Assembly (NCBI GenBank): GCA_028283505.1
Contig: JAPOFX010000002.1
Location: forward strand, 36,855 to 100,854
Reading direction: 5' to 3'
Origin: Candidatus Poseidoniales archaeon
Lineage (GTDB): Archaea; Thermoplasmatota; Poseidoniia; Poseidoniales; Thalassarchaeaceae
Length of the DNA: 64,000 nt
Below, piece by piece: positions 1 through 64,000 of this stretch. Numbering within the stretch: position 1 is the first letter of the stretch; each line of letters begins with the position of its first letter. The translations under genes were made by a program, and so were the position numbers. The notes below the pieces were generated by a model. That model was not told where the DNA came from. It saw only the letters and a program-made list of their open reading frames with translations, and did not search any database.

Positions 1-204
1 CACTATGAATGCGGCAGTCTGCTTTCTCCTCATGGAATGCCCCCAGCTAAGTGACCATCAACGTCCTCGACTGACTTATGATGGTGATGGAGCGTCGTTC
101 GGACATGTATTCAAATGAAGTGTGTATGGAAAAAGCGAAAATGTCCAAAAATTGGCTTCAAAAAATATGATCATAGGATTTGTTCAAATGTCGTCAGCTC
201 CCGC

Positions 205-1023
205 ATGCCCCCGATATCCGTGAGTATGGAGATAACGCATCTGGGAAGTGGAAGCAGAGGCAACTCTGTCTTACTCTCAACTCCGGAGTCCAATGTTTTG
301 ATTGATTGTGGCTTTTCCCTGAAGAAAACTGAGTCTAAATTGCAAAAGTTGGACGTTGATCCAAAAGACATTGATACTATCTTAGTAACACATCACCACT
401 CTGACCACTCCAAGTCGGCGTTGAGGGCGTCTAAGAAGTGGGGTTGCAATCTAATCAGTAATGCTGAGACTGCAAGAAGATTAGAATGGGAGGGCACAGC
501 AAGGCTGAAAGTTTTCTCAGAGCTAGAAAGAATTGATGCGGGCGTTGACATAAGCTTACTCACAGTCCCTGTGCCACATGATGATTCCGAAAATGTGGCG
601 GTCATAGCATGTGACAGTGATGGGAAGAGAGCCGCGGTCGTTACAGATCTGGGAGAGGTAACCGCTGAGTTAATTTCTCATCTCAAAAAATGCAATCATA
701 TTTCTATTGAGGCAAACTATGACCGGGATAGGCTGATGAGGGGAAAATATCCTGATTCTCTGAAAAGGAGGGTATCTGGTAGAGGGGGTCATCTCTCTAA
801 TTATCAGACTGCCAATGCACTCCAAGAGATCGTGCATCCGGATCTGAGTAGTATAGTTCTCTGCCATCTTTCAGAGAGTAATAATCTACCTCATATTGCG
901 GAAAGTGAAGTACTCATGGGAATTTGCGACAGATTTAATGGAAGTCTAAGTATATCCAAACAAGAAGGTCCAGATTTCAGTAATTGGATTGGACAGAGTA
1001 ATCCCGAAAGGATAGTTGTATGA
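205..1023 (+). CDS. MBL-fold metallohydrolase (YycJ/WalJ-like); start probably 205 or 226 rather than 115
   Basis: ORF; MEITHLGSGSRGNSVLL...VLIDCGFSLKK and metal motif VTHHHSDHSK; the first 30 codons of the ORF look non-coding. Confidence 0.85.
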   Translation: MPPISVSMEITHLGSGSRGNSVLLSTPESNVLIDCGFSLKKTESKLQKLDVDPKDIDTILVTHHHSDHSKSALRASKKWGCNLISNAETARRLEWEGTARLKVFSELERIDAGVDISLLTVPVPHDDSENVAVIACDSDGKRAAVVTDLGEVTAELISHLKKCNHISIEANYDRDRLMRGKYPDSLKRRVSGRGGHLSNYQTANALQEIVHPDLSSIVLCHLSESNNLPHIAESEVLMGICDRFNGSLSISKQEGPDFSNWIGQSNPERIVV

Positions 1024-3552
1024 TTAATGTCCCATAACTACTCTGTGCACAGAATTTTGTACCTCTCTCATTCTGTCAACTGCACCCAATTCTCTGAATA
1101 CAACGAGTGACCTTTGCAAGTAATCCATCCTCTGTGAGCGATTGCTTTCAACCTCTCCAAGACGGGACAAAATTTCTCCCTGCATCATTCGGAAATCGTT
1201 TGCCTCAGCGATTGTTAATGCATCGAGATAGTGCTGTGCGGCTTCTTCGGTACTACCTGCGTCACTAAGAACCTGGCCGAGAAGAATCTCAACCTCCACG
1301 GCACTTCTAGGATCGGATTGGTCTGAGAGGATCTCTAATGCTCCAGTGTAATGGTGCATTGCTAAATTATTATCCTTTATTCTAGCATAGTATCTACCAA
1401 GGACAGCTCTCGACCTAGCGTGGAGTTTCTCTTGATTATTTTCTGCGGTTTCGTCATGGGCCTTCATTGCATGTTCCCTTGCCCTATCCATCTCCCCCAT
1501 TTCTAGGAAGGCTGAAGCTAGTCTAATTCTGGCCTCAGTAAGCTCAGGCGAGTCCTCTGATTCTAATAATTCCTCGACGTTTCCATATACCTCTATTGCC
1601 CTCTTGTTATCTCGCTGGCGCCTGAAGATATATCCCATGTTATTGTACGATCTGGCTGCTCCTTGTGCGTCCCTAAGTTTGATTTGCATCTCCAATGCCT
1701 TCTTGTGAAGGGATAGTGCTTTATCCATCTCCCCTTTCTTTACTGCCAAATCTGCCCGAGATGAGTATATTCTAGCCAAGGAGGTCGTAAGTTTGTGCTT
1801 AACAGCAATAGGAAGGGCGAGATCATATTGCTCCTCAGCTTCATCCCATCTGCCTTGGATAGACAGGATATCCCCCGTCAACTCGTGAATAACGAAACGT
1901 GTCCTTGGCCCGAACAAACTGGCTTCCAGGACTCTCAGGATTCCGAGAAGTTCTATGTGTCCAGCCTTGACCAGGGAATGGCCCTCCTCGGATAGTGCCT
2001 CAGCAAGCCCCTCTGTGTCTCCTGACATGTGGAGGTGGTGGATGTACTCAATACTCTCCGAAGGGTTTCCTTTCCTGACTCTGTACCATTCAGCGGCATT
2101 GGCGTGCAAGGATTGGCTCAATGAGTCCTCCATCGATCTTGTTAGGAATTCCCTTACCAAATCGTGAACATCGTAATTCTCACTATCCGCCTGCCTGGCA
2201 AGTCCTTTCTCGACCAAATCATCTAGGAGATCGGTTTCCATGTCCATTCCTGAAATTGCCTCCAATGGCATAGGCTCCCGGAATACCGCAATTGCTCCCA
2301 ATAATCTTTTTTCAGCGCCCGACAGTCTGCTGAAAATCTCCTTTTCAACGAAGGCCTCCAAGGTCTCGTGGAATGTTCCTCCAACACTTCCTCTGTTGAT
2401 TAGCTCAAGTACCAATGGATGACCTCTTGAAAGATTGTGAATGTGTAAAAACTGGGGCATATCAATGTCTTTCATTGTGGTTAGGATTTTCCTACTTGCT
2501 TCTTGATCGAGACCATCTAGTGGCATGACAAGTGTGACTATCCTCCCTGAAGTATCAGATTCTGGAACAACCATCCTAAAGGATCTCGAGAACATTACCA
2601 AACCTACATTTTCCAGTTCTGGAATTTTCAGCGAAAGTCCCCTAAGTACTGAAATTAGCGTTTCATCACCGACTTTGTGAAGATCGTCAATTACTACCAA
2701 GGCCGGAGACGTACTCAGGGCTTCCGACATTAGGTTCACAGCCATCTGGGGCTGTGGCACGGGGGAAGACGCAAGATAGTCTGACAGATCGTCGCTTCCC
2801 ATGGCAGATAGCCATTCTGCCATCGCTTCAAGAAAGGCCCTTGAGCCCTCCCAATCCTGACAACGGTGGTATAGCAGATTTCTCCTGTGTGTAAAGCTTT
2901 CAATCAGTTTGGCTGAAAGTGAAGTTTTTCCGATTCCAGCGATTCCAGGAACCAATATAGAGCCGGACTGATGCTCCAGCAAATTTACCATGTTCTCTAG
3001 CTCTAATTCCCTGCCATAGAACCTCCTAGTTCTGGGTAGGTCGCTGAGCGAGGTTACTAATTGCTTCTCGATATGTTTCGATAGATCTCGCTCAATCAAA
3101 TCTGCTGAGAGGACTGACAAATCTATCGTCCCGGAGTCGTCTAAGTATCTGATGACATCAACATGCCGTAGGGGAAGATCGGTATTTTCTAATGCTTCTG
3201 CAAGCTCCATGGTCGACGCTCTTCCATCCTTTCCGATTACCCTTACATTTTGCTTCCCAACCTTGGACCAAATATCATCAGCTAACTTAGCCCCCTCGTC
3301 AGTAAGGAAATACGCCTTTCTCTTCCTTGAAACACCAGTAACGTGGGCTTGCTTCTCCAACAAGTAACCTTGGTCCCTTAGGCCTGAAATAGCGCGTGGG
3401 ACATTTGATCTAGCGATAGATACTGCATTTGCGATTCCCATTTGAGAAAGAGCGAATGGGACTTCGACTTTTTCGGCATGATCTACGTAGTCCCTGAGGT
3501 GTAGTAGAATCCTCTCTTGGACCCCCGGCTTTGGAACAGCAGTAACGGTCAT
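1024..3552 (-). CDS. winged-HTH + STAND-type NTPase + TPR-repeat protein (MalT-like architecture with N-terminal HTH)
   Basis: N-terminal wHTH (SNVPRAISGLRDQGYLLEK), Walker A VPGIAGIGKTSLSAK, Walker B ALVVIDDLHK, C-terminal TPR-like helices. Confidence 0.8.
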   Translation of the reverse strand: MTVTAVPKPGVQERILLHLRDYVDHAEKVEVPFALSQMGIANAVSIARSNVPRAISGLRDQGYLLEKQAHVTGVSRKRKAYFLTDEGAKLADDIWSKVGKQNVRVIGKDGRASTMELAEALENTDLPLRHVDVIRYLDDSGTIDLSVLSADLIERDLSKHIEKQLVTSLSDLPRTRRFYGRELELENMVNLLEHQSGSILVPGIAGIGKTSLSAKLIESFTHRRNLLYHRCQDWEGSRAFLEAMAEWLSAMGSDDLSDYLASSPVPQPQMAVNLMSEALSTSPALVVIDDLHKVGDETLISVLRGLSLKIPELENVGLVMFSRSFRMVVPESDTSGRIVTLVMPLDGLDQEASRKILTTMKDIDMPQFLHIHNLSRGHPLVLELINRGSVGGTFHETLEAFVEKEIFSRLSGAEKRLLGAIAVFREPMPLEAISGMDMETDLLDDLVEKGLARQADSENYDVHDLVREFLTRSMEDSLSQSLHANAAEWYRVRKGNPSESIEYIHHLHMSGDTEGLAEALSEEGHSLVKAGHIELLGILRVLEASLFGPRTRFVIHELTGDILSIQGRWDEAEEQYDLALPIAVKHKLTTSLARIYSSRADLAVKKGEMDKALSLHKKALEMQIKLRDAQGAARSYNNMGYIFRRQRDNKRAIEVYGNVEELLESEDSPELTEARIRLASAFLEMGEMDRAREHAMKAHDETAENNQEKLHARSRAVLGRYYARIKDNNLAMHHYTGALEILSDQSDPRSAVEVEILLGQVLSDAGSTEEAAQHYLDALTIAEANDFRMMQGEILSRLGEVESNRSQRMDYLQRSLVVFRELGAVDRMREVQNSVHRVVMGH

Positions 3553-3611
3553 GGGTTTGTTAGCGGCAACACCTATTCAAGAATGTTCGTGAAGGAAGAG
3601 TGTTAATTGAT

Positions 3612-6600
3612 TCATTGATTATTATCGCCCTCGGGGACCCATTCCTCTTTTTCATTGTCCCACAGCCAACCCGGGTGATCATCGTCTTTGACAAACCTGC
3701 CTTCTCCATTATCCGGCCTCTCTTTCTTGTTATAGTTGTGGACTTCCTCGGCTTCATCTTCAAACTCGATAAAGAAATAGGCGAAAGCTCCGATGGCAAC
3801 AATGAGAACAATCGCAATTATCACGAATATGGACAGGCCTCCAGAAGTAGTATCACTGACTGTAATCTTTGACCCTTCGTAGTCCATACCTCCGTACTTG
3901 AACTGAGGAGTCGCAGATCCTGAAATTCTCGATGCAGGGATCCCGATTGACCATGTAGAGTCTTCTGATACTACGGTGCTATTCACAGGGGTTCCGCTTA
4001 TGGTGGCGGTAACAGTCCTTCCTGGTAGTCCAATTCCGGTAAAAATGGCGGTCTCATCTTCTAATATCCTGGAATCCTCCGGGGCATCAACCACGAATTC
4101 TATTCCGACTACCTTAATACTCATCGGGATAGAGTTGGCCTTCGAGCTAAATTGATCTGAAGCTACAAAGACAACATCATTGAGTGACCAGCCTGATATA
4201 TCGGCATCGAAGAATGACATCGATGTTGGGTTATATCTTGCTTTTCCGTCGGCGGAGATAGTAATCACGACAGGGTGTTGGTCATCAGAGTCGGTATCTT
4301 CACTATCATACACAGACAGAAGTAGTTCCTGATTTGGATCTGGGTCGGCAAAGAAATTCAGTAGGTCTATCTCAAAGCTTGTGCATCTATCTGCTGATTG
4401 GGAGTTTATTTCGCAGTAAAGTATTACTTCTTCAGGCCATTCTGTTTGATCGAAAATAGGTTGATTGTTGCCTGCATCCGGAGGGTTATCGGCAATTATA
4501 TTGACTGTTTTCCAATCACTATAGTCAAACCCGTCATATGACCTCATTCTAATCTGATATTCTGAGTTGTGCCTCAAAGCCCTAGAATCCCAAGTTGAAA
4601 TGAATTCACCATTGAGATTGAACTCAGTGACTGATTCTGAATGAACCTGAATCATGCCGTTAGCAGTGTCCAATACCTCAATATCCACTCTAGTGACGTC
4701 ATTATCATTATCCCTTGCAACGCCGGAGAATGTAGATTCCTCTGAAACTGGCATCCTATCTGATTCCTTTGGGGATGATATGCTAATAAATGGGGCACTG
4801 TTTGAATTATCGATGGTTAGAGTGAGTTCTGCTGGAGAGCATTCGTCGATTATCCCGTTACAGAAATCTGAGTCAGAGGCCCAGATCTTGAATGTGTAAT
4901 CAGCAACGATCCTTGGCTGTCCGCTGAAATCCCATGTCCACATCCAGGATGTCCCGCCTGAGACTGGAGTAACAACTTGGAAATTAGGGCCCTCGATTTG
5001 GAAATATATTTCGGAAATGTCCTTTCCGCATTGAGAAGGGCAACCATAGTAATCGTATGCCGCTCCTTCAAACGTGACTGTTCCATCAGAATGTGTGGAA
5101 AGCGGACTTGGGGAGCTCACAGAGACTGTAGGTGCTTGCGAATTCAGTTTTACAGAAATCATAGAGATGGGACTGTAGTCAATCCCGTCAAAAGCGCGGA
5201 ACTGGAAAACGTAGTCTCCTTCCGCCATTTGTGACATGTCTAATTCGTAGTACCACTCCTTGAATGGGTGGTTATCTCTGGTAACTTCGCCGTAAGATGA
5301 CCCTGAGGAATCAATAGCCATGTTGGCTTCTGACCAGTCACTAGTAAGTGGGTCTCTCACCTCTATTGAATGAACGTACCCCTTCTGTTCCCATTGTGCA
5401 CTTTCATCGGTTGGATAGAATGATGATAGGATTCCATCATGGGCATTTCCTGTTATGTTGACTACCTTTCTGAAGGAATGACCTTGGTCTTGGGTGATGG
5501 AGATTGATGGTGCTAAATTAACTAAATTGGCAGTTCCCTGATAAGATGTATCGTCTAATGTGAATTCGCCACTGTCTAATCCAAAGCCGAACTTGTATGC
5601 CGTATACCTATACAGGGAAAGTTCCCTGGTCCCGGCCGAATGATCGCAATCATCGTCATCGCTATCTGAGAGGAGATCCCCATCGTTATCAATCCCATCT
5701 GAGCATGAATCCTCATATTCATCATCTGCAAAACCATCTGGGTTGTTCCCGCCTCCAAGGCCCCTGAAATCTAGATGGAAGTCTGAAGGTAAAGCGAACC
5801 ATGGAGTGTATCCGTCGGACATTGTTTCGATATCGTAGAGGTCGTTTCCTAGAGCGTCCTCCACGAGAATACTTGCTCCTTCCACCCTTTCCCCATTTAC
5901 GAGAGCTTGGAATTTGACTAATTCGGCCCTTCTAACTTGCACCGCGTAAGGCGTTGGTTGAGTCTGAATTGCAATGGAAGAACGATCGATATTTGACAAT
6001 CCTGCAAATGTCAAAACTGTAGAGTTGTTATCCATTGACAGTGCCAGAGGGAAATTTCTGGGAGTAAGGTTATCGCAGTTAGAACACTCTTGGACTTCGG
6101 TTGGTATAATTCCATTTTGGAATCCATTCAATGGCCATGCCTCTTGATCTGGCCACGAAAGGACGACAGGGTACTGTCCCTGAGGAGGAGATGGTATGGA
6201 TTCTGATTGTACGGTTACGGCACTCTTGGTGATGTTGTATGTGGTGCCTATTCCATTCCAGATATTTTCAGAGAAAAAGGCTAATGTTCCATACTGCTGA
6301 TCACCAGCATAACCAGAATCATAATGTTTCAAGATGGCACCTGTTCCAGCTGCATCCCAGGTGTTTCTCCTGATATCCAATAGAGCGCCAACTGACCTGA
6401 TTCCATCTGAACTGCCCGCATCGATTTCATTGTCGTACATTGTCAATCCTGACCTGTATGCAAAAACAGCCGGACAAGTGAACTCTCCGCCGAAGTGTAA
6501 TGAGCTGGAGCAAGTAGCTGGATCGGTTGAAATTGTATTATTTGCGAGGAATGCCCTAGCTGCACTTGGAGCAGGTGCGTTACTCCCGTACTCTCCTGCG

Positions 6601-7841
6601 ATAATTGCCTCTCTGTTAGTATCGAAAATCGTGTTGTTCTCTGCGATTACATCGAATGATCCGTACATCCAGAGGCCGTTCCATCCACCTATGGGCCCGA
6701 TTTCATTGTCCATAATCTCAGCATAGCTAGAGAAAACAGCTATTCCACTGCCCTGTGAAGCCCCTGACAATTCATTGTTGTAAATATAGGCATGCCCCCC
6801 TCCATAAACGGTTATTGGAGTTCTCTGTGCAGTGGTGATCTGATTTCCAGCAATGGTATTATGATAGTCTATTTGGCCCACACTTTTCAGACTGTAGATG
6901 TCAATGCCGTTGCAGTTTACAGAGATGTCTGAGTTAGTTACCGAACCTGATGAATATCTGAGTGAGATTCCGTAATCGCCGACTGGGATTTCTGCTTCAT
7001 CTATTTCGATGAATGCGTCTTCAACCCATACAGTCGGTTTCCCTCCAGCATTATTTCCACATCCGTTATCTGAACCGATTAGTACAGGGGAGGACATAAT
7101 CAATGGGGTGATTGGTGTTCCGGAGCTGTAGATTTGAACAGCAGGGCCATCGACCCCACTGTCTTCATCATTGCCCACGATGTACTCACCGCCAACGAAC
7201 TGTGGTTGCGCTAAGCCGGTTGTCAGGACGCTGCTCGAAGCGATGTCCTGGAAGTCTATTTCTGTCAGAACCGGGCTAGCTCCGTCAAGAACTAGTGCGG
7301 CATATTTGAAACCATTCTGGTTATCTACGAAATGTGGAATCCCCCAAGCCCCGTCAATTGTCAGAAATCTCAATCCTGACTGTGAGAGGTCGATTGAATC
7401 TCTGACTATCAGCCCTTCATAGCACGATGGATCGGTGATTGTGATTTCGTACTGACCCTGTGATATACCGTTACATTCGCCCTCTGCGCTTTCGTTTTCC
7501 GGTTCCTCCCAACTAAAGGTTATCCTCTGAGCTGAATTGGCATTGCTGCTTGCACCACACGAAGAGAGACCGATGCATATGCTTCCTCTAGCGTCTAGAT
7601 GCGTACCATTCGGAAAGATGACATTAGTACTAGGCTCTATTATTAGCTTGGCCCCAGATGAGATGACCACGTCGCCTGTGAGTTCATGGGTTCCCTGCCA
7701 ATATTCAACACCGGAGATGGTTCCTGATGTGGTCTCATTGGAAGCAGCCACTGTCGATGCAGGACCTACCAGTGCAATGAAAATACTAGTCATCATCAGC
7801 ATCACCAGAATTGATGAGCTGGTTCTCTTATTGCGGGTCAT
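3612..7841 (-). CDS. large secreted surface protein: parallel beta-helix-like (right-handed) region, Ig-like domains, C-terminal TM and short cytosolic tail
   Basis: Signal peptide (SILVMLMMTSIFIALVGPASTVAAS), N-D-rich beta-helix pattern (NNELSGASQGSGIAVFSSYAEIMDNEI), TM IFVIIAIVLIVAIGAFAYFF, tail DDDHPGWLWDNEKEEWVPEGD. Confidence 0.75.
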   Translation of the reverse strand: MTRNKRTSSSILVMLMMTSIFIALVGPASTVAASNETTSGTISGVEYWQGTHELTGDVVISSGAKLIIEPSTNVIFPNGTHLDARGSICIGLSSCGASSNANSAQRITFSWEEPENESAEGECNGISQGQYEITITDPSCYEGLIVRDSIDLSQSGLRFLTIDGAWGIPHFVDNQNGFKYAALVLDGASPVLTEIDFQDIASSSVLTTGLAQPQFVGGEYIVGNDEDSGVDGPAVQIYSSGTPITPLIMSSPVLIGSDNGCGNNAGGKPTVWVEDAFIEIDEAEIPVGDYGISLRYSSGSVTNSDISVNCNGIDIYSLKSVGQIDYHNTIAGNQITTAQRTPITVYGGGHAYIYNNELSGASQGSGIAVFSSYAEIMDNEIGPIGGWNGLWMYGSFDVIAENNTIFDTNREAIIAGEYGSNAPAPSAARAFLANNTISTDPATCSSSLHFGGEFTCPAVFAYRSGLTMYDNEIDAGSSDGIRSVGALLDIRRNTWDAAGTGAILKHYDSGYAGDQQYGTLAFFSENIWNGIGTTYNITKSAVTVQSESIPSPPQGQYPVVLSWPDQEAWPLNGFQNGIIPTEVQECSNCDNLTPRNFPLALSMDNNSTVLTFAGLSNIDRSSIAIQTQPTPYAVQVRRAELVKFQALVNGERVEGASILVEDALGNDLYDIETMSDGYTPWFALPSDFHLDFRGLGGGNNPDGFADDEYEDSCSDGIDNDGDLLSDSDDDDCDHSAGTRELSLYRYTAYKFGFGLDSGEFTLDDTSYQGTANLVNLAPSISITQDQGHSFRKVVNITGNAHDGILSSFYPTDESAQWEQKGYVHSIEVRDPLTSDWSEANMAIDSSGSSYGEVTRDNHPFKEWYYELDMSQMAEGDYVFQFRAFDGIDYSPISMISVKLNSQAPTVSVSSPSPLSTHSDGTVTFEGAAYDYYGCPSQCGKDISEIYFQIEGPNFQVVTPVSGGTSWMWTWDFSGQPRIVADYTFKIWASDSDFCNGIIDECSPAELTLTIDNSNSAPFISISSPKESDRMPVSEESTFSGVARDNDNDVTRVDIEVLDTANGMIQVHSESVTEFNLNGEFISTWDSRALRHNSEYQIRMRSYDGFDYSDWKTVNIIADNPPDAGNNQPIFDQTEWPEEVILYCEINSQSADRCTSFEIDLLNFFADPDPNQELLLSVYDSEDTDSDDQHPVVITISADGKARYNPTSMSFFDADISGWSLNDVVFVASDQFSSKANSIPMSIKVVGIEFVVDAPEDSRILEDETAIFTGIGLPGRTVTATISGTPVNSTVVSEDSTWSIGIPASRISGSATPQFKYGGMDYEGSKITVSDTTSGGLSIFVIIAIVLIVAIGAFAYFFIEFEDEAEEVHNYNKKERPDNGEGRFVKDDDHPGWLWDNEKEEWVPEGDNNQ

Positions 7842-7914
7842 GGCGAGGGGGCATCGTAAGCGGATTATAACAAGTCGGTATCTTCGTTTTAGCCGAGCGT
7901 TGGAAAATCCAAGA

Positions 7915-9198
7915 CTAAAGATCGGAATTTAGCTCAAATGAGAGCTGATTTGCCCATTCAACGGCATTTAGTGAACCATATCCCGATGTCGAACTATGAT
8001 TTCCTTCCGATGAATCTGGCCTATCTGCTGAGTTTGCCAATGCTCTCTTCACCAAGTCCATCTCTTCAGGGTCGATCTTATTATTATCCCCTGCAATATC
8101 CTCTCCAAATTTCTCGAGCAACAAGGCTAATGCTCCTGAGACGAAAACTGTGGAGTCGCTAGTTCCAGATGAGTAGGCATATGGTGGATTAAGACTTGTA
8201 GAGGCAGTTGAAAAAATATTTACCCCTGGGGCAGTTATTTCCGGTTTTTGGTCAGGATACGTTCTAGGCTGTCCAGTGTATGGGTCTGTTTCCGATCCAG
8301 AAGCGCTGTCCCCCCAGGTCAATCCAGAACTTCTATCGGCACCAACGGCAATTACGCCTCTAATGTTGGCGGGAACAGAGACGTCTGCAGATTCAATACC
8401 AGTATTCCCTGCTGCGGCCACGACAAAAATTCCTGCATCTAATGCTTCTTGGACGGCAGTTACAGTCTCTGTTTCCATTCCCATTCCTTGGCCCGGGTCA
8501 GAACCTAGACTCAGACTAATTATGTCTGCCTCTTGAGTAATCCTACACCATCTTATGGCTAAAGAAACTCTATCCTGTTGACCAGAGGTTCCCTCCGGAC
8601 CTAATGCTAATGCGACCGATATGGACGCTTCGGGTGCAACTCCAACAAAGGTACCATTCGAGGCGATGATTCCTGCCATCATTGTTCCATGGAACTCGCT
8701 TCCAACATCCCGCACTTCCTGGTTTCCTTCTTCGATGAAATCCCTGAATCCAACTAAATTTATTCCAGAGAAGTCAGGATGGCTAACGTCTATTCCTGTA
8801 TCGACGATGCAGACAGATATTCCTGATCCATACAATCCCTCGCCCTGTAATTCCCTGATACCGGTAGTCTCGTATGCCCATTCTGAATCTGGCAATATTG
8901 GAGTCAGATATGAGTTAATGAACGGCCATGAGAGTAGCAGTGCTACCGTCCCGATAGAGAAGAAGACTGCCCCCCATGGCCACAGAGCTTCCTTTAATGG
9001 ATCGAGAGGCCAGCGTAACATGCGCGCTTCTTCGTCTGTCACACCATAGGCAGAGCCGGGATATCCCGGAGCGTGGGGGTCCACTGTAGTCAGCAACCTT
9101 GGGTCCTCTGGCTCGGGCATGAGCTCGAGGCGATCCATTGCGGGCACACTCCCCCCTGGTGCATCGTGCATAAATAACGGTGTATCAGAACGGTGCAT
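7915..9198 (-). CDS. membrane-anchored subtilisin-like serine peptidase (S8); start may be at 9171 or 9138
   Basis: Catalytic blocks VCIVDTGIDVSHPDF, HGTMMAGIIAS, SSGTSDSTVFVSGALALL; N-terminal TM AVFFSIGTVALLLSWPF. Confidence 0.88.
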   Translation of the reverse strand: MHRSDTPLFMHDAPGGSVPAMDRLELMPEPEDPRLLTTVDPHAPGYPGSAYGVTDEEARMLRWPLDPLKEALWPWGAVFFSIGTVALLLSWPFINSYLTPILPDSEWAYETTGIRELQGEGLYGSGISVCIVDTGIDVSHPDFSGINLVGFRDFIEEGNQEVRDVGSEFHGTMMAGIIASNGTFVGVAPEASISVALALGPEGTSGQQDRVSLAIRWCRITQEADIISLSLGSDPGQGMGMETETVTAVQEALDAGIFVVAAAGNTGIESADVSVPANIRGVIAVGADRSSGLTWGDSASGSETDPYTGQPRTYPDQKPEITAPGVNIFSTASTSLNPPYAYSSGTSDSTVFVSGALALLLEKFGEDIAGDNNKIDPEEMDLVKRALANSADRPDSSEGNHSSTSGYGSLNAVEWANQLSFELNSDL

Positions 9199-12100
9199 TC
9201 GGACGTCTTGAACGGGGCCTAGTAAGCATTACGATGGCGAAGATGATTAATCCACCCAACAAATACCCAATCCAGCTAGAGTCCGATTCTACTGCAGGCG
9301 ATGAAACGACGAGATTCACACTACCTCCCTGATTTGGCTGGAAAGGCATCACTGTTCCTTCAACAGACGACTCATTTATCTCAAGGTTAAGGTAATAATT
9401 ACCAGGATCAATACCGCCCAGATCCATAGAAATATCAAAGTTGACCACAGAATTTGCCGGTACATCACCGATTTCTATATCTGAAAGAACCTCATTGTTA
9501 CAAGCAAGATCAGAACACAGAGTTGCATTAAGCTGAACGCCTATTGCATCAACAAGTCCCTCATTCTTGACCGTAACGACCCAAGAGTTGACTCTCTCTG
9601 ACACTGCGTTTTCGCCGCCTGCAAGTAGCTGCTGGGTAACTATAGACACTATCGGATTTGATACTCTTACCAGTATTTCCACGTCTGGGTATGTGTTTCC
9701 TTCCTTGTCCATTACTGATACATAAATTGTGTATTCACCGGTGGCTTCCTCCGGAGCAGAAACCGTCACTGAGTGGGTAGTAGCTGTAAACGGGGGGACA
9801 GTATGTGAAGTCGAACCTGTCCTTTCCCATCCGTCGGGGAGCTCGGAGTCATCGAACACGAACTCGAATCTATCGTCCCCATTGCCATCATTTCGTATCT
9901 CCATTGGAATCTGAATTTCCTCACCCGGAGACACCCCATAGACGGGTTCTAGCGAGGTGACCGAGAAGCCATGAATCTGAGGTATTCTAACTCTGACTGA
10001 GGTTTCTTCGAAATACCCGTCGGATGTGTAGAAGCTGATTTTCACATTGTGTCCTCCTGTTAGGGAATGTGCTACAGTCTGGTTGGGTGGAGTAACTCTG
10101 ACATTGAGGTCCTCTAAACTCATTTCCCCGTCCAATCCCATATCGAAGGTCATAGACGAATTCCATTCTCCTGACCCATTGTGGAACTCGACAAGCCAAT
10201 CTGAACCATCTGTTCCAGGAACAGTGGCCTGTGCGGAGAATGTATCCAATGGCTCATGGCCTAGGTAATCTGCTGAGATTACGAACTCTACCGGACTGAA
10301 TGACATTGTGTCATTGTCCAAAAGGGCCAACACATCATCCTCTCCTGCGGAATGTGTGGAGTCTCCACCTGTACCTTGAAGGACGGTTAGTGATATCTCA
10401 CGGAATGGTATCCTGGAGTGGGAGACTGTGATTATCGGAGTTTCCTGTCCTGCTTCAACGCCTACTGCCTGGCCTCCCGAATATGTCATATCAAGGCCTC
10501 TCTGCAAGGATCTAAACTCGCTTGAAACGTCAACCACCCCTCCTGGGAGAAGCAGTCGAGTTGAGCCCTCATCGTCCAATTCTGGAACCCATGAAATTCC
10601 CATGCCCAAATTCATAGTCAATTTGGGATCGTCCACATCCGAGAGTGTTCGTGATACTCCTTCGTAATCGAACCATTGGGTGTCAATCATCGCCCAACCT
10701 CCGGTTACTAGGTTAGAGTCGGTGAAGCCTCCGTCAATTACTTCTGCATCGATTAGTGACATTGAGATCAATCCATGTTCCTCAGAGAATACCCTAACTA
10801 TCCAGTTACCGGGCTCGACTGATGCAGACCAGTTGCCATGCCATGAACCATTCACAATGGTCTTGGTGGGGTGCACTGAATCTCTAACATATTCATCGGT
10901 TGGTAATAACTCTAGTACCAAGGAGTCAGAAATTAGTGAGAATTGTGTCTCATCAATGTAGGATATCTGCCCTCCTACATCCACTAGTTGAGCGGCCATG
11001 CTAGAATCGGAATCAATAGGTTCGTCCAGCAATTCTATGCTCATATTCATGTCATCAAATCCTTCTGCAGAAACACCCACACAGTAATCCATGTTTGCTC
11101 CCAGATATACTGACCAAGAGCCAGAGATGTCTGAGTGTTGGATTTCGTACTCAGATGAATCAAAATCGGGCATCGAGGAGTCCATACATGAGCCATCCAT
11201 AACGGAAATTGAGGCATTAAACAATCCCTCTCCGATGTTGTACTCGGAGTCGTCATTCAGATCCCAGAACACGTTTCCGCCAACCTTTGCCAGTCTTTCT
11301 GACGTAAGGTTGAGTTCGCCGTTATCTCCCGACACCAGTTGTACTAGGGTGTCTGAAAGAACTTGCTTTACACCTGAATCCTCTGAATCTAATGAAAGAG
11401 TCCAGTCACCAGGGAAAATGGAGGCAATCGTGGATCCGTCCGAGTCAGTGGGTTCGAATTCAACGGTGCCCAATCCATCCTCGGAGTGTGCCGTTATGGA
11501 CATCCCCTCCAAGAGATCACCGGATTCCTCAGTCAGATGGATGACCACGAATGCAGACTCCAAGGTTGAGAAAGAGAGGTTCGTTGATGATTGTTCGTAT
11601 GATGGAGAAAGTGTCGCTCTGAGAGACTCAGTAACTCCTTCACTGTTAATCACAGAGTCTATGCTAATTATCCAATCCCCAAGAGGTAGATAATCTATCC
11701 ATTTTCCATCTGAGTCGGTGTTCTGTATCTGTGTCCATCCTGTCTCACTGTTCGTCAGTTTGAACTCCTGATTGGCCAGGATGCCACCGAGCTGATTCGT
11801 CAACGAAATGCTAGTTCTCCACTCTGGCAGGAATGCTGCAATCCTTTCTACGGATCCTCCTTGCAATGGGATATCGAATGGAAGAACCTCAGTCGAGAGC
11901 ATTGTTCCGAACAAATCTCCCTCCGATGCGTCCGATATCGGTACGGAGACTATGTATGACCCCGGCTCTAGTGATACTTCGGCTATCCCCTCACTTGTCC
12001 ATTGGTTCCCATCGAATGTGATATTCATGCCCTCACCGGCTTGTGACGTCGGGATTATTTGGAAGTCATATGATACAGGAGTTCCATTGGAGAAGTTCAA

Positions 12101-15100
12101 ATCGCCTGAATTGTCCATGAACATTTCCAACGAGAGAGTACCATTCGGAGGCGATAAAATCAATTCCACAGAGAAGTTTGAGGAGTCTATGAACTTTGTA
12201 ACCGGTGACACTTCGATTTCGGAATCTAGTATGTCGAATGTCCATTCACCATCGGGTAGAATCATCTGGAACTTTCCTTCACTGTCCACGGATTTCCTCC
12301 ACGTGACGTCGTAATCGTCATTCTGTGCTGAGACAATTAGCTGTTCCCAGCCCTGAAGATCATCTGTGTAAAAGTTGTTAGCTCTCATGATGCTTACTAA
12401 CCCAAATACATTAGTGCCTGGGGTTGCGACCATGACAAGTTCTTCCATATCAGAGGAGACTGTGAATTTGGTACCATTAACAAGGCCTGCCACTGAGCCT
12501 TCCAGTGTTGCGTCCACAACTGCCCCCTCAGGCAATGTAACTGTAAACTGGCCTGATTCGTTCGTCATTGAGGAGGTTGAGAAACCTTCCCAATCGAATT
12601 TGATTGTTGTATCTGCTCCGATTATTTTTCCGTCATCTGGATTGAAAATCGCTGAAGTGTTTTCCTCGTAGTAAACGATTCCCGATATTTCGACGCTGGT
12701 GACGAAATCAAATTGCTTAGACACGTCAGAGGACATTATGAACTCGTCCCAGACCTGTTTTGAATCTGACAAAGCGTGATCTATAATCCACGAGCCGGGA
12801 GATAGCTCAGCATGGTAAACTCCGGTGTCATTTGAAAACCTCGCATCAACAGGGTCTGAACTGTCATCACTTGAGCTTAGCGTAATTACCAAATCTGGAA
12901 CAGAAGACCCTTGGTCAAACATCTCAAACTCGATATCGTAGGTCTGCGGAACAGGGGAAGGAACAATTACGTTGGCGTAGATTTCCGAGTCAAACTGGAA
13001 CTCCTCAGAAACCTCATTGAATCCATCTTCATCAAGGTCGATAACTACCGAGTAGTTATTTTGGTGAATTGGCCCATGTCCGTAGCTTCCCGAATCATCA
13101 GGATACATCCTACATGGTGCAAACATGGAAATCGAGCAATCTTCTATGGCATCTGAGAAATCTGCTCCTTCGCTGAGTAGAGCCGCGTATCCATCGATCA
13201 CAGACCCCGACTCTGAAATCAATAACCCTGAAATTACATTCCCGGGGATATCGATTTTCTGAGCCTGGGCACTTTGTGTGGCGCTGACAGTGAATACTTC
13301 GCCCACATCAACTCGTGACCCATCTGGAAGAATGGCAGTAATGGCGTAATCGCCTGGGATCATGTCCCTGAGGTGGAAAGTTCCTGCCTGTACCATTGGG
13401 CCACTGAAATCACCAGTTCCAGAGAAAATCCCTGTTCCGTTAATTGTCCCATAGCTTTGCAAGCCTTCGCTAGTGTTAACTTCGAAGAGTCCCGATCCAA
13501 CCAAGGATGAGTGGCTAAGCATCTGGGTGAACTCGGTAGATCCGTTTGAAGTGAACCTTCCACTGGCATTTACAATACCGTCTATGAGAATGTCTCCAGA
13601 TTCCAAATAACAATACGATTCGTTTTCAGGCATGCTATCGTTATCTCCACAATCTGAGATCAATACTTCATCACTAGATCCACTAATTATTGACCCAGAG
13701 AGAGTGCCCCGACCATCAAACATTCCTTCTCCCACGAGTGTGTGGTTATGCTTGATTTCCTGAGTGTAATTCCCAGTAAAGTCAGTAACAGTGGAGATCG
13801 AGGTGGTCCTCACTGTGCCCTCGCCAGTAAACAGGACCTCCCCAATTCCATTGAAAGAGAGGTCTTCGCCAGAAACGGTTCCATCTGAAGTGGCTACTGT
13901 ATATGCCGGCATGGAAATCTGATCCCATTCAGGAATCAGCTCCACATGGGAGCCTTCGACTGCGTCACCGTCAAAGTCATCGGTTGAGGACCAAACAAGT
14001 TGCCCTGTTGCTTGTGCTGGTTCCACGGTCAGAGAGACTTCTATTACCTCCTTTCCGTTTGAATGGCCATCAACTGCTGAAATATTCACGACCTGCTCGG
14101 TAAGCCATGTGGATCCCGAAACGTTGCCTAGAATCCCGGAGACAGGATTGATTGCCCGAGAAACTGTGTTGGACTCTGTTAGGATCTCGGTCATACTGTA
14201 CGTGCCTGACATCATGGTTGAGCGTGCCGATTCCAAATTTGGCTCCCCGAAGAATGCCGTTACTCTAATTTTTCCAGCTGGCGCTCTGAATTCGAATTTT
14301 CCATCCTCGTCTGCGTCAGTTGTTCCTATGGGTATCCAATATGTTCTAGTATCCCTGTCGATTACATGACCATTTTCGTCTGGCACTTCCTCGCCACTGA
14401 AAGCATCCCTCTCGATCAAAAGTCTGGCGTTCGGAACCGGGCCAATTCCATCGAGTTCTACATTGCCCCTAAGAGTTGCTCCGCTGTAGTACTTTAGTAT
14501 CTTGACCTGGGTATTTGCCGAGCCTATGGAAGGGTCGACGCAATCATCGTCAATCTTTTCACCTTCTTCATCCAACTCGCATGGCAGATCGTACCAATTT
14601 GCTAAAACCATGTGGTTCATCATGGCCCCTGGAAGAGGAATCCCTGGCTCTAGGTATGAGCCGGGGGTGCCGTACATGTAGAAGTGAGGGGCGGGCTGAG
14701 CTGCGTCTCCCGGGAGTCCAAGTGATGAGGACCCGTACCCAACATACGTCCTCGCTACCATGGTATCGAAGAAAGCATCTTGATGGTTGTAGTCAATATC
14801 AACCATCTGTATCATTTCACTCGCATCTGAGGCCGCGCCAGATTGTTGTCTGACAATGTCATTGAGGTACTCCTGCTCGTACTCTTCGGCGGTTCTAAGG
14901 ATGATGGGGCCATCAACTCCCCTCTGTGTTTGATAAAGCGTGGATATGTAATCGTCCAAATCCAATCCGGAGAGTCCAGTAGGGGCATGGAAGATTCCTG
15001 TTGTCTGACCCCTGTGGTAGTTGTAGTCTGCATAAAATGACCCTCCAAGCGGATAAAGCCTGTTATCTACCGCAAAATACCTGATATCGTTATTCCTCTC

Positions 15101-18100
15101 AGTAGTCACTCCCAATCCTGCTTCATAATCTTGGACATCATAATATACTTCGCTAGTTATTTTGTGATATAGTTCGACCATCTCGTCCATGTCCAGAGCC
15201 TTAGTTAGGAAAGCTCTGGCCATTCCTAACTTAGAATTCTGCCTGTGGAGGCCGGTAGAAATGTCCTCGAAATCGTCAATTAAATCGGTAGTGTATCTGT
15301 AATTCCCTATCATGTAATGAGTGGTCTTTTCTTGGTATTCGCTAACTCTTCCCCTCATTTCATCAAAGGTGGCCTTGGCTTCGGACTCATTCGATGGCTC
15401 ACCATATGGCTCATTATCAAAGTACACCATCCATGACTCCTCAATTGAAGGAATTCCATTCTCGTCTAGAAGATGCCCCCTGAGTAGGTCTACTGCCCCG
15501 TCATTAGCAACGACGGCCATTGACCTGGCCAGAACGAGGTCTGAGTCCCCAGACCCTAGGGTCATGATGGTCTTGAACTCGTTAAATTGTAAATCTGAGA
15601 ATGAGGATCTGATGACTTCTTCGAAATCTTGGGTCATTTCTCCTGAGTTTGACCTAATATCCCCCTGGGTCAATGTGGCTATGAACAAAGCGAGTGTGTC
15701 TTCCTGTCCTTGTGACAGAAGCATTCCCCCGCTGTGAGGAATTCCTGATTGGAAGTTATCAGCAACCGTTGGATGCTGTCCTTGTGCCAGTGCCTGGAAT
15801 CCGTAATCCCACCATGAGACAAAGGCTGGCCTCTGACTGAATCCTTGATCAGAATCCTGCTCAGAAAGCCAACGGTATGCATCATTCCAGTCGGCACCAT
15901 TGAATCCGGGTCCAAACGTCCCCATGTATCGGAGTCCTGATTCCGGATCATATTCTTCGTCGTCGAGTAAAGAGAAGTCCCCGATGGACCATCTCAGGAA
16001 ATCTGGTGCAATTTCGTAGATTGTCTTGTCGACATCCGTAGCGGCTTCCTCTCCTCTAGGAATGGCTGAGTCGATTCCGTAAGTGGCATGCTGGCTAGCC
16101 ACAAGCAGGAATACGATCATTAGCGCTGGTATTCCGGGGTGCCTTCTTGACGCAGTGAATGTGGATCTTCTCCTAGCGGAGGGGTTACCAATGCCAGCCC
16201 TCCGGTACTCTTTCAGGAAATCTGATGGGTTTGCCGCGCCCCAAAGCATGGCTATTCCAATTCCTCCTAATACTGCCATGGCGGGTGTTGCGTTGAATAT
16301 GAATCTACCAGCGCTCCACGCCATGTATGCGGCAACGATTGTCCAAGAGCCGAGGAAGAGGTGGCTCTGTCTGCCCCGTCTCGCACCTCTCCACAACAAA
16401 ACTACAGCACAAGATATAGCGATAATTGCGACTATCGGCCCATATGAGGCAAACAATACCCCTCTACTTGGTGCCTGTGCCTCACCAATAGTTCCGAAGA
16501 TCTTGTTTTTAGAGAAGTAGAATCCACCTGTGAACAGGACATCCCATCCGTTATACCATTCTAGTTCCTGGAGGATGTAAAGGGTCATGAGAATCGCACC
16601 AAATAGTGCAGTGCCGCTCCCCACCACTAACAGCCATGGTTTGTCCCTGAAAGAGCATGTTACCCATCCAAGAGCCATAGTGAATCCGATAATGTAGAAC
16701 ATTGGTTGGAAACCGCTTGGATCGAAAAGCAAGTCGAGACCAGGCCATATGTAAAACGGAAGGGGGACTAAGAATGCGGTAAACAGCATCTGAAGGGCTG
16801 CGGAAGTGATTGGCAGGCTATCTCTCCCCCTAAACAGGTTGAGGATTGCTTGGACTGAGAATGCAAGGAAAAGTATTCCCGGTCCGTAAACGAAACCCTT
16901 CCATCCCAGTGCTGCTGTGGCGAATGATATTCCTGAAAGTGTGGCGCATGACATTACCAGTGAATTCCTATGCCACATTTCTCTGATGCCCGCGAACAAG
17001 TAAAGCGGATTGCGACTGGTTTCTGAGAAAATCCTCTCGTCCTTTATCCCTTCTACAGCTCTGACCCAGAAATAAAAGGCCATTGAGATGAAGAGAAGTG
17101 CGAACGAGTCGTGATCGGCAAGAGCGAAAGTAGAGTGGCCGATGTGGCCGGGCATGAGTGCGATTAACCAGGCGGTAATTACACCGGCGAGATTGCTGTG
17201 TACTCTTCTCGCAATCCCTGCCAGTGGGAGTAAAATGAGGGCCCCGTATATTGCGGGCATTGCTGAGACGCTCCACCAGACCATCTGATCTCCGGATGAG
17301 TCAGTCAGCCAATTGAGGCCGATCCCTCCCAATGCAATTGACCATGAGAATAAGGGAGGACGGGGATTAATTACGCCCATTGGATAAGACCTATCTGAGT
17401 CAAAGATGAAATGGCTTCTCTCGGCAACAACGTAGTCTATTACCCTCTTCATGTACCATGGGTCGGAGCCTCCGGTCATGTCCCATAGTTGGGTGCCGGA
17501 AGCATTCATCGCAGGGAGGACGTTCCATCCTGTCCTGATGGCAAGGGATACGAACAATGCCATGGAGATCATGATTCCGTAGTAATTTCGGTTCCACCAT
17601 GACCTCAGTGCGCTTGGCTCTCTAAGGGGGGCAGTGTCACCAAAGTACCCTCGAATCGATAGAATGTAAGCGGCGACATTGGACCAGAATATGAGGAAGA
17701 ACCATGCGGCTGCAGATGTACTGCTCCCTGACCCCTCAGGAAGGACTTCTATGCCGAGAGGGTTGCCTATTTCCACTAGCCTTGCAGCTGAGTATAGAAT
17801 CCAGTTGATTGCAGTTAGTGCTGCAAGAACCTGCCACCTCTCAGATCTAAAGAACGCCCACATGAAAATCACAACAGTGGTCGCCATGGCCCAAATCGAG
17901 CCAAGATACTCATGTTCTGAGTACTTCACTAGAGCATTTGAGACCACTTGCCCGTCGACCAGTATGGTATCTCCGGAAATTGACAGGAGCCAAAGAAGAG
18001 GTAACATCTGAACTAAAAAGATTACAAAGAGTGTAGCAACAAGTAGTCGGGATGCTTCTTTGGAGAAATCAAAGGAAGGAAGGCTGGAGAACAAACTTCC

Positions 18101-18718
18101 TTCTCCCGGCTTGTCTAAGCTACCTCTCATGCAAATGGCTAAGATAGCCCCCAATGAAATGGAAGAAGCCAGGAAAGCGAATAGAACCGAGGCCGCCGCG
18201 GATCTCGATGCATCGATCAGTTCCGCCTCTGATCCAGACCATGAGCCTGACCCGAAGCCTGTAGATGCGGCTAAGGAAACTGCCAAGTAGAACCCTATTA
18301 CGGAAGTCAGTATTAGGTTAGATTCTTCTCTTCTGTTTGAATTCACCAGAATCATTGTCGCGATGCCAACTGTGGCGAAGGTAAAGGAAACTAACGTCTC
18401 GGTATCTATGATGTTTGGGAAAAGTTCCGGGATTGCGGAAACAAATGCAATGAGCAGGGAAGAAAATGAAATCTTGAACCGTGCAGGCATCCCGAGATCA
18501 GATACAGCAAGGACCCTACCTACACAGGCCGCAAGTGCTGCCGTTAGTGGGAGGGTCAGGATTCGCAGGTACCCGTCATTCTCCATGTTTCCGTTTGCCA
18601 AAGCCTCGGCCCCCAGGAAAAGTGCCACTAAAGCAGCCAAAATGGCTGAAACTGGCACGAGTTCCCTCATAGGATTCCCGTCTGACTTCGCATCATCTCT
18701 ATCGTTCATCGTTTTCAC
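9185..18718 (-). CDS. giant (3177 aa) STT3-type oligosaccharyltransferase with a ~2000-aa extracellular extension (carboxypeptidase-regulatory-like/NEW3-like beta domains) and C-terminal TM
   Basis: Multi-TM N-terminal region, SDPWYMKRVIDYV, ADHDSF, hallmark SWWDYGFQALAQGQHPTVADNFQSG; C-terminal VSPGEEIQIPMEIRNDGNGDDRFEF (NEW3-like) and TM WIGYLLGGLIIFAIVML-RPRSRR. Confidence 0.85.
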   Translation of the reverse strand: MKTMNDRDDAKSDGNPMRELVPVSAILAALVALFLGAEALANGNMENDGYLRILTLPLTAALAACVGRVLAVSDLGMPARFKISFSSLLIAFVSAIPELFPNIIDTETLVSFTFATVGIATMILVNSNRREESNLILTSVIGFYLAVSLAASTGFGSGSWSGSEAELIDASRSAAASVLFAFLASSISLGAILAICMRGSLDKPGEGSLFSSLPSFDFSKEASRLLVATLFVIFLVQMLPLLWLLSISGDTILVDGQVVSNALVKYSEHEYLGSIWAMATTVVIFMWAFFRSERWQVLAALTAINWILYSAARLVEIGNPLGIEVLPEGSGSSTSAAAWFFLIFWSNVAAYILSIRGYFGDTAPLREPSALRSWWNRNYYGIMISMALFVSLAIRTGWNVLPAMNASGTQLWDMTGGSDPWYMKRVIDYVVAERSHFIFDSDRSYPMGVINPRPPLFSWSIALGGIGLNWLTDSSGDQMVWWSVSAMPAIYGALILLPLAGIARRVHSNLAGVITAWLIALMPGHIGHSTFALADHDSFALLFISMAFYFWVRAVEGIKDERIFSETSRNPLYLFAGIREMWHRNSLVMSCATLSGISFATAALGWKGFVYGPGILFLAFSVQAILNLFRGRDSLPITSAALQMLFTAFLVPLPFYIWPGLDLLFDPSGFQPMFYIIGFTMALGWVTCSFRDKPWLLVVGSGTALFGAILMTLYILQELEWYNGWDVLFTGGFYFSKNKIFGTIGEAQAPSRGVLFASYGPIVAIIAISCAVVLLWRGARRGRQSHLFLGSWTIVAAYMAWSAGRFIFNATPAMAVLGGIGIAMLWGAANPSDFLKEYRRAGIGNPSARRRSTFTASRRHPGIPALMIVFLLVASQHATYGIDSAIPRGEEAATDVDKTIYEIAPDFLRWSIGDFSLLDDEEYDPESGLRYMGTFGPGFNGADWNDAYRWLSEQDSDQGFSQRPAFVSWWDYGFQALAQGQHPTVADNFQSGIPHSGGMLLSQGQEDTLALFIATLTQGDIRSNSGEMTQDFEEVIRSSFSDLQFNEFKTIMTLGSGDSDLVLARSMAVVANDGAVDLLRGHLLDENGIPSIEESWMVYFDNEPYGEPSNESEAKATFDEMRGRVSEYQEKTTHYMIGNYRYTTDLIDDFEDISTGLHRQNSKLGMARAFLTKALDMDEMVELYHKITSEVYYDVQDYEAGLGVTTERNNDIRYFAVDNRLYPLGGSFYADYNYHRGQTTGIFHAPTGLSGLDLDDYISTLYQTQRGVDGPIILRTAEEYEQEYLNDIVRQQSGAASDASEMIQMVDIDYNHQDAFFDTMVARTYVGYGSSSLGLPGDAAQPAPHFYMYGTPGSYLEPGIPLPGAMMNHMVLANWYDLPCELDEEGEKIDDDCVDPSIGSANTQVKILKYYSGATLRGNVELDGIGPVPNARLLIERDAFSGEEVPDENGHVIDRDTRTYWIPIGTTDADEDGKFEFRAPAGKIRVTAFFGEPNLESARSTMMSGTYSMTEILTESNTVSRAINPVSGILGNVSGSTWLTEQVVNISAVDGHSNGKEVIEVSLTVEPAQATGQLVWSSTDDFDGDAVEGSHVELIPEWDQISMPAYTVATSDGTVSGEDLSFNGIGEVLFTGEGTVRTTSISTVTDFTGNYTQEIKHNHTLVGEGMFDGRGTLSGSIISGSSDEVLISDCGDNDSMPENESYCYLESGDILIDGIVNASGRFTSNGSTEFTQMLSHSSLVGSGLFEVNTSEGLQSYGTINGTGIFSGTGDFSGPMVQAGTFHLRDMIPGDYAITAILPDGSRVDVGEVFTVSATQSAQAQKIDIPGNVISGLLISESGSVIDGYAALLSEGADFSDAIEDCSISMFAPCRMYPDDSGSYGHGPIHQNNYSVVIDLDEDGFNEVSEEFQFDSEIYANVIVPSPVPQTYDIEFEMFDQGSSVPDLVITLSSSDDSSDPVDARFSNDTGVYHAELSPGSWIIDHALSDSKQVWDEFIMSSDVSKQFDFVTSVEISGIVYYEENTSAIFNPDDGKIIGADTTIKFDWEGFSTSSMTNESGQFTVTLPEGAVVDATLEGSVAGLVNGTKFTVSSDMEELVMVATPGTNVFGLVSIMRANNFYTDDLQGWEQLIVSAQNDDYDVTWRKSVDSEGKFQMILPDGEWTFDILDSEIEVSPVTKFIDSSNFSVELILSPPNGTLSLEMFMDNSGDLNFSNGTPVSYDFQIIPTSQAGEGMNITFDGNQWTSEGIAEVSLEPGSYIVSVPISDASEGDLFGTMLSTEVLPFDIPLQGGSVERIAAFLPEWRTSISLTNQLGGILANQEFKLTNSETGWTQIQNTDSDGKWIDYLPLGDWIISIDSVINSEGVTESLRATLSPSYEQSSTNLSFSTLESAFVVIHLTEESGDLLEGMSITAHSEDGLGTVEFEPTDSDGSTIASIFPGDWTLSLDSEDSGVKQVLSDTLVQLVSGDNGELNLTSERLAKVGGNVFWDLNDDSEYNIGEGLFNASISVMDGSCMDSSMPDFDSSEYEIQHSDISGSWSVYLGANMDYCVGVSAEGFDDMNMSIELLDEPIDSDSSMAAQLVDVGGQISYIDETQFSLISDSLVLELLPTDEYVRDSVHPTKTIVNGSWHGNWSASVEPGNWIVRVFSEEHGLISMSLIDAEVIDGGFTDSNLVTGGWAMIDTQWFDYEGVSRTLSDVDDPKLTMNLGMGISWVPELDDEGSTRLLLPGGVVDVSSEFRSLQRGLDMTYSGGQAVGVEAGQETPIITVSHSRIPFREISLTVLQGTGGDSTHSAGEDDVLALLDNDTMSFSPVEFVISADYLGHEPLDTFSAQATVPGTDGSDWLVEFHNGSGEWNSSMTFDMGLDGEMSLEDLNVRVTPPNQTVAHSLTGGHNVKISFYTSDGYFEETSVRVRIPQIHGFSVTSLEPVYGVSPGEEIQIPMEIRNDGNGDDRFEFVFDDSELPDGWERTGSTSHTVPPFTATTHSVTVSAPEEATGEYTIYVSVMDKEGNTYPDVEILVRVSNPIVSIVTQQLLAGGENAVSERVNSWVVTVKNEGLVDAIGVQLNATLCSDLACNNEVLSDIEIGDVPANSVVNFDISMDLGGIDPGNYYLNLEINESSVEGTVMPFQPNQGGSVNLVVSSPAVESDSSWIGYLLGGLIIFAIVMLTRPRSRRPNAPF

Positions 18719-18809
18719 CGTCTGCTTAGCCTGAAGGCTAGCGTCGTCGCGATTTTACATTCTGTTATAATCGTTCTCAGAGAGTAGATCTCGTCATACT
18801 ACCAAAAAG

Positions 18810-20087
18810 TTACTCTTTGGGAGGCAGTGCCCTGTACCCGATATCGTTTCTGAAGTGTGAACCTTCCAGTGAAATCGAGTCGATAATTTGGTATGCAACA
18901 TCGATGGCTTGAGATAAACTTGGTGCTATCCCAGTCGCAGATAAAACCCTGCCGCCGGAGGATACCATCTTTCCACCTTGGATGATTGCCCCTGCGACGT
19001 GAACATAGCCTCTGGACAACCCCTCATCAATCGTTACGTCGGCCCCTGTGATTTCCTTCCCAGTCTTGGAAAAATCTGGGTATCCCTCGGACGCGAGAAC
19101 CACTGTTGCGGATGAAAGGGTGGAGAAGGCCGGATCTAGGCTGGAGATATTTCCTTCTGCGGTCGCTAAGAGTATTTCCCCGAGGTCACTTTCAATCAGT
19201 GGAATGGTCACTTGTGTCTCAGGGTCTCCGAACCTAACATTGAATTCTACCACACTAGGTCTGCCGTCAGAGTCTATCATTAATCCGACATAGAGAACCC
19301 CCCTGTACGGAACTGATTGATTTCTAAGGTGGTGGTGCATCGGCTCGACTATCTCCTTCAAAACCCTGCTGTGAACAGACGGGGTTACAACTGGTGCTGG
19401 GGCATAAGCCCCCATTCCTCCGGTGTTGGGGCCCCTATCCCCGTTCCATGCCCTCTTGTGGTCTTGACTCGGAGGCAAACAAACATAACCCGATTCATCC
19501 ATGATCACAAGCAATGATGCCTCCTCTCCATCGAGAAACTCCTCGACAATCACAAATCCATCCTTTTCGATTGAATCATAAATAAATCTCTCAGCTTCGT
19601 CTATTTCTGATGTCACCACAACCCCCTTGCCTGCAGCCAAGACATCTCTCTTCACGACCCATGGAGGAGGGTTTTGAACAAGAAATTCCTCAATGTCAGA
19701 ATCGTGATCAAGTCTTGTTACTGCTGCTGTGGGGATACGAAGTTGTTTCATCAGATTTTTTGCATGCATTTTTGACCCTTCCAACATCGCACCTTCAGAA
19801 TGAGGCCCGAAACATGGTATTGATATGTCTCTGAGCCTGTCAGCTATCCCTTCAACTAAAGGCCCCTCTGGACCGATAACCACCAGGTCGGCACCGATTT
19901 CACTCGCCAAACCGACTAGCCCATCGATATCGGAGGATTTCACCGGATGGTTAGTCCCAACCATCGCGGTACCGGCGTTTCCAGGAGCAATATGGATCGA
20001 CGCTACGGAATTACTACGATCTAGTCCGATGGAAATAGCATGCTCCCTTCCGCCCGAGCCAACTATCAACACTGTCATTCCCTCCAT
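18810..20087 (-). CDS. purD: phosphoribosylamine--glycine ligase
   Basis: VLIVGSGGREHAISIGL..., VIGPEGPLVEGIADRL, NGDRGPNTGGMGAYAPAPV, FNVRFGDPETQV. Confidence 0.96.
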   Translation of the reverse strand: MEGMTVLIVGSGGREHAISIGLDRSNSVASIHIAPGNAGTAMVGTNHPVKSSDIDGLVGLASEIGADLVVIGPEGPLVEGIADRLRDISIPCFGPHSEGAMLEGSKMHAKNLMKQLRIPTAAVTRLDHDSDIEEFLVQNPPPWVVKRDVLAAGKGVVVTSEIDEAERFIYDSIEKDGFVIVEEFLDGEEASLLVIMDESGYVCLPPSQDHKRAWNGDRGPNTGGMGAYAPAPVVTPSVHSRVLKEIVEPMHHHLRNQSVPYRGVLYVGLMIDSDGRPSVVEFNVRFGDPETQVTIPLIESDLGEILLATAEGNISSLDPAFSTLSSATVVLASEGYPDFSKTGKEITGADVTIDEGLSRGYVHVAGAIIQGGKMVSSGGRVLSATGIAPSLSQAIDVAYQIIDSISLEGSHFRNDIGYRALPPKE

Positions 20088-20129
20088 GAGACTCCGTAAG
20101 GCAATCCAGAAATAACTCTACTGATTCTA

Positions 20130-20876
20130 TCAGTAAGGAACGGACTTGAGGCCGAGTTTGAATCCAAATATGTTTGCCGCTCTGTGAATCACAGGAGTGA
20201 GCACCAGTAGGGCGAGGATCTCATCGACTAGGTCAGGACTAGTAATTATTTGGCCGTCGAATAATATGAAAGAAGCCAGGAAGATGGTGACCGCGAAGGT
20301 CATTGTATCAAGAATAGGTGCCTGCGAGCTCTCCGAACCCTCTCTCTTTTGCCCCTTCCTTCTTTTGAAAAAAGATCCTATCAAATCCCCGCTCATGCAG
20401 GCAATGCCTAAGGTGAATCCCATAGTAAATGCCGCACCCCATTCATTTCCAATCCAGAACCAATCGTCCTGCGATGCCCATAGTGTAGGGTCGATGAATG
20501 GCCTAGATCCTGATTCCGACCTCCCTCCGAAGAAGTTATGTGAGAGTATTGCAAGAATGCCACTAAAGAATGCGCCTCCAAAGAATCCATTCCATGTCTT
20601 TCCATCTCCCAGTATCCTGAATCCATCGCCGAGTGTCCTGCCCCTGTCTATCACCACGCTATCAAATCCGAGTCTATCTGGAATCCATTTCCCGAAAAGC
20701 ATTGCACCGGTATTGGCCAGGTAAAACGGTCCGTACATGATCAAGACTGTTGCGATGTTCAGTGCGAACCCCCATGATGAGTCATTGAATGACTGAGAAA
20801 GCGTCTGCACGGTTTCCACGACCCGTCGAGTAGTTGCCGGTGTATGAGTGATTTGGTAACCGCAGTGTACGCACAA
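20130..20876 (-). CDS. carS: CDP-2,3-bis-(O-geranylgeranyl)-sn-glycerol synthase (CDP-archaeol synthase); N-terminal start uncertain
   Basis: Multi-TM, YLANTGAMLFGKWIPDRLG, RILGDGKTWNGFFGG, GDLIGSFFKRRKG typical of CarS. Confidence 0.88.
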   Translation of the reverse strand: MCVHCGYQITHTPATTRRVVETVQTLSQSFNDSSWGFALNIATVLIMYGPFYLANTGAMLFGKWIPDRLGFDSVVIDRGRTLGDGFRILGDGKTWNGFFGGAFFSGILAILSHNFFGGRSESGSRPFIDPTLWASQDDWFWIGNEWGAAFTMGFTLGIACMSGDLIGSFFKRRKGQKREGSESSQAPILDTMTFAVTIFLASFILFDGQIITSPDLVDEILALLVLTPVIHRAANIFGFKLGLKSVPY

Positions 20877-20929
20877 ATTCCGACTTCGGCAGGGAAATCA
20901 TTGATTTGCCGGTTGTGACCCCTCGGTCC

Positions 20930-22669
20930 ATGAGCAAGAGAATTGCCATGCTTCAGGCACTGATTATCATAGCATCCACAATGTTGGCGAGCGGAGTTGC
21001 ATCTGGACAAGAATCTGAGACTGTTATAGATACAAGTATTTCTTGGGAGTCTGATGAAGTATACCTATGTAGCGATAACATCAGAGTCGCAGATGGAGGG
21101 GTACTCACAATCAGAGACACAATAGTCGACTTTAGCTGCAATATCACGGTTGATGAGGGAGGAATCCTAAATCTGGATAATTCCATACTCGAATGCGGGG
21201 TCTGGAATGAGCCTGGGAACCCAGACGGAGTGGCTTGTGGCAATGGATTGATGGGATATGGTTACTGGGATGAAGAAAGCAGGGCCTCATTCAGAGTCCC
21301 AAATGATGGCATAGTGGGAGATTTCACAATGACCATGTATTCCGTTGGAGGGGTCAGCTACTATGGAGGCCAAGCGTTTGTGGGCGACTCGGAACCAATC
21401 TCACTAAACGGAAGCAGTCACACATTCGAGTTCAGCGACGTGGACGATGAGGAAATTTGGATTGGCTTGATAGGCTACGGGCAATCCCCGGTTTCATTAT
21501 CAGAGGTTGTTATTGAGGTGGGCAATTCAGAGATAGTAATCGAGGGAGTTCACCTTGATAGAATGAATATGATGGCGACAGGCCCTAGACAGTCTGAGAT
21601 CGTGGTTAACGGGCACATGAGTATGAGTAACTCTTACCTATCCGGGGCCAAACTAACCATTGGCGAATATGGGTCCCTTGCTTCCAATCATAGTAGTTTT
21701 GATAGGGTCGGGCCAATAATATCCTTAGGGGACGGTTCTGTCGTCAGAATAACTAACTCAACATTCAGCAACAGCCTCGATGACCATGATGTCAGGGGCA
21801 CAGGATTCAGTGAGATAATCTGGGATAATTCCAGTGGGAGCGGAGGATTCACAGACAGATGGGAGCGGAGGATTGTGGATCAGAAGGTAATTTTCGATTC
21901 CAAGGGAGTGGTTTTCAGGGTAAATAGCATGGGCGTCTCCGAATCCACCTCGTTCGAGTCCTTCAGCGATGACCTCGGAGAGGCTATCATCAACGGTGGA
22001 GGGGAGAGGGTTGTAGAGATTGGCTGGTCAAATGGCACCGTCTGGAGAGAGACGGCCACAATCGAGATAATCTCATACAGGACAGGCTGGAACCCCGATG
22101 GCTCTGGAATAGATGATTACGGGGGATACTCGATACCTCTTAGTTGGCAAGATACGCAGTATGTCATAGGCAATGCCCCCTACATTGAATGGTTGGCTCT
22201 GGAGTTCATCAAGGAAGAGGATGGCCTGGATCTAGTTGGCTATGCGGGCGGGTCTGTTCCGATTCGTGCATCGTTCTCAAACACTGGAAGTGCGCCTGCC
22301 AGTTTCTACATCTCTTGTGAGGTGGTGGAGACCGGCTTGGCCGCCGACATAGGTGGATTCCAGGGAATTGTACTTGGTGCTGGCGAGTCCGGTGAGATAC
22401 TCTTTGATTGGAGAGGAGGGGAGACTGGGGATTTCACGCTCAGTTGTCGGGTCCTTACTCCCACACAACTAGTCTCTGATGATTCATTCGGTGGTGGCTC
22501 AATTACATCTGATACCATATCGTGGACAGAAAGTGTGGACGAGGAGGGGCTTCCGATGATTTCCATACTGGTTGCATTATTTGTGTCTGTTTTGTTGGTG
22601 GGAATTTGGTTAGTCAGAAATAGCACGCAAGTCGAAGAGGAAGAGGAAGGTTACGTAAGGGAAGTGTAG
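20930..22669 (+). CDS. secreted surface protein with C-terminal TM anchor; ORF starts at TTG 20906, ATG at 20930 preferred
   Basis: Signal peptide MLQALIIIASTMLASGVASGQ; C-terminal TM MISILVALFVSVLLVGIWLV. Confidence 0.7.
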   Translation: MSKRIAMLQALIIIASTMLASGVASGQESETVIDTSISWESDEVYLCSDNIRVADGGVLTIRDTIVDFSCNITVDEGGILNLDNSILECGVWNEPGNPDGVACGNGLMGYGYWDEESRASFRVPNDGIVGDFTMTMYSVGGVSYYGGQAFVGDSEPISLNGSSHTFEFSDVDDEEIWIGLIGYGQSPVSLSEVVIEVGNSEIVIEGVHLDRMNMMATGPRQSEIVVNGHMSMSNSYLSGAKLTIGEYGSLASNHSSFDRVGPIISLGDGSVVRITNSTFSNSLDDHDVRGTGFSEIIWDNSSGSGGFTDRWERRIVDQKVIFDSKGVVFRVNSMGVSESTSFESFSDDLGEAIINGGGERVVEIGWSNGTVWRETATIEIISYRTGWNPDGSGIDDYGGYSIPLSWQDTQYVIGNAPYIEWLALEFIKEEDGLDLVGYAGGSVPIRASFSNTGSAPASFYISCEVVETGLAADIGGFQGIVLGAGESGEILFDWRGGETGDFTLSCRVLTPTQLVSDDSFGGGSITSDTISWTESVDEEGLPMISILVALFVSVLLVGIWLVRNSTQVEEEEEGYVREV

Positions 22670-22768
22670 AAAAAGTCAATGCTATTTTTCTATCGCTAAT
22701 AAATCCACAATTAATCATTATTAGTTGTAGTTATAAGACCCCCCTTAGTCAATATAATCAGTGATAAG

Positions 22769-23956
22769 ATGATTGCACGAAGCGACGATGATAATAGGTT
22801 GCCTGTTACTGTTCTAACTGGATTTCTTGGTTCTGGAAAGACAACTCTTCTGAATCATATCCTCTCCAGTACAGAGCACAATAAGAAGTTCGCAATCATT
22901 GAAAATGAGTTCGGAGACATCGGGATTGACGAGAATATAATCGTCGAGAGCTCAGAAGAGAGCATAATTGAGGTAATGAACGGATGTATATGCTGTACAG
23001 TAAGAGGGGACTTAACTGAACTACTAGACGGAATGTATGACAGAATCAAGGACTTCGATGGGGTACTCATAGAGACAACGGGTCTGGCGGACCCAGCTCC
23101 AGTCGCTCAGACATTCTTCGTAGACGAGAGAGTTGTTGACAGGTACAAACTTGATGGAATCGTCACGGTGGTTGATGCTAAACACATAACCCAGCATGTT
23201 GAGGAGGAGAAGCCTGAAGACGTAGAAAATGAAGCTGTTGAGCAACTCGCCTTTGCAGACAGGATTCTCCTCAACAAGATAGACCTAGTCTCCGAGGAGA
23301 GGCTTGAAGAAGTTGAGAGTACTATAAAATCGATAAATGGTTTCGCTCCCATTTACCACACGGAAAACAGTATCATAGATCCTGCTGAGCTGATAGGAAT
23401 CGGCTCTTTCGACTTGGAAAGGACGTTGGAGATGGATCCCGAGTTCCTAGATACAGACTCTGAGCACGAACACGATCAGCGTGTCACATCGACTAGCGCG
23501 AAGTTTGAAGGAGAGCTCAACATAAACAAACTGGAGGCATGGATTGGGGACTTGATGAGAGAGAAGGCTGAAGACCTGTTCCGCTATAAGGGGATACTCG
23601 CTGTTAAAGGCATGGATCAGAAATTCGTATTCCAAGGCGTCCATATGCTATTTGGAGGTGACTTTAGTGATGATTTCCTATGGAAAGAAGGCGAGAAAAG
23701 AGAGTGTAGGTTCGTCTTCATAGGACGGAATCTAGACCATGATGCGTTACAAGCAGGACTTATGGATTGTAAAGCCGAGAAATTGCGCTTCAGAGTCGGT
23801 GATAGAGTCTATGCCAATATTGGCGAGTTCACAGAAGGAAAGATTCTGAAATGCTGGGACCAGGGAAATCCCTACCGCGTAGAAATACAAAACGAAGAGA
23901 AAACTAATGTTTGGGTTCCAGTAGATAATGATAATTATGTCATTGAAATGATCTGA
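22769..23956 (+). CDS. CobW/COG0523 family G3E GTPase (putative metallochaperone) with extra C-terminal SH3/Tudor-like extension
   Basis: [31 protein letters not shown] (CxCC), LNKIDLV, CobW_C-like [11 protein letters not shown]..., then [35 protein letters not shown]... Confidence 0.93.
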
Positions 23957-23986
23957 TTCAATCTATATTTTACCGGGGGATCGGAA

Positions 23987-24349
23987 TTGTCGATTTCAGT
24001 GATTATTTGCGATGGGTGTTGTTGTGGCCGTGTAGAGAAAGGACATAACGAAGTTCCGATTGATAAATTAGAGGCCGCTTGGGAGGCGAATCGCTTGGGA
24101 GAGGCAGTAAAGCTCACCATATCAGATTGTCTTGGACCTTGCAGTATGCACAATGTATCAATATTGAAAAATGAGAGTGGGAATATTTGGCTCGGTGAGC
24201 TAAGTAGTTGGGACCATTACGAGGCTATCGTTGAATGGGCGATTAAATCATCGGAGAAAATGGAAGGTTCCAAGCTACCGAAAATTCTTGAAGATAGGCG
24301 GTTCGTACGTGTGGGAGAGTCCGTAGTTCGATTGAAGGATCTCGTTTAA
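23987..24349 (+). CDS. thioredoxin-like [2Fe-2S] ferredoxin/DUF1636-like protein
   Basis: Cys pattern VIICDGCCCGRVEKG...ISDCLGPCSMHNVSIL; directly downstream of the CobW gene. Confidence 0.72.
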   Translation: MSISVIICDGCCCGRVEKGHNEVPIDKLEAAWEANRLGEAVKLTISDCLGPCSMHNVSILKNESGNIWLGELSSWDHYEAIVEWAIKSSEKMEGSKLPKILEDRRFVRVGESVVRLKDLV

Positions 24350-25233
24350 CCGACGAAGGTACCATTTCTGTAATCGATAAAGGCCTGTTCTATCTCCTCC
24401 CTCGTGTTCATCACAAATGGCCCATAACGAGATATTGGTTCGTTCAATTCAGGACCGGCGAGAATGAGAAATTCGGAATCCAGTTTGGATCTAATAGAAA
24501 TTACATCGCCCTCTGAGAGAAGTCCCAACTCTCCGTCTTTGATATGCTGTTTTGTCCTCGCACCAAATGCAATAGGGCTGTTTCTCACTTTGGTTTCGTT
24601 TTCTAATTCTATCTCCCCTCCGAATACGTATATCATTCCATTGAGTCCAGATGAGAGTTCTTGTGACAACCGTGAACCACTGTTCATTTTTACATGGATT
24701 AGACTGATTGGGATTTTCGTGTCTATAGACGATTGCTCGCCCATGCATTCCCCTGCAATCACTCTTGCCCACACCCCGTTCTTTTCTACCGTGGGGGATT
24801 CGGACGATGGAACCTCCTGATATCTAGGGCGCATCATTTTGTGAGATGCGGGAAGATTAACCCAAATCTGAAATCCATGGGTTCTTCCTCCGTTTTTGAG
24901 GATCTCCTCATGCGGCTCCTCGCAGTGGATTATCCCGCGTCCTGCCGTCATCCACTGAACGTCTCCCGGATTAAGTTCCCCATAATTGCCTGCGCTATCC
25001 TCATGCCTCATCCTCCCATCCAGAAGGTAGGTAACTGTCTCAAATCCACGATGAGGGTGCCACGGTGCCCCCACAGCCTCACCGGGACCATAGTTGACCG
25101 GGCCCATCTCATCGATGAGGAGGAATGGGCTCATCACCTTCCCCATCCTGAACGGGCGGCGTACCTTGAAGCCACCCCCCTCTGTTACGATGTGTGTAGG
25201 AACAATCTCAGCAACACTACGGGAGACATCCAT
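24346..25233 (-). CDS. pirin family protein
   Basis: PFLLIDEMGPVNYGPGEAVGAPWHPHRGFETVTYLLDGRMRHEDSAGNYGELNPGDVQWMTAGRGIIHCE. Confidence 0.95.
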   Translation of the reverse strand: MDVSRSVAEIVPTHIVTEGGGFKVRRPFRMGKVMSPFLLIDEMGPVNYGPGEAVGAPWHPHRGFETVTYLLDGRMRHEDSAGNYGELNPGDVQWMTAGRGIIHCEEPHEEILKNGGRTHGFQIWVNLPASHKMMRPRYQEVPSSESPTVEKNGVWARVIAGECMGEQSSIDTKIPISLIHVKMNSGSRLSQELSSGLNGMIYVFGGEIELENETKVRNSPIAFGARTKQHIKDGELGLLSEGDVISIRSKLDSEFLILAGPELNEPISRYGPFVMNTREEIEQAFIDYRNGTFVG

Positions 25234-25322
25234 ACCGTGCCAAGTCAGGGCCTTGCGCTTAATTGCTAGTATTATTCTGTGAAAGAGCGAGGATACCGTG
25301 GAGCTTTACAGGGCTTTAGCGG

Positions 25323-26570
25323 CTAGCAGCTGTTAGTTACTGTCCACGCTTCCTCTGTGTCCTGTGGATTTGTATTGTTGGGGTCATTTTCCTGATCCCC
25401 TCCCTGCTCCTCATAGTCATAAAACGAAGTGTATGTTACAGCTGTCCCGTCAGACCATGGCGAGTTTTGGGTTACAGATACCGTGAACTCGTAACAGCCA
25501 TAATCATCTGTCCCCCAATCCTCGATTGGAATGTACCTGGTGTTCAGATTAAAGTCATCTACAGACCCTTCAAGCGGTAGTTGTGAGCCCTCTGCACCGA
25601 CATTGGCAGAGCCTCCTCCATACTGTCCATTTCCAGAATCCCACTGGGCGAGTCCGTTCACCACGGTAACTGTGGGATATGAAATCGCGACGGCGCCGCT
25701 CTCGTGAGTTAGTGTGGCATCAAGAGTGTAGTCGGCATAAGGAAGACCTCCAGGGGGGTTGGAGCCAATTGCGTCCAATCCAGCCCAAGCCGTTAAAGCG
25801 ACACCAATGACACATGAGTCCTTAGAACTATCACAGTCTGCTCCAGTACCTATTGATGCGGCGGTCGCACTCTTGACGTCGTCAATTGTCCTCTGAAGAT
25901 GGATGGACTGTAGCAAGAATGAGGCTTCGGAAGATCCAGCTGAGACTGTCACAACGTAGTCATTTGAGGAATGAGAGTTCCCCGAGTACCAATCAGATAC
26001 CAACAGGGTTATTTCGCCATAATCCCCTATTCCATCTGATCTATCTATAGAAAACGGTAAATTTTCCTGGTATACAGACTCCCCTCCGTATGTTATTGAC
26101 ACGTCGGCAGATGAAGCTGGAGATGACCCTCTTATTGTCAGTGTTATTTCTGTGGAGTCGTCCGATAGCTCACTTTCAGAGATGGTGATGGACTCTGAAA
26201 AGGTCATACCTGCGATGTAAGGGACTGCGGCCAACATCAGATAACATACCACAATGACAACAGTTTTTTGCCTACCCAGTCCATTCCAGACCAGGTAGAA
26301 AGAGCCAGCAAATAACGAAAGAGGAATCAGTCCAAAAGGAACTGGATCCACAATGTCTTGCAAAGTGTAGCTGTCAAGGAACCACATCATAAGGAATGCT
26401 AGGAGTCCTACGCCTGCACCGACCTTCACGGAGAGTGATATCTCGAATTTTCTGGAAGACATGGACTGGGGTAATGCCTCTGCAACTACCTCATTTACCA
26501 TTGATTCTTCTTCAGACGACATCTGTTGCCCCATAGCCTTCTCCAACAATCCACCGCCACTCATTGTCAT
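25323..26570 (-). CDS. hypothetical membrane protein with extracytoplasmic C-terminal domain
   Basis: ORF of 415 aa with three predicted TM segments then a Ser/Thr/Asp-rich beta-type region. Confidence 0.6.
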   Translation of the reverse strand: MTMSGGGLLEKAMGQQMSSEEESMVNEVVAEALPQSMSSRKFEISLSVKVGAGVGLLAFLMMWFLDSYTLQDIVDPVPFGLIPLSLFAGSFYLVWNGLGRQKTVVIVVCYLMLAAVPYIAGMTFSESITISESELSDDSTEITLTIRGSSPASSADVSITYGGESVYQENLPFSIDRSDGIGDYGEITLLVSDWYSGNSHSSNDYVVTVSAGSSEASFLLQSIHLQRTIDDVKSATAASIGTGADCDSSKDSCVIGVALTAWAGLDAIGSNPPGGLPYADYTLDATLTHESGAVAISYPTVTVVNGLAQWDSGNGQYGGGSANVGAEGSQLPLEGSVDDFNLNTRYIPIEDWGTDDYGCYEFTVSVTQNSPWSDGTAVTYTSFYDYEEQGGDQENDPNNTNPQDTEEAWTVTNSC

Positions 26571-26641
26571 GCCTCTTGCTTTTCAAGGAGGGAGTTTAGG
26601 TTATCAACCCGTTGCTGGGGAGCGTCGAAAACTATGCATCG

Positions 26642-27655
26642 TTAGAATATTCTAGAGTCTAACGGAACCAAATTACCGTCTTCATCCATTTCTAGCACGT
26701 TATCTTCTCTTTTGCTACCAACAATGGCGGCAGCGGCCAATGCAGTCATCATCATCGAGCCAAGCATCCCGAATCCTGGCAGGTAGACGCCACGAATGTA
26801 GATTGTCATAGATTGCACCATGTAATTGGGAATTCCTTCTGTCCTGACAGAGTATTCAGAGGTAGCTTTGAATTGCAAATTGAAGAATTTGTCCGTCCAA
26901 CCCTGATTCTTGGGCGTTCTAATCTGGACGCGCACTTTTTCAGGCGGGGCCGACGATTCTATCTCGACTGAGACCAACGGAAGACTGATTTGGAAGCCCT
27001 CATCGTTCAGCTCGTCGTAATTTACGATTTCCACGTTGAACCTGTCCATTGCATTACCATCGTTGTAAACGTCGAAAGACATCAGAACATCCACCCTTGG
27101 CCTGAGCTGCATGAATGCAACATCGGAGGCGACTCTGAGCCTGCTGAATTGCTTGATTACTGCTAGAACCTTGTAGGTTGTAGGAGCCCCGTTGGGCCAT
27201 GTAATTCCGTCTGCCTGAACCACTTGGGCGGTAATTGATATCTGGTGTTGACCTTCTGGCATTCTCAAATCTGCTCTCAGGATCACCTGGAAGCTGACAT
27301 CCGCACCAGATCCAACTGACATGGACGCAGGACCGGCTGAGATCAATGCTCCAGATTGGATCTGAAGGTCAACCTTTTCACTGTGAACTGTTGGATTCTG
27401 AAGAGTGCAATAGACAATTGATGTCCTGGTTGCACCGGGGTAAACTTCGATTGGCTGTGGGTTGTCACAGGTTAGAGTTATGTCAGGAGTGGGATTAGTC
27501 TGGGCATGCACAGAGGCAGCACCAGCCCATGTGCTCAGAAAGTAAACCATAAGAATCAGCATGCTGGTTCTTACTGAGCTTCGGCTTGACATCGAATTGG
27601 TGGCCATCGAGACCGTATTTATGACTTCGCCCCATCCGCTTACGAAAATGGCCAA
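26642..27655 (-). CDS. secreted/surface protein with CARDB/NEW3-like domain and PGF-CTERM-like segment
   Basis: Signal peptide MLILMVYFLSTWAGAASVHAQ; YNDGNAMDRFNVEI; YLPGFGMLGSMMMTALAAAAIVGSKRED. Confidence 0.7.
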   Translation of the reverse strand: MAIFVSGWGEVINTVSMATNSMSSRSSVRTSMLILMVYFLSTWAGAASVHAQTNPTPDITLTCDNPQPIEVYPGATRTSIVYCTLQNPTVHSEKVDLQIQSGALISAGPASMSVGSGADVSFQVILRADLRMPEGQHQISITAQVVQADGITWPNGAPTTYKVLAVIKQFSRLRVASDVAFMQLRPRVDVLMSFDVYNDGNAMDRFNVEIVNYDELNDEGFQISLPLVSVEIESSAPPEKVRVQIRTPKNQGWTDKFFNLQFKATSEYSVRTEGIPNYMVQSMTIYIRGVYLPGFGMLGSMMMTALAAAAIVGSKREDNVLEMDEDGNLVPLDSRIF

Positions 27656-27676
27656 AATCTAGATTTGAAGGAAGAG

Positions 27677-27753
27677 TGGTGGACCCGACCGGATTTGAAC
27701 CGATGACCACTCGGTTATGAGCCGAGCGCTCTAACCAACTGAGCTACGGGTCC
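27677..27753 (-). tRNA. tRNA with CAU anticodon (elongator Met, or Ile2 if modified), CCA encoded
   Basis: Minus strand GGACCCGTAGCTCAGTTGGTTAGAGCGCTCGGCTCATAACCGAGTGGTCATCGGTTCAAATCCGGTCGGGTCCACCA folds as a cloverleaf with a perfect 7-bp acceptor; anticodon loop CTCATAA. Confidence 0.95.
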
Positions 27754-27814
27754 CGGCCTGCGTGGCTAGCTTCCGAGTCAAGAACCTTGCCAAAGAATCG
27801 CCTGATGTGTAGCA

Positions 27815-29407
27815 ATGGTAACCATGAAGCGTCGGACCCCCTCCAGCAAAGTCATGACCAAGCTATGGGTGATGTTCTTCACTTCGCTTCTCCTTGTCTC
27901 GGCTATGAATTTCTATGCTGTTGTCAGGGAACCCGATATGATTGAAATTGACGAAATACGGAACTTTCCTAGGGAGACCGTGAAGATTGAGGGGGTACTC
28001 ACGGGATATGTCAGGGACCCCTACGGAGAAGGAGCAGACAGAATAGACCTTCAGGTACAGGAGATAAACGGTCATTCTGTTGCTAAGGTAAGGTGGAACG
28101 TGGATTGGAACAATGATGTTCCCCCCATTGGCACGATTGTTACCGTGGAAGGCGAGGTTTCTGAGTGGAATGGCAGAATTTGGCTTCAATCAAATGGCTA
28201 TGGTGCGATAATCGCCCAAAGTGGTTTCATAGACTTTACAGAAACCAAACTTGTGGAAGTGGGGAGGGACCCTCTATCGTTTGCTAACAAATCTCTTCAA
28301 ATCGATGGGTGGCTAAGCGAACCACTAGCTCCTGATGTTACGTATCACTCGCTTTACCTAATGGACAACCACGTCTACGGTGGAGCTGACCACCTGTTGT
28401 ATGTGCAAATCGAGGGTCGCGTGATAGAATGGGTGGAAGCGGGTAGTCATGTTAGGGTTAGTGGATGGCTTCAATTTGATGAACGATCCTACAGATGGAG
28501 GCTCCTAGTTCAGGCTAGCGAGGTTGAGGTACTAAGCCAAGGAATACCCACCACTATCAACTGGGAAGCTGATCCTTACTCGCTAACTTACGATGTGGGA
28601 AAGATGGTATTCGTTACTGGGACAGTGACTTCAATTGGTGAGGAATGGATTTTGAGAGGCCCCTCGCCTAACGACTCTTTATGCCTCTTGCCATCTGAAG
28701 AAGACCTTGCTGACACCGCGCTGAATGGCAGTCAAGGCGTCTGGGCCGGAAGATTGGCTTGGGCGGCCGATGAGGCCGAGGTCTGTTTGGACAGGGGTTA
28801 CGACCTTATGACTGAAAGAGAGACTGGTAATTTCGGGGATGACGTTACGGAACTCTCAAGTGTTGCCTCGGATCCATTCTCCTATGTTGGCGGGAACTAT
28901 ACCTTCCAGGGGTGGGTGACAGATCCTATCTCTCCGGATTATGACAAGGGTTACGTGGGTGACGGAGCGGATTATTACCAGAGAAATACCAAACTAAGAC
29001 TCCAGCTAATCGGAGAGCACGCTGAGTACATAGAAGCCAACCAGCCAATCAGGTTTAATGCCACAGTTTTGTGGTCTGATTCCGAGGGCAGGGTAGTTCT
29101 GGAGGCTCGCTCTTGGACCCTGGGAGAGGCGCCCGATCCCATTCTTCTAAATTGGGGGGACGGTTACAATTCATGGAGATGGGACATCGGAAAAATCGTC
29201 CGACTAACCGGTGAGGCAATCACCGATGATGATGGAACAAGCTGGATTTCCAGATCGGGGTCTGATGAAAGGGTTTGCCTGTTGGGCGATGGTACGGAGT
29301 CCATAGAACAGCTTTCGATAGGGGAGCCAGTAGATTGGGTCGGGAGGCTCAGTATGGAGGAGTTCGGCATGGAGAGTACTGCTCGTTTCTGTATTGACGT
29401 CAGATAG
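27815..29407 (+). CDS. membrane-anchored extracytoplasmic protein with repeated OB-fold-like modules
   Basis: N-terminal TM (KLWVMFFTSLLLVSAMNFYAVV); repeats of the type VKIEGVLTGYV...VRWNVDW...GTIVTVEGEVSEWNGRIWL. Confidence 0.65.
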   Translation: MVTMKRRTPSSKVMTKLWVMFFTSLLLVSAMNFYAVVREPDMIEIDEIRNFPRETVKIEGVLTGYVRDPYGEGADRIDLQVQEINGHSVAKVRWNVDWNNDVPPIGTIVTVEGEVSEWNGRIWLQSNGYGAIIAQSGFIDFTETKLVEVGRDPLSFANKSLQIDGWLSEPLAPDVTYHSLYLMDNHVYGGADHLLYVQIEGRVIEWVEAGSHVRVSGWLQFDERSYRWRLLVQASEVEVLSQGIPTTINWEADPYSLTYDVGKMVFVTGTVTSIGEEWILRGPSPNDSLCLLPSEEDLADTALNGSQGVWAGRLAWAADEAEVCLDRGYDLMTERETGNFGDDVTELSSVASDPFSYVGGNYTFQGWVTDPISPDYDKGYVGDGADYYQRNTKLRLQLIGEHAEYIEANQPIRFNATVLWSDSEGRVVLEARSWTLGEAPDPILLNWGDGYNSWRWDIGKIVRLTGEAITDDDGTSWISRSGSDERVCLLGDGTESIEQLSIGEPVDWVGRLSMEEFGMESTARFCIDVR

Positions 29408-29415
29408 GTGATTGG

Positions 29416-31077
29416 TTGGATCCGATTTTAGTCGATTTTGGGTGGCTCATCGCCTCTTTTGTTTTCGGAGTGGGACTGGGATGCCTAACTGGCTTGATTC
29501 CAGGATTTCATGTCAATAACGTGGCTCTGATCGCGCTTAGCCTATCGCCGGTTGCAGTGGGAATAGGAATCCCGCTTGATGCCGTGGCAGGAATAATTGT
29601 GGCTTGTGGAACCGTTCACACATTCCTGAACTATATCCCAAGTGCACTTGTTGGGGCACCCGATGACAACATGGCTCTGGCTCTGCTGCCCGGGCATCGA
29701 ATGCTAATTTCTGGACAGGCGGCACAGGGTGTTGCCTATTCCGCAAGGGGTTCCCAGATGGGAATGCTGATGTCTATTCCCTTGTTGATAGTAGCGAGGT
29801 TGATGTTCGGAGAAAATCCTGGGCTAGGGATGTACGAATCCAGTCGAGATATCCTGCCTTGGCTATTACTGGTGATCTCGATATTCTTGATCATGACCGA
29901 GACAACTAGACTTGCCTGGCCTGAATGGATGCAGAGGGCGACAAGAAAATTCAAAATTCCGCTTCCCACCACATTTAGAGTAGATATACCCGTTGGAAAA
30001 TTTAGGTACAAAAGAAGCTGGAATGAGATAGATCTGAGTTTGGGATCTAGTTCCAGGGTAGCTGGAATTCTTGTTGCAACGGCCTTCTTTTTGATATGTG
30101 GATTCTACGGATGGGCGGTATTCGAGTTACCCGGCCGTTCCCCTGTCGGAATGCCGTCTGCTACTCTTCTTTTTCCTGGATTAGCAGGACTTTTTGGCAT
30201 TGCAAACCTAATTGACATCTACGTAACGACCTCCGAAATTCCCCCTCAGAAGCAAAATTGGGAAATGCCCCCAATGAAGCCCCTCGCGGTTCCCACGTTT
30301 CTTTCTGCTGTTGTGTCATCTGTCATGGCAATTCTACCTGGAATGACCGCTGCTCAAGCAACCGTCGTCGTGATGAGTGCTAGGAACCTTTGGGGTAGAC
30401 TAACGGATCCGAATTATATCCCTGCTGACTTTGAACATGGGATACAGCCCGGATTCGTCCCCAAGCAGTCAATTGAGGATATAGCAGGCGACTTGGAAGG
30501 GCTTACAGACGAAGAGAGAGAGCTCTTTGAGATCGCACTCGGGGAAGCCTCTGAATCCAGCCCAGATTTGGATCTTAGTGCCCAAAGTCAGCAACAGGAC
30601 CTAGAAGTGATAGCAATTCTGTCTTCCGTTAATACGGCTGTCACGGTTATGGTACTAGGATTCTTGTACATGGTTGGAAGACCTAGGAGCGGGGCTGCCT
30701 TGGCATTGAACATGATGTATCCAATTGATGGGTGGAATGCCGTGGAGCCCCCCGCAGATTTCGTTAGGCTTCTAGGTATTACCATTGCAGCCGGACTCTT
30801 TGCTGTCCCAGTTATGATAGAAGTAGGAAAAGGGATGCTAAAGATGCATGAGATTGTGCCACTCAGGACCCTTGTGATCTCCGTAGCTGGTTTCGTGAGC
30901 GTCCTTGTCTGGCTTTCGACCGGATGGGTCGGAGTTGGTGTTCTTTTGGTCGGCACAGGTCTAGGACTCATGCCTCCTCGTATCGGAATTAGAAGGAGCC
31001 ATGCAATGGGAATTATATTGGTTCCCATAATGCTCTACACCTTTGCTCAGACATTCGATAGCTTCGGATTTATATAA
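29416..31077 (+). CDS. TctA/COG1784-like multi-pass membrane protein (TTG start)
   Basis: FVFGVGLGCLTGLIPGFHVNNVALIALSL... and a repeated GMTAAQATVVVMSARN half; many TM segments. Confidence 0.75.
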   Translation: MDPILVDFGWLIASFVFGVGLGCLTGLIPGFHVNNVALIALSLSPVAVGIGIPLDAVAGIIVACGTVHTFLNYIPSALVGAPDDNMALALLPGHRMLISGQAAQGVAYSARGSQMGMLMSIPLLIVARLMFGENPGLGMYESSRDILPWLLLVISIFLIMTETTRLAWPEWMQRATRKFKIPLPTTFRVDIPVGKFRYKRSWNEIDLSLGSSSRVAGILVATAFFLICGFYGWAVFELPGRSPVGMPSATLLFPGLAGLFGIANLIDIYVTTSEIPPQKQNWEMPPMKPLAVPTFLSAVVSSVMAILPGMTAAQATVVVMSARNLWGRLTDPNYIPADFEHGIQPGFVPKQSIEDIAGDLEGLTDEERELFEIALGEASESSPDLDLSAQSQQQDLEVIAILSSVNTAVTVMVLGFLYMVGRPRSGAALALNMMYPIDGWNAVEPPADFVRLLGITIAAGLFAVPVMIEVGKGMLKMHEIVPLRTLVISVAGFVSVLVWLSTGWVGVGVLLVGTGLGLMPPRIGIRRSHAMGIILVPIMLYTFAQTFDSFGFI

Positions 31078-31156
31078 AAAACGGTCCCGATCTATAATTA
31101 AGTCCACTGTAAGGCTTATGTCTGGTAGAAGACTCCCGGGGAGGGAGTGTGGCACA

Positions 31157-33793
31157 ATGACTGACAAAAGAACAATGGCAATCGGCATAGGAGCACTGCT
31201 CCTATTGGTAAATATCGGACTGATGGCGACTGGTTTCGTCGATGGTCAAATAGAGAGCACGGTCAAGAGTGCTGTATCTGACGGAATGGATGGAATAGAC
31301 GACAACGGAAATGAGGATTACACCTACGACTATGATGAAGACTGGTTGAATGTATCAGGTCAAAAGGCTTACTTCGCTAATTCCATTTCTAATCTTGAGG
31401 ACGTTCAGGCAAATGGGGCAGATCCAACATACGAGATGATAGGCCCATTCATTTACTACGAGAACACGACTCGCGAGATCTTAGACTTCGATTATGATGA
31501 GAATACGATTACTTACTCTGGTTATGAGATATACGAGTGGTGTGAAGACTGCACTTGGACGGACGATGAAGGCGTGGAGCACGCATCCGTCTCGGGAGAT
31601 ACACTCACAAATCAAGTGAACATTCTCTGGAACACCCAAAGAGTGGCTGGAATGAACACCGGCATTGAGTATCTTGAGATTTTCGCTCAAGGGATGTTTG
31701 CTTCAAAAATGATCGAATTTGACCTCGCTAACAGAGCACCCAGTATCTGGGCCTCCGAGGACATCAGTTCAATGGTGACAGAAACTACCACCGGGGATAT
31801 GGTATTAGCCGGCGCATATCTTGCGGCTGGAGGAGACAGTGAAATGGCAACATCCTTCCAGAATCTCGAACAGTCTGTAATGTATGATGCGGTGGACCCC
31901 TCCACGGGTGTTTGCATAGCTCTTACCTGTGACATCGGTCCGGTACTGGTTGCCGGAATGGGAGCCCCTGATGGAGGCCAAGTAACGCAGACCAGAGCAG
32001 CACTATATGGGTATGCAGATAAAGTTGAGCCAGAACTATCTGCGATTGACCTAGGAGTGTATGCCTTAGCGGCTAACGCCTTCTCGACAAGAGGAGGTGG
32101 TGACGAGATTAACAATGAGACTCCTCAGCTGAGAGAGAGATTCCAAGAGGTGAGCGGTGTAAATATAATCAATCCAGAAACACTTGACTTCCTTCTTTTC
32201 GATGACTTCAATGGACTACTTGGAACCTTCACACTATCTGGCGTCACCCTCCCTGGAATGGTAGTGGGCCTACTGCTGCCTCTACAGAGCGGTGACTACT
32301 TCACTGCAATGGAAACCTACAATGTCGGACTACTTACGGTAGTCGATATCGCCACATATGCCGAGACATGGGTCGGTTTGGGCCTCTTAGGCTCGCCCAC
32401 TGAGTTCGAAAATATCCTACTTGGGGGCCAAGGGACCCTCACCGCTCCGGAATGGTGGATGGGTGCCTTCGGAGGGCTTGACTCATTGGGTGGAACATAC
32501 ATCGAGGTTGGACTAAACATCGGGGATTATGTTGGAATGGCTTCGCTATCTGCTGAAAAGGCTGACTTCATTCTGAACGACGATGATATAGGTTTGAAGA
32601 CCACTTTCTCAAGAGAGTTCGTATACGGAGAGCTAGCTGGGGTGTCGCTTCCAGATGAGAATGGAGTCCAGTCTGTTTGGGATGACGCATATGTCGCGAA
32701 TCTGTATGACATCGATGAGAGCTCAGCGGGTGCACTGAGATCGTGGGTCGGAGATTTCGTTTTCGAGGTTGTAATGCCCGTCCTCATTACCTTCCTCAGT
32801 GGTAACACCGAGTATTACTCGATGCCGATAACGCACTGGCTCTTCGGCTTCAGTGATGCCGCGAGCGCATCCTTCGGATTCTTCCCATGGGTTAGCTTAG
32901 AGACCAATCTGACTTACTATGGGTCAGATGGGATAGGCACCGGCGACTTCTCGGTGTACAAGATGAGCACTGCCGGAGAGACCAAGGGCCAGAGGCTTGC
33001 TCAGGGGTACATCAACTCTGACGGAGATGGCCTTTGCGACTATGACTACGATCAGTCCGGTAATTTCCTCGGTTACGATTTGCCTTGCGAGGCTGGGCAA
33101 GTATACGGAATGACCGAGCATCTGACTTGGAGAGCCCCTCACAGAGAGGACGGTTCACTGGGTCTGCTTTCTGACCACGCCGGAAATACAGATACATCGC
33201 TGATGGGAACCATTGGCGGCGTCTCCGCTCCACTTGCAAGCCCTAACGACCCTTTCTTAGTGAACGTCGCGGGATACGCAATTGCAACCTCTGAAGTTGG
33301 TGATGAAGTTGAATTCAAAGGAATCACTATGGTAGAGCACAGTGTTAGCTTGGATCCAGCCAATACACAAATCCAAGGTAAAATCCTAGGTGCAGGAAAT
33401 TGGGTTGATGCACTTCCAGGTGCATTGCCTGTTTACCTTGGTGCCGACATTGACATGAAAGTCGAGCCAATTTCTAACGCAGTGATGTATGGTAAGGTGA
33501 AAGTGACTTTCCATCTGGACATGAGGGGAACTGGCTCATCTGACCCCGTCATAGGGGTAGACACAATGCCAGTGTTCGAGATTCACACCTCCAGCGAAAT
33601 AGCTGATGACGATGCATCTGACTTCAATAGCCAGGTAACGGACAATATGGGTCCGTTCGGTTGGACGAACTTCGGCGGTAGTGTAGGGGGAACGCTTGCT
33701 ATCATATCGTACGTTCAAGCATTGTTCTACGTCCTTGGGATAGGGCTTCTTGGCTACGGTGGAATAGTCATGAAGGATGAAGACGGGAACTAG
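31157..33793 (+). CDS. CD36/LIMP-2 (SCARB) scavenger-receptor-like protein; two terminal TMs and a large ectodomain
   Basis: N-TM MAIGIGALLLLVNIGLMATGFV; GADPTYEMIGPFIYYE; DIDMKVEPISNAVMYGKVKVTF; SSEIADDDASDFNSQVT; C-TM ISYVQALFYVLGIGLLGYGGIVM; six ectodomain Cys. Confidence 0.8.
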   Translation: MTDKRTMAIGIGALLLLVNIGLMATGFVDGQIESTVKSAVSDGMDGIDDNGNEDYTYDYDEDWLNVSGQKAYFANSISNLEDVQANGADPTYEMIGPFIYYENTTREILDFDYDENTITYSGYEIYEWCEDCTWTDDEGVEHASVSGDTLTNQVNILWNTQRVAGMNTGIEYLEIFAQGMFASKMIEFDLANRAPSIWASEDISSMVTETTTGDMVLAGAYLAAGGDSEMATSFQNLEQSVMYDAVDPSTGVCIALTCDIGPVLVAGMGAPDGGQVTQTRAALYGYADKVEPELSAIDLGVYALAANAFSTRGGGDEINNETPQLRERFQEVSGVNIINPETLDFLLFDDFNGLLGTFTLSGVTLPGMVVGLLLPLQSGDYFTAMETYNVGLLTVVDIATYAETWVGLGLLGSPTEFENILLGGQGTLTAPEWWMGAFGGLDSLGGTYIEVGLNIGDYVGMASLSAEKADFILNDDDIGLKTTFSREFVYGELAGVSLPDENGVQSVWDDAYVANLYDIDESSAGALRSWVGDFVFEVVMPVLITFLSGNTEYYSMPITHWLFGFSDAASASFGFFPWVSLETNLTYYGSDGIGTGDFSVYKMSTAGETKGQRLAQGYINSDGDGLCDYDYDQSGNFLGYDLPCEAGQVYGMTEHLTWRAPHREDGSLGLLSDHAGNTDTSLMGTIGGVSAPLASPNDPFLVNVAGYAIATSEVGDEVEFKGITMVEHSVSLDPANTQIQGKILGAGNWVDALPGALPVYLGADIDMKVEPISNAVMYGKVKVTFHLDMRGTGSSDPVIGVDTMPVFEIHTSSEIADDDASDFNSQVTDNMGPFGWTNFGGSVGGTLAIISYVQALFYVLGIGLLGYGGIVMKDEDGN

Positions 33794-33887
33794 GGCATTT
33801 TTGGAAATCCAGGTATGGCCAGTTTCCCCAAGCCATTGTGAAGCTTGCTCGCGAAGGGTTTGAACCCCCTAGCATAAACGCAGGGTC

Positions 33888-36800
33888 ATGCAGGGAGGAC
33901 CGAGGTGGTTCCCATTACTTGTCGTAGCCTCCATGCTGGCCAGCGTTTCGGGAGGGGGGATGGCATCCGGGCAGGAACCCGGAACCAGTGGAAATGAATG
34001 TGTAGACGTCTGCATAAATGAAGTGATGACGAACGCAGATGGCTCGGATCAAGGCATCTTCCCACAAGGGGAATGGGTTGAGCTATACAATTCTGGATCC
34101 GACGGGGTGAGTCTTGAAGGATGGGCGATAGTGGACATAGGTGGATGGTATCATCCAATTAATCAACAAAGCTGGGTGGGTTTCGAAGACCTTGACCCGC
34201 CATTCATCCTACAACCAGGAGAGTTCGCAGTGATTGCGGAGAATGAAATCGGGACTCTTAGGCTAAATAATGGCGGGGAGACGATTTTTCTTAGAGACGC
34301 CGGGAACATGACGATTGATGAAATCGAGACAGGAGTTGCATCCAATGGCGTATCCAAAATTCCAGATTCCACAAATAATGACGGAATATGGGTAGATTCA
34401 GAAACACCGAGTCCTGGATATCACAATCCTGGCAACAATGGAGGAGCGGGGTCGATTGATTTAGAGATATCATGGTGGGATGGAGAATATGATGTAAAAT
34501 TCACAAGAATTATGCCGGGGGAGGTACCGGGAAGAAGCAATGATTGGTTCGAAATAAGTAATACGGGGGACTTTGAAGTTGATATCTCTGGTTGGAACGT
34601 AACCAAGATGGGGCCATCAGGGCCATTCCATTCGACTATACTTTCATTGCAAATACCACCTCAATCATCGGTGGTAATCTCGGAGAATCCATACAACCTT
34701 TTTCTTGACGGGGGGATTGAGGCGCTGGATGCCAATCAGGTTCTGAGTGCCCCTCCGTGGCTTGTAAATTCAGGGGGATCTTTGATACTTTACGAGCCCA
34801 ATGGAACTGCTGTAGACTCGGTCGTATATGGAGGGGGGATAGCAGAAATAGACGGATGGGAGGGGCCTGCGATATCTGTCCCAGGAGACGGATCTCCTGG
34901 ACTTATCCTAATCAGGGGATTGGGATGTGGGGACTATCCAGATACAGACTCTGGTTCGGATTGGGAATCTAGGTGGGTAAGAATTGGTGCTTCTACGTTC
35001 TGTGATGGGGGAGAATTTTCTACTGAAGATGACTCCAGGGCGCTGGCATCTATTGGCCCTGATACGGCTTTCAGTGATCTGATTCAGTGGATAGAGTCGG
35101 CAGAAAATGATATTCACTTGCACGTTTATCAATTTATGAGTCCTGATTTAACCAATGCACTAATTTCGGCTATGGGGAGAGGCGTGGAGGTAACCCTGTT
35201 GCTTGAGGAGGGGATTCTAGATGGCTCTTCCACAGTGGACAATCAAAGGGGACATGCCCAAGCGATCCATGATGCCGGCGGATTAGTTCTATGGATGGAG
35301 GACCCCTCGGAAATCAGCTCACCTTACAGGTACATCCACAGCAAAGTGGGAGTAAAGGACTCGGAGAGTGTATGGATATCATCTGGGAACTGGAAAGATA
35401 CTAGTTTACCCCCCGATCGGATCGGTAACAGGGAGTGGTCCCTAATCTTGGATTCAGAGAATCTAGCTGACCTAGTTCTATCGAGAATGTCCTGGGACGA
35501 GAATCAAAACCATTTGCACGTATCAGCACATCAATCTAGACATTCGCCTTCGAGCGATTGGGAAATGGGTACGCCCTCTCTGACACATGATATTTCCGAA
35601 CCTGTATACCACCAGGGTCCTTTCTCAGGCAAACTGGTTACATGCCCCGATGACTGTGTAGATTCGATAGTTGAGATGATTTCCTCATCGGAAACCTCGA
35701 TTGACCTATCTGTACAATACCTAGATTTGGACTGGTATTGGGGATTCGGGGATAACCCGATTATCGAGGCACTACATGATGCGGCAATCAGAGGAGTGGA
35801 GATCAGGCTAATTCTAAACGGATTCTACGCGGAGTGGGATGAAGAGATTAGGAATACAATCCACATGTTTAACACCGAATGGAATGGTTCCCAGGGACTC
35901 GATACAACAGCACGGCTAATGTCCACGTCGGATAATATAACCAAGCTACACAACAAAGGCGCGATAGTTGACGGTTCGAGTGTTCTCGTAGGGAGCATGA
36001 ACTGGGGATCAAGTGCTGCTCTTAGAAACAGGGAGATGGGGATTCTCCTTCATGATCGATCTTTAGCCTCAAACTTCGCTGCGTCGTTCGAGGAAGATTG
36101 GTCCAGACTAGATTCAAAAACCGACTCTGACGGAGACCTCATGCCTGACTATTGGGAAGATTTGTATGGTTTGAACCGGCACTCCGCCGCGGTAATTGGA
36201 ACTGCCCTCAGCGAGCAATCAATGGACCCAGACTTGGATGGTCTTGATAATTTGAATGAGTACCTTCTAGGTGGGGACCCTCTTGTTAGCGATACCGATG
36301 GTGACTGTATTCTAGACGGTAGTGAGCGCGACTTTGCTCAGAGTGTTCTTCGTTCTCCAAACATAGCGATGCTTTCCAGTGATGCCGATGAAAATGGGAT
36401 ACTTGATGGCATCCAGTGGGGATGTGATGATATCCCAACAGGAGGGGGCCCGTTGGAGAATGATACTACGGATGAGGGCAACACAACAATTGAGGAAGAA
36501 GAGGAAGACTCAGGATTCATCAACATCAGAGAAGACGCAATGTCCAGACCGGGTGCTAGACTTTTGTTTGGATTGGTTATACTGTCTGTTTTTTCACTGA
36601 CAGTTTCCGCATGGATCTCTTTCAGAAAGCCGGCTAACTCCACCGAGGAGATACTAATTGATGACTCGGGATACAGATTCGATCAGATTGAAAATGAATT
36701 GGCAATCCTCAAAGGAACAAGCTTTGACAAAACATCTCCCGACTCCAGATCATTAACCAAAGGGAAGGACGATGGGGAACATGGCCGTATCATCCTAGAT

Positions 36801-36908
36801 GGTTTCGGTTTCGACAGGACCAAGACTACCCGGGATGAAATCCAATGGAGATTGGATTCAGGACAAACCATGGATGAGATAAGGGCTGATCTCAGCGAGG
36901 AAGAATGA
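33888..36908 (+). CDS. secreted lamin-tail-domain + phospholipase D-family protein, C-terminal TM anchor
   Basis: Signal peptide; CINEVMTNADGSDQGIFPQGEWVELYNSG (LTD-like); two PLD HxK sites YIHSKVGV...SSGNW and LHNKGAIVDGSSVLVGSMNW; TM near aa 890. Confidence 0.85.
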   Translation: MQGGPRWFPLLVVASMLASVSGGGMASGQEPGTSGNECVDVCINEVMTNADGSDQGIFPQGEWVELYNSGSDGVSLEGWAIVDIGGWYHPINQQSWVGFEDLDPPFILQPGEFAVIAENEIGTLRLNNGGETIFLRDAGNMTIDEIETGVASNGVSKIPDSTNNDGIWVDSETPSPGYHNPGNNGGAGSIDLEISWWDGEYDVKFTRIMPGEVPGRSNDWFEISNTGDFEVDISGWNVTKMGPSGPFHSTILSLQIPPQSSVVISENPYNLFLDGGIEALDANQVLSAPPWLVNSGGSLILYEPNGTAVDSVVYGGGIAEIDGWEGPAISVPGDGSPGLILIRGLGCGDYPDTDSGSDWESRWVRIGASTFCDGGEFSTEDDSRALASIGPDTAFSDLIQWIESAENDIHLHVYQFMSPDLTNALISAMGRGVEVTLLLEEGILDGSSTVDNQRGHAQAIHDAGGLVLWMEDPSEISSPYRYIHSKVGVKDSESVWISSGNWKDTSLPPDRIGNREWSLILDSENLADLVLSRMSWDENQNHLHVSAHQSRHSPSSDWEMGTPSLTHDISEPVYHQGPFSGKLVTCPDDCVDSIVEMISSSETSIDLSVQYLDLDWYWGFGDNPIIEALHDAAIRGVEIRLILNGFYAEWDEEIRNTIHMFNTEWNGSQGLDTTARLMSTSDNITKLHNKGAIVDGSSVLVGSMNWGSSAALRNREMGILLHDRSLASNFAASFEEDWSRLDSKTDSDGDLMPDYWEDLYGLNRHSAAVIGTALSEQSMDPDLDGLDNLNEYLLGGDPLVSDTDGDCILDGSERDFAQSVLRSPNIAMLSSDADENGILDGIQWGCDDIPTGGGPLENDTTDEGNTTIEEEEEDSGFINIREDAMSRPGARLLFGLVILSVFSLTVSAWISFRKPANSTEEILIDDSGYRFDQIENELAILKGTSFDKTSPDSRSLTKGKDDGEHGRIILDGFGFDRTKTTRDEIQWRLDSGQTMDEIRADLSEEE

Positions 36909-38182
36909 TGTCCGGAACGATTAGCGAGTTCATTGACGGTGTAGTCGATGGTAGCTTACCAGACGAGGATGTGATTAGCTGGCTGGTTGGAGTTTACGAA
37001 GATGGTTTGCCTCAGCTTGAAACCATTGAGCTCACGAGAAGAATGATGACATCCGGTAGAACCATTACATGGGAGCCAGAAGAAACCCGTCTGGTCGATA
37101 AACACTCAACTGGTGGCGTCGGAGACAAGGTCTCGATTGTCTTGGCTCCTGCTTTGGCGGCGTGTGGAATGAGAGTCCCAATGATCTCTGGAAGGGGACT
37201 GGGGCACACCGGTGGAACACTCGACAAGTTGGAGTCTATTCCTGGATTCAGGACCAACTTGAGCTTGGAGGAAATGCAAACACAAATCAGAGAGATTGGC
37301 ATAGCCATGGTGGGTCAAACCGATGAGCTTGTTCCTGCAGATAAGAGGCTCTATTCCTTGAGAGACATTACAGGAACTGTAGCTTCAGTGCCCCTGATAA
37401 CCTCGTCAATAGTTTCTAAGAAGGGAGCAGAGGGAATATCCTCGCTTGTATTGGATGTTAAGTTTGGAAGGGGTGCATTCATGAAAGACATACTGAAGGC
37501 AAGAGAGCTAGCTAAATCTCTGGTAGGGACTTCCAATGGATTGGGTATTTCGACCATCGCGGTGCTATCGACAATGGATTCGCCGATTGGGAACAGCGTA
37601 GGGAACTCTGTCGAAATCCTGGAAAGTGTAGAGGCAATGTGTGGCAGAGGGCCCGATGACCTCGAGGAGTTGGTTTGCGTTTTGGGGGGACTTCTCTTGG
37701 AATCTGAAGGAATCTGTAAAGACTTCACGGATGGAGCCTCGATGATTCAAGATAGCCTGTATGATGGGACCGCATTAGAAAAATTCAGGCATATGGTCGC
37801 TGCACAAGGAGGAGATTCCTCTATCATAGAGACAGATACATCTCTGATGAGGGGGCTGGGCCTTCTTGAAAGCGGATTGGAGTCAACAACTGTTCAGTTC
37901 CACAAAGGGGGTTGGATTTCCGAGATTGATGCAATGCAAATTGCTGAAATTTGCCTCGAGGTTGGAGCGGGACGACTTTCTAAGTTAGATACCATTGATC
38001 ATCAGGTCGGGGTAATTATTGATGTACAAATAGGCGACTACGTTGAACAGGGGGATGACTTGGGTACCATATATCATCGTGGAGAGATTAAGTCGGATAT
38101 TACTGAGAAGCTGGTAACCTCAATTGGCATTACAGATTCTAAACCGCAATTGGGACCTAGGATTGTAGAGGTCATAAAATGA
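36905..38182 (+). CDS. deoA: pyrimidine-nucleoside/thymidine phosphorylase (bacterial-type length)
   Basis: DKHSTGGVGDKVSIVLAPALAACGMRVPMISGRGLGHTGGTLDKLESIPGF; KKGAEGISSLVLDVKFGRGAFM. Confidence 0.92.
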   Translation: MMSGTISEFIDGVVDGSLPDEDVISWLVGVYEDGLPQLETIELTRRMMTSGRTITWEPEETRLVDKHSTGGVGDKVSIVLAPALAACGMRVPMISGRGLGHTGGTLDKLESIPGFRTNLSLEEMQTQIREIGIAMVGQTDELVPADKRLYSLRDITGTVASVPLITSSIVSKKGAEGISSLVLDVKFGRGAFMKDILKARELAKSLVGTSNGLGISTIAVLSTMDSPIGNSVGNSVEILESVEAMCGRGPDDLEELVCVLGGLLLESEGICKDFTDGASMIQDSLYDGTALEKFRHMVAAQGGDSSIIETDTSLMRGLGLLESGLESTTVQFHKGGWISEIDAMQIAEICLEVGAGRLSKLDTIDHQVGVIIDVQIGDYVEQGDDLGTIYHRGEIKSDITEKLVTSIGITDSKPQLGPRIVEVIK

Positions 38183-39252
38183 GGCTACGCCATATCGATA
38201 GGATAAGAGCAGTAGCAGTATTGTGCATGGTAGAAGTGCACACAGCGGCCATACTTCCCCCAAGGGGAATGACAGTAGGCGACCCGGGTGCCTTCATAGC
38301 TGCGGCGTTCGGTGGAATGGCAGCTCCAATGTTCATAATGATATCAGGTTGGGGGATCCATAGGAGTACGATACGAAGGTCCTCAGGAGGCCCAATAGGC
38401 CCCTCTGGATGGGTAACTTGGATTTTCCCGAGGTTGGCCGTTCTTGTTTTTTGCCAGTTTTTGGTGAATGTTCTTCTCAATGTTGAAAGAGGGGGAAGAT
38501 TCGAATGGCATACTCCCGGAGTACTAACATTACTCGCTTTTGCATCTTTAGTGGCGCCGTTATTGGTGAGACTTACGATTCACACCAGAGCGTCTCTTTT
38601 GCTGATAATGGTAGTTTCCCCGATAATTCTTGGAGACGCGTCGGGGCCTGACTGGACTTGGTGGGACAGGGTCTCATCAGAAGGATCGGCTGAGTGGACA
38701 GCGAGGCTACTTTGGAATGGGACTTATCCCGTTTTGCCATGGATTTTCTACATTATTCTAGGTACATTATTACATGATACTTCGGAGAATCGCATTATCC
38801 GTGAGAGATTCATTGCAATAGGCGCTGGAATTACTTCAATCACCATAGTATTCTCATTTTTGAGAGGAGTTCCATGGGCGCTTACCGAAGGGAATGCTGT
38901 CTTGACTTTCTTCCCAGCCAGTTCGGCTTTCCTCGTTGTTTCTGGTACATTCGCGCTCTTGGCTCATAGAATACTCGAAGGGGATGAGGCAGAAGGTGGA
39001 GAACCGTGGAAAGGAGATAGTCTGTCATTCCTAGAACCATTGGGAAGGGTTACTCTAACCGTTTATGTCGCTCACTTCGCTGTACTGGGGGCTGTCGCAT
39101 TGGTCATGCAAGGTGAGCCTCGTCTAGAGTTTGCCCCATCATTTGTCGCTACAATCGGACACACAATAATCTGGATACCAATCGCGATACTTCATCAGCG
39201 TCACTGTCCCAATATTAGTTTCGAGGAGTTACTGCGGAGAGTCAGCCGTTGA
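38179..39252 (+). CDS. multi-pass acyltransferase-like membrane protein (DUF1624/acyltransferase-3-like)
   Basis: MRLRHIDRIRAVAVLCMVEVHTAAI...MFIMISGWGIHRS; about 10 TM. Confidence 0.7.
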   Translation: MRLRHIDRIRAVAVLCMVEVHTAAILPPRGMTVGDPGAFIAAAFGGMAAPMFIMISGWGIHRSTIRRSSGGPIGPSGWVTWIFPRLAVLVFCQFLVNVLLNVERGGRFEWHTPGVLTLLAFASLVAPLLVRLTIHTRASLLLIMVVSPIILGDASGPDWTWWDRVSSEGSAEWTARLLWNGTYPVLPWIFYIILGTLLHDTSENRIIRERFIAIGAGITSITIVFSFLRGVPWALTEGNAVLTFFPASSAFLVVSGTFALLAHRILEGDEAEGGEPWKGDSLSFLEPLGRVTLTVYVAHFAVLGAVALVMQGEPRLEFAPSFVATIGHTIIWIPIAILHQRHCPNISFEELLRRVSR

Positions 39253-39256
39253 GAGA

Positions 39257-42200
39257 TTAGTTCAGAGGATAATCTGTTGTCCAGTTTACAGGTCCGAACC
39301 AAACTGATCCCTCTTCGTTTGTTGCCACGAGTCTTCCGTAATATTCAGTACCACAACAGGCCAGTCCGGTGATGGTTCGTGAGTGATTGCCAACTGTTGT
39401 ACTCCCAAAACTAACAGTGCCCTCCCAGCCCGATGTCTGATTTCCCATATCCGCCCTCCCATAGTAGAAAGTCAGAGTGGTGTTCGTCCCATTGTCGTAG
39501 GTATCCCATGAAATTGTAGCGGAGTTAGAATCTGAAGGATCGTTGGAAGAGAGATTTCGGATAATAGCCGAGTAGGCAAAGTACTCCCCGCGTAAGGGAT
39601 CCTCTACCCAAACTGGGAGATGGGCCAAAGCATCGAAAGTCGCCTGGGTAAGTGGGAATCCCCACGCTTGATGGTATGGAGCTAGATTGTATCCTGTAGA
39701 ATTTGAAATGTGAAGGACCCAATCATTGAATTCTTCTGAATCGTCTGACGGAACCTCATCGTCTGAAAGATTGTAGTAGACCTTTAATGCCTCGGTAATC
39801 GGTCCCCATCCCCATTTTTCCTTGATGATTAGGTATGTATCCAGTGCCACCCATACTGACCAGTTTGAAATGTCTGGCGAATCTTCGAAGTAGCTCCTCA
39901 TCCGTGATTCCCTTTGATCGGGATTGATCGCTCTATGACCTTCAATGCCCACTAATTCTTCCATCAAGTAAACGCTAGCGAAATTGCAACTAGTCTCGGT
40001 TGTCCCTGGAAGAGTGGAGGGCATCCATTGGTGATTATGGCCAAGTTCGTGAAACATGCCCCAATCCCCATTCTCAGACATATAAGATACATTGACTACA
40101 TCAGGGACGCTGAGATCATGGGCCATGAAAGGGTAACCAGAGTGCATCCATCCAGCTGAAATCTGGGCATCAAATACAGCCCTCTCCACTCTTGGCCATG
40201 GGAGGAATCCGTAGAGTTCGTGTTCCATTCCCAGTGCTTCGTCCCACCAGTACATCAAATCGTCCGGGTCTTCTAAATTTCTTATTTCATTGCTGGGTAC
40301 TGTTAGGATAAACTGGTCACTGCCAATTTCCGCCCAGGGCGCAGGATCATGACGATACTCTTGTAGCCATTGGGAAACATCTGTTTGACCATGGATATAG
40401 GTCGGGGCCTTTACGGCATTGGATATTGTGACTTGAAAATCGCCCAATGTGGATCCGGGGGATATGGCGATGTATATCGTCCCTCCAAAGGCATTGCCGA
40501 CCTTCATGTGTTGTTGATCGACATGCCACCATCGCACAATCTGGGGGTGGCGATGCAACTGACTTTTGCCCCACAAGTTGTCACTGTGAGCACCCACAAG
40601 AACGTATGTATCCGAGTCGACTGCAACAGGAGGAAGTGTCACATTAACCACCTCACCGGCCGCGGCATACAATCCGGTGCTCATTCTGATATGGGATCTA
40701 GCCTGGGAGTAGCCAAAATTACTCGGCAGGCCACTCTGATTTCCGTTGATATCAACCGTTCGAGATATTCTGGTGGCGTTTGATGGGACCTCTCCCGGGA
40801 ATTCAATATGGCTTGGATGGGAGGGTAATTCATCGGCTGGAAGATTTTGTGTCAGTGCGGATTCAACTCTCAACAACGTATCTGCAACTGGGTCCTCGCC
40901 CATGTTATGGCCTACATCTTGCCAGAGGGTACCATACTCAATGACTGACCAACCTGTGACGTTGACCACCTCCCTGAGCGGTGACCAGAAATCATCGAAG
41001 TCTAGAGTCACCACTGCCGTGCAAACAGATAGGATCTCATCAGCAACGGCGGCATCTTCATTAGATAAGGAATGATTGTTTATCCTATCTCCCCTTATCG
41101 CCTCTATAGCCGCTTTTGGGGTAGATAATTCATGTGGGAGATTGGACAAATCTACACTATTGCGGCCCCATGCATCAGAAACAAATAACCCTGTTGTTTT
41201 GGCGATCTTGTTACCTGGATAGTTATCCCCTAAACCTGTATTCGAGTAAGACCAATACCAAGCATGACCCCCCATGATAAGGCCACCTCCATTAAGCATG
41301 AAATCAACTAAGGCCTGATTATCTTGGTCATCGTGTCCATTCCAGAACTCATCAAGCAAGCAATCCAGACCAGAGAGATCTGAGGGCGACACAGATAGGT
41401 GAACATTGTGGCCTTGGGCGTTTAGCTCTTCCTCAAAGTCATCGAATCCAGCCCCATAAGCAAGTCCAACATTTGCATTCTCCCCACAGGCCCACTCAAC
41501 GGCACGCAGGGAAAACTCAGTCTCCTGCCCTCCATGGCCATCGACCCAACTCTCGTGACCGTATCCGAGCATCTTACCCCGACCGACGTGACTGGCCGAG
41601 ATAACCGGAACATTAGACCCATAGCCACCTTCCGCGAATCCGACAGGGAATGCGAACTCACCAATAGGTAGTATAGGGGAAGGCCATCCTGCCCAATTAG
41701 TCTCATCCATATCCCTTAGTAAGTCTGATTGGTCTGCTCGAAGATCGTGAATCGCAATCCAGATCATTAGCTCTGACGAGCCTCCCGAGTTGTTTGCCCA
41801 GATAGTGTATCTCATCCATTCTGTCCTCTCTGTTGGAGTGCCCCGGATATCCCCTGAATGCAGTGACAACCCCGCAGGAAGATCCGGATAAATCTCCCAT
41901 GTTTCAATATTAGGGCCATCATTTTTTACTGGGATGTTGATACTTTGATTAGAACGAAGCGCAAATTGGTCACTGGACCAGGATATTTCTCCTGGAGGAG
42001 GACTCAGGATAGTTAATTCCAGGGTAGTGTAAGCTGAGCCTCCTGAATTATTCGCCCATATGGTATGATTTGATTGCCCTAAAATTCTGACTATCCCTGA
42101 GATGAAACCATCCTCTGAGATTTCCAACTCACTAGGGAATGGAGGGTCGACAGACCATGTTTTAACGGGACCTCCTAGCAACATTGGAGGACCGATTTCA

Positions 42201-42733
42201 CAGTATGAGTCCAATTCGCATGTAAGAGTTTTACTTGGATACTGAATAGACTTTGGCACGGGGGCAAGAATTACGATCTCTAAGACGGCGGTAGCAGAGC
42301 CCATCGCGTTGACCCCTGTGATTGTGTGAGAGACGCCCTCTGACTCCACCAAAGGAGTTCCCGAGATTACCCCCGATTGGTCTATTTCCATTCCGATAGG
42401 AAGTTGTGGACTGACCGACCAACTCTCAGGCCCATCACCCTGGAATGATGGGGTTAGTGACTGTATCTCAGTACCTAACACCAGTCCGATCGAGTCCTCC
42501 CCATAGGAGAGTTGTGAAGGTGGCTCCTTGGGCCTGCAAGAGTCGCCGGTGAATACCTCCTGAATTGTGCAGTCTTGAAGGGTTACGATCTCTACGATAC
42601 AATCTGGGTGGGTTGGGTGTGTCTGGCAGTCTAAATTTTCAAGTGGCTCGGTCTCACTTTCAAATAGACCCAAACAGCCCGAAGTAAGCATCAAAACACA
42701 CAACATCAGTGCAGTTGGGCGTAATCGACGCAT
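39257..42733 (-). CDS. secreted lipoprotein with three Ig-like (He_PIG-type) repeats and an M60-like (gluzincin) metallopeptidase domain
   Basis: Lipobox-like LMLTSGCLG; repeats WSVSPQLPIGMEIDQSGVISGTP / WSVDPPFPSELEISEDGFISG / WEIYPDLPAGLSLHSGDIRGTP; GMFHELGHNHQW with ..MEELVG. Confidence 0.85.
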   Translation of the reverse strand: MRRLRPTALMLCVLMLTSGCLGLFESETEPLENLDCQTHPTHPDCIVEIVTLQDCTIQEVFTGDSCRPKEPPSQLSYGEDSIGLVLGTEIQSLTPSFQGDGPESWSVSPQLPIGMEIDQSGVISGTPLVESEGVSHTITGVNAMGSATAVLEIVILAPVPKSIQYPSKTLTCELDSYCEIGPPMLLGGPVKTWSVDPPFPSELEISEDGFISGIVRILGQSNHTIWANNSGGSAYTTLELTILSPPPGEISWSSDQFALRSNQSINIPVKNDGPNIETWEIYPDLPAGLSLHSGDIRGTPTERTEWMRYTIWANNSGGSSELMIWIAIHDLRADQSDLLRDMDETNWAGWPSPILPIGEFAFPVGFAEGGYGSNVPVISASHVGRGKMLGYGHESWVDGHGGQETEFSLRAVEWACGENANVGLAYGAGFDDFEEELNAQGHNVHLSVSPSDLSGLDCLLDEFWNGHDDQDNQALVDFMLNGGGLIMGGHAWYWSYSNTGLGDNYPGNKIAKTTGLFVSDAWGRNSVDLSNLPHELSTPKAAIEAIRGDRINNHSLSNEDAAVADEILSVCTAVVTLDFDDFWSPLREVVNVTGWSVIEYGTLWQDVGHNMGEDPVADTLLRVESALTQNLPADELPSHPSHIEFPGEVPSNATRISRTVDINGNQSGLPSNFGYSQARSHIRMSTGLYAAAGEVVNVTLPPVAVDSDTYVLVGAHSDNLWGKSQLHRHPQIVRWWHVDQQHMKVGNAFGGTIYIAISPGSTLGDFQVTISNAVKAPTYIHGQTDVSQWLQEYRHDPAPWAEIGSDQFILTVPSNEIRNLEDPDDLMYWWDEALGMEHELYGFLPWPRVERAVFDAQISAGWMHSGYPFMAHDLSVPDVVNVSYMSENGDWGMFHELGHNHQWMPSTLPGTTETSCNFASVYLMEELVGIEGHRAINPDQRESRMRSYFEDSPDISNWSVWVALDTYLIIKEKWGWGPITEALKVYYNLSDDEVPSDDSEEFNDWVLHISNSTGYNLAPYHQAWGFPLTQATFDALAHLPVWVEDPLRGEYFAYSAIIRNLSSNDPSDSNSATISWDTYDNGTNTTLTFYYGRADMGNQTSGWEGTVSFGSTTVGNHSRTITGLACCGTEYYGRLVATNEEGSVWFGPVNWTTDYPLN

Positions 42734-42784
42734 ATTGTCGCGAGTAGGCTTGAAGGAATAAGTATGAGGCAGGAACTGTCGCGT

Positions 42785-44059
42785 TCAGGGGTACGCTGGA
42801 CCTGGTTCGAAGCAGTAGCTCACAGTTTGGAATTCGGATTTGAACTCAGAAATGTCAGATTTTATTGAGCTATGGTTTTCTTCAGATTTAAGCGCCCTTG
42901 AGAAATATCTAGCAATCTCTGTCATTTCTTGTACTCCCATTCCGACTCTGGTGAGCTCGGGCACTCCTAGCCTTAGACCACTGGGTCCCGACATGGCTTT
43001 GGTGTCTCCGGGTAGCATATTCATATTGGTTATAATCCCGCATTTTTCCAGCCTATCAGCGGCCATCATTCCTGCTCCAGAGTCTGGGGCGCCGTGTCGA
43101 GTCAATACCTGATGACTCTCTGTGAACCCCCTCTCCTCTGCTAAAACATCGAATCCCTCTGAGGAAAGTGCTTCCCCCAATGCCTTAGCATTCCTCACTA
43201 TGTCACTGGCATAGTCCGATCCAAATTGCTCAAATTCCGCCAATGCGACTGCCTTTCCCGCAACATGGTGCAAGTGGTATGAGGAGCATACGCCTGGGAA
43301 TATTGAGTTGTTCAGTCTCTTATGGAAAGATGGGTCATCGGAATTGGACAGTAGAAAACCCCCTTGGGGGCCAGGAAATGTTTTGTGACTGCTCCCAGTC
43401 AAGACATCTGCACCCTCTCTAAGGGGATCTTGGAACATCCCTCCGGCAATCAAGCCCATCACATGGGCGCCATCGTACATTACCTTAGAACCACATTCAT
43501 GGGCAGCGTCCGCAAGCTCCTCCAGAGGAGTGGGAAATAGGAAAACTGACTGTCCGAAAAGGACCAGATTAGGCTCATTTTCCCTAATCATGGATAGTGA
43601 AGCATCGATGTCAGGCTCCATCCTTTCCTCATTCCACGGGTAGGTTATCAGATTCAGACCCCTAACGCCCACAGCCCCCATCCTAGCATGCGAAATATGT
43701 CCGCCATCAGCGGTTGAGACCGCAGTAATTTTGTCTCCAGGCTTCGCTAAAGATTTGAGCGCCCCTATGTTTGAAACCGTGCCTGAGGTCGACTGGATAT
43801 TGGCAAAATTACAATTGAATACGCGCATGGCAGACTTAATTCCAATTTCCTCGATGGTGTCAAAATCGTCACAACCCTGATAGTACCTCTTACCGGGAAG
43901 GCCTTCAGCATATCTGCCATGTAAATCTGAATTGCACGCCTTCCTCACCAGGGGACTAAGAATATTCTCACTGGCGATCATAGGAATACTATCTCGATAG
44001 TGATTCCCCGAGTCTTCTACTGCTCGTAGTATGTCTGCCGCCGCATCTCTCGGTTCCAT
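42785..44059 (-). CDS. glyA: serine hydroxymethyltransferase; start MEPRDAAADIL at 44059, not the 44170 ORF start
   Basis: MIASENILSPLVRKA, RYAEGLPGKRYYQGCDDFDTIE, GSSHKTFPGPQGGFLL. Confidence 0.95.
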   Translation of the reverse strand: MEPRDAAADILRAVEDSGNHYRDSIPMIASENILSPLVRKACNSDLHGRYAEGLPGKRYYQGCDDFDTIEEIGIKSAMRVFNCNFANIQSTSGTVSNIGALKSLAKPGDKITAVSTADGGHISHARMGAVGVRGLNLITYPWNEERMEPDIDASLSMIRENEPNLVLFGQSVFLFPTPLEELADAAHECGSKVMYDGAHVMGLIAGGMFQDPLREGADVLTGSSHKTFPGPQGGFLLSNSDDPSFHKRLNNSIFPGVCSSYHLHHVAGKAVALAEFEQFGSDYASDIVRNAKALGEALSSEGFDVLAEERGFTESHQVLTRHGAPDSGAGMMAADRLEKCGIITNMNMLPGDTKAMSGPSGLRLGVPELTRVGMGVQEMTEIARYFSRALKSEENHSSIKSDISEFKSEFQTVSYCFEPGPAYP

Positions 44060-44152
44060 AACTCCCCAACGAAGGGAGGTCAAAGAGTTTAACGGAGTGT
44101 AAACTTGGGGAATAACGGTGATTATCGTAACGGTTATTGAACTGTTCCCTTC

Positions 44153-46390
44153 ATGAGGGGCATGACACAACGCCGCTTGCTAATGCCGATAATCATTGCA
44201 ACGATTTTACTAACACCTTTTCAGATTGTCTCTGCTAATGACTCGGATGGTGATGGGACCGATGATTTTAATGACGATTTCCCCAATGATCCATGCGCTG
44301 ACACTGATACAGACGGAGACGGTTTGCCCGATACTGTAGTTAGTGGTTGCACCTCTTCCACAGTTACAGCATATACTTCATTCGAAGACCCTTTTACTAA
44401 TGGTGCAAAATATTATGATACTGGAGACCAATCTCAAAGCAGATATCTGTGGAACAACGCGAATGAGCCTTACATTGCCCATAACCAAACCACAGGCTCC
44501 GAGATGGGCTTCAGTCTATTTTACAGATCGACTGGAGGAGTGGGACTAACAGATGGTGACTTCTTCGGAACAGCAAATTACAACGGCACTGTGGGAAATT
44601 ACACTGATGGGACACAAGGTTATCAGATGGGCGATGTTGATGGCTCCGCTACGTTAATTTTGGATTCTGTGATTGCGGATTCTATGACTCTAGATATTTT
44701 TGTCCAAGGGGGATCAAGCAATAGCTACGAAGCCTCAGATAACCTCGTTGTCAGGTTTGTAGGAACCTCCTCAACGTTCGAGCTCGTGAATGTAACTGGT
44801 GCTACTGGAGGTAGCAATAACGGTGGTTTTTCGACTTACATGGGAGTCTGGACTAGTCTTAGTGGTGACATAAGTTCCCTTGGACAAGGAAGTTTAGAAA
44901 TCGAATTTATATCTAATTCTCAAACTGAATCCGTGTACATAGATAATGTGGCATTTACCTCCTTATCACAATTGGTAGAGGATACCGACGATGATAACGA
45001 TGGATGGGATGACGTCGATGAGGGAACGTGTGGAACGGACCCTCTTGATTCGAATGATGTCCCATCTGACAGCAATGGAAATGGCGTTTGTGATGCGACA
45101 GAGGGAGACGACTTTGATGGCGATGGGATACCAAATGACGACGACCCAGATGACGACAACGATGGTTACGATGACATCTATGACGCATTCCCTCTAGATC
45201 CAACAGAATGGGATGATACGGATGGCGATGGTATCGGTAGCAATACCGATACAGACGATGACGGAGATGGATGGTCCGACTCAGATGAGGCAGATTGTTT
45301 GACAGACTCTGGCTCTCCACTCAGTGTTCCTGACGACAATGACGGAGATGGAGCCTGTGATATCATGGACATTGATGACGACAATGATGGATATGAGGAC
45401 GAAAATGACTGCGCCCCGTTCGATTCAAATATCTCCCTATTGGATTGTGATGGGGTATGTGGCGGGCCATCAATGATTGACGCATGTGGAGTTTGTGGCG
45501 GTGATGATTCTACCTGTTCAGATTGTGCAGGCGTTCCAAACGGAGATGCTGTGATTGATGAGTGTGGCATTTGTATCGGTAGTGGTGATCAAACGTCGTG
45601 TGTCATAGATTCGGATGGGGATGGTGTGGATGATGACTCCGATGTTTTCCCTAATGACAGTGAAGAGTGGAGCGATTTTGATGGTGACGGAATCGGTGAC
45701 AACGCGGATACAGACGATGACGGGGACGGATGCGAGGACGCCAACGACGAGCTTCCGACCAATGCGAATGAGTGTTTAGACACGGATGGTGATGGAATCG
45801 GTGACAACGCAGATACTGACGATGACGGGGATGGATGGTCAGACGATGAAGAGATGAATTGTGAGGGCGAAGGCGATAACCCGCAATTGGATCCAGATTT
45901 AACCCCGGTTGATTATGATGAGGATGGATTATGTGACGATCCAATGGACCTTGACGACGATAATGATGGTTGGAGTGACGAAGATGAAGAGTCGTGCGGT
46001 ACAGAAAAAGCGGACTCAACCCAAGTGCCGATAGACATAGATGCTGATGGAATTTGTAACCATGTGGATGTAGATGACGATGGGGATGGTGTGCCGGACA
46101 CTGATGACTCGTTTCCCACTGACGTGTCTGAATGGCTGGATACTGATGGGGACGGTTTAGGGGACAATTCCGACCTGGATGACGACGGAGACCAGTTCTC
46201 CGATGAAGGTGAGGCGGAATGTGGGAGCGATCCTTCAGACTCTGACTCTACGCCAAGGGACTCTGACGGAGACGGGATTTGTGACTCACTTGATGATTTC
46301 AACGATTCTGAAAGCGATGATACTCCGGGACTCGGAATAATGTCCGTGATATCCGTTCTTGCCATAGCCGCGCTAGCGAGGAGAGAATAA
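44153..46390 (+). CDS. secreted Asp-rich calcium-binding protein with thrombospondin type-3-like repeats and a C-terminal sorting-like signal
   Basis: Signal peptide LLMPIIIATILLTPFQIVSA; many DTDGDGIGDNADTDDDGDG repeats; C-terminus DDTPGLGIMSVISVLAIAALARRE. Confidence 0.85.
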   Translation: MRGMTQRRLLMPIIIATILLTPFQIVSANDSDGDGTDDFNDDFPNDPCADTDTDGDGLPDTVVSGCTSSTVTAYTSFEDPFTNGAKYYDTGDQSQSRYLWNNANEPYIAHNQTTGSEMGFSLFYRSTGGVGLTDGDFFGTANYNGTVGNYTDGTQGYQMGDVDGSATLILDSVIADSMTLDIFVQGGSSNSYEASDNLVVRFVGTSSTFELVNVTGATGGSNNGGFSTYMGVWTSLSGDISSLGQGSLEIEFISNSQTESVYIDNVAFTSLSQLVEDTDDDNDGWDDVDEGTCGTDPLDSNDVPSDSNGNGVCDATEGDDFDGDGIPNDDDPDDDNDGYDDIYDAFPLDPTEWDDTDGDGIGSNTDTDDDGDGWSDSDEADCLTDSGSPLSVPDDNDGDGACDIMDIDDDNDGYEDENDCAPFDSNISLLDCDGVCGGPSMIDACGVCGGDDSTCSDCAGVPNGDAVIDECGICIGSGDQTSCVIDSDGDGVDDDSDVFPNDSEEWSDFDGDGIGDNADTDDDGDGCEDANDELPTNANECLDTDGDGIGDNADTDDDGDGWSDDEEMNCEGEGDNPQLDPDLTPVDYDEDGLCDDPMDLDDDNDGWSDEDEESCGTEKADSTQVPIDIDADGICNHVDVDDDGDGVPDTDDSFPTDVSEWLDTDGDGLGDNSDLDDDGDQFSDEGEAECGSDPSDSDSTPRDSDGDGICDSLDDFNDSESDDTPGLGIMSVISVLAIAALARRE

Positions 46391-46466
46391 TGGCGCCGAC
46401 AGCAGGACTCGAACCTGCGACCTGTGGATTAACAGTCCACCGCTCCACCAACTAAGCTATGTCGGC
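46391..46466 (-). tRNA. tRNA-Asn (GUU), CCA encoded
   Basis: Minus strand GCCGACATAGCTTAGTTGGTGGAGCGGTGGACTGTTAATCCACAGGTCGCAGGTTCGAGTCCTGCTGTCGGCGCCA; loop CTGTTAA. Confidence 0.97.
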
Positions 46467-46508
46467 CCAACCCGGCCGGCTCATACCACGTTCATCAATG
46501 AATCGGAA

Positions 46509-47462
46509 TCATTCCCATTCAATTGTACCTGGAGGTTTGTGGGTGATATCATACACAACACGATTGACTTGGCCCTTCAAAGAGTTCGTGATCTCAGTGC
46601 TTATTAGTGCCAAAACTTCATGTGGGATTTCAGAATATCTGGCACTCATCCCATCAAGGCTTTTGACAGCTCTGACCACTACTGTTTCACCATGAACTCT
46701 GGCATCTCCATGGACCCCCACGCTTCTTACTGGGAGTAAAGTTGCAAAATATTGCCAAGGTAGGTCGCATAGGCCTTTCTCAGATGCCTCCCTTAGTCTT
46801 GTTTCCACGATATGACATGCCTCTCTGCATGCTTCGACGCGGGATCTAGTAAGTTTTCCCAAAACGCGCACTGCAAGACCTGGTCCTGGAAACGGCTGTC
46901 TCTCACTGGATCTGATTCCCAGTTGTCTAGCAATCTGCCTGACTTCGTCCTTGTAGAATTCTCGTAGTGGTTCGACTATAACGAGGTCGACATCTTCGGG
47001 TAATCCACCGACATTATGATGGCTTTTGATAACATCCCTCTGTCCCCCCCCTGACTCAATCCAGTCAGGGGCAATTGTTCCTTGAACGAGGAACTTGGCG
47101 CCACATTTGTCTTGCTCTTCTTCGAAAACGCGTATAAATTGCTCACCGATGACCTTACGTTTTTCTTCCGGGTCTGTAACTCCCTCAAGATTGCTAAAGA
47201 ATCTATCTGATGCGTCTACTACCTGTAACGTAATTCCCATATCTTGGAACATCTTTCTAACTTCATCAGTCTCACCCTTTCTCATGAATCCAGTGTCTAC
47301 GTATACGCAATGCAGTAGACTTCCGACCGCACGATGAGCGAGGACTGCTGCAACCGAGCTGTCGATACCTCCTGAACATGCGATAATTGCAGTATCATCT
47401 ATCTTTGACTGTAGTGCCTCGATGGCCTCATCGACCAAGACCTGGGTATCCAATATTATCAC
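46509..47462 (-). CDS. guaAB: GMP synthase subunit B (PP-ATPase + dimerization domain; split archaeal type)
   Basis: AIIACSGGIDSSVAAVLAHRAVG, VYVDTGFMRKGE, RQPFPGPGLAVRVLG, YDITHKPPGTIEWE. Confidence 0.95.
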   Translation of the reverse strand: MIILDTQVLVDEAIEALQSKIDDTAIIACSGGIDSSVAAVLAHRAVGSLLHCVYVDTGFMRKGETDEVRKMFQDMGITLQVVDASDRFFSNLEGVTDPEEKRKVIGEQFIRVFEEEQDKCGAKFLVQGTIAPDWIESGGGQRDVIKSHHNVGGLPEDVDLVIVEPLREFYKDEVRQIARQLGIRSSERQPFPGPGLAVRVLGKLTRSRVEACREACHIVETRLREASEKGLCDLPWQYFATLLPVRSVGVHGDARVHGETVVVRAVKSLDGMSARYSEIPHEVLALISTEITNSLKGQVNRVVYDITHKPPGTIEWE

Positions 47463-47932
47463 CTCTGAATAGACTCATCATCCGAAATTACCTTGGCGGT
47501 CATAGATGACCTATACTCTGCGTAGGCTTTTGAAAGGTCGTTGTCAGATGTTGCAATAATCTGTACCGCCAAAGCTCCCGCATTGTCGCCCCTGTCAACG
47601 CCAACAGTGGCTACTGGCATACCTGGAGGCATCTGGACTATTGAAAGAAGTGAATCCATAGGGACCTTACCACCAACTGGGACGCCGATTACTGGTTTGG
47701 TGGTCATGGAAGCTATGACCCCGGGCAAGGCAGCTGCTACTCCTGCCATGCCAATGAAGACCTGACAACCTGAATCCTCAGCTTTGGAGATAATTTCTTC
47801 GAGATATTTTGGCGCCCTGTGGGCTGACGCAACCCTAATCTCGAAGCTCACATCGAACTTTTCGAGCACTGAACGGCACTTCTCGGCGATCGGCAAGTCT
47901 GACTTAGAACCTAGTACGACACATATGTCCAT
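47459..47932 (-). CDS. purE: 5-(carboxyamino)imidazole ribonucleotide mutase
   Basis: VVLGSKSDLPIAEKC, VASAHRAPKYLEE, GMAGVAAALPGVIASMTTKPVIGVPV. Confidence 0.95.
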   Translation of the reverse strand: MDICVVLGSKSDLPIAEKCRSVLEKFDVSFEIRVASAHRAPKYLEEIISKAEDSGCQVFIGMAGVAAALPGVIASMTTKPVIGVPVGGKVPMDSLLSIVQMPPGMPVATVGVDRGDNAGALAVQIIATSDNDLSKAYAEYRSSMTAKVISDDESIQR

Positions 47933-47969
47933 GACACTGGGGGAGTAAGGAGGTTCAAATGCCTGCCGT

Positions 47970-48824
47970 TCATTCTTCCTCGTCGATTGGTATCAGATTT
48001 CTGGGCCACTCGACATCAGAGCTGGTAACCGGGAACTCATTTAGAAGTTCATTGATTCTCACGGTTTCGGGATTTCCCTTGAATAGGCAGTCTTGAACGA
48101 AGCCATACTTGCAAACATAAGACAAGGAAATAAAGTCAATTTTTCCTCGACTGAAGCCGTGCAATGCCATTTTTCCCTTGCCGATTGGAACTGTCGCTAT
48201 TTCACCTCTTTTCCAAATTTTTTGAGATATTTTCCAATCTCCACTGAGTGTAGAGGAGTCCCAGGAGTCCGTGCTAATAGGGAGGATTATCCTTGCCGGA
48301 GGAATCATGAATACCTCAGATATCATATTTATTGATCTGAAAAGGGCAACCCAAAATATTGCATACGAGACCCAACCAAATGAAGGAGAATATTCTATAT
48401 GGAATATGAAAAAAATTATTCCAAGTGATATTGATGACCAATCCACCGGCAAGGACAGGAGAGAGTTATCAGAAGTTGGTTGGACATTTCTTGCGTTGGC
48501 TACCGGCAAGATTAGGAGGGCCCATGATAAAACAAATAAAGTGCCAGAGACTAATTGGTCATCTGGAGTCATACCTGTGAAGACCAGAGGGAAGACACTG
48601 GCAATTAGAAAAAACGGCGACCAAGCCAAAGGTTTCAGAATGGGCCATGCTAACGGCCTCATCCTCTGACGTTCCCAGCCAAATCTTGATTCCTCTCTGG
48701 GAGTTGTCAAAACATCAGGAAACTTGTTCTCCGATGGCCTGATTCTGGGAGGTGTTATTTCACCTGGAAGACCCCACCAATATGGATCACCCCTGAGCCA
48801 ATTCCTGTCTCCATGGGCCTCCAT
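47970..48824 (-). CDS. hypothetical membrane protein
   Basis: 284-aa ORF, several TM segments, between purE and gcvPB on the same strand. Confidence 0.6.
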   Translation of the reverse strand: MEAHGDRNWLRGDPYWWGLPGEITPPRIRPSENKFPDVLTTPREESRFGWERQRMRPLAWPILKPLAWSPFFLIASVFPLVFTGMTPDDQLVSGTLFVLSWALLILPVANARNVQPTSDNSLLSLPVDWSSISLGIIFFIFHIEYSPSFGWVSYAIFWVALFRSINMISEVFMIPPARIILPISTDSWDSSTLSGDWKISQKIWKRGEIATVPIGKGKMALHGFSRGKIDFISLSYVCKYGFVQDCLFKGNPETVRINELLNEFPVTSSDVEWPRNLIPIDEEE

Positions 48825-48855
48825 GGCGCTGCGAGGGGCATGTAACGCATATGCA

Positions 48856-50379
48856 TTAGGATAGATCTTGAGGCTTATTGTGTCTTAATATCAGATTTCT
48901 TGCTGCCCATACCTCATCAACTCTACCAACCGGAGTAGTGTGTGGGGAGGATAGGATTATTTCTGGGTCCTCGGCTAATATGGAGTGGAAATCTTGGGCG
49001 AACTTATCCAATACCTCCTTGGATTCTGTCTCGGTTGGTTCGAACATTAGGCACTCTGGGACTATCTGGGGAAAATACAGTGTCGGTGCCATGTAGCCAT
49101 AATCCAGAAGTCTCTTTGCAACGTCCTTCCCAGTTACCCCGTTGGCTTCCTTGAGGGGGGACATTGATAGGGTAAATTCGTGCTTTACCACATCGGCAGG
49201 GCATCCCTCCACGGGCATGGCGTGGATTTGTAAATTCGGATCAGGATTCATCATCACATGTCTCAGATAATTTGCATTCAATACCGCATGCTCACTCATT
49301 GTTTCCAGCTCATGGCCATACCTTCTGTAAAATGCCCATGACCTGACTACCGCGCCAGCGTTTCCATTCCACTGTTGGACTTTGCCGATTGTTCTTTCTG
49401 GAGTAACCCAATGGTACCAGTGCCCATCACCAACCCCGACTTCATCTTCCATGGCCTCACGACGCCCCACTATTGGGGCTGGAAGGAATTTGGAAAGGTG
49501 CTCTTTGACTCCGATGGGCCCACTTCCGGGGCCACCTCCTCCATGTGGCTGACTGAAGGTTTTGTGTAGATTGTAGTGTACGGCATCGAAACCCATTCTT
49601 CCAGGGTCAGTCTTTCCCAGAATTGCATTGAAGTTTGCCCCATCGTAGTACATTTGTCCTCCTGCATTATGGACAATTTTAGTCGCTTCCGCGATCTCTG
49701 GTTCAAACACTCCCAGCGTACTTGGGTTTGTTATCATCATAGCCGCCGTATCATCCCCAACTGCTGAACGTAATGCATCGAGATCTATCCTCCCGTCATG
49801 GGCACTTGGGATCTCAATAATCTGATAGCCACACATTGAGGCTGAGGCTGGATTTGTCCCATGCGCTGAATCTGGGACAATGACCTTGTCCCTGTGGCTT
49901 TCTCCCTTCTCTCTATGGTACTCCTGAATACATCTGATTGCAGTAAACTCTCCTTGAGCTCCAGCGACAGGCTGAAGGGTTACGGCATCCATGCCGGAGC
50001 ATATAGCTAACATTTCCTGCATCTCGTAGTAGATTGCCAGAAGCCCTTGCACCTGTGATTCCGGCTGGAGGGGATGGATACGGTCTATACCGGGATGCTG
50101 GACAATCCTTTCATTTAGTCTTGGATTGTGCTTCATTGTACAAGAGCCAAGAGGGTAGAAACCAGTGTCAATTCCGAAATTTTTCTGCGATAGTTGGGTA
50201 TAGTGCCTGACTAACTCTGGCTCACTTGCTCTCGGCCACTCTGGTAATTTGATTCGTCTCAGTTGCTGGGGAATTAATTCTAAGGAGGCCGCTGATATCG
50301 GTTCTGGTTGAGACCACCCAGCCTCCTTGGACCCGTTGAAATCAAAAATAGTTCCCGTCATTCTGACCCCTCCACCCAA
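48856..50379 (-). CDS. gcvPB: glycine dehydrogenase (decarboxylating) subunit 2
   Basis: FYPLGSCTMKHNPR, VPDSAHGTNPASASMCGY, YDGANFNAILG, NLHKTFSQPHGGGGPGSGPIGV. Confidence 0.96.
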   Translation of the reverse strand: MGGGVRMTGTIFDFNGSKEAGWSQPEPISAASLELIPQQLRRIKLPEWPRASEPELVRHYTQLSQKNFGIDTGFYPLGSCTMKHNPRLNERIVQHPGIDRIHPLQPESQVQGLLAIYYEMQEMLAICSGMDAVTLQPVAGAQGEFTAIRCIQEYHREKGESHRDKVIVPDSAHGTNPASASMCGYQIIEIPSAHDGRIDLDALRSAVGDDTAAMMITNPSTLGVFEPEIAEATKIVHNAGGQMYYDGANFNAILGKTDPGRMGFDAVHYNLHKTFSQPHGGGGPGSGPIGVKEHLSKFLPAPIVGRREAMEDEVGVGDGHWYHWVTPERTIGKVQQWNGNAGAVVRSWAFYRRYGHELETMSEHAVLNANYLRHVMMNPDPNLQIHAMPVEGCPADVVKHEFTLSMSPLKEANGVTGKDVAKRLLDYGYMAPTLYFPQIVPECLMFEPTETESKEVLDKFAQDFHSILAEDPEIILSSPHTTPVGRVDEVWAARNLILRHNKPQDLS

Positions 50380-51722
50380 GATGTGAGCGCTTCCTTCAGG
50401 GCAATAATGTCCAACTCTGAGGTCCTCTCATCACACCCCACAAGGATCCATGAGGACTTGTCCTTCCACCAGTTCCCCAAGTCAAATCCTGCTGTGACTC
50501 CCAATTTATCCATGTGAGATAGAGCATCTTCGGATTTTCCCGGAATCTTGATCGCGAATTCTCTGAAGACGGGTGAATTAGGGAATGCCAATTCCACACC
50601 CTCTACAGAAGAGACTTCATTCATTGCCCTGACAGTCGATGCCAGTATTCTTAGGGACAATTTCTCTAATCCAACAGGTCCAAGAAGTGCCATGTGCATA
50701 GCTCCCATTAATGCGATTAATGTCTCATTGGAGCAGATATTAGATGTCGCTCTATGTCTTCGGATGTGTTGCTCTCTGGTGGATAAAGTAAGGGTGTACG
50801 CGGTTTTGCCAGCAGTGTCAATACTCTGCCCGACAACTCTACCGGGCATTAGGCGTAGGAAGTCTTTGGTACATGCAAATATGCCGTAAATAGGCCCTCC
50901 AGCAGTGGGCCCTATTCCGAAAGGCTGCCCCTCTCCGACTACTATATCGGCTCCCCAATTTCCAGGGGGTTCAACCAGCCCAAGAGTAGTAACATCGACA
51001 CCGACAATAATTGCGGTTTCTTCTCCGACAATCTCTCTAAGCCTGATCAGGCCTTCATCCAAAATTCCGAATGAATTTGGCTGCTCTACGTATACAGCGC
51101 ATGAGCCGGACGCCAATGAGGCCTTTTCCAAATCAAGGAGGCCGTCTTCTCGATGTGGGAGTTTGATTATCTCAATACCAACTCCCTGAGTATAATTGTG
51201 TATGACGGACATTCTGTGAGGAGGGACTAACTCAGATATAAAGACGGTATTAGGTTTCTCCACTTTTTTTGACTTTACTCTTACTGCGCATGTAATCGCT
51301 TCGGCGGCTGAAGTACTGGCATCGTACATTGAGACATTGGAAATAGGAAGCTGTACTAGCTCTGATATCATTGTCTGGAATTCCCACATGGCCTGTAGCA
51401 TTCCTTGGCTGACCTCCGGTTGATAGGGGGTGTAAGAGGTCAGAAACTCCCCCCTGGTGGCAATCATTGGCACCATGGATGGTACGAAGTTCCTTGCTAG
51501 TCCTGCTGACAGGAATGAGGGGCGACAATCAAGGTCGACATTTGTCCCTAACAGTTTATTTGCATCTCTGACAATTTCCTCTTCAGATTGTGGTCCGGGC
51601 AGAGGCAGTGGGCCTTTTGACCTGATTTCCTCGGGGATATCCGAAAATAAATCATCTATGGATTTTAACCCCATTATTTCGAGCATTTCTTGCTCCCTAC
51701 CGAGATTTGGCAACTGGTCCAC
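50358..51722 (-). CDS. gcvPA: glycine dehydrogenase (decarboxylating) subunit 1
   Basis: TSYTPYQPEVSQGMLQAMWEFQTMISEL, NVSMYDASTSAAEA, STREQHIRRHRATSNICSNETL. Confidence 0.96.
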   Translation of the reverse strand: MDQLPNLGREQEMLEIMGLKSIDDLFSDIPEEIRSKGPLPLPGPQSEEEIVRDANKLLGTNVDLDCRPSFLSAGLARNFVPSMVPMIATRGEFLTSYTPYQPEVSQGMLQAMWEFQTMISELVQLPISNVSMYDASTSAAEAITCAVRVKSKKVEKPNTVFISELVPPHRMSVIHNYTQGVGIEIIKLPHREDGLLDLEKASLASGSCAVYVEQPNSFGILDEGLIRLREIVGEETAIIVGVDVTTLGLVEPPGNWGADIVVGEGQPFGIGPTAGGPIYGIFACTKDFLRLMPGRVVGQSIDTAGKTAYTLTLSTREQHIRRHRATSNICSNETLIALMGAMHMALLGPVGLEKLSLRILASTVRAMNEVSSVEGVELAFPNSPVFREFAIKIPGKSEDALSHMDKLGVTAGFDLGNWWKDKSSWILVGCDERTSELDIIALKEALTSWVEGSE

Positions 51723-51830
51723 GATATCCCTCGATTCTTTGGAGGAGTAGGGAGTTTATGATTATCTTTGAGTGAGATTCTGCGGTGGGCACCGACACAC
51801 TCTTATTACTTCCAAGTCAGTCAAGTCAGC

Positions 51831-52676
51831 ATGAAGGTCGCGATAACTGCCTCCGACGGGTTTGTAGCTCCCTACATCATTGATGCACTGGGGGATTCAG
51901 CAGTGGTGATCCCGGACGAAGTTTTGGCCGATAATGTGTCACTGGACGTTTTGCTCACTCCTTGTAACGCCCTCATCCACATCAATTCACGGCCTGTAGA
52001 CACCAGCGTAGCCAGAGATGATAGGGAATCCAAGCTAATCATGCGTGAAGCCGCGAGACCTGTTTTGGACGCAGTGAATAGGCATGGAGAGCTACACATG
52101 ATTATTCTAGGGACACTGAGGGTCCATCCCCATTGGTCGCCTGGTGATGACTACTACGGACCTGAGTCCTCATTATCTCCTAGAGATACAGCGGCTGAAG
52201 GCCAGTTATGGCTAGAGGAGAACGCTTTGGAGAGGGCCGAGGCTGACAGGCCGGTTAGTGTGATCAGGGCCTCTAACGTTCAGGGAGTCCCAATTTCTGG
52301 CCCTCCTGGTAACGGTATACTACACAAATGGGCCGATGAAAGTCAAATCGGTTGGATTAACGTGCCTGGCACTGGAGAGGACCTCAAAGATCTCGTGCAT
52401 GTCGAAGACTTGGTTAGGGTGGTTCTCTCGGTCCTCGATAATCCCCCACCAACACGTGAGAGCTTTGCCGTAGGGTCGGGGAAAGGGATTACAATGAACG
52501 AACTAGCAAATATTTACAACCAGAAAACCGGGGCTTCCGTTGAATTGAACCAGTCCTCAGAGGGAGAGGTTTGGGGAATTGTTGATGCTTGGTTCTTGGA
52601 ACACAGGTGCGGATTCAGACCTTCAATCAGTCTTGAAGAGATGATTGAAGAGGCATTGGCTGCTTCGGGCTACTGA
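51831..52676 (+). CDS. NAD-dependent epimerase/dehydratase (extended SDR-like)
   Basis: MKVAITASDGFVAPYIIDAL; VIRASNVQGVP; KDLVHVEDLVRVVLSVLD. Confidence 0.78.
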   Translation: MKVAITASDGFVAPYIIDALGDSAVVIPDEVLADNVSLDVLLTPCNALIHINSRPVDTSVARDDRESKLIMREAARPVLDAVNRHGELHMIILGTLRVHPHWSPGDDYYGPESSLSPRDTAAEGQLWLEENALERAEADRPVSVIRASNVQGVPISGPPGNGILHKWADESQIGWINVPGTGEDLKDLVHVEDLVRVVLSVLDNPPPTRESFAVGSGKGITMNELANIYNQKTGASVELNQSSEGEVWGIVDAWFLEHRCGFRPSISLEEMIEEALAASGY

Positions 52677-54142
52677 GCGTTCAATATCACTCTTTTTCTT
52701 ATTGAATTCCACCCATCAAACATACAAGAAATGTCCTCTTCGTGACCTGGTTTGTAGGAAGAAATATCTCTATCTGATGGCATCCTTATCTCGACGTCGG
52801 CGGAGGGTGAACCGCCCTGGGGAGTGGTTAGGGATGCTATTATTGTGCTTCCTCCCCTGTACTTATCGTCAATTCCGATTCCGAAACTCCTCTCTATTGA
52901 GGATACTCTCACTTGAACTGTGACTAGTGTGCCTGAAAATTTCTCATTTAGCGAATTTTGCTCAGAAAGCATTCCTGCAGAGGAAAATGATTGGATAATA
53001 GTGTGGATGGTGTCGTGACCTGATACAGACTCAACTCCGGAGAGTTCCTTAAAGCTAGCATTATCTGGTGTATCCTGGATTACTTCTTCCTCTTGTTGCA
53101 CCTGAGGCTCTTTTTCTTCAGCTACCGGTATTTGGGCAGGGTTATCTGCCAACGACGAAGCTGCGGCAACCCCTAACGTAGCTGCTGATAGGCCTAGTGC
53201 AACATCTGCACTTGAGGGGATTCTCGATGTGGCGATTAGCTGAAACGAGTCTGCCTTAGCCTTCCATAATTCTCTAGCGGGGTTCTGGAACAGGGTCGGT
53301 AGCTTGGAAATCTTAGATTCAGCCTCATTATCTGCGATTTCCCTAGCTGTCTGCAGAGATTCCAAGGTCGAGAATTCTGAAGCCTCTAAATTTCCTAGGA
53401 TGTTAGTGAAATCCTCGGAAACATCGCTCATTAGGACTGACGGATCATCACTCTCAACGACCTCAATTTCCGGGGTCTCGTAACCCCGATCGTATTCAGA
53501 TGTATCAGTGAGGTCTTCTGTGTCACTGAGAGTGCCCTGTTCCGTGGACTGGCCCACTTGTTCCGAGCTATTCATCTCGATGGTAATCCTTCCAACTCCA
53601 ACCCACCTTCTAGTTCCGAGTGGGAGTTCTCCGTTTGCTGGTGGCCTCGTCCATCCCCCTCTGTAGTAGTCTTTATCTCCATTCTGTTCCCTGTCATCGA
53701 GACTCCAGGAGCTTGCTCCTCCGGAACCCGCGTTGTAGAAATACATTCTAGCACCGTTGGAATTCATGAAAATCGGCTTTCCATTCGTTTCTCCATTTGG
53801 GGCGTATGTTCCGTTGTAGAATTCGTTTGGATGGTCTGAGATAGTGAGAGAATTGCCTGCTATGTAGGTTTCTGAGGGACCTGAATCAACCAGAGCTAGT
53901 ATTTCACGTAGATCGATTACACCATTCCCATCGGAGTCTAGTACTGAGAAAATAGCGTTTACTATAGCACCAGGTGCTTTTTGCCCTGTAATGGACGTCA
54001 AAGCGGCCTCGAATTCTGAAAGATTGAGGGTTCCGTTGTCATCGAGATCATATTTGGAAAACAGGGCTTCTGCAGAAATCCCTCTCGATTTCAATATTGT
54101 CTGTAAATTCTTAATTGCTACAGCCTCAATTCCGCCGCTCAC
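52670..54142 (-). CDS. EF-hand protein with a short Asn/Gly/Trp-rich domain and a C-terminal low-similarity domain
   Basis: Canonical EF loops DLDDNGTLNLSE and DSDGNGVIDLRE; NEFYNGTYAPNGETNGKPIFMNSNGARMYFYN...SWSLDD...YYRGGWTRPP. Confidence 0.8.
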   Translation of the reverse strand: MSGGIEAVAIKNLQTILKSRGISAEALFSKYDLDDNGTLNLSEFEAALTSITGQKAPGAIVNAIFSVLDSDGNGVIDLREILALVDSGPSETYIAGNSLTISDHPNEFYNGTYAPNGETNGKPIFMNSNGARMYFYNAGSGGASSWSLDDREQNGDKDYYRGGWTRPPANGELPLGTRRWVGVGRITIEMNSSEQVGQSTEQGTLSDTEDLTDTSEYDRGYETPEIEVVESDDPSVLMSDVSEDFTNILGNLEASEFSTLESLQTAREIADNEAESKISKLPTLFQNPARELWKAKADSFQLIATSRIPSSADVALGLSAATLGVAAASSLADNPAQIPVAEEKEPQVQQEEEVIQDTPDNASFKELSGVESVSGHDTIHTIIQSFSSAGMLSEQNSLNEKFSGTLVTVQVRVSSIERSFGIGIDDKYRGGSTIIASLTTPQGGSPSADVEIRMPSDRDISSYKPGHEEDISCMFDGWNSIRKRVILNAQ

Positions 54143-54196
54143 TGTATCTCCCCATGCCCTGACGAGGGACGTTCAGCAATGAGTGTTGCCACTGCA

Positions 54197-55345
54197 TCAA
54201 AGGAATGGCGGACTTACCACGATCGCCTCGACAGTCCTTCTGGGGGATGCCTTTATCCAGACGCTTTGGCCAATATCGGCTTCGTTCAGGTAGGCCATTG
54301 CAATTCCAATACCGCCCAAACTTGGAGAGGGGGCACCGCTAGTAACATATCCGATGATTTCTGAGTCTACTGATTCAGAAGACAGTACTGGATGCCCGGG
54401 CCTAGGAGATGGCCCCCTACCAACACATCTAATCCCCGCCCACCTTGGAGAATCATCTAGGAATTTCTCAACGCCTGACTTACCAATGAATTCATGATTC
54501 ATGCTGAGACCGAATGGGACGTGAGTTTCCGCTGTATTTCTACATAGAAATCCCTCGGGAAGATTCACGTCAGGAGATATGCCTAGACCTGGCCAAAGAA
54601 AGTCCTGCCCGGATAGTAAGTATCCCTTTTCCAGCCTTAGTGTATCTCTGGCTCCTAGCCCTACCGGAACCAAGCCAATCTCAGAACCTGTAGTGATGAG
54701 TTCCTTCCAAAGAATGGTTGCCTGACTGTTGGGTATGAATATTTCCGCTCCCTTTTCGCCTGTGTAACCTGTACCTTGTATCCACCCTGTTATGCCTAGG
54801 TCATTGTTAGCGATTTCGCGACATCTAAATCTACCAATTCTGTTGTCTTCTCCGATTACTCTTGAAATTGCCTCCTCAGACTTTGGCCCTTGAACGGCAA
54901 TGATACTCATATCTTCTGATTCATCAAGGATTTTTACTGAACCGTCTTCTGGGAGAAATCTGTTGAACCATTCAAACATGGTGGAAACCATCGATGCATT
55001 GGGCACTCCAAGAATTTCATTTTCTGACTTTACTGCAAAAATCATATCATCGATTAAATTACCATCCTCATCCAGAAAATGTGTATATCCGCAAGACCCC
55101 TCCGTGAATTTTCGAAAGTCTTGTGTGCCAATACCAGAAAGCCAATCGGCAACATTGTGACCTACAAATCTGAAGAGGCCCATATGAGAAACATCAAAAA
55201 TACCAACAGTGGATCTAGTTGCCATGTGCTCTTCCTTAATTGACGAATACCATATCGGGAGCTCAAAACCGTGAAAATCGACTATTTTACCCCCACACTC
55301 AATGTGAGATTCGTAAAGTGAAGTCCTGACAAGGTTGTTTTCCAT
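54197..55345 (-). CDS. gcvT: aminomethyltransferase (glycine cleavage T protein)
   Basis: VDFHGFELPIWYSSIKEEHMATRSTVGIFDVSHMG, ARDTLRLEKGYLLSGQD, GYVTSGAPSPSLGGIGIAMAYL. Confidence 0.95.
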   Translation of the reverse strand: MENNLVRTSLYESHIECGGKIVDFHGFELPIWYSSIKEEHMATRSTVGIFDVSHMGLFRFVGHNVADWLSGIGTQDFRKFTEGSCGYTHFLDEDGNLIDDMIFAVKSENEILGVPNASMVSTMFEWFNRFLPEDGSVKILDESEDMSIIAVQGPKSEEAISRVIGEDNRIGRFRCREIANNDLGITGWIQGTGYTGEKGAEIFIPNSQATILWKELITTGSEIGLVPVGLGARDTLRLEKGYLLSGQDFLWPGLGISPDVNLPEGFLCRNTAETHVPFGLSMNHEFIGKSGVEKFLDDSPRWAGIRCVGRGPSPRPGHPVLSSESVDSEIIGYVTSGAPSPSLGGIGIAMAYLNEADIGQSVWIKASPRRTVEAIVVSPPFL

Positions 55346-55481
55346 GGCAATTGGAGGAGTGTGAGGGAAAATAAGTTTGGCATTAAACGATGATTTGTCA
55401 TTGATTTATCCGAAAAGCAGTGTAATCATCTTATACGCAGGTTTAAGTAAGATAGCTATCACTATACAACCATTGGTTGAC

Positions 55482-56507
55482 ATGATAGAAGAAGATTCCA
55501 ACAGTTCGCGCAACTCCAAGGCCGAGGAGCCTGCCAAAACTGGAAGAAGAGGCGCGATAATCCCTTCAATGAGGCCATCGGAGAGTAGAAAAACAGAGTC
55601 AGTCTTTAGGCCGTGCTCCATCTGCGGATCAAGCTCATGGGACACCGACGAGATCAGAGGTGAAACGTCCTGCTCTGTGTGCGGATATGTCGCCGAGGAG
55701 AATATGATTGACCTCGGAGCAGAGTGGACGAATCATTCAGGAGGGGAAGATAAGAGCAGAGTTGGCGCGCCCACAACACTCACACTTTCTGACAAGGGAC
55801 TCTCCACTGAGATAAGAAGGTCTGATCTAACATCCGGGGCCGCAAAAAGACACGGAATGTCTGGCAAGGCACTGAGAGATTGGAGAAGGAGGCAACGAAT
55901 CGATCAGCGAAGTAAGACAAGGGACAGCAGAAGCAGGAATCTCTCCAAAGCTATGCAATTCATCAGAGACAGAGGCGACCTTCCCCCACAAATTGAGCAG
56001 GAGGCAGCAGGACTCTACAGGCATTCTGTCGAAAGGGGACTTGTCACTGGGAGGAGTATCAGAGGAGTTTCCGCTGCGTGTGTTTATGTCGCCGCAAGGG
56101 AAGCCAGAATTCCCAGGAAGATAGAAGACGTCGCTGATGCTTTTGACATGACTTCGGATGTAGATCTTAAAGAACTAAAGAGAACCATTAGGCTGGTATC
56201 AAGATTCCTTGGTGCCCATCACATCACAGGACCTGAGGAGTATTTCGAGAAGTTCCACTCTGACTTGGGAATGAAGCCAGAAGTATTGGGCAGAGTTAGG
56301 GAAATGTGGAGATTGGTTAAAGACGATCTTTCTTGGCAAGGAAAAAAGCCCTCGGGAATAGCTGGAGTCATAATATACAAGGCATCACAGGAAAGTGATT
56401 CTCCAAGGACTCAGAGTGAAGTTTGCAAAGTATCTGGAATAAGCGAGGTTACCTTGAGGGGACTTCTGAAAATCCTGAACCAAAAGCTTTCAATCAAGCA
56501 ATTTTGA
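55482..56507 (+). CDS. tfb: transcription initiation factor IIB (TFB)
   Basis: Zn ribbon CSICGSSSWDTDEIRGETSCSVCGYVAEENMIDLGAEW; cyclin repeats with GRSIRGVSAACVYVAAREARIPRKIEDVA and KKPSGIAGVIIYKAS. Confidence 0.95.
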   Translation: MIEEDSNSSRNSKAEEPAKTGRRGAIIPSMRPSESRKTESVFRPCSICGSSSWDTDEIRGETSCSVCGYVAEENMIDLGAEWTNHSGGEDKSRVGAPTTLTLSDKGLSTEIRRSDLTSGAAKRHGMSGKALRDWRRRQRIDQRSKTRDSRSRNLSKAMQFIRDRGDLPPQIEQEAAGLYRHSVERGLVTGRSIRGVSAACVYVAAREARIPRKIEDVADAFDMTSDVDLKELKRTIRLVSRFLGAHHITGPEEYFEKFHSDLGMKPEVLGRVREMWRLVKDDLSWQGKKPSGIAGVIIYKASQESDSPRTQSEVCKVSGISEVTLRGLLKILNQKLSIKQF

Positions 56508-56565
56508 TGCCCTGTTCATCGTTGCAAAAACGACTGTATATATGCAGAGTCTTACATCGAAAACC

Positions 56566-56661
56566 ATGAGCATTACCACCAACAGCGATCTTCTGTGGGA
56601 AAGGCTGGAGCTCCAACTTGATTCTTGGGAGTTCCCTACAGATCCATCGAAGTCTGGGTGA
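56566..56661 (+). CDS. possible 31-aa small protein MSITTNSDLLWERLELQLDSWEFPTDPSKSG
   Basis: ATG-TGA reading frame in otherwise unassigned sequence; TATATAT (56537-56543) 29 nt upstream fits a leaderless archaeal promoter. Confidence 0.35.
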   Translation: MSITTNSDLLWERLELQLDSWEFPTDPSKSG

Positions 56662-56681
56662 AAAACTAACGAGGCTACAAA

Positions 56682-57407
56682 ATGGGTTCTTTCTTGATTG
56701 TAGGAGGCAGTAGCGACATAGGCCAAATTCTCTGCAGGTCACTCGTTGCGAAGGGGCACTTGGTATGCGCAACTGGGAGAGACAATTCCAGAATGAATGA
56801 CCTACAGGCGATTGGAGTAACCACACTTATCGGAGATGCGACCAATGAAGAGTTCATCGACGGTGCTGTAAACAATTTCATGACCATCAATTCGGGAAAA
56901 TTAGATGGCGTTGCTCATCTGGTTGGATCAATTTCAATCAGGCCCCCTCATGCGATGAAGGTAGCCGACTTCGAGCAGGTTCTGAGTACCAATCTCACAT
57001 CTGCCTTTCTCGTACTTTCAAAATCATGCAAGTACATGCTAAGAAACGGCGGGGGAAGGCTGGTATTCACATCTAGTGTTGCCGCCGGAGTGGGCCTCAC
57101 TAACCACGAGGCTATTTCGGCTGCAAAAGGAGGACTGGAATCAATGGCAAGGTCAGCCGCTGCAACATACAGCAAGAGGGGCATAAGGGTGAATACCGTT
57201 GCCCCTGGACTCACTGACACAAGACTTGCATCCCCGATAACCAAAACCGAGTCGTCTAAAGAAGCGGCGGTCAGTAAGATTCCCCTGAATAGGATTAACG
57301 AGCCTGACGAGATCGCTAAGGCGATTGAATGGTTGTTGACTGAAGCTCCTGACAATCTAACTGGACAGGTGCTCAACCTTGATGGTGGAATGTCGAGTTT
57401 GAGGTGA
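56682..57407 (+). CDS. short-chain dehydrogenase/reductase (FabG-like)
   Basis: LIVGGSSDIGQILCRSL; ...GGRLVFTSSVAAGVGLTNHEAISAAKGGLESMARSAA; RVNTVAPGLTDT. Confidence 0.92.
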   Translation: MGSFLIVGGSSDIGQILCRSLVAKGHLVCATGRDNSRMNDLQAIGVTTLIGDATNEEFIDGAVNNFMTINSGKLDGVAHLVGSISIRPPHAMKVADFEQVLSTNLTSAFLVLSKSCKYMLRNGGGRLVFTSSVAAGVGLTNHEAISAAKGGLESMARSAAATYSKRGIRVNTVAPGLTDTRLASPITKTESSKEAAVSKIPLNRINEPDEIAKAIEWLLTEAPDNLTGQVLNLDGGMSSLR

Positions 57408-57411
57408 TTTT

Positions 57412-57768
57412 ATGGAATGGACCAACACTATCAGAAGCGACAGGATATCTGAGGGGAAGAGTACGATGGTCAACATCGGGAGGAACGTCCTGATGATTCT
57501 GAAACTAGACGGGGAAATACATGCTACAGAGGGGCTGTGTAAACATATGAAATGGCCATTATCGTGGGGGGGGAAATTGGAAGATGGGTGTGTCACTTGC
57601 CCCCTACATCAGACCAAGCACCAGATTTGCGATGGTGAATTGCAAGAATGGGCTCCATTCCCATTATTCCCACCATACGGCAAGCTGGTTGGCTCCCTCG
57701 TCAAAAAGAAGAATCTTGGGATTTTCGAAACCAGAGTTAAGGACGGTTTCGTTCAGGTACTAATCTGA
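57412..57768 (+). CDS. Rieske-type [2Fe-2S] protein
   Basis: LCKHMKWPLSWGGKLEDGCVTCPLHQTKH (CxH...CPLH). Confidence 0.88.
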   Translation: MEWTNTIRSDRISEGKSTMVNIGRNVLMILKLDGEIHATEGLCKHMKWPLSWGGKLEDGCVTCPLHQTKHQICDGELQEWAPFPLFPPYGKLVGSLVKKKNLGIFETRVKDGFVQVLI

Positions 57769-57830
57769 ATAATCTAGTAACGTAGACGGGGAACCCTGAA
57801 TAGTGCCGTCAAATTGGGAGGTTTGTTAAG

Positions 57831-59753
57831 ATGATAGAAGGGGTGATGATTGATGATGAAGGGTACAGAAAATATACCCCGAACAATAGTCATGAAAGAG
57901 CGAGTTTTCTGTCGTTGAGGGCTAAGATATACGTTTCAGCTACATTCTTGGCATCGATACTAATACTGGTATCATTGCAGGGATGGATAGTCGATGACGT
58001 TATCAAGGAGATAAAGAAGGAGTTGGGGATTTATGAAAGGGTTCCAGTATGGGAAAGATCAGAATGGCCATATCTGACAAATTACTCTCACGGTTTCGTA
58101 ATGGAATATGGGGATTACGACTTATTGGAGACTGATAATGAGTGGGGCTCGACCCACTATTTCGTCGAGTTCGATCTGCCCCTGAGCGAGGGAGGTTCCG
58201 CTCCGAACGGATTAGTGAGCCTTGCTGTGTGGCTCCCCGATGTTCCTGAAGGAACCACAGTCCCAGTCATCGCTGAATTTGGACCATACTTTGATGAAGT
58301 TAGTGTAGAAACTCCTTCCATTGAAGTTCCTGGTACTTGGCTGGGTCAGATGATTATCGACCAGATACTCCCTCATGGATACGCATTCGCCCAAGTTTCT
58401 GTAATGGGTACTGGGAGGTCAAACCACTGTATGGACCTCATGGGGAATGCGGAGCAACTCGGCGTGGATGCGGCTGTCACTTGGCTGGGGACCCAAGACT
58501 GGAGCAATGGAAGGGTGGCAATGATTGGAAAGTCCTATGACGGCTCTACCCCCTGGCAAGCAGCGACATTCGGTAACGAGCACTTGGCCACGATTGTGCC
58601 TATTTCCGGACTAATTGGGGTAATGGAGCTAATGTGGAAGAACGGAAGCAGTGAGGCTAGGGCCGCGATAATGCACAATGGCGTTTACGGATCTTATGGG
58701 ATAGATGGGGATCAAGAGGACATAGGGAACATGTGCCCAGATTACATCATCGGCCCCGGGACAGGGGTATCAGCGTACATGTGGGGGAGCGAATTCGCTG
58801 GAACATACTGGGAAGAGAGGTACTTCTTGGACAGGGTCCTAGAGAATTACGAGGGCTCTGTGTACTTGATACAGGGGATGCATGATTGGAATGTTGACCC
58901 TCACATGGCAATCCCTGTGATAAATCAGCTGAAGGATGTAGGCATCGAAGCGAAGGGGCTTTTTGGCCAGTGGGACCATGACTACCCGGATAGACCTGAT
59001 TACCACTTCGATCGGTCTGGAGAGGGAAGGGGCAGGGAGGCGTATCCTGAGATGGTCAGATTTGACTGGATGCAGGACTTACTGGAGTGGTTCGACTGGT
59101 ACTTGAAGGATTTCGGGGACGAGCCAGGACTGTTTATTGAAATACAGTCTAATCAGGGGCAGTGGAGGATTGAAGAGAGATATCCACCTGAGGACATGGA
59201 AACTCTTTCGTTGGACCTAGGAGGCGCGCTTTCAAATGTCGCGGGTGGCACGACCACTATACTCCCGAATGGAAACTTCGGGCCTATTTACGAAAGTGAG
59301 CCATTTATTGAGGACGTTTGGATATCTGGTTTGCCGAGGCTGCATATCGATGTCTCGACCACTACTGTCGGGGGGCAGATCTACGCGCTTTTGGAAGACT
59401 GCTCCGAGGATGGGGGGACGTGCATCCATATCGGTCATGCGATAATGGACTTACGTTATCACGAAGGCGGCGACCAGGAGCAAGCCTGGATACCTGTTTT
59501 TGAGACTATCAACGCCAAGATAGAGTTCTTCGCTATGGATGTGCAGATTGCTGCGGGACACACTATCCGTCTCTCTCTGGCCAGCACTGGAGAGGACTAC
59601 CTCCCTGCCTCCACTAGTTCGGTAGTTGAGGTCTCTGAGGGAACGGGGTCGAATCTGATCTTGGACATAATCGATCCTGATGAGAAGCTGTTGTTCAACC
59701 CCCCGAGATGCACACATGAGGCTTGTCTGGATTGGATCAACCAAACAGCTTGA
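57831..59753 (+). CDS. membrane-anchored CocE/NonD-type S15 hydrolase (X-Pro dipeptidyl-peptidase-like)
   Basis: N-terminal TM; GRVAMIGKSYDGSTPWQAAT nucleophile elbow; GMHDWNVDPH; C-terminal jelly-roll ...VQIAAGHTIRLSLAST. Confidence 0.88.
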   Translation: MIEGVMIDDEGYRKYTPNNSHERASFLSLRAKIYVSATFLASILILVSLQGWIVDDVIKEIKKELGIYERVPVWERSEWPYLTNYSHGFVMEYGDYDLLETDNEWGSTHYFVEFDLPLSEGGSAPNGLVSLAVWLPDVPEGTTVPVIAEFGPYFDEVSVETPSIEVPGTWLGQMIIDQILPHGYAFAQVSVMGTGRSNHCMDLMGNAEQLGVDAAVTWLGTQDWSNGRVAMIGKSYDGSTPWQAATFGNEHLATIVPISGLIGVMELMWKNGSSEARAAIMHNGVYGSYGIDGDQEDIGNMCPDYIIGPGTGVSAYMWGSEFAGTYWEERYFLDRVLENYEGSVYLIQGMHDWNVDPHMAIPVINQLKDVGIEAKGLFGQWDHDYPDRPDYHFDRSGEGRGREAYPEMVRFDWMQDLLEWFDWYLKDFGDEPGLFIEIQSNQGQWRIEERYPPEDMETLSLDLGGALSNVAGGTTTILPNGNFGPIYESEPFIEDVWISGLPRLHIDVSTTTVGGQIYALLEDCSEDGGTCIHIGHAIMDLRYHEGGDQEQAWIPVFETINAKIEFFAMDVQIAAGHTIRLSLASTGEDYLPASTSSVVEVSEGTGSNLILDIIDPDEKLLFNPPRCTHEACLDWINQTA

Positions 59754-59768
59754 CTTTCAGGAGGGAAA

Positions 59769-59846
59769 ATGTTCAGCTGTGCTTCATTTTTTGCAGGAGT
59801 CGGCGGAATAGACTTGGCTTCAGAGAAGAGTGAATTTCTCTTGTAG
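59769..59846 (+). pseudogene. 26-codon remnant of a C5-cytosine DNA methyltransferase N-terminus
   Basis: MFSCASFFAGVGGIDLASEKSEFLL* matches motif I (FxGxGG.dL..e) of Dcm-type methylases, then a stop; no later motifs downstream. Confidence 0.6.
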
Positions 59847-59981
59847 TCCCTGTCATTAAAAGAATCACTGATTCGATTATATTAGCTACCTTCAATAAGA
59901 TTCAGGGATCAGAATTGGGGCGTAACATTACTCAATGACATCAGTAAGTAATATTTTTTCAAAATCTCGTCATGGCAATAA

Positions 59982-60058
59982 TGGTGGACGCTGGGGGATT
60001 TGAACCCCCGGCCGCCTGGTTGCAAACCAGGCGCTCTTCCAAGCTGAGCTAAGCGCCC
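59982..60058 (-). tRNA. tRNA-Ala (UGC), CCA encoded
   Basis: Minus strand GGGCGCTTAGCTCAGCTTGGAAGAGCGCCTGGTTTGCAACCAGGCGGCCGGGGGTTCAAATCCCCCAGCGTCCACCA; loop TTTGCAA. Confidence 0.97.
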
Positions 60059-60111
60059 CTGAGCCTCGGGGAGGGCTAGGGGTTATTGAGGTCAACCGTT
60101 GTTGTGAATCA

Positions 60112-60708
60112 TCAGTTGTCACTAGATAGGAGCCTCGGAAGGAGAATGAGGACACCTACTAAGGACATTAACAATGCGAATTGCAGTAAATCATCGTTTT
60201 CTTTTTCTAAATTCGACTGATCTGTAGGTCCGGTTGGAAAATCCTGACTGTCTGAGTGGACATCCTCAGAGAAAGAGACCGAGAAGTAGAACTCCTCCAA
60301 TGTTCCATTAGCGTCTATCTGGTGGCTCATTGACAGATTTGAGGGTAGCAGCCCGTTTGATGGGTCGAGCAGGAGTAAACTAGTTACCTTACAGTCAGGA
60401 TCTACTCTTTCCCCTGTCTCATTGAGTTCGCACTCTCCGCTAAGCCAAGGTGTGGAGATATCGTCCATGCCTTGGAAGTCTCCATCTCCCTCGACGTCGA
60501 TGAGAACCCTGTGTGTCACATTCTCCCTCTTGTCAACATTGTAGAAGAACAGAGAATCTGATGAGACAAGAATTCCGGACGAGACGCCATTTGGCGTGGG
60601 GCCGTCATCCTTCAACAGGACCGTGTATTCCTTGGGTTCGTGGGCCGATGCGTGTGGCAGGGCGAGTATCATCAGGGATGCTATCGCAATGACAGTGGCT
60701 CCGCGCAC
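60112..60708 (-). CDS. hypothetical exported protein with C-terminal TM
   Basis: Signal peptide MRGATVIAIASLMILALPHASA; C-terminal TM LLQFALLMSLVGVLILLPRLL. Confidence 0.65.
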   Translation of the reverse strand: MRGATVIAIASLMILALPHASAHEPKEYTVLLKDDGPTPNGVSSGILVSSDSLFFYNVDKRENVTHRVLIDVEGDGDFQGMDDISTPWLSGECELNETGERVDPDCKVTSLLLLDPSNGLLPSNLSMSHQIDANGTLEEFYFSVSFSEDVHSDSQDFPTGPTDQSNLEKENDDLLQFALLMSLVGVLILLPRLLSSDN

Positions 60709-60761
60709 ATGCCTGCGCGAGGGTGCGATGACTTCAACATGACCTGCTCCTTCGGAGGGCC

Positions 60762-62498
60762 ATGAGCACGGAAAGAGCGTTAGTAGCAGGTGGTTTGCTC
60801 GCTTGTATCATAGTTGCGATAACCACATCTTTGTTGTTGTTCGAGAACGAACTGGATACTACAGTTGTTTCTGATTCCTTGATCGATCCTCTTATTCAGA
60901 CAGATGACCATGACCACAGGAACGCGAGCCAGCATGTCTTGTACACGGATAATATAGTTCCAATCAGTTACAACCCCCTGACTGCACCTGGCAATGCAGA
61001 GGTCCAGGTGGCTGATTCACCCGACGGCAGGACATACGCATACATAGCCGGGTGGTCGGAAATGCACATTGTAGATGTTACGAATCCGGGCAATACCACC
61101 GTAACGGGAGTATACTACGACCCCAATACCCAAGTTTTGGATGTGAAGTATCTCGAGTACAATGCCAGAGAGTACGTGATTGTGCAGAATCAATTGGTCG
61201 ATCCAGGAGCGGCTGACCCCAATGTAGGGACGTGGGAAGATCCGGCGCAAGTGACAGTCACACTGGTCGATGTTACAGACAAAACCAATCCTAGCTGGGT
61301 CGACTCTTGGTATGATGCTGACCATCCTAGTGGCCCCCACAACCTCTACACTCATATGATAGATAACGAATGGTATATCTTTGTAGCAAACCCCGATTAC
61401 GAACAATGCGATGTGGGACAAGGTGACGCATGTGGGGGGATCACCGTCGCCCATCTCAACTTCGCGGGATATGGCGACCTTCCTAGAATCGTGAAAGTCG
61501 GGGAGGCGGAAGTAAGCTGGGAGTCTACTCTTGGAGGATGGATTTACATTCATGACATGACGGTTCAAACCTGGCCAGGAGAGGACTCCAATGATCCGAG
61601 GTATGGAAGGACGTTCGTCTATGGCGCATACTGGGAGGCTGGTCTGAGAATTTTTGACGTATCTGATGTTCCCCATCCAGGAAACGATATGGCTGAATAT
61701 CTCGCCATTGCCGCTGCCTGTAGGGGCTCTTTTGGCACTCAGCTAGGTTGTAATTGGAGAGCACCTGAAGTGGGCCAATGGATGGAGTTCGAGGATTTCG
61801 ATGGCGATGGTGAGATTGACTGTGGGTGCACCAGTAACGAGAACGGTGGCCGGGCATCATACATCCACTATGCAGAGCCTATTGATGAGATGGTGGATGC
61901 GAGCCACTTGGGATACACAGCTGGAAAGAGGCACCTGACCATTGTGGCCACCGAGGTACTGAGCACAAGTGTTGGGACCGGGATGAGTTATCTCTTAGAC
62001 ACGACAGCATATGAGATGAACAATGGAAATTTCAGATTCCAGCCAGAGCTGATCCATGGCTGGGAAATCCCGTTTGCGATGGACCATCACATACCTGAGG
62101 GAGAGGAATGGTTACTTTTCAGCCCCCATAACGCAGATACACAAATTTTCCAAACAGGCCTTCCCGGGCTTCCTGACAGTAGTTTTGGAGGGGCATGGGA
62201 TGGCAGGATTTACCTGAGCAGTTACCATGCTGGCCTCTGGGTAATTGATATTGAGACCCTAATGGTCGAAGGACTAACCGGGACCAACAAGACTGATGCA
62301 CATAGTCTCTCAACTATAGGCTACCACCTCCCTCACGGTGCTGATGGTGCTCCTCTTGATAGCTCATTTTATGACTTCGGTTGGACACCTTTCCTTTGGG
62401 CTGCTGAATATCACAACGGGTATACTTACCTCTCGTGCATCACGAGTGGGTTGTATATCGTACAGTTAGACCTAGATGTCCCATATAGTTCGGTTTAA
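60762..62498 (+). CDS. membrane-anchored LVIVD-repeat beta-propeller-like protein
   Basis: N-terminal TM; repeats YIAGWSEMHIVDVTNPGN, EAGLRIFDVSDVPHPG, HAGLWVIDIETL, TSGLYIVQLDL. Confidence 0.75.
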   Translation: MSTERALVAGGLLACIIVAITTSLLLFENELDTTVVSDSLIDPLIQTDDHDHRNASQHVLYTDNIVPISYNPLTAPGNAEVQVADSPDGRTYAYIAGWSEMHIVDVTNPGNTTVTGVYYDPNTQVLDVKYLEYNAREYVIVQNQLVDPGAADPNVGTWEDPAQVTVTLVDVTDKTNPSWVDSWYDADHPSGPHNLYTHMIDNEWYIFVANPDYEQCDVGQGDACGGITVAHLNFAGYGDLPRIVKVGEAEVSWESTLGGWIYIHDMTVQTWPGEDSNDPRYGRTFVYGAYWEAGLRIFDVSDVPHPGNDMAEYLAIAAACRGSFGTQLGCNWRAPEVGQWMEFEDFDGDGEIDCGCTSNENGGRASYIHYAEPIDEMVDASHLGYTAGKRHLTIVATEVLSTSVGTGMSYLLDTTAYEMNNGNFRFQPELIHGWEIPFAMDHHIPEGEEWLLFSPHNADTQIFQTGLPGLPDSSFGGAWDGRIYLSSYHAGLWVIDIETLMVEGLTGTNKTDAHSLSTIGYHLPHGADGAPLDSSFYDFGWTPFLWAAEYHNGYTYLSCITSGLYIVQLDLDVPYSSV

Positions 62499-62517
62499 TC
62501 GGCCCCAAAGGGGCCGA
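62499..62517 (+). terminator. perfect 8-bp inverted repeat TCGGCCCC-AAA-GGGGCCGA directly after a stop codon
   Basis: Seen in sequence; no downstream T-tract, so terminator role uncertain. Confidence 0.4.
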
Positions 62518-62538
62518 CCGTCCTAGGGGGAATTTGAT

Positions 62539-64000
62539 ATGTCTCCTTTGTCCCGCAGGTCCATGGTTCCGCGCCCCGTATGGATATTGACCGCTTTGAT
62601 GATATTGGCTCCACTCTCGGGATGCCTGTCGTTCTCAGATAGTTCTGGCGGGGATAATGAGGGGGAATATACGTGGATAGATCCTGTCACGGAGATAGAG
62701 GATGGTAACCACTCACACAACGACTTGCTCGCGCATAGACTTTCAACGCCCAATGCGAGGCTAATAGACTATCACAACCTAAATTGTGATGGAAATGTAA
62801 AGCCACCGGCTGATTTGGATAATGTTGCTGGGAGGCCGTGCTTCGAGGAATTCAAGAATGTCGGGCCGACTCCAGGGGATAATTCAGAGATAGCCATCGA
62901 GGGCAATTTTCTAGATGACTGTGAGATTTATGGGGATGGAAGCGGAGGTTGCTTCGCTTACGTCTCGTCATACAACCAATTCGAAATCCTTGACATCAGC
63001 AAGCCAAACGAGATCAGGCTTCTTTCAACTTACTATGCGGAGATTGCTAGGATGATTGACATCAAAGTGACGGCTGACAACAACTGGGTTTTGGTAAATC
63101 ATGAGCTAACGAATTCTGAGTTGGACCCGATACCCAATGACGATGACGCCAACAGTGGTGCAAATAGATTGGACCTGATATACGTCGGGGACAAGACAAG
63201 CCCGATCAAGGTCGCAGAATGGGATAACCCGCCTGCAGGATTCCATAACCAGGATTTGCACGTTTATTGTGACTGGACGCCTGCGAATCCGACAGCATTG
63301 TGGCAAGACGACTGTCACCTCTTCCTCTTTGGGGCCGATCCCTATCCTGAGATGGTAGAGGGTTCAAGCGGGACTTTCTACAAGGGTACACAGATTTTCT
63401 ACGCCCTAATTGACTTCGCAGGCCTGAACCCAACAAACAACGAAGAACAACAGAACGCTAGTAGAGAGATTATTCGTTGGGGAGGGTATACGCCTGAGCC
63501 TCAAACAACCTGTGGTGGATCCATCTTCAATCATGACAACGTATTCTTCATCCACCCAATTACAAAACAGAAAATGTTGGCTGTGTCATACTGGGGGGCT
63601 GGCCTGAGGCTAGTCGACGTCTCCGAGCCACCCCAAATTGCTGACCCGCTAGGAATCTCATGGCCTCCAGAAACTGGAAGGTGGCTTGGATGTCCAACTG
63701 ACGACTCAGGGTGGTATGGCCCTGAGGGAGGCGGGCATGCGAACATGGCACCAGAAGTGTGGCTGGATGCGAACGACGGGAATGACAATATCCATTACGC
63801 AGTACCCCAAGACAACTTGATATGCTCTGGAATAAGTGAGTATGATCCAGTTGAAACATGGCCAGAAAAATGTGGAGTTGGGCCTTCTGATGCTACATAT
63901 GGCGTGAATTGGAGGCACTACACATATATCGCTCCTGAGTACGGTTCCAATACCAACCACACTGGATATTTATGGACAATCGACACAACTGATCCAACAC
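62539..64000 (+). CDS. second LVIVD-repeat lipoprotein, truncated by the window end
   Basis: ATG at 62539: MSPLSRRSMVPRPVWILTALMILAPLSGCLSFSD... lipobox-like LSGC; ...CFAYVSSYNQFEILDISKPNEIRLLSTY; frame open to 64000. Confidence 0.75.
   Translation, partial: MSPLSRRSMVPRPVWILTALMILAPLSGCLSFSDSSGGDNEGEYTWIDPVTEIEDGNHSHNDLLAHRLSTPNARLIDYHNLNCDGNVKPPADLDNVAGRPCFEEFKNVGPTPGDNSEIAIEGNFLDDCEIYGDGSGGCFAYVSSYNQFEILDISKPNEIRLLSTYYAEIARMIDIKVTADNNWVLVNHELTNSELDPIPNDDDANSGANRLDLIYVGDKTSPIKVAEWDNPPAGFHNQDLHVYCDWTPANPTALWQDDCHLFLFGADPYPEMVEGSSGTFYKGTQIFYALIDFAGLNPTNNEEQQNASREIIRWGGYTPEPQTTCGGSIFNHDNVFFIHPITKQKMLAVSYWGAGLRLVDVSEPPQIADPLGISWPPETGRWLGCPTDDSGWYGPEGGGHANMAPEVWLDANDGNDNIHYAVPQDNLICSGISEYDPVETWPEKCGVGPSDATYGVNWRHYTYIAPEYGSNTNHTGYLWTIDTTDPT

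Follow-up and report, generated by a model that had tools for sequence, protein, structure and literature searches.

Reviews treat the CD36 family as eukaryotic, trace it to the last eukaryotic common ancestor and discuss it together with phagocytosis (Boohar et al., 2023; PMC10715195). A gene of a Candidatus Poseidoniales archaeon of the family Ca. Thalassarchaeaceae raises the question of whether the family also has archaeal members and, if so, what they might do. The gene lies in a stretch of 64,000 nucleotides, referred to below as the window, from a genome bin of 1.3 Mb. Among the archaea of the surface ocean, Ca. Poseidoniales (Marine Group II) is the most abundant order. A sequence-only reading of the window had proposed that the 878-aa product of this gene, here called P0001, is a CD36/LIMP-2 (SCARB)-like receptor; this proposal was to stand or fall with a CD36 profile hit and with a predicted fold containing the CD36 barrel. 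The gene and its parts, in window coordinates, are these:

31157..33793 (+), coding sequence for the archaeal CD36/SR-B-like protein (878 aa), with ATG at 31157; the coordinates include the stop
31172..31228 (+), N-terminal transmembrane helix, aa 6-24 (hydropathy 2.13; modelled helix 4-39)
31349..31618 (+), N-terminal beta part of the CD36 core, aa 65-154 (Pfam match, LIMP-2 alignment, modelled strands 65-154)
31628..32800 (+), expanded all-helical apex, aa 158-548 (modelled helices 158-548; between CD36 profile positions ~134 and ~139)
32807..33652 (+), C-terminal beta part of the CD36 core, aa 551-832 (PF01130 matches of the C-terminal half, collinearity with LIMP-2 and CD36, modelled strands 598-814)
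32813..32857 (+), hinge (modelled strand 553-557 and helix 558-563; alignment; W-L-x-G-x-x-D at aa 561-567)
33695..33751 (+), C-terminal transmembrane helix, aa 847-865 (hydropathy 2.08; modelled helix 845-877)

The start at the ATG is kept across orthologs. A TTG start at 31043 was ruled out, as the orthologs back the ATG and a start at the TTG would make the gene overlap its upstream neighbour. Comparison with relatives 88-89% identical to P0001 gave a dN/dS of about 0.03-0.05, with dS high or saturated, indicating strong purifying selection.

Relationship to CD36 and LIMP-2

Class B scavenger receptors (SR-Bs) have been defined operationally by a CD36 ectodomain with two flanking membrane helices (Boohar et al., 2023; PMC10715195), and the archaeal protein falls within this definition. 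The CD36-like topology proposed at the outset, with a membrane segment at each end, is borne out by hydropathy and by the modelled terminal helices; hydropathy and both of the structural models described below put a transmembrane helix before and after the ectodomain and leave only short tails. Hydropathy finds both helices in 35 of 38 aligned members of the family, P0001 included. The N-terminus is probably cytoplasmic, judging from K4-R5 ahead of the first helix, these positive charges being the sole basis on which the membrane orientation was assigned.

The Pfam profile of CD36 (PF01130) matches P0001 at aa 77-131 with 31.2 bits (1e-7), above the curated cut-off of 26.5, and CD36 is the sole Pfam family reported for the protein when matches up to E 10 are allowed. 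The N-terminal beta part contains the block N-x-E-x-V...P-x-x-E-x-x-G-P-F-x-Y, and the first of four resemblances to CD36 that had been noted by eye, all of which are real, lies inside this match. The 38 aligned full-length members, drawn from two families of Ca. Poseidoniales, all match the profile (E <= 0.01, best 1.6e-20), the highest score being the 73.5 bits of L031. The C-terminal half alone matches in 8 of the 38 (best 2.5e-8). Several relatives show two separate stretches of the CD36 model in the correct order; in these proteins, profile positions ~134 and ~139 are about 400 residues apart. In control searches the CD36 model had no match in any of 14 well-known genomes, in any genome of the phylum outside Ca. 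Poseidoniales, or in any of the 288 other genomes scanned in a second, bacterial phylum.

The converse search gave the same answer. A profile of the archaeal family run against all PDB sequences retrieved only LIMP-2 (2.5e-6) and CD36 (2e-4) up to E 10, and a larger profile built from 83 sequences again retrieved only these two up to E 1. As a single-sequence query P0001 had no match in the PDB, and CD36 was reached by profiles only. In the C-terminal half the profile alignment with LIMP-2 and CD36 is collinear over 214-221 columns (E 0.0015-0.0028), with an hhalign probability of only 11-17%; this weakness is attributable to the use of just two verified eukaryotic sequences, which were checked against PDB chains 4q4f and 5lgd. 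The three later resemblances, said to occur in CD36 order, are in register with LIMP-2 and CD36 in this alignment, which covers nearly all of the C-terminal half. The clearest of the sequence matches to LIMP-2 is the hinge, in which W561, L562, G564 and D567 are invariant in the archaeal alignment and the LIMP-2 counterpart reads LLWGYKD. The W-L-x-G-x-x-D hinge is equivalent to motif M6 of the eukaryotic SR-Bs (PMC10715195).

Structures were predicted with AlphaFold for P0001 (38 sequences, pLDDT 81.9) and for L044, a relative about 28% identical to it (83 sequences, pLDDT 88.3). Both models consist of beta strands, a long all-helical part and further beta strands, flanked by the two terminal helices. 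When they were compared with the PDB by Foldseek, the top matches were 5lgd for P0001 (5.0e-6) and 4f7b for L044 (8.0e-8), each with a probability of 1.00, and in both searches every match below 0.001 was CD36 or LIMP-2. Superposition on these structures is loose, with target-normalised TM-scores of 0.36-0.53 for P0001 and 0.38-0.44 for L044 and an rmsd of 5-9 angstrom for most matches of both models. The asymmetric antiparallel beta-barrel of CD36 is thus recognized by Foldseek, though TM-scores reach only 0.36-0.53, and CD36 and LIMP-2 are the best matches in the PDB to both predictions. A search of viral protein structures gave no match to the model.

The archaeal protein therefore shares with the eukaryotic SR-Bs (CD36/SCARB3, LIMP-2/SCARB2 and SR-B1; PF01130) the two terminal membrane helices, the N-terminal GP(Y/F)xY block, a hinge that reads WLxGWxD in place of LLWGYxD, a collinear C-terminal beta part, a helical apex at the same insertion point, and its best profile and fold matches. 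It differs from them in its archaeal host, in an apex about 390 aa longer than that of LIMP-2 and in an identity of only about 10-16%. Profile and fold together uphold the CD36/LIMP-2-like identity first proposed, and the protein is almost certainly an archaeal member of the CD36/class B scavenger receptor family. Convergence, in which only a general beta-barrel fold would be common to both and the likeness of motifs would be due to chance, could be argued from TM-scores mostly below 0.5 and from sequence identities of 7-16% in structural alignments, but it is very improbable given matches above cut-off in two parts of the protein, in many members and in the right order, with clean controls, and given a hinge motif and insertion site that coincide with those of the eukaryotic SR-Bs.

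The helical apex

The stretch between the first conserved block and the hinge occupies 421 profile columns in the archaeal family and 28 residues in LIMP-2, a net gain of about 390 aa. The large insertion suspected from sequence is therefore present, at a size somewhat greater than the 350 aa or so that had been estimated. No relatives of the apex were found among Pfam and PDB sequences, and its alignment with CD36 was not significant (E 0.3). It diverges faster than the core, with a mean column identity of 33% compared to 45%; conservation is higher in the C-terminal beta core.

Eukaryotic SR-Bs of more than 500 aa always expand at this place, by extra helices beside a hinge that combines a short strand with a helix (PMC10715195). 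The archaeal model shows the same arrangement, with a helical apex at alpha4/alpha5 followed by the M6 hinge (strand 553-557, helix 558-563), and the archaeal apex sits exactly at the expansion site of the ligand-sensing apex of the eukaryotic proteins. Similar cases are LmpA of Dictyostelium and the SR-Bs of Phytophthora, Tetrahymena and Aurelia, which likewise have ectodomains exceeding 500 aa, keep the barrel and carry, as does the archaeal protein, additional helices at alpha4/alpha5, between motifs M4 and M6 (PMC10715195). These protist and cnidarian expansions are lineage-specific and of separate origin (PMC10715195).

The length of the apex varies. In one genus, that of G322 and G394, the proteins measure only 725-736 aa, and their CD36 matches (1.3e-16 and 2.4e-15) are stronger than that of P0001. 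Two such short-apex members are encoded at L177:1472-3646 (-) and L178:1238-3445 (+). As a structural or phylogenetic link, they are the most promising candidates.

Next after CD36 and LIMP-2 in both structural searches came mycobacterial LmcA (PDB 7n3v, 7shw), whose Pfam family we take to be PorA (PF11271). None of 60 relatives exceeded the PorA cut-off; the best score, 22.4 against 29.5 bits, was found in the short-apex genus. This actinobacterial protein has a CD36-like asymmetric beta-barrel with internal cavities and has been described as similar to CD36 and LIMP-2 but lacking their three-helix bundle (PMC8972800). Unlike the archaeal protein, it has neither a three-helix nor a larger apical domain.

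The cysteines had also been offered as evidence for CD36. P0001 does contain six of them in its ectodomain, at 129, 132, 253, 258, 627 and 644, in agreement with the count given. As a CD36 signature they were ruled out, since their number and positions differ between relatives: anywhere between 0 and 13 cysteines are present, and the closest relatives have in common only the local pairs 129/132, 253/258 and 627/644, which are unlike the CD36 bridges. The pattern of metazoan disulfide bridges 1-3 is absent from the archaeal proteins. It is also absent from non-metazoan SR-Bs and is thus no requirement of the family (PMC10715195).

Occurrence in Ca. Poseidoniales

The family profile was found in 115 of 127 sampled Ca. 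Poseidoniales genomes, about 91%, and in none of 263 other genomes of the phylum, which included a third family of the same class. The 12 genomes of the order with no match include all sampled members of three small genera; the gene is therefore not strictly essential. Named matches belong to Euryarchaeota, Poseidoniales and Thalassarchaeum records. Contamination by eukaryotic DNA was ruled out: the gene has archaeal neighbours in conserved order, is present in about 91% of the order and occurs in apparent single-cell genomes, as judged from the record names AG-404-A19, AG-422-I18, AG-457-A01 and AH-287-M04. Two apparently bacterial occurrences, L145 and L150, in bins labelled Pedosphaera sp. 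and Gemmatimonadetes, were judged to be misbinned archaeal contigs. L145 sits inside the archaeal gene tree, and the other genomes scanned in that phylum all lack the gene; both are likely binning errors in public genomes. Viral carriage of the gene was searched for and not found.

The gene tree has two main types, which split along the two families, and some basal genera of Thalassarchaeaceae carry the other main type or both. Because the gene is near-universal in the order and its tree is divided by family, it is ancient in Ca. Poseidoniales. Divergent paralogs, one of each main type, are found head to head in L028 at 5422-8028 (-) and 8148-10664 (+), about 120 bases apart. Such head-to-head pairs are also present in L049, L022 and L021.

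These findings extend the CD36 family to a second domain of life, in which it is nearly universal in one order. A search of the openly licensed literature that covered archaea, Marine Group II, Asgard and the Pfam accession gave no paper on archaeal CD36 among those listed. Automated database annotation may already label these proteins CD36, since their sequences exceed the Pfam cut-off. We regard these proteins as an archaeal branch of the SR-B family with an apex of its own.

Possible function and gene neighbourhood

In CD36 and LIMP-2, lipids travel through a tunnel (PMC10715195; PMC5712522, PMC6684646). The archaeal homolog is anchored in the cytoplasmic membrane by its two terminal helices and probably faces outward; its extracellular part is the CD36 beta core, split by some 390 extra, all-helical apex residues. 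We infer that the enlarged apex would bind ligand, either free fatty acids, acyl lipids or lipid-rich particles of phytoplankton debris, and that the core would pass hydrophobic molecules through an internal tunnel to the outer leaflet, in the manner proposed for CD36, SR-B1 and LIMP-2. Acyl chains would then cross the membrane, be activated by an acyl-CoA synthetase and enter beta-oxidation. The general picture of a CD36 homolog with a ligand-binding apex and a lipid-conducting core is, in our judgement, rather more probable than not, and the same measure of confidence applies to the binding or transfer of lipid.

Membership of the family does not by itself imply a lipid ligand, since CD36 proteins are known to bind particles and other proteins as well. 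Of the possible cargoes, fatty acids are favoured: their degradation is encoded by all Poseidoniales genera (PMC6461757), beta-oxidation genes are highly transcribed (PMC9723583), and the host genome contains four acyl-CoA dehydrogenase domains that exceed the cut-off, together with one AMP-binding enzyme. Fatty-acid uptake is accordingly put forward as a tentative physiological role. The protein is a concrete candidate for such uptake in archaea that have no outer membrane. Catabolism is encoded by the Ca. Poseidoniales genomes, and no receptor for fatty-acid uptake is named in the papers cited here.

The protein might instead be a carrier of envelope biogenesis, similar to LmcA, that moves endogenous lipids or lipid-linked glycans through or along the envelope and imports no food. 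The rank of LmcA among the structural matches, its placement, as a lipid-cavity protein, in lipoglycan synthesis (PMC8972800), and a few weak matches of family members to PorA (E 8.9e-5 at best) all point in this direction, and near-universality in the order would suit a housekeeping role. We nevertheless consider this role unlikely, since the PorA matches are all below cut-off while those to CD36 reach 73.5 bits, and since LmcA has no apical bundle, which in the archaeal protein is very large and conserved. The absence of the gene from relatives of the same class also speaks against a general function in archaeal envelopes.

LIMP-2 binds beta-glucocerebrosidase and CD36 binds thrombospondin. 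The archaeal protein could likewise be an adhesin or protein receptor, whose apex would bind proteins, glycans or the surfaces of particles and whose core would merely be a stalk. The apex is the place of ligand binding in mammalian SR-Bs (PMC10715195), attachment to particles has been proposed for the order, whose genomes contain thrombospondin and flotillin genes (PMC6461757), and the more rapid divergence of the apex would fit such a role. The C-terminal beta core, however, is more conserved than a stalk would need to be, and no gene for a binding partner is consistently linked. This possibility is given as little weight as that of an envelope carrier, and the preferred reading remains that of a receptor that takes up lipid.

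It could be supposed that the archaeal proteins, the eukaryotic SR-Bs and bacterial LmcA all descend from one prokaryotic lipid-transfer family, and that external fatty acids enter archaea of the surface ocean through members of this family, which there have a new ligand-binding domain at the apex. This combined proposal is a doubtful one; if true, the scavenger receptor family would not be a eukaryotic invention.

The neighbourhood was considered as a clue to function and was dropped, since no neighbour is constant; for the same reason context adds little to function. A constant lipid-gene neighbour was not found, and neighbours differ between subclades. Directly upstream, at window positions 29416-31077 (+), is a gene for a TctA-type transporter, which adjoins the CD36 gene in many, not all, Thalassarchaeaceae genomes. 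A functional link between the two is unproven, and the CD36 gene is kept where this neighbour is missing. At 33888-36908 (+) there is a 1006-aa protein with lamin-tail domains and two phospholipase-D-like (PLD) domains, which adjoins the CD36 gene in part of the family. The TctA, OB-fold and PLD neighbourhood is restricted to one family and is not always there. In other subclades the neighbours are AIR synthase and an esterase, or 3-hydroxyacyl-CoA dehydrogenase. A 3-hydroxyacyl-CoA dehydrogenase/enoyl-CoA hydratase is encoded near the CD36 gene at L025:11283-12815 (+) and L045:2863-4290, with a glycosyltransferase in between.

Two other genes of the window may be mentioned. A single frame of 3177 aa at 9185-18718 (-) carries an STT3 oligosaccharyltransferase domain (PF02516) within its N-terminal quarter, and its C-terminal extension is very long. 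An M60 enhancin-like peptidase of 1158 aa is encoded at 39257-42733 (-); an M60-like peptidase has been reported to be almost exclusive to MGIIb (PMC6336850).
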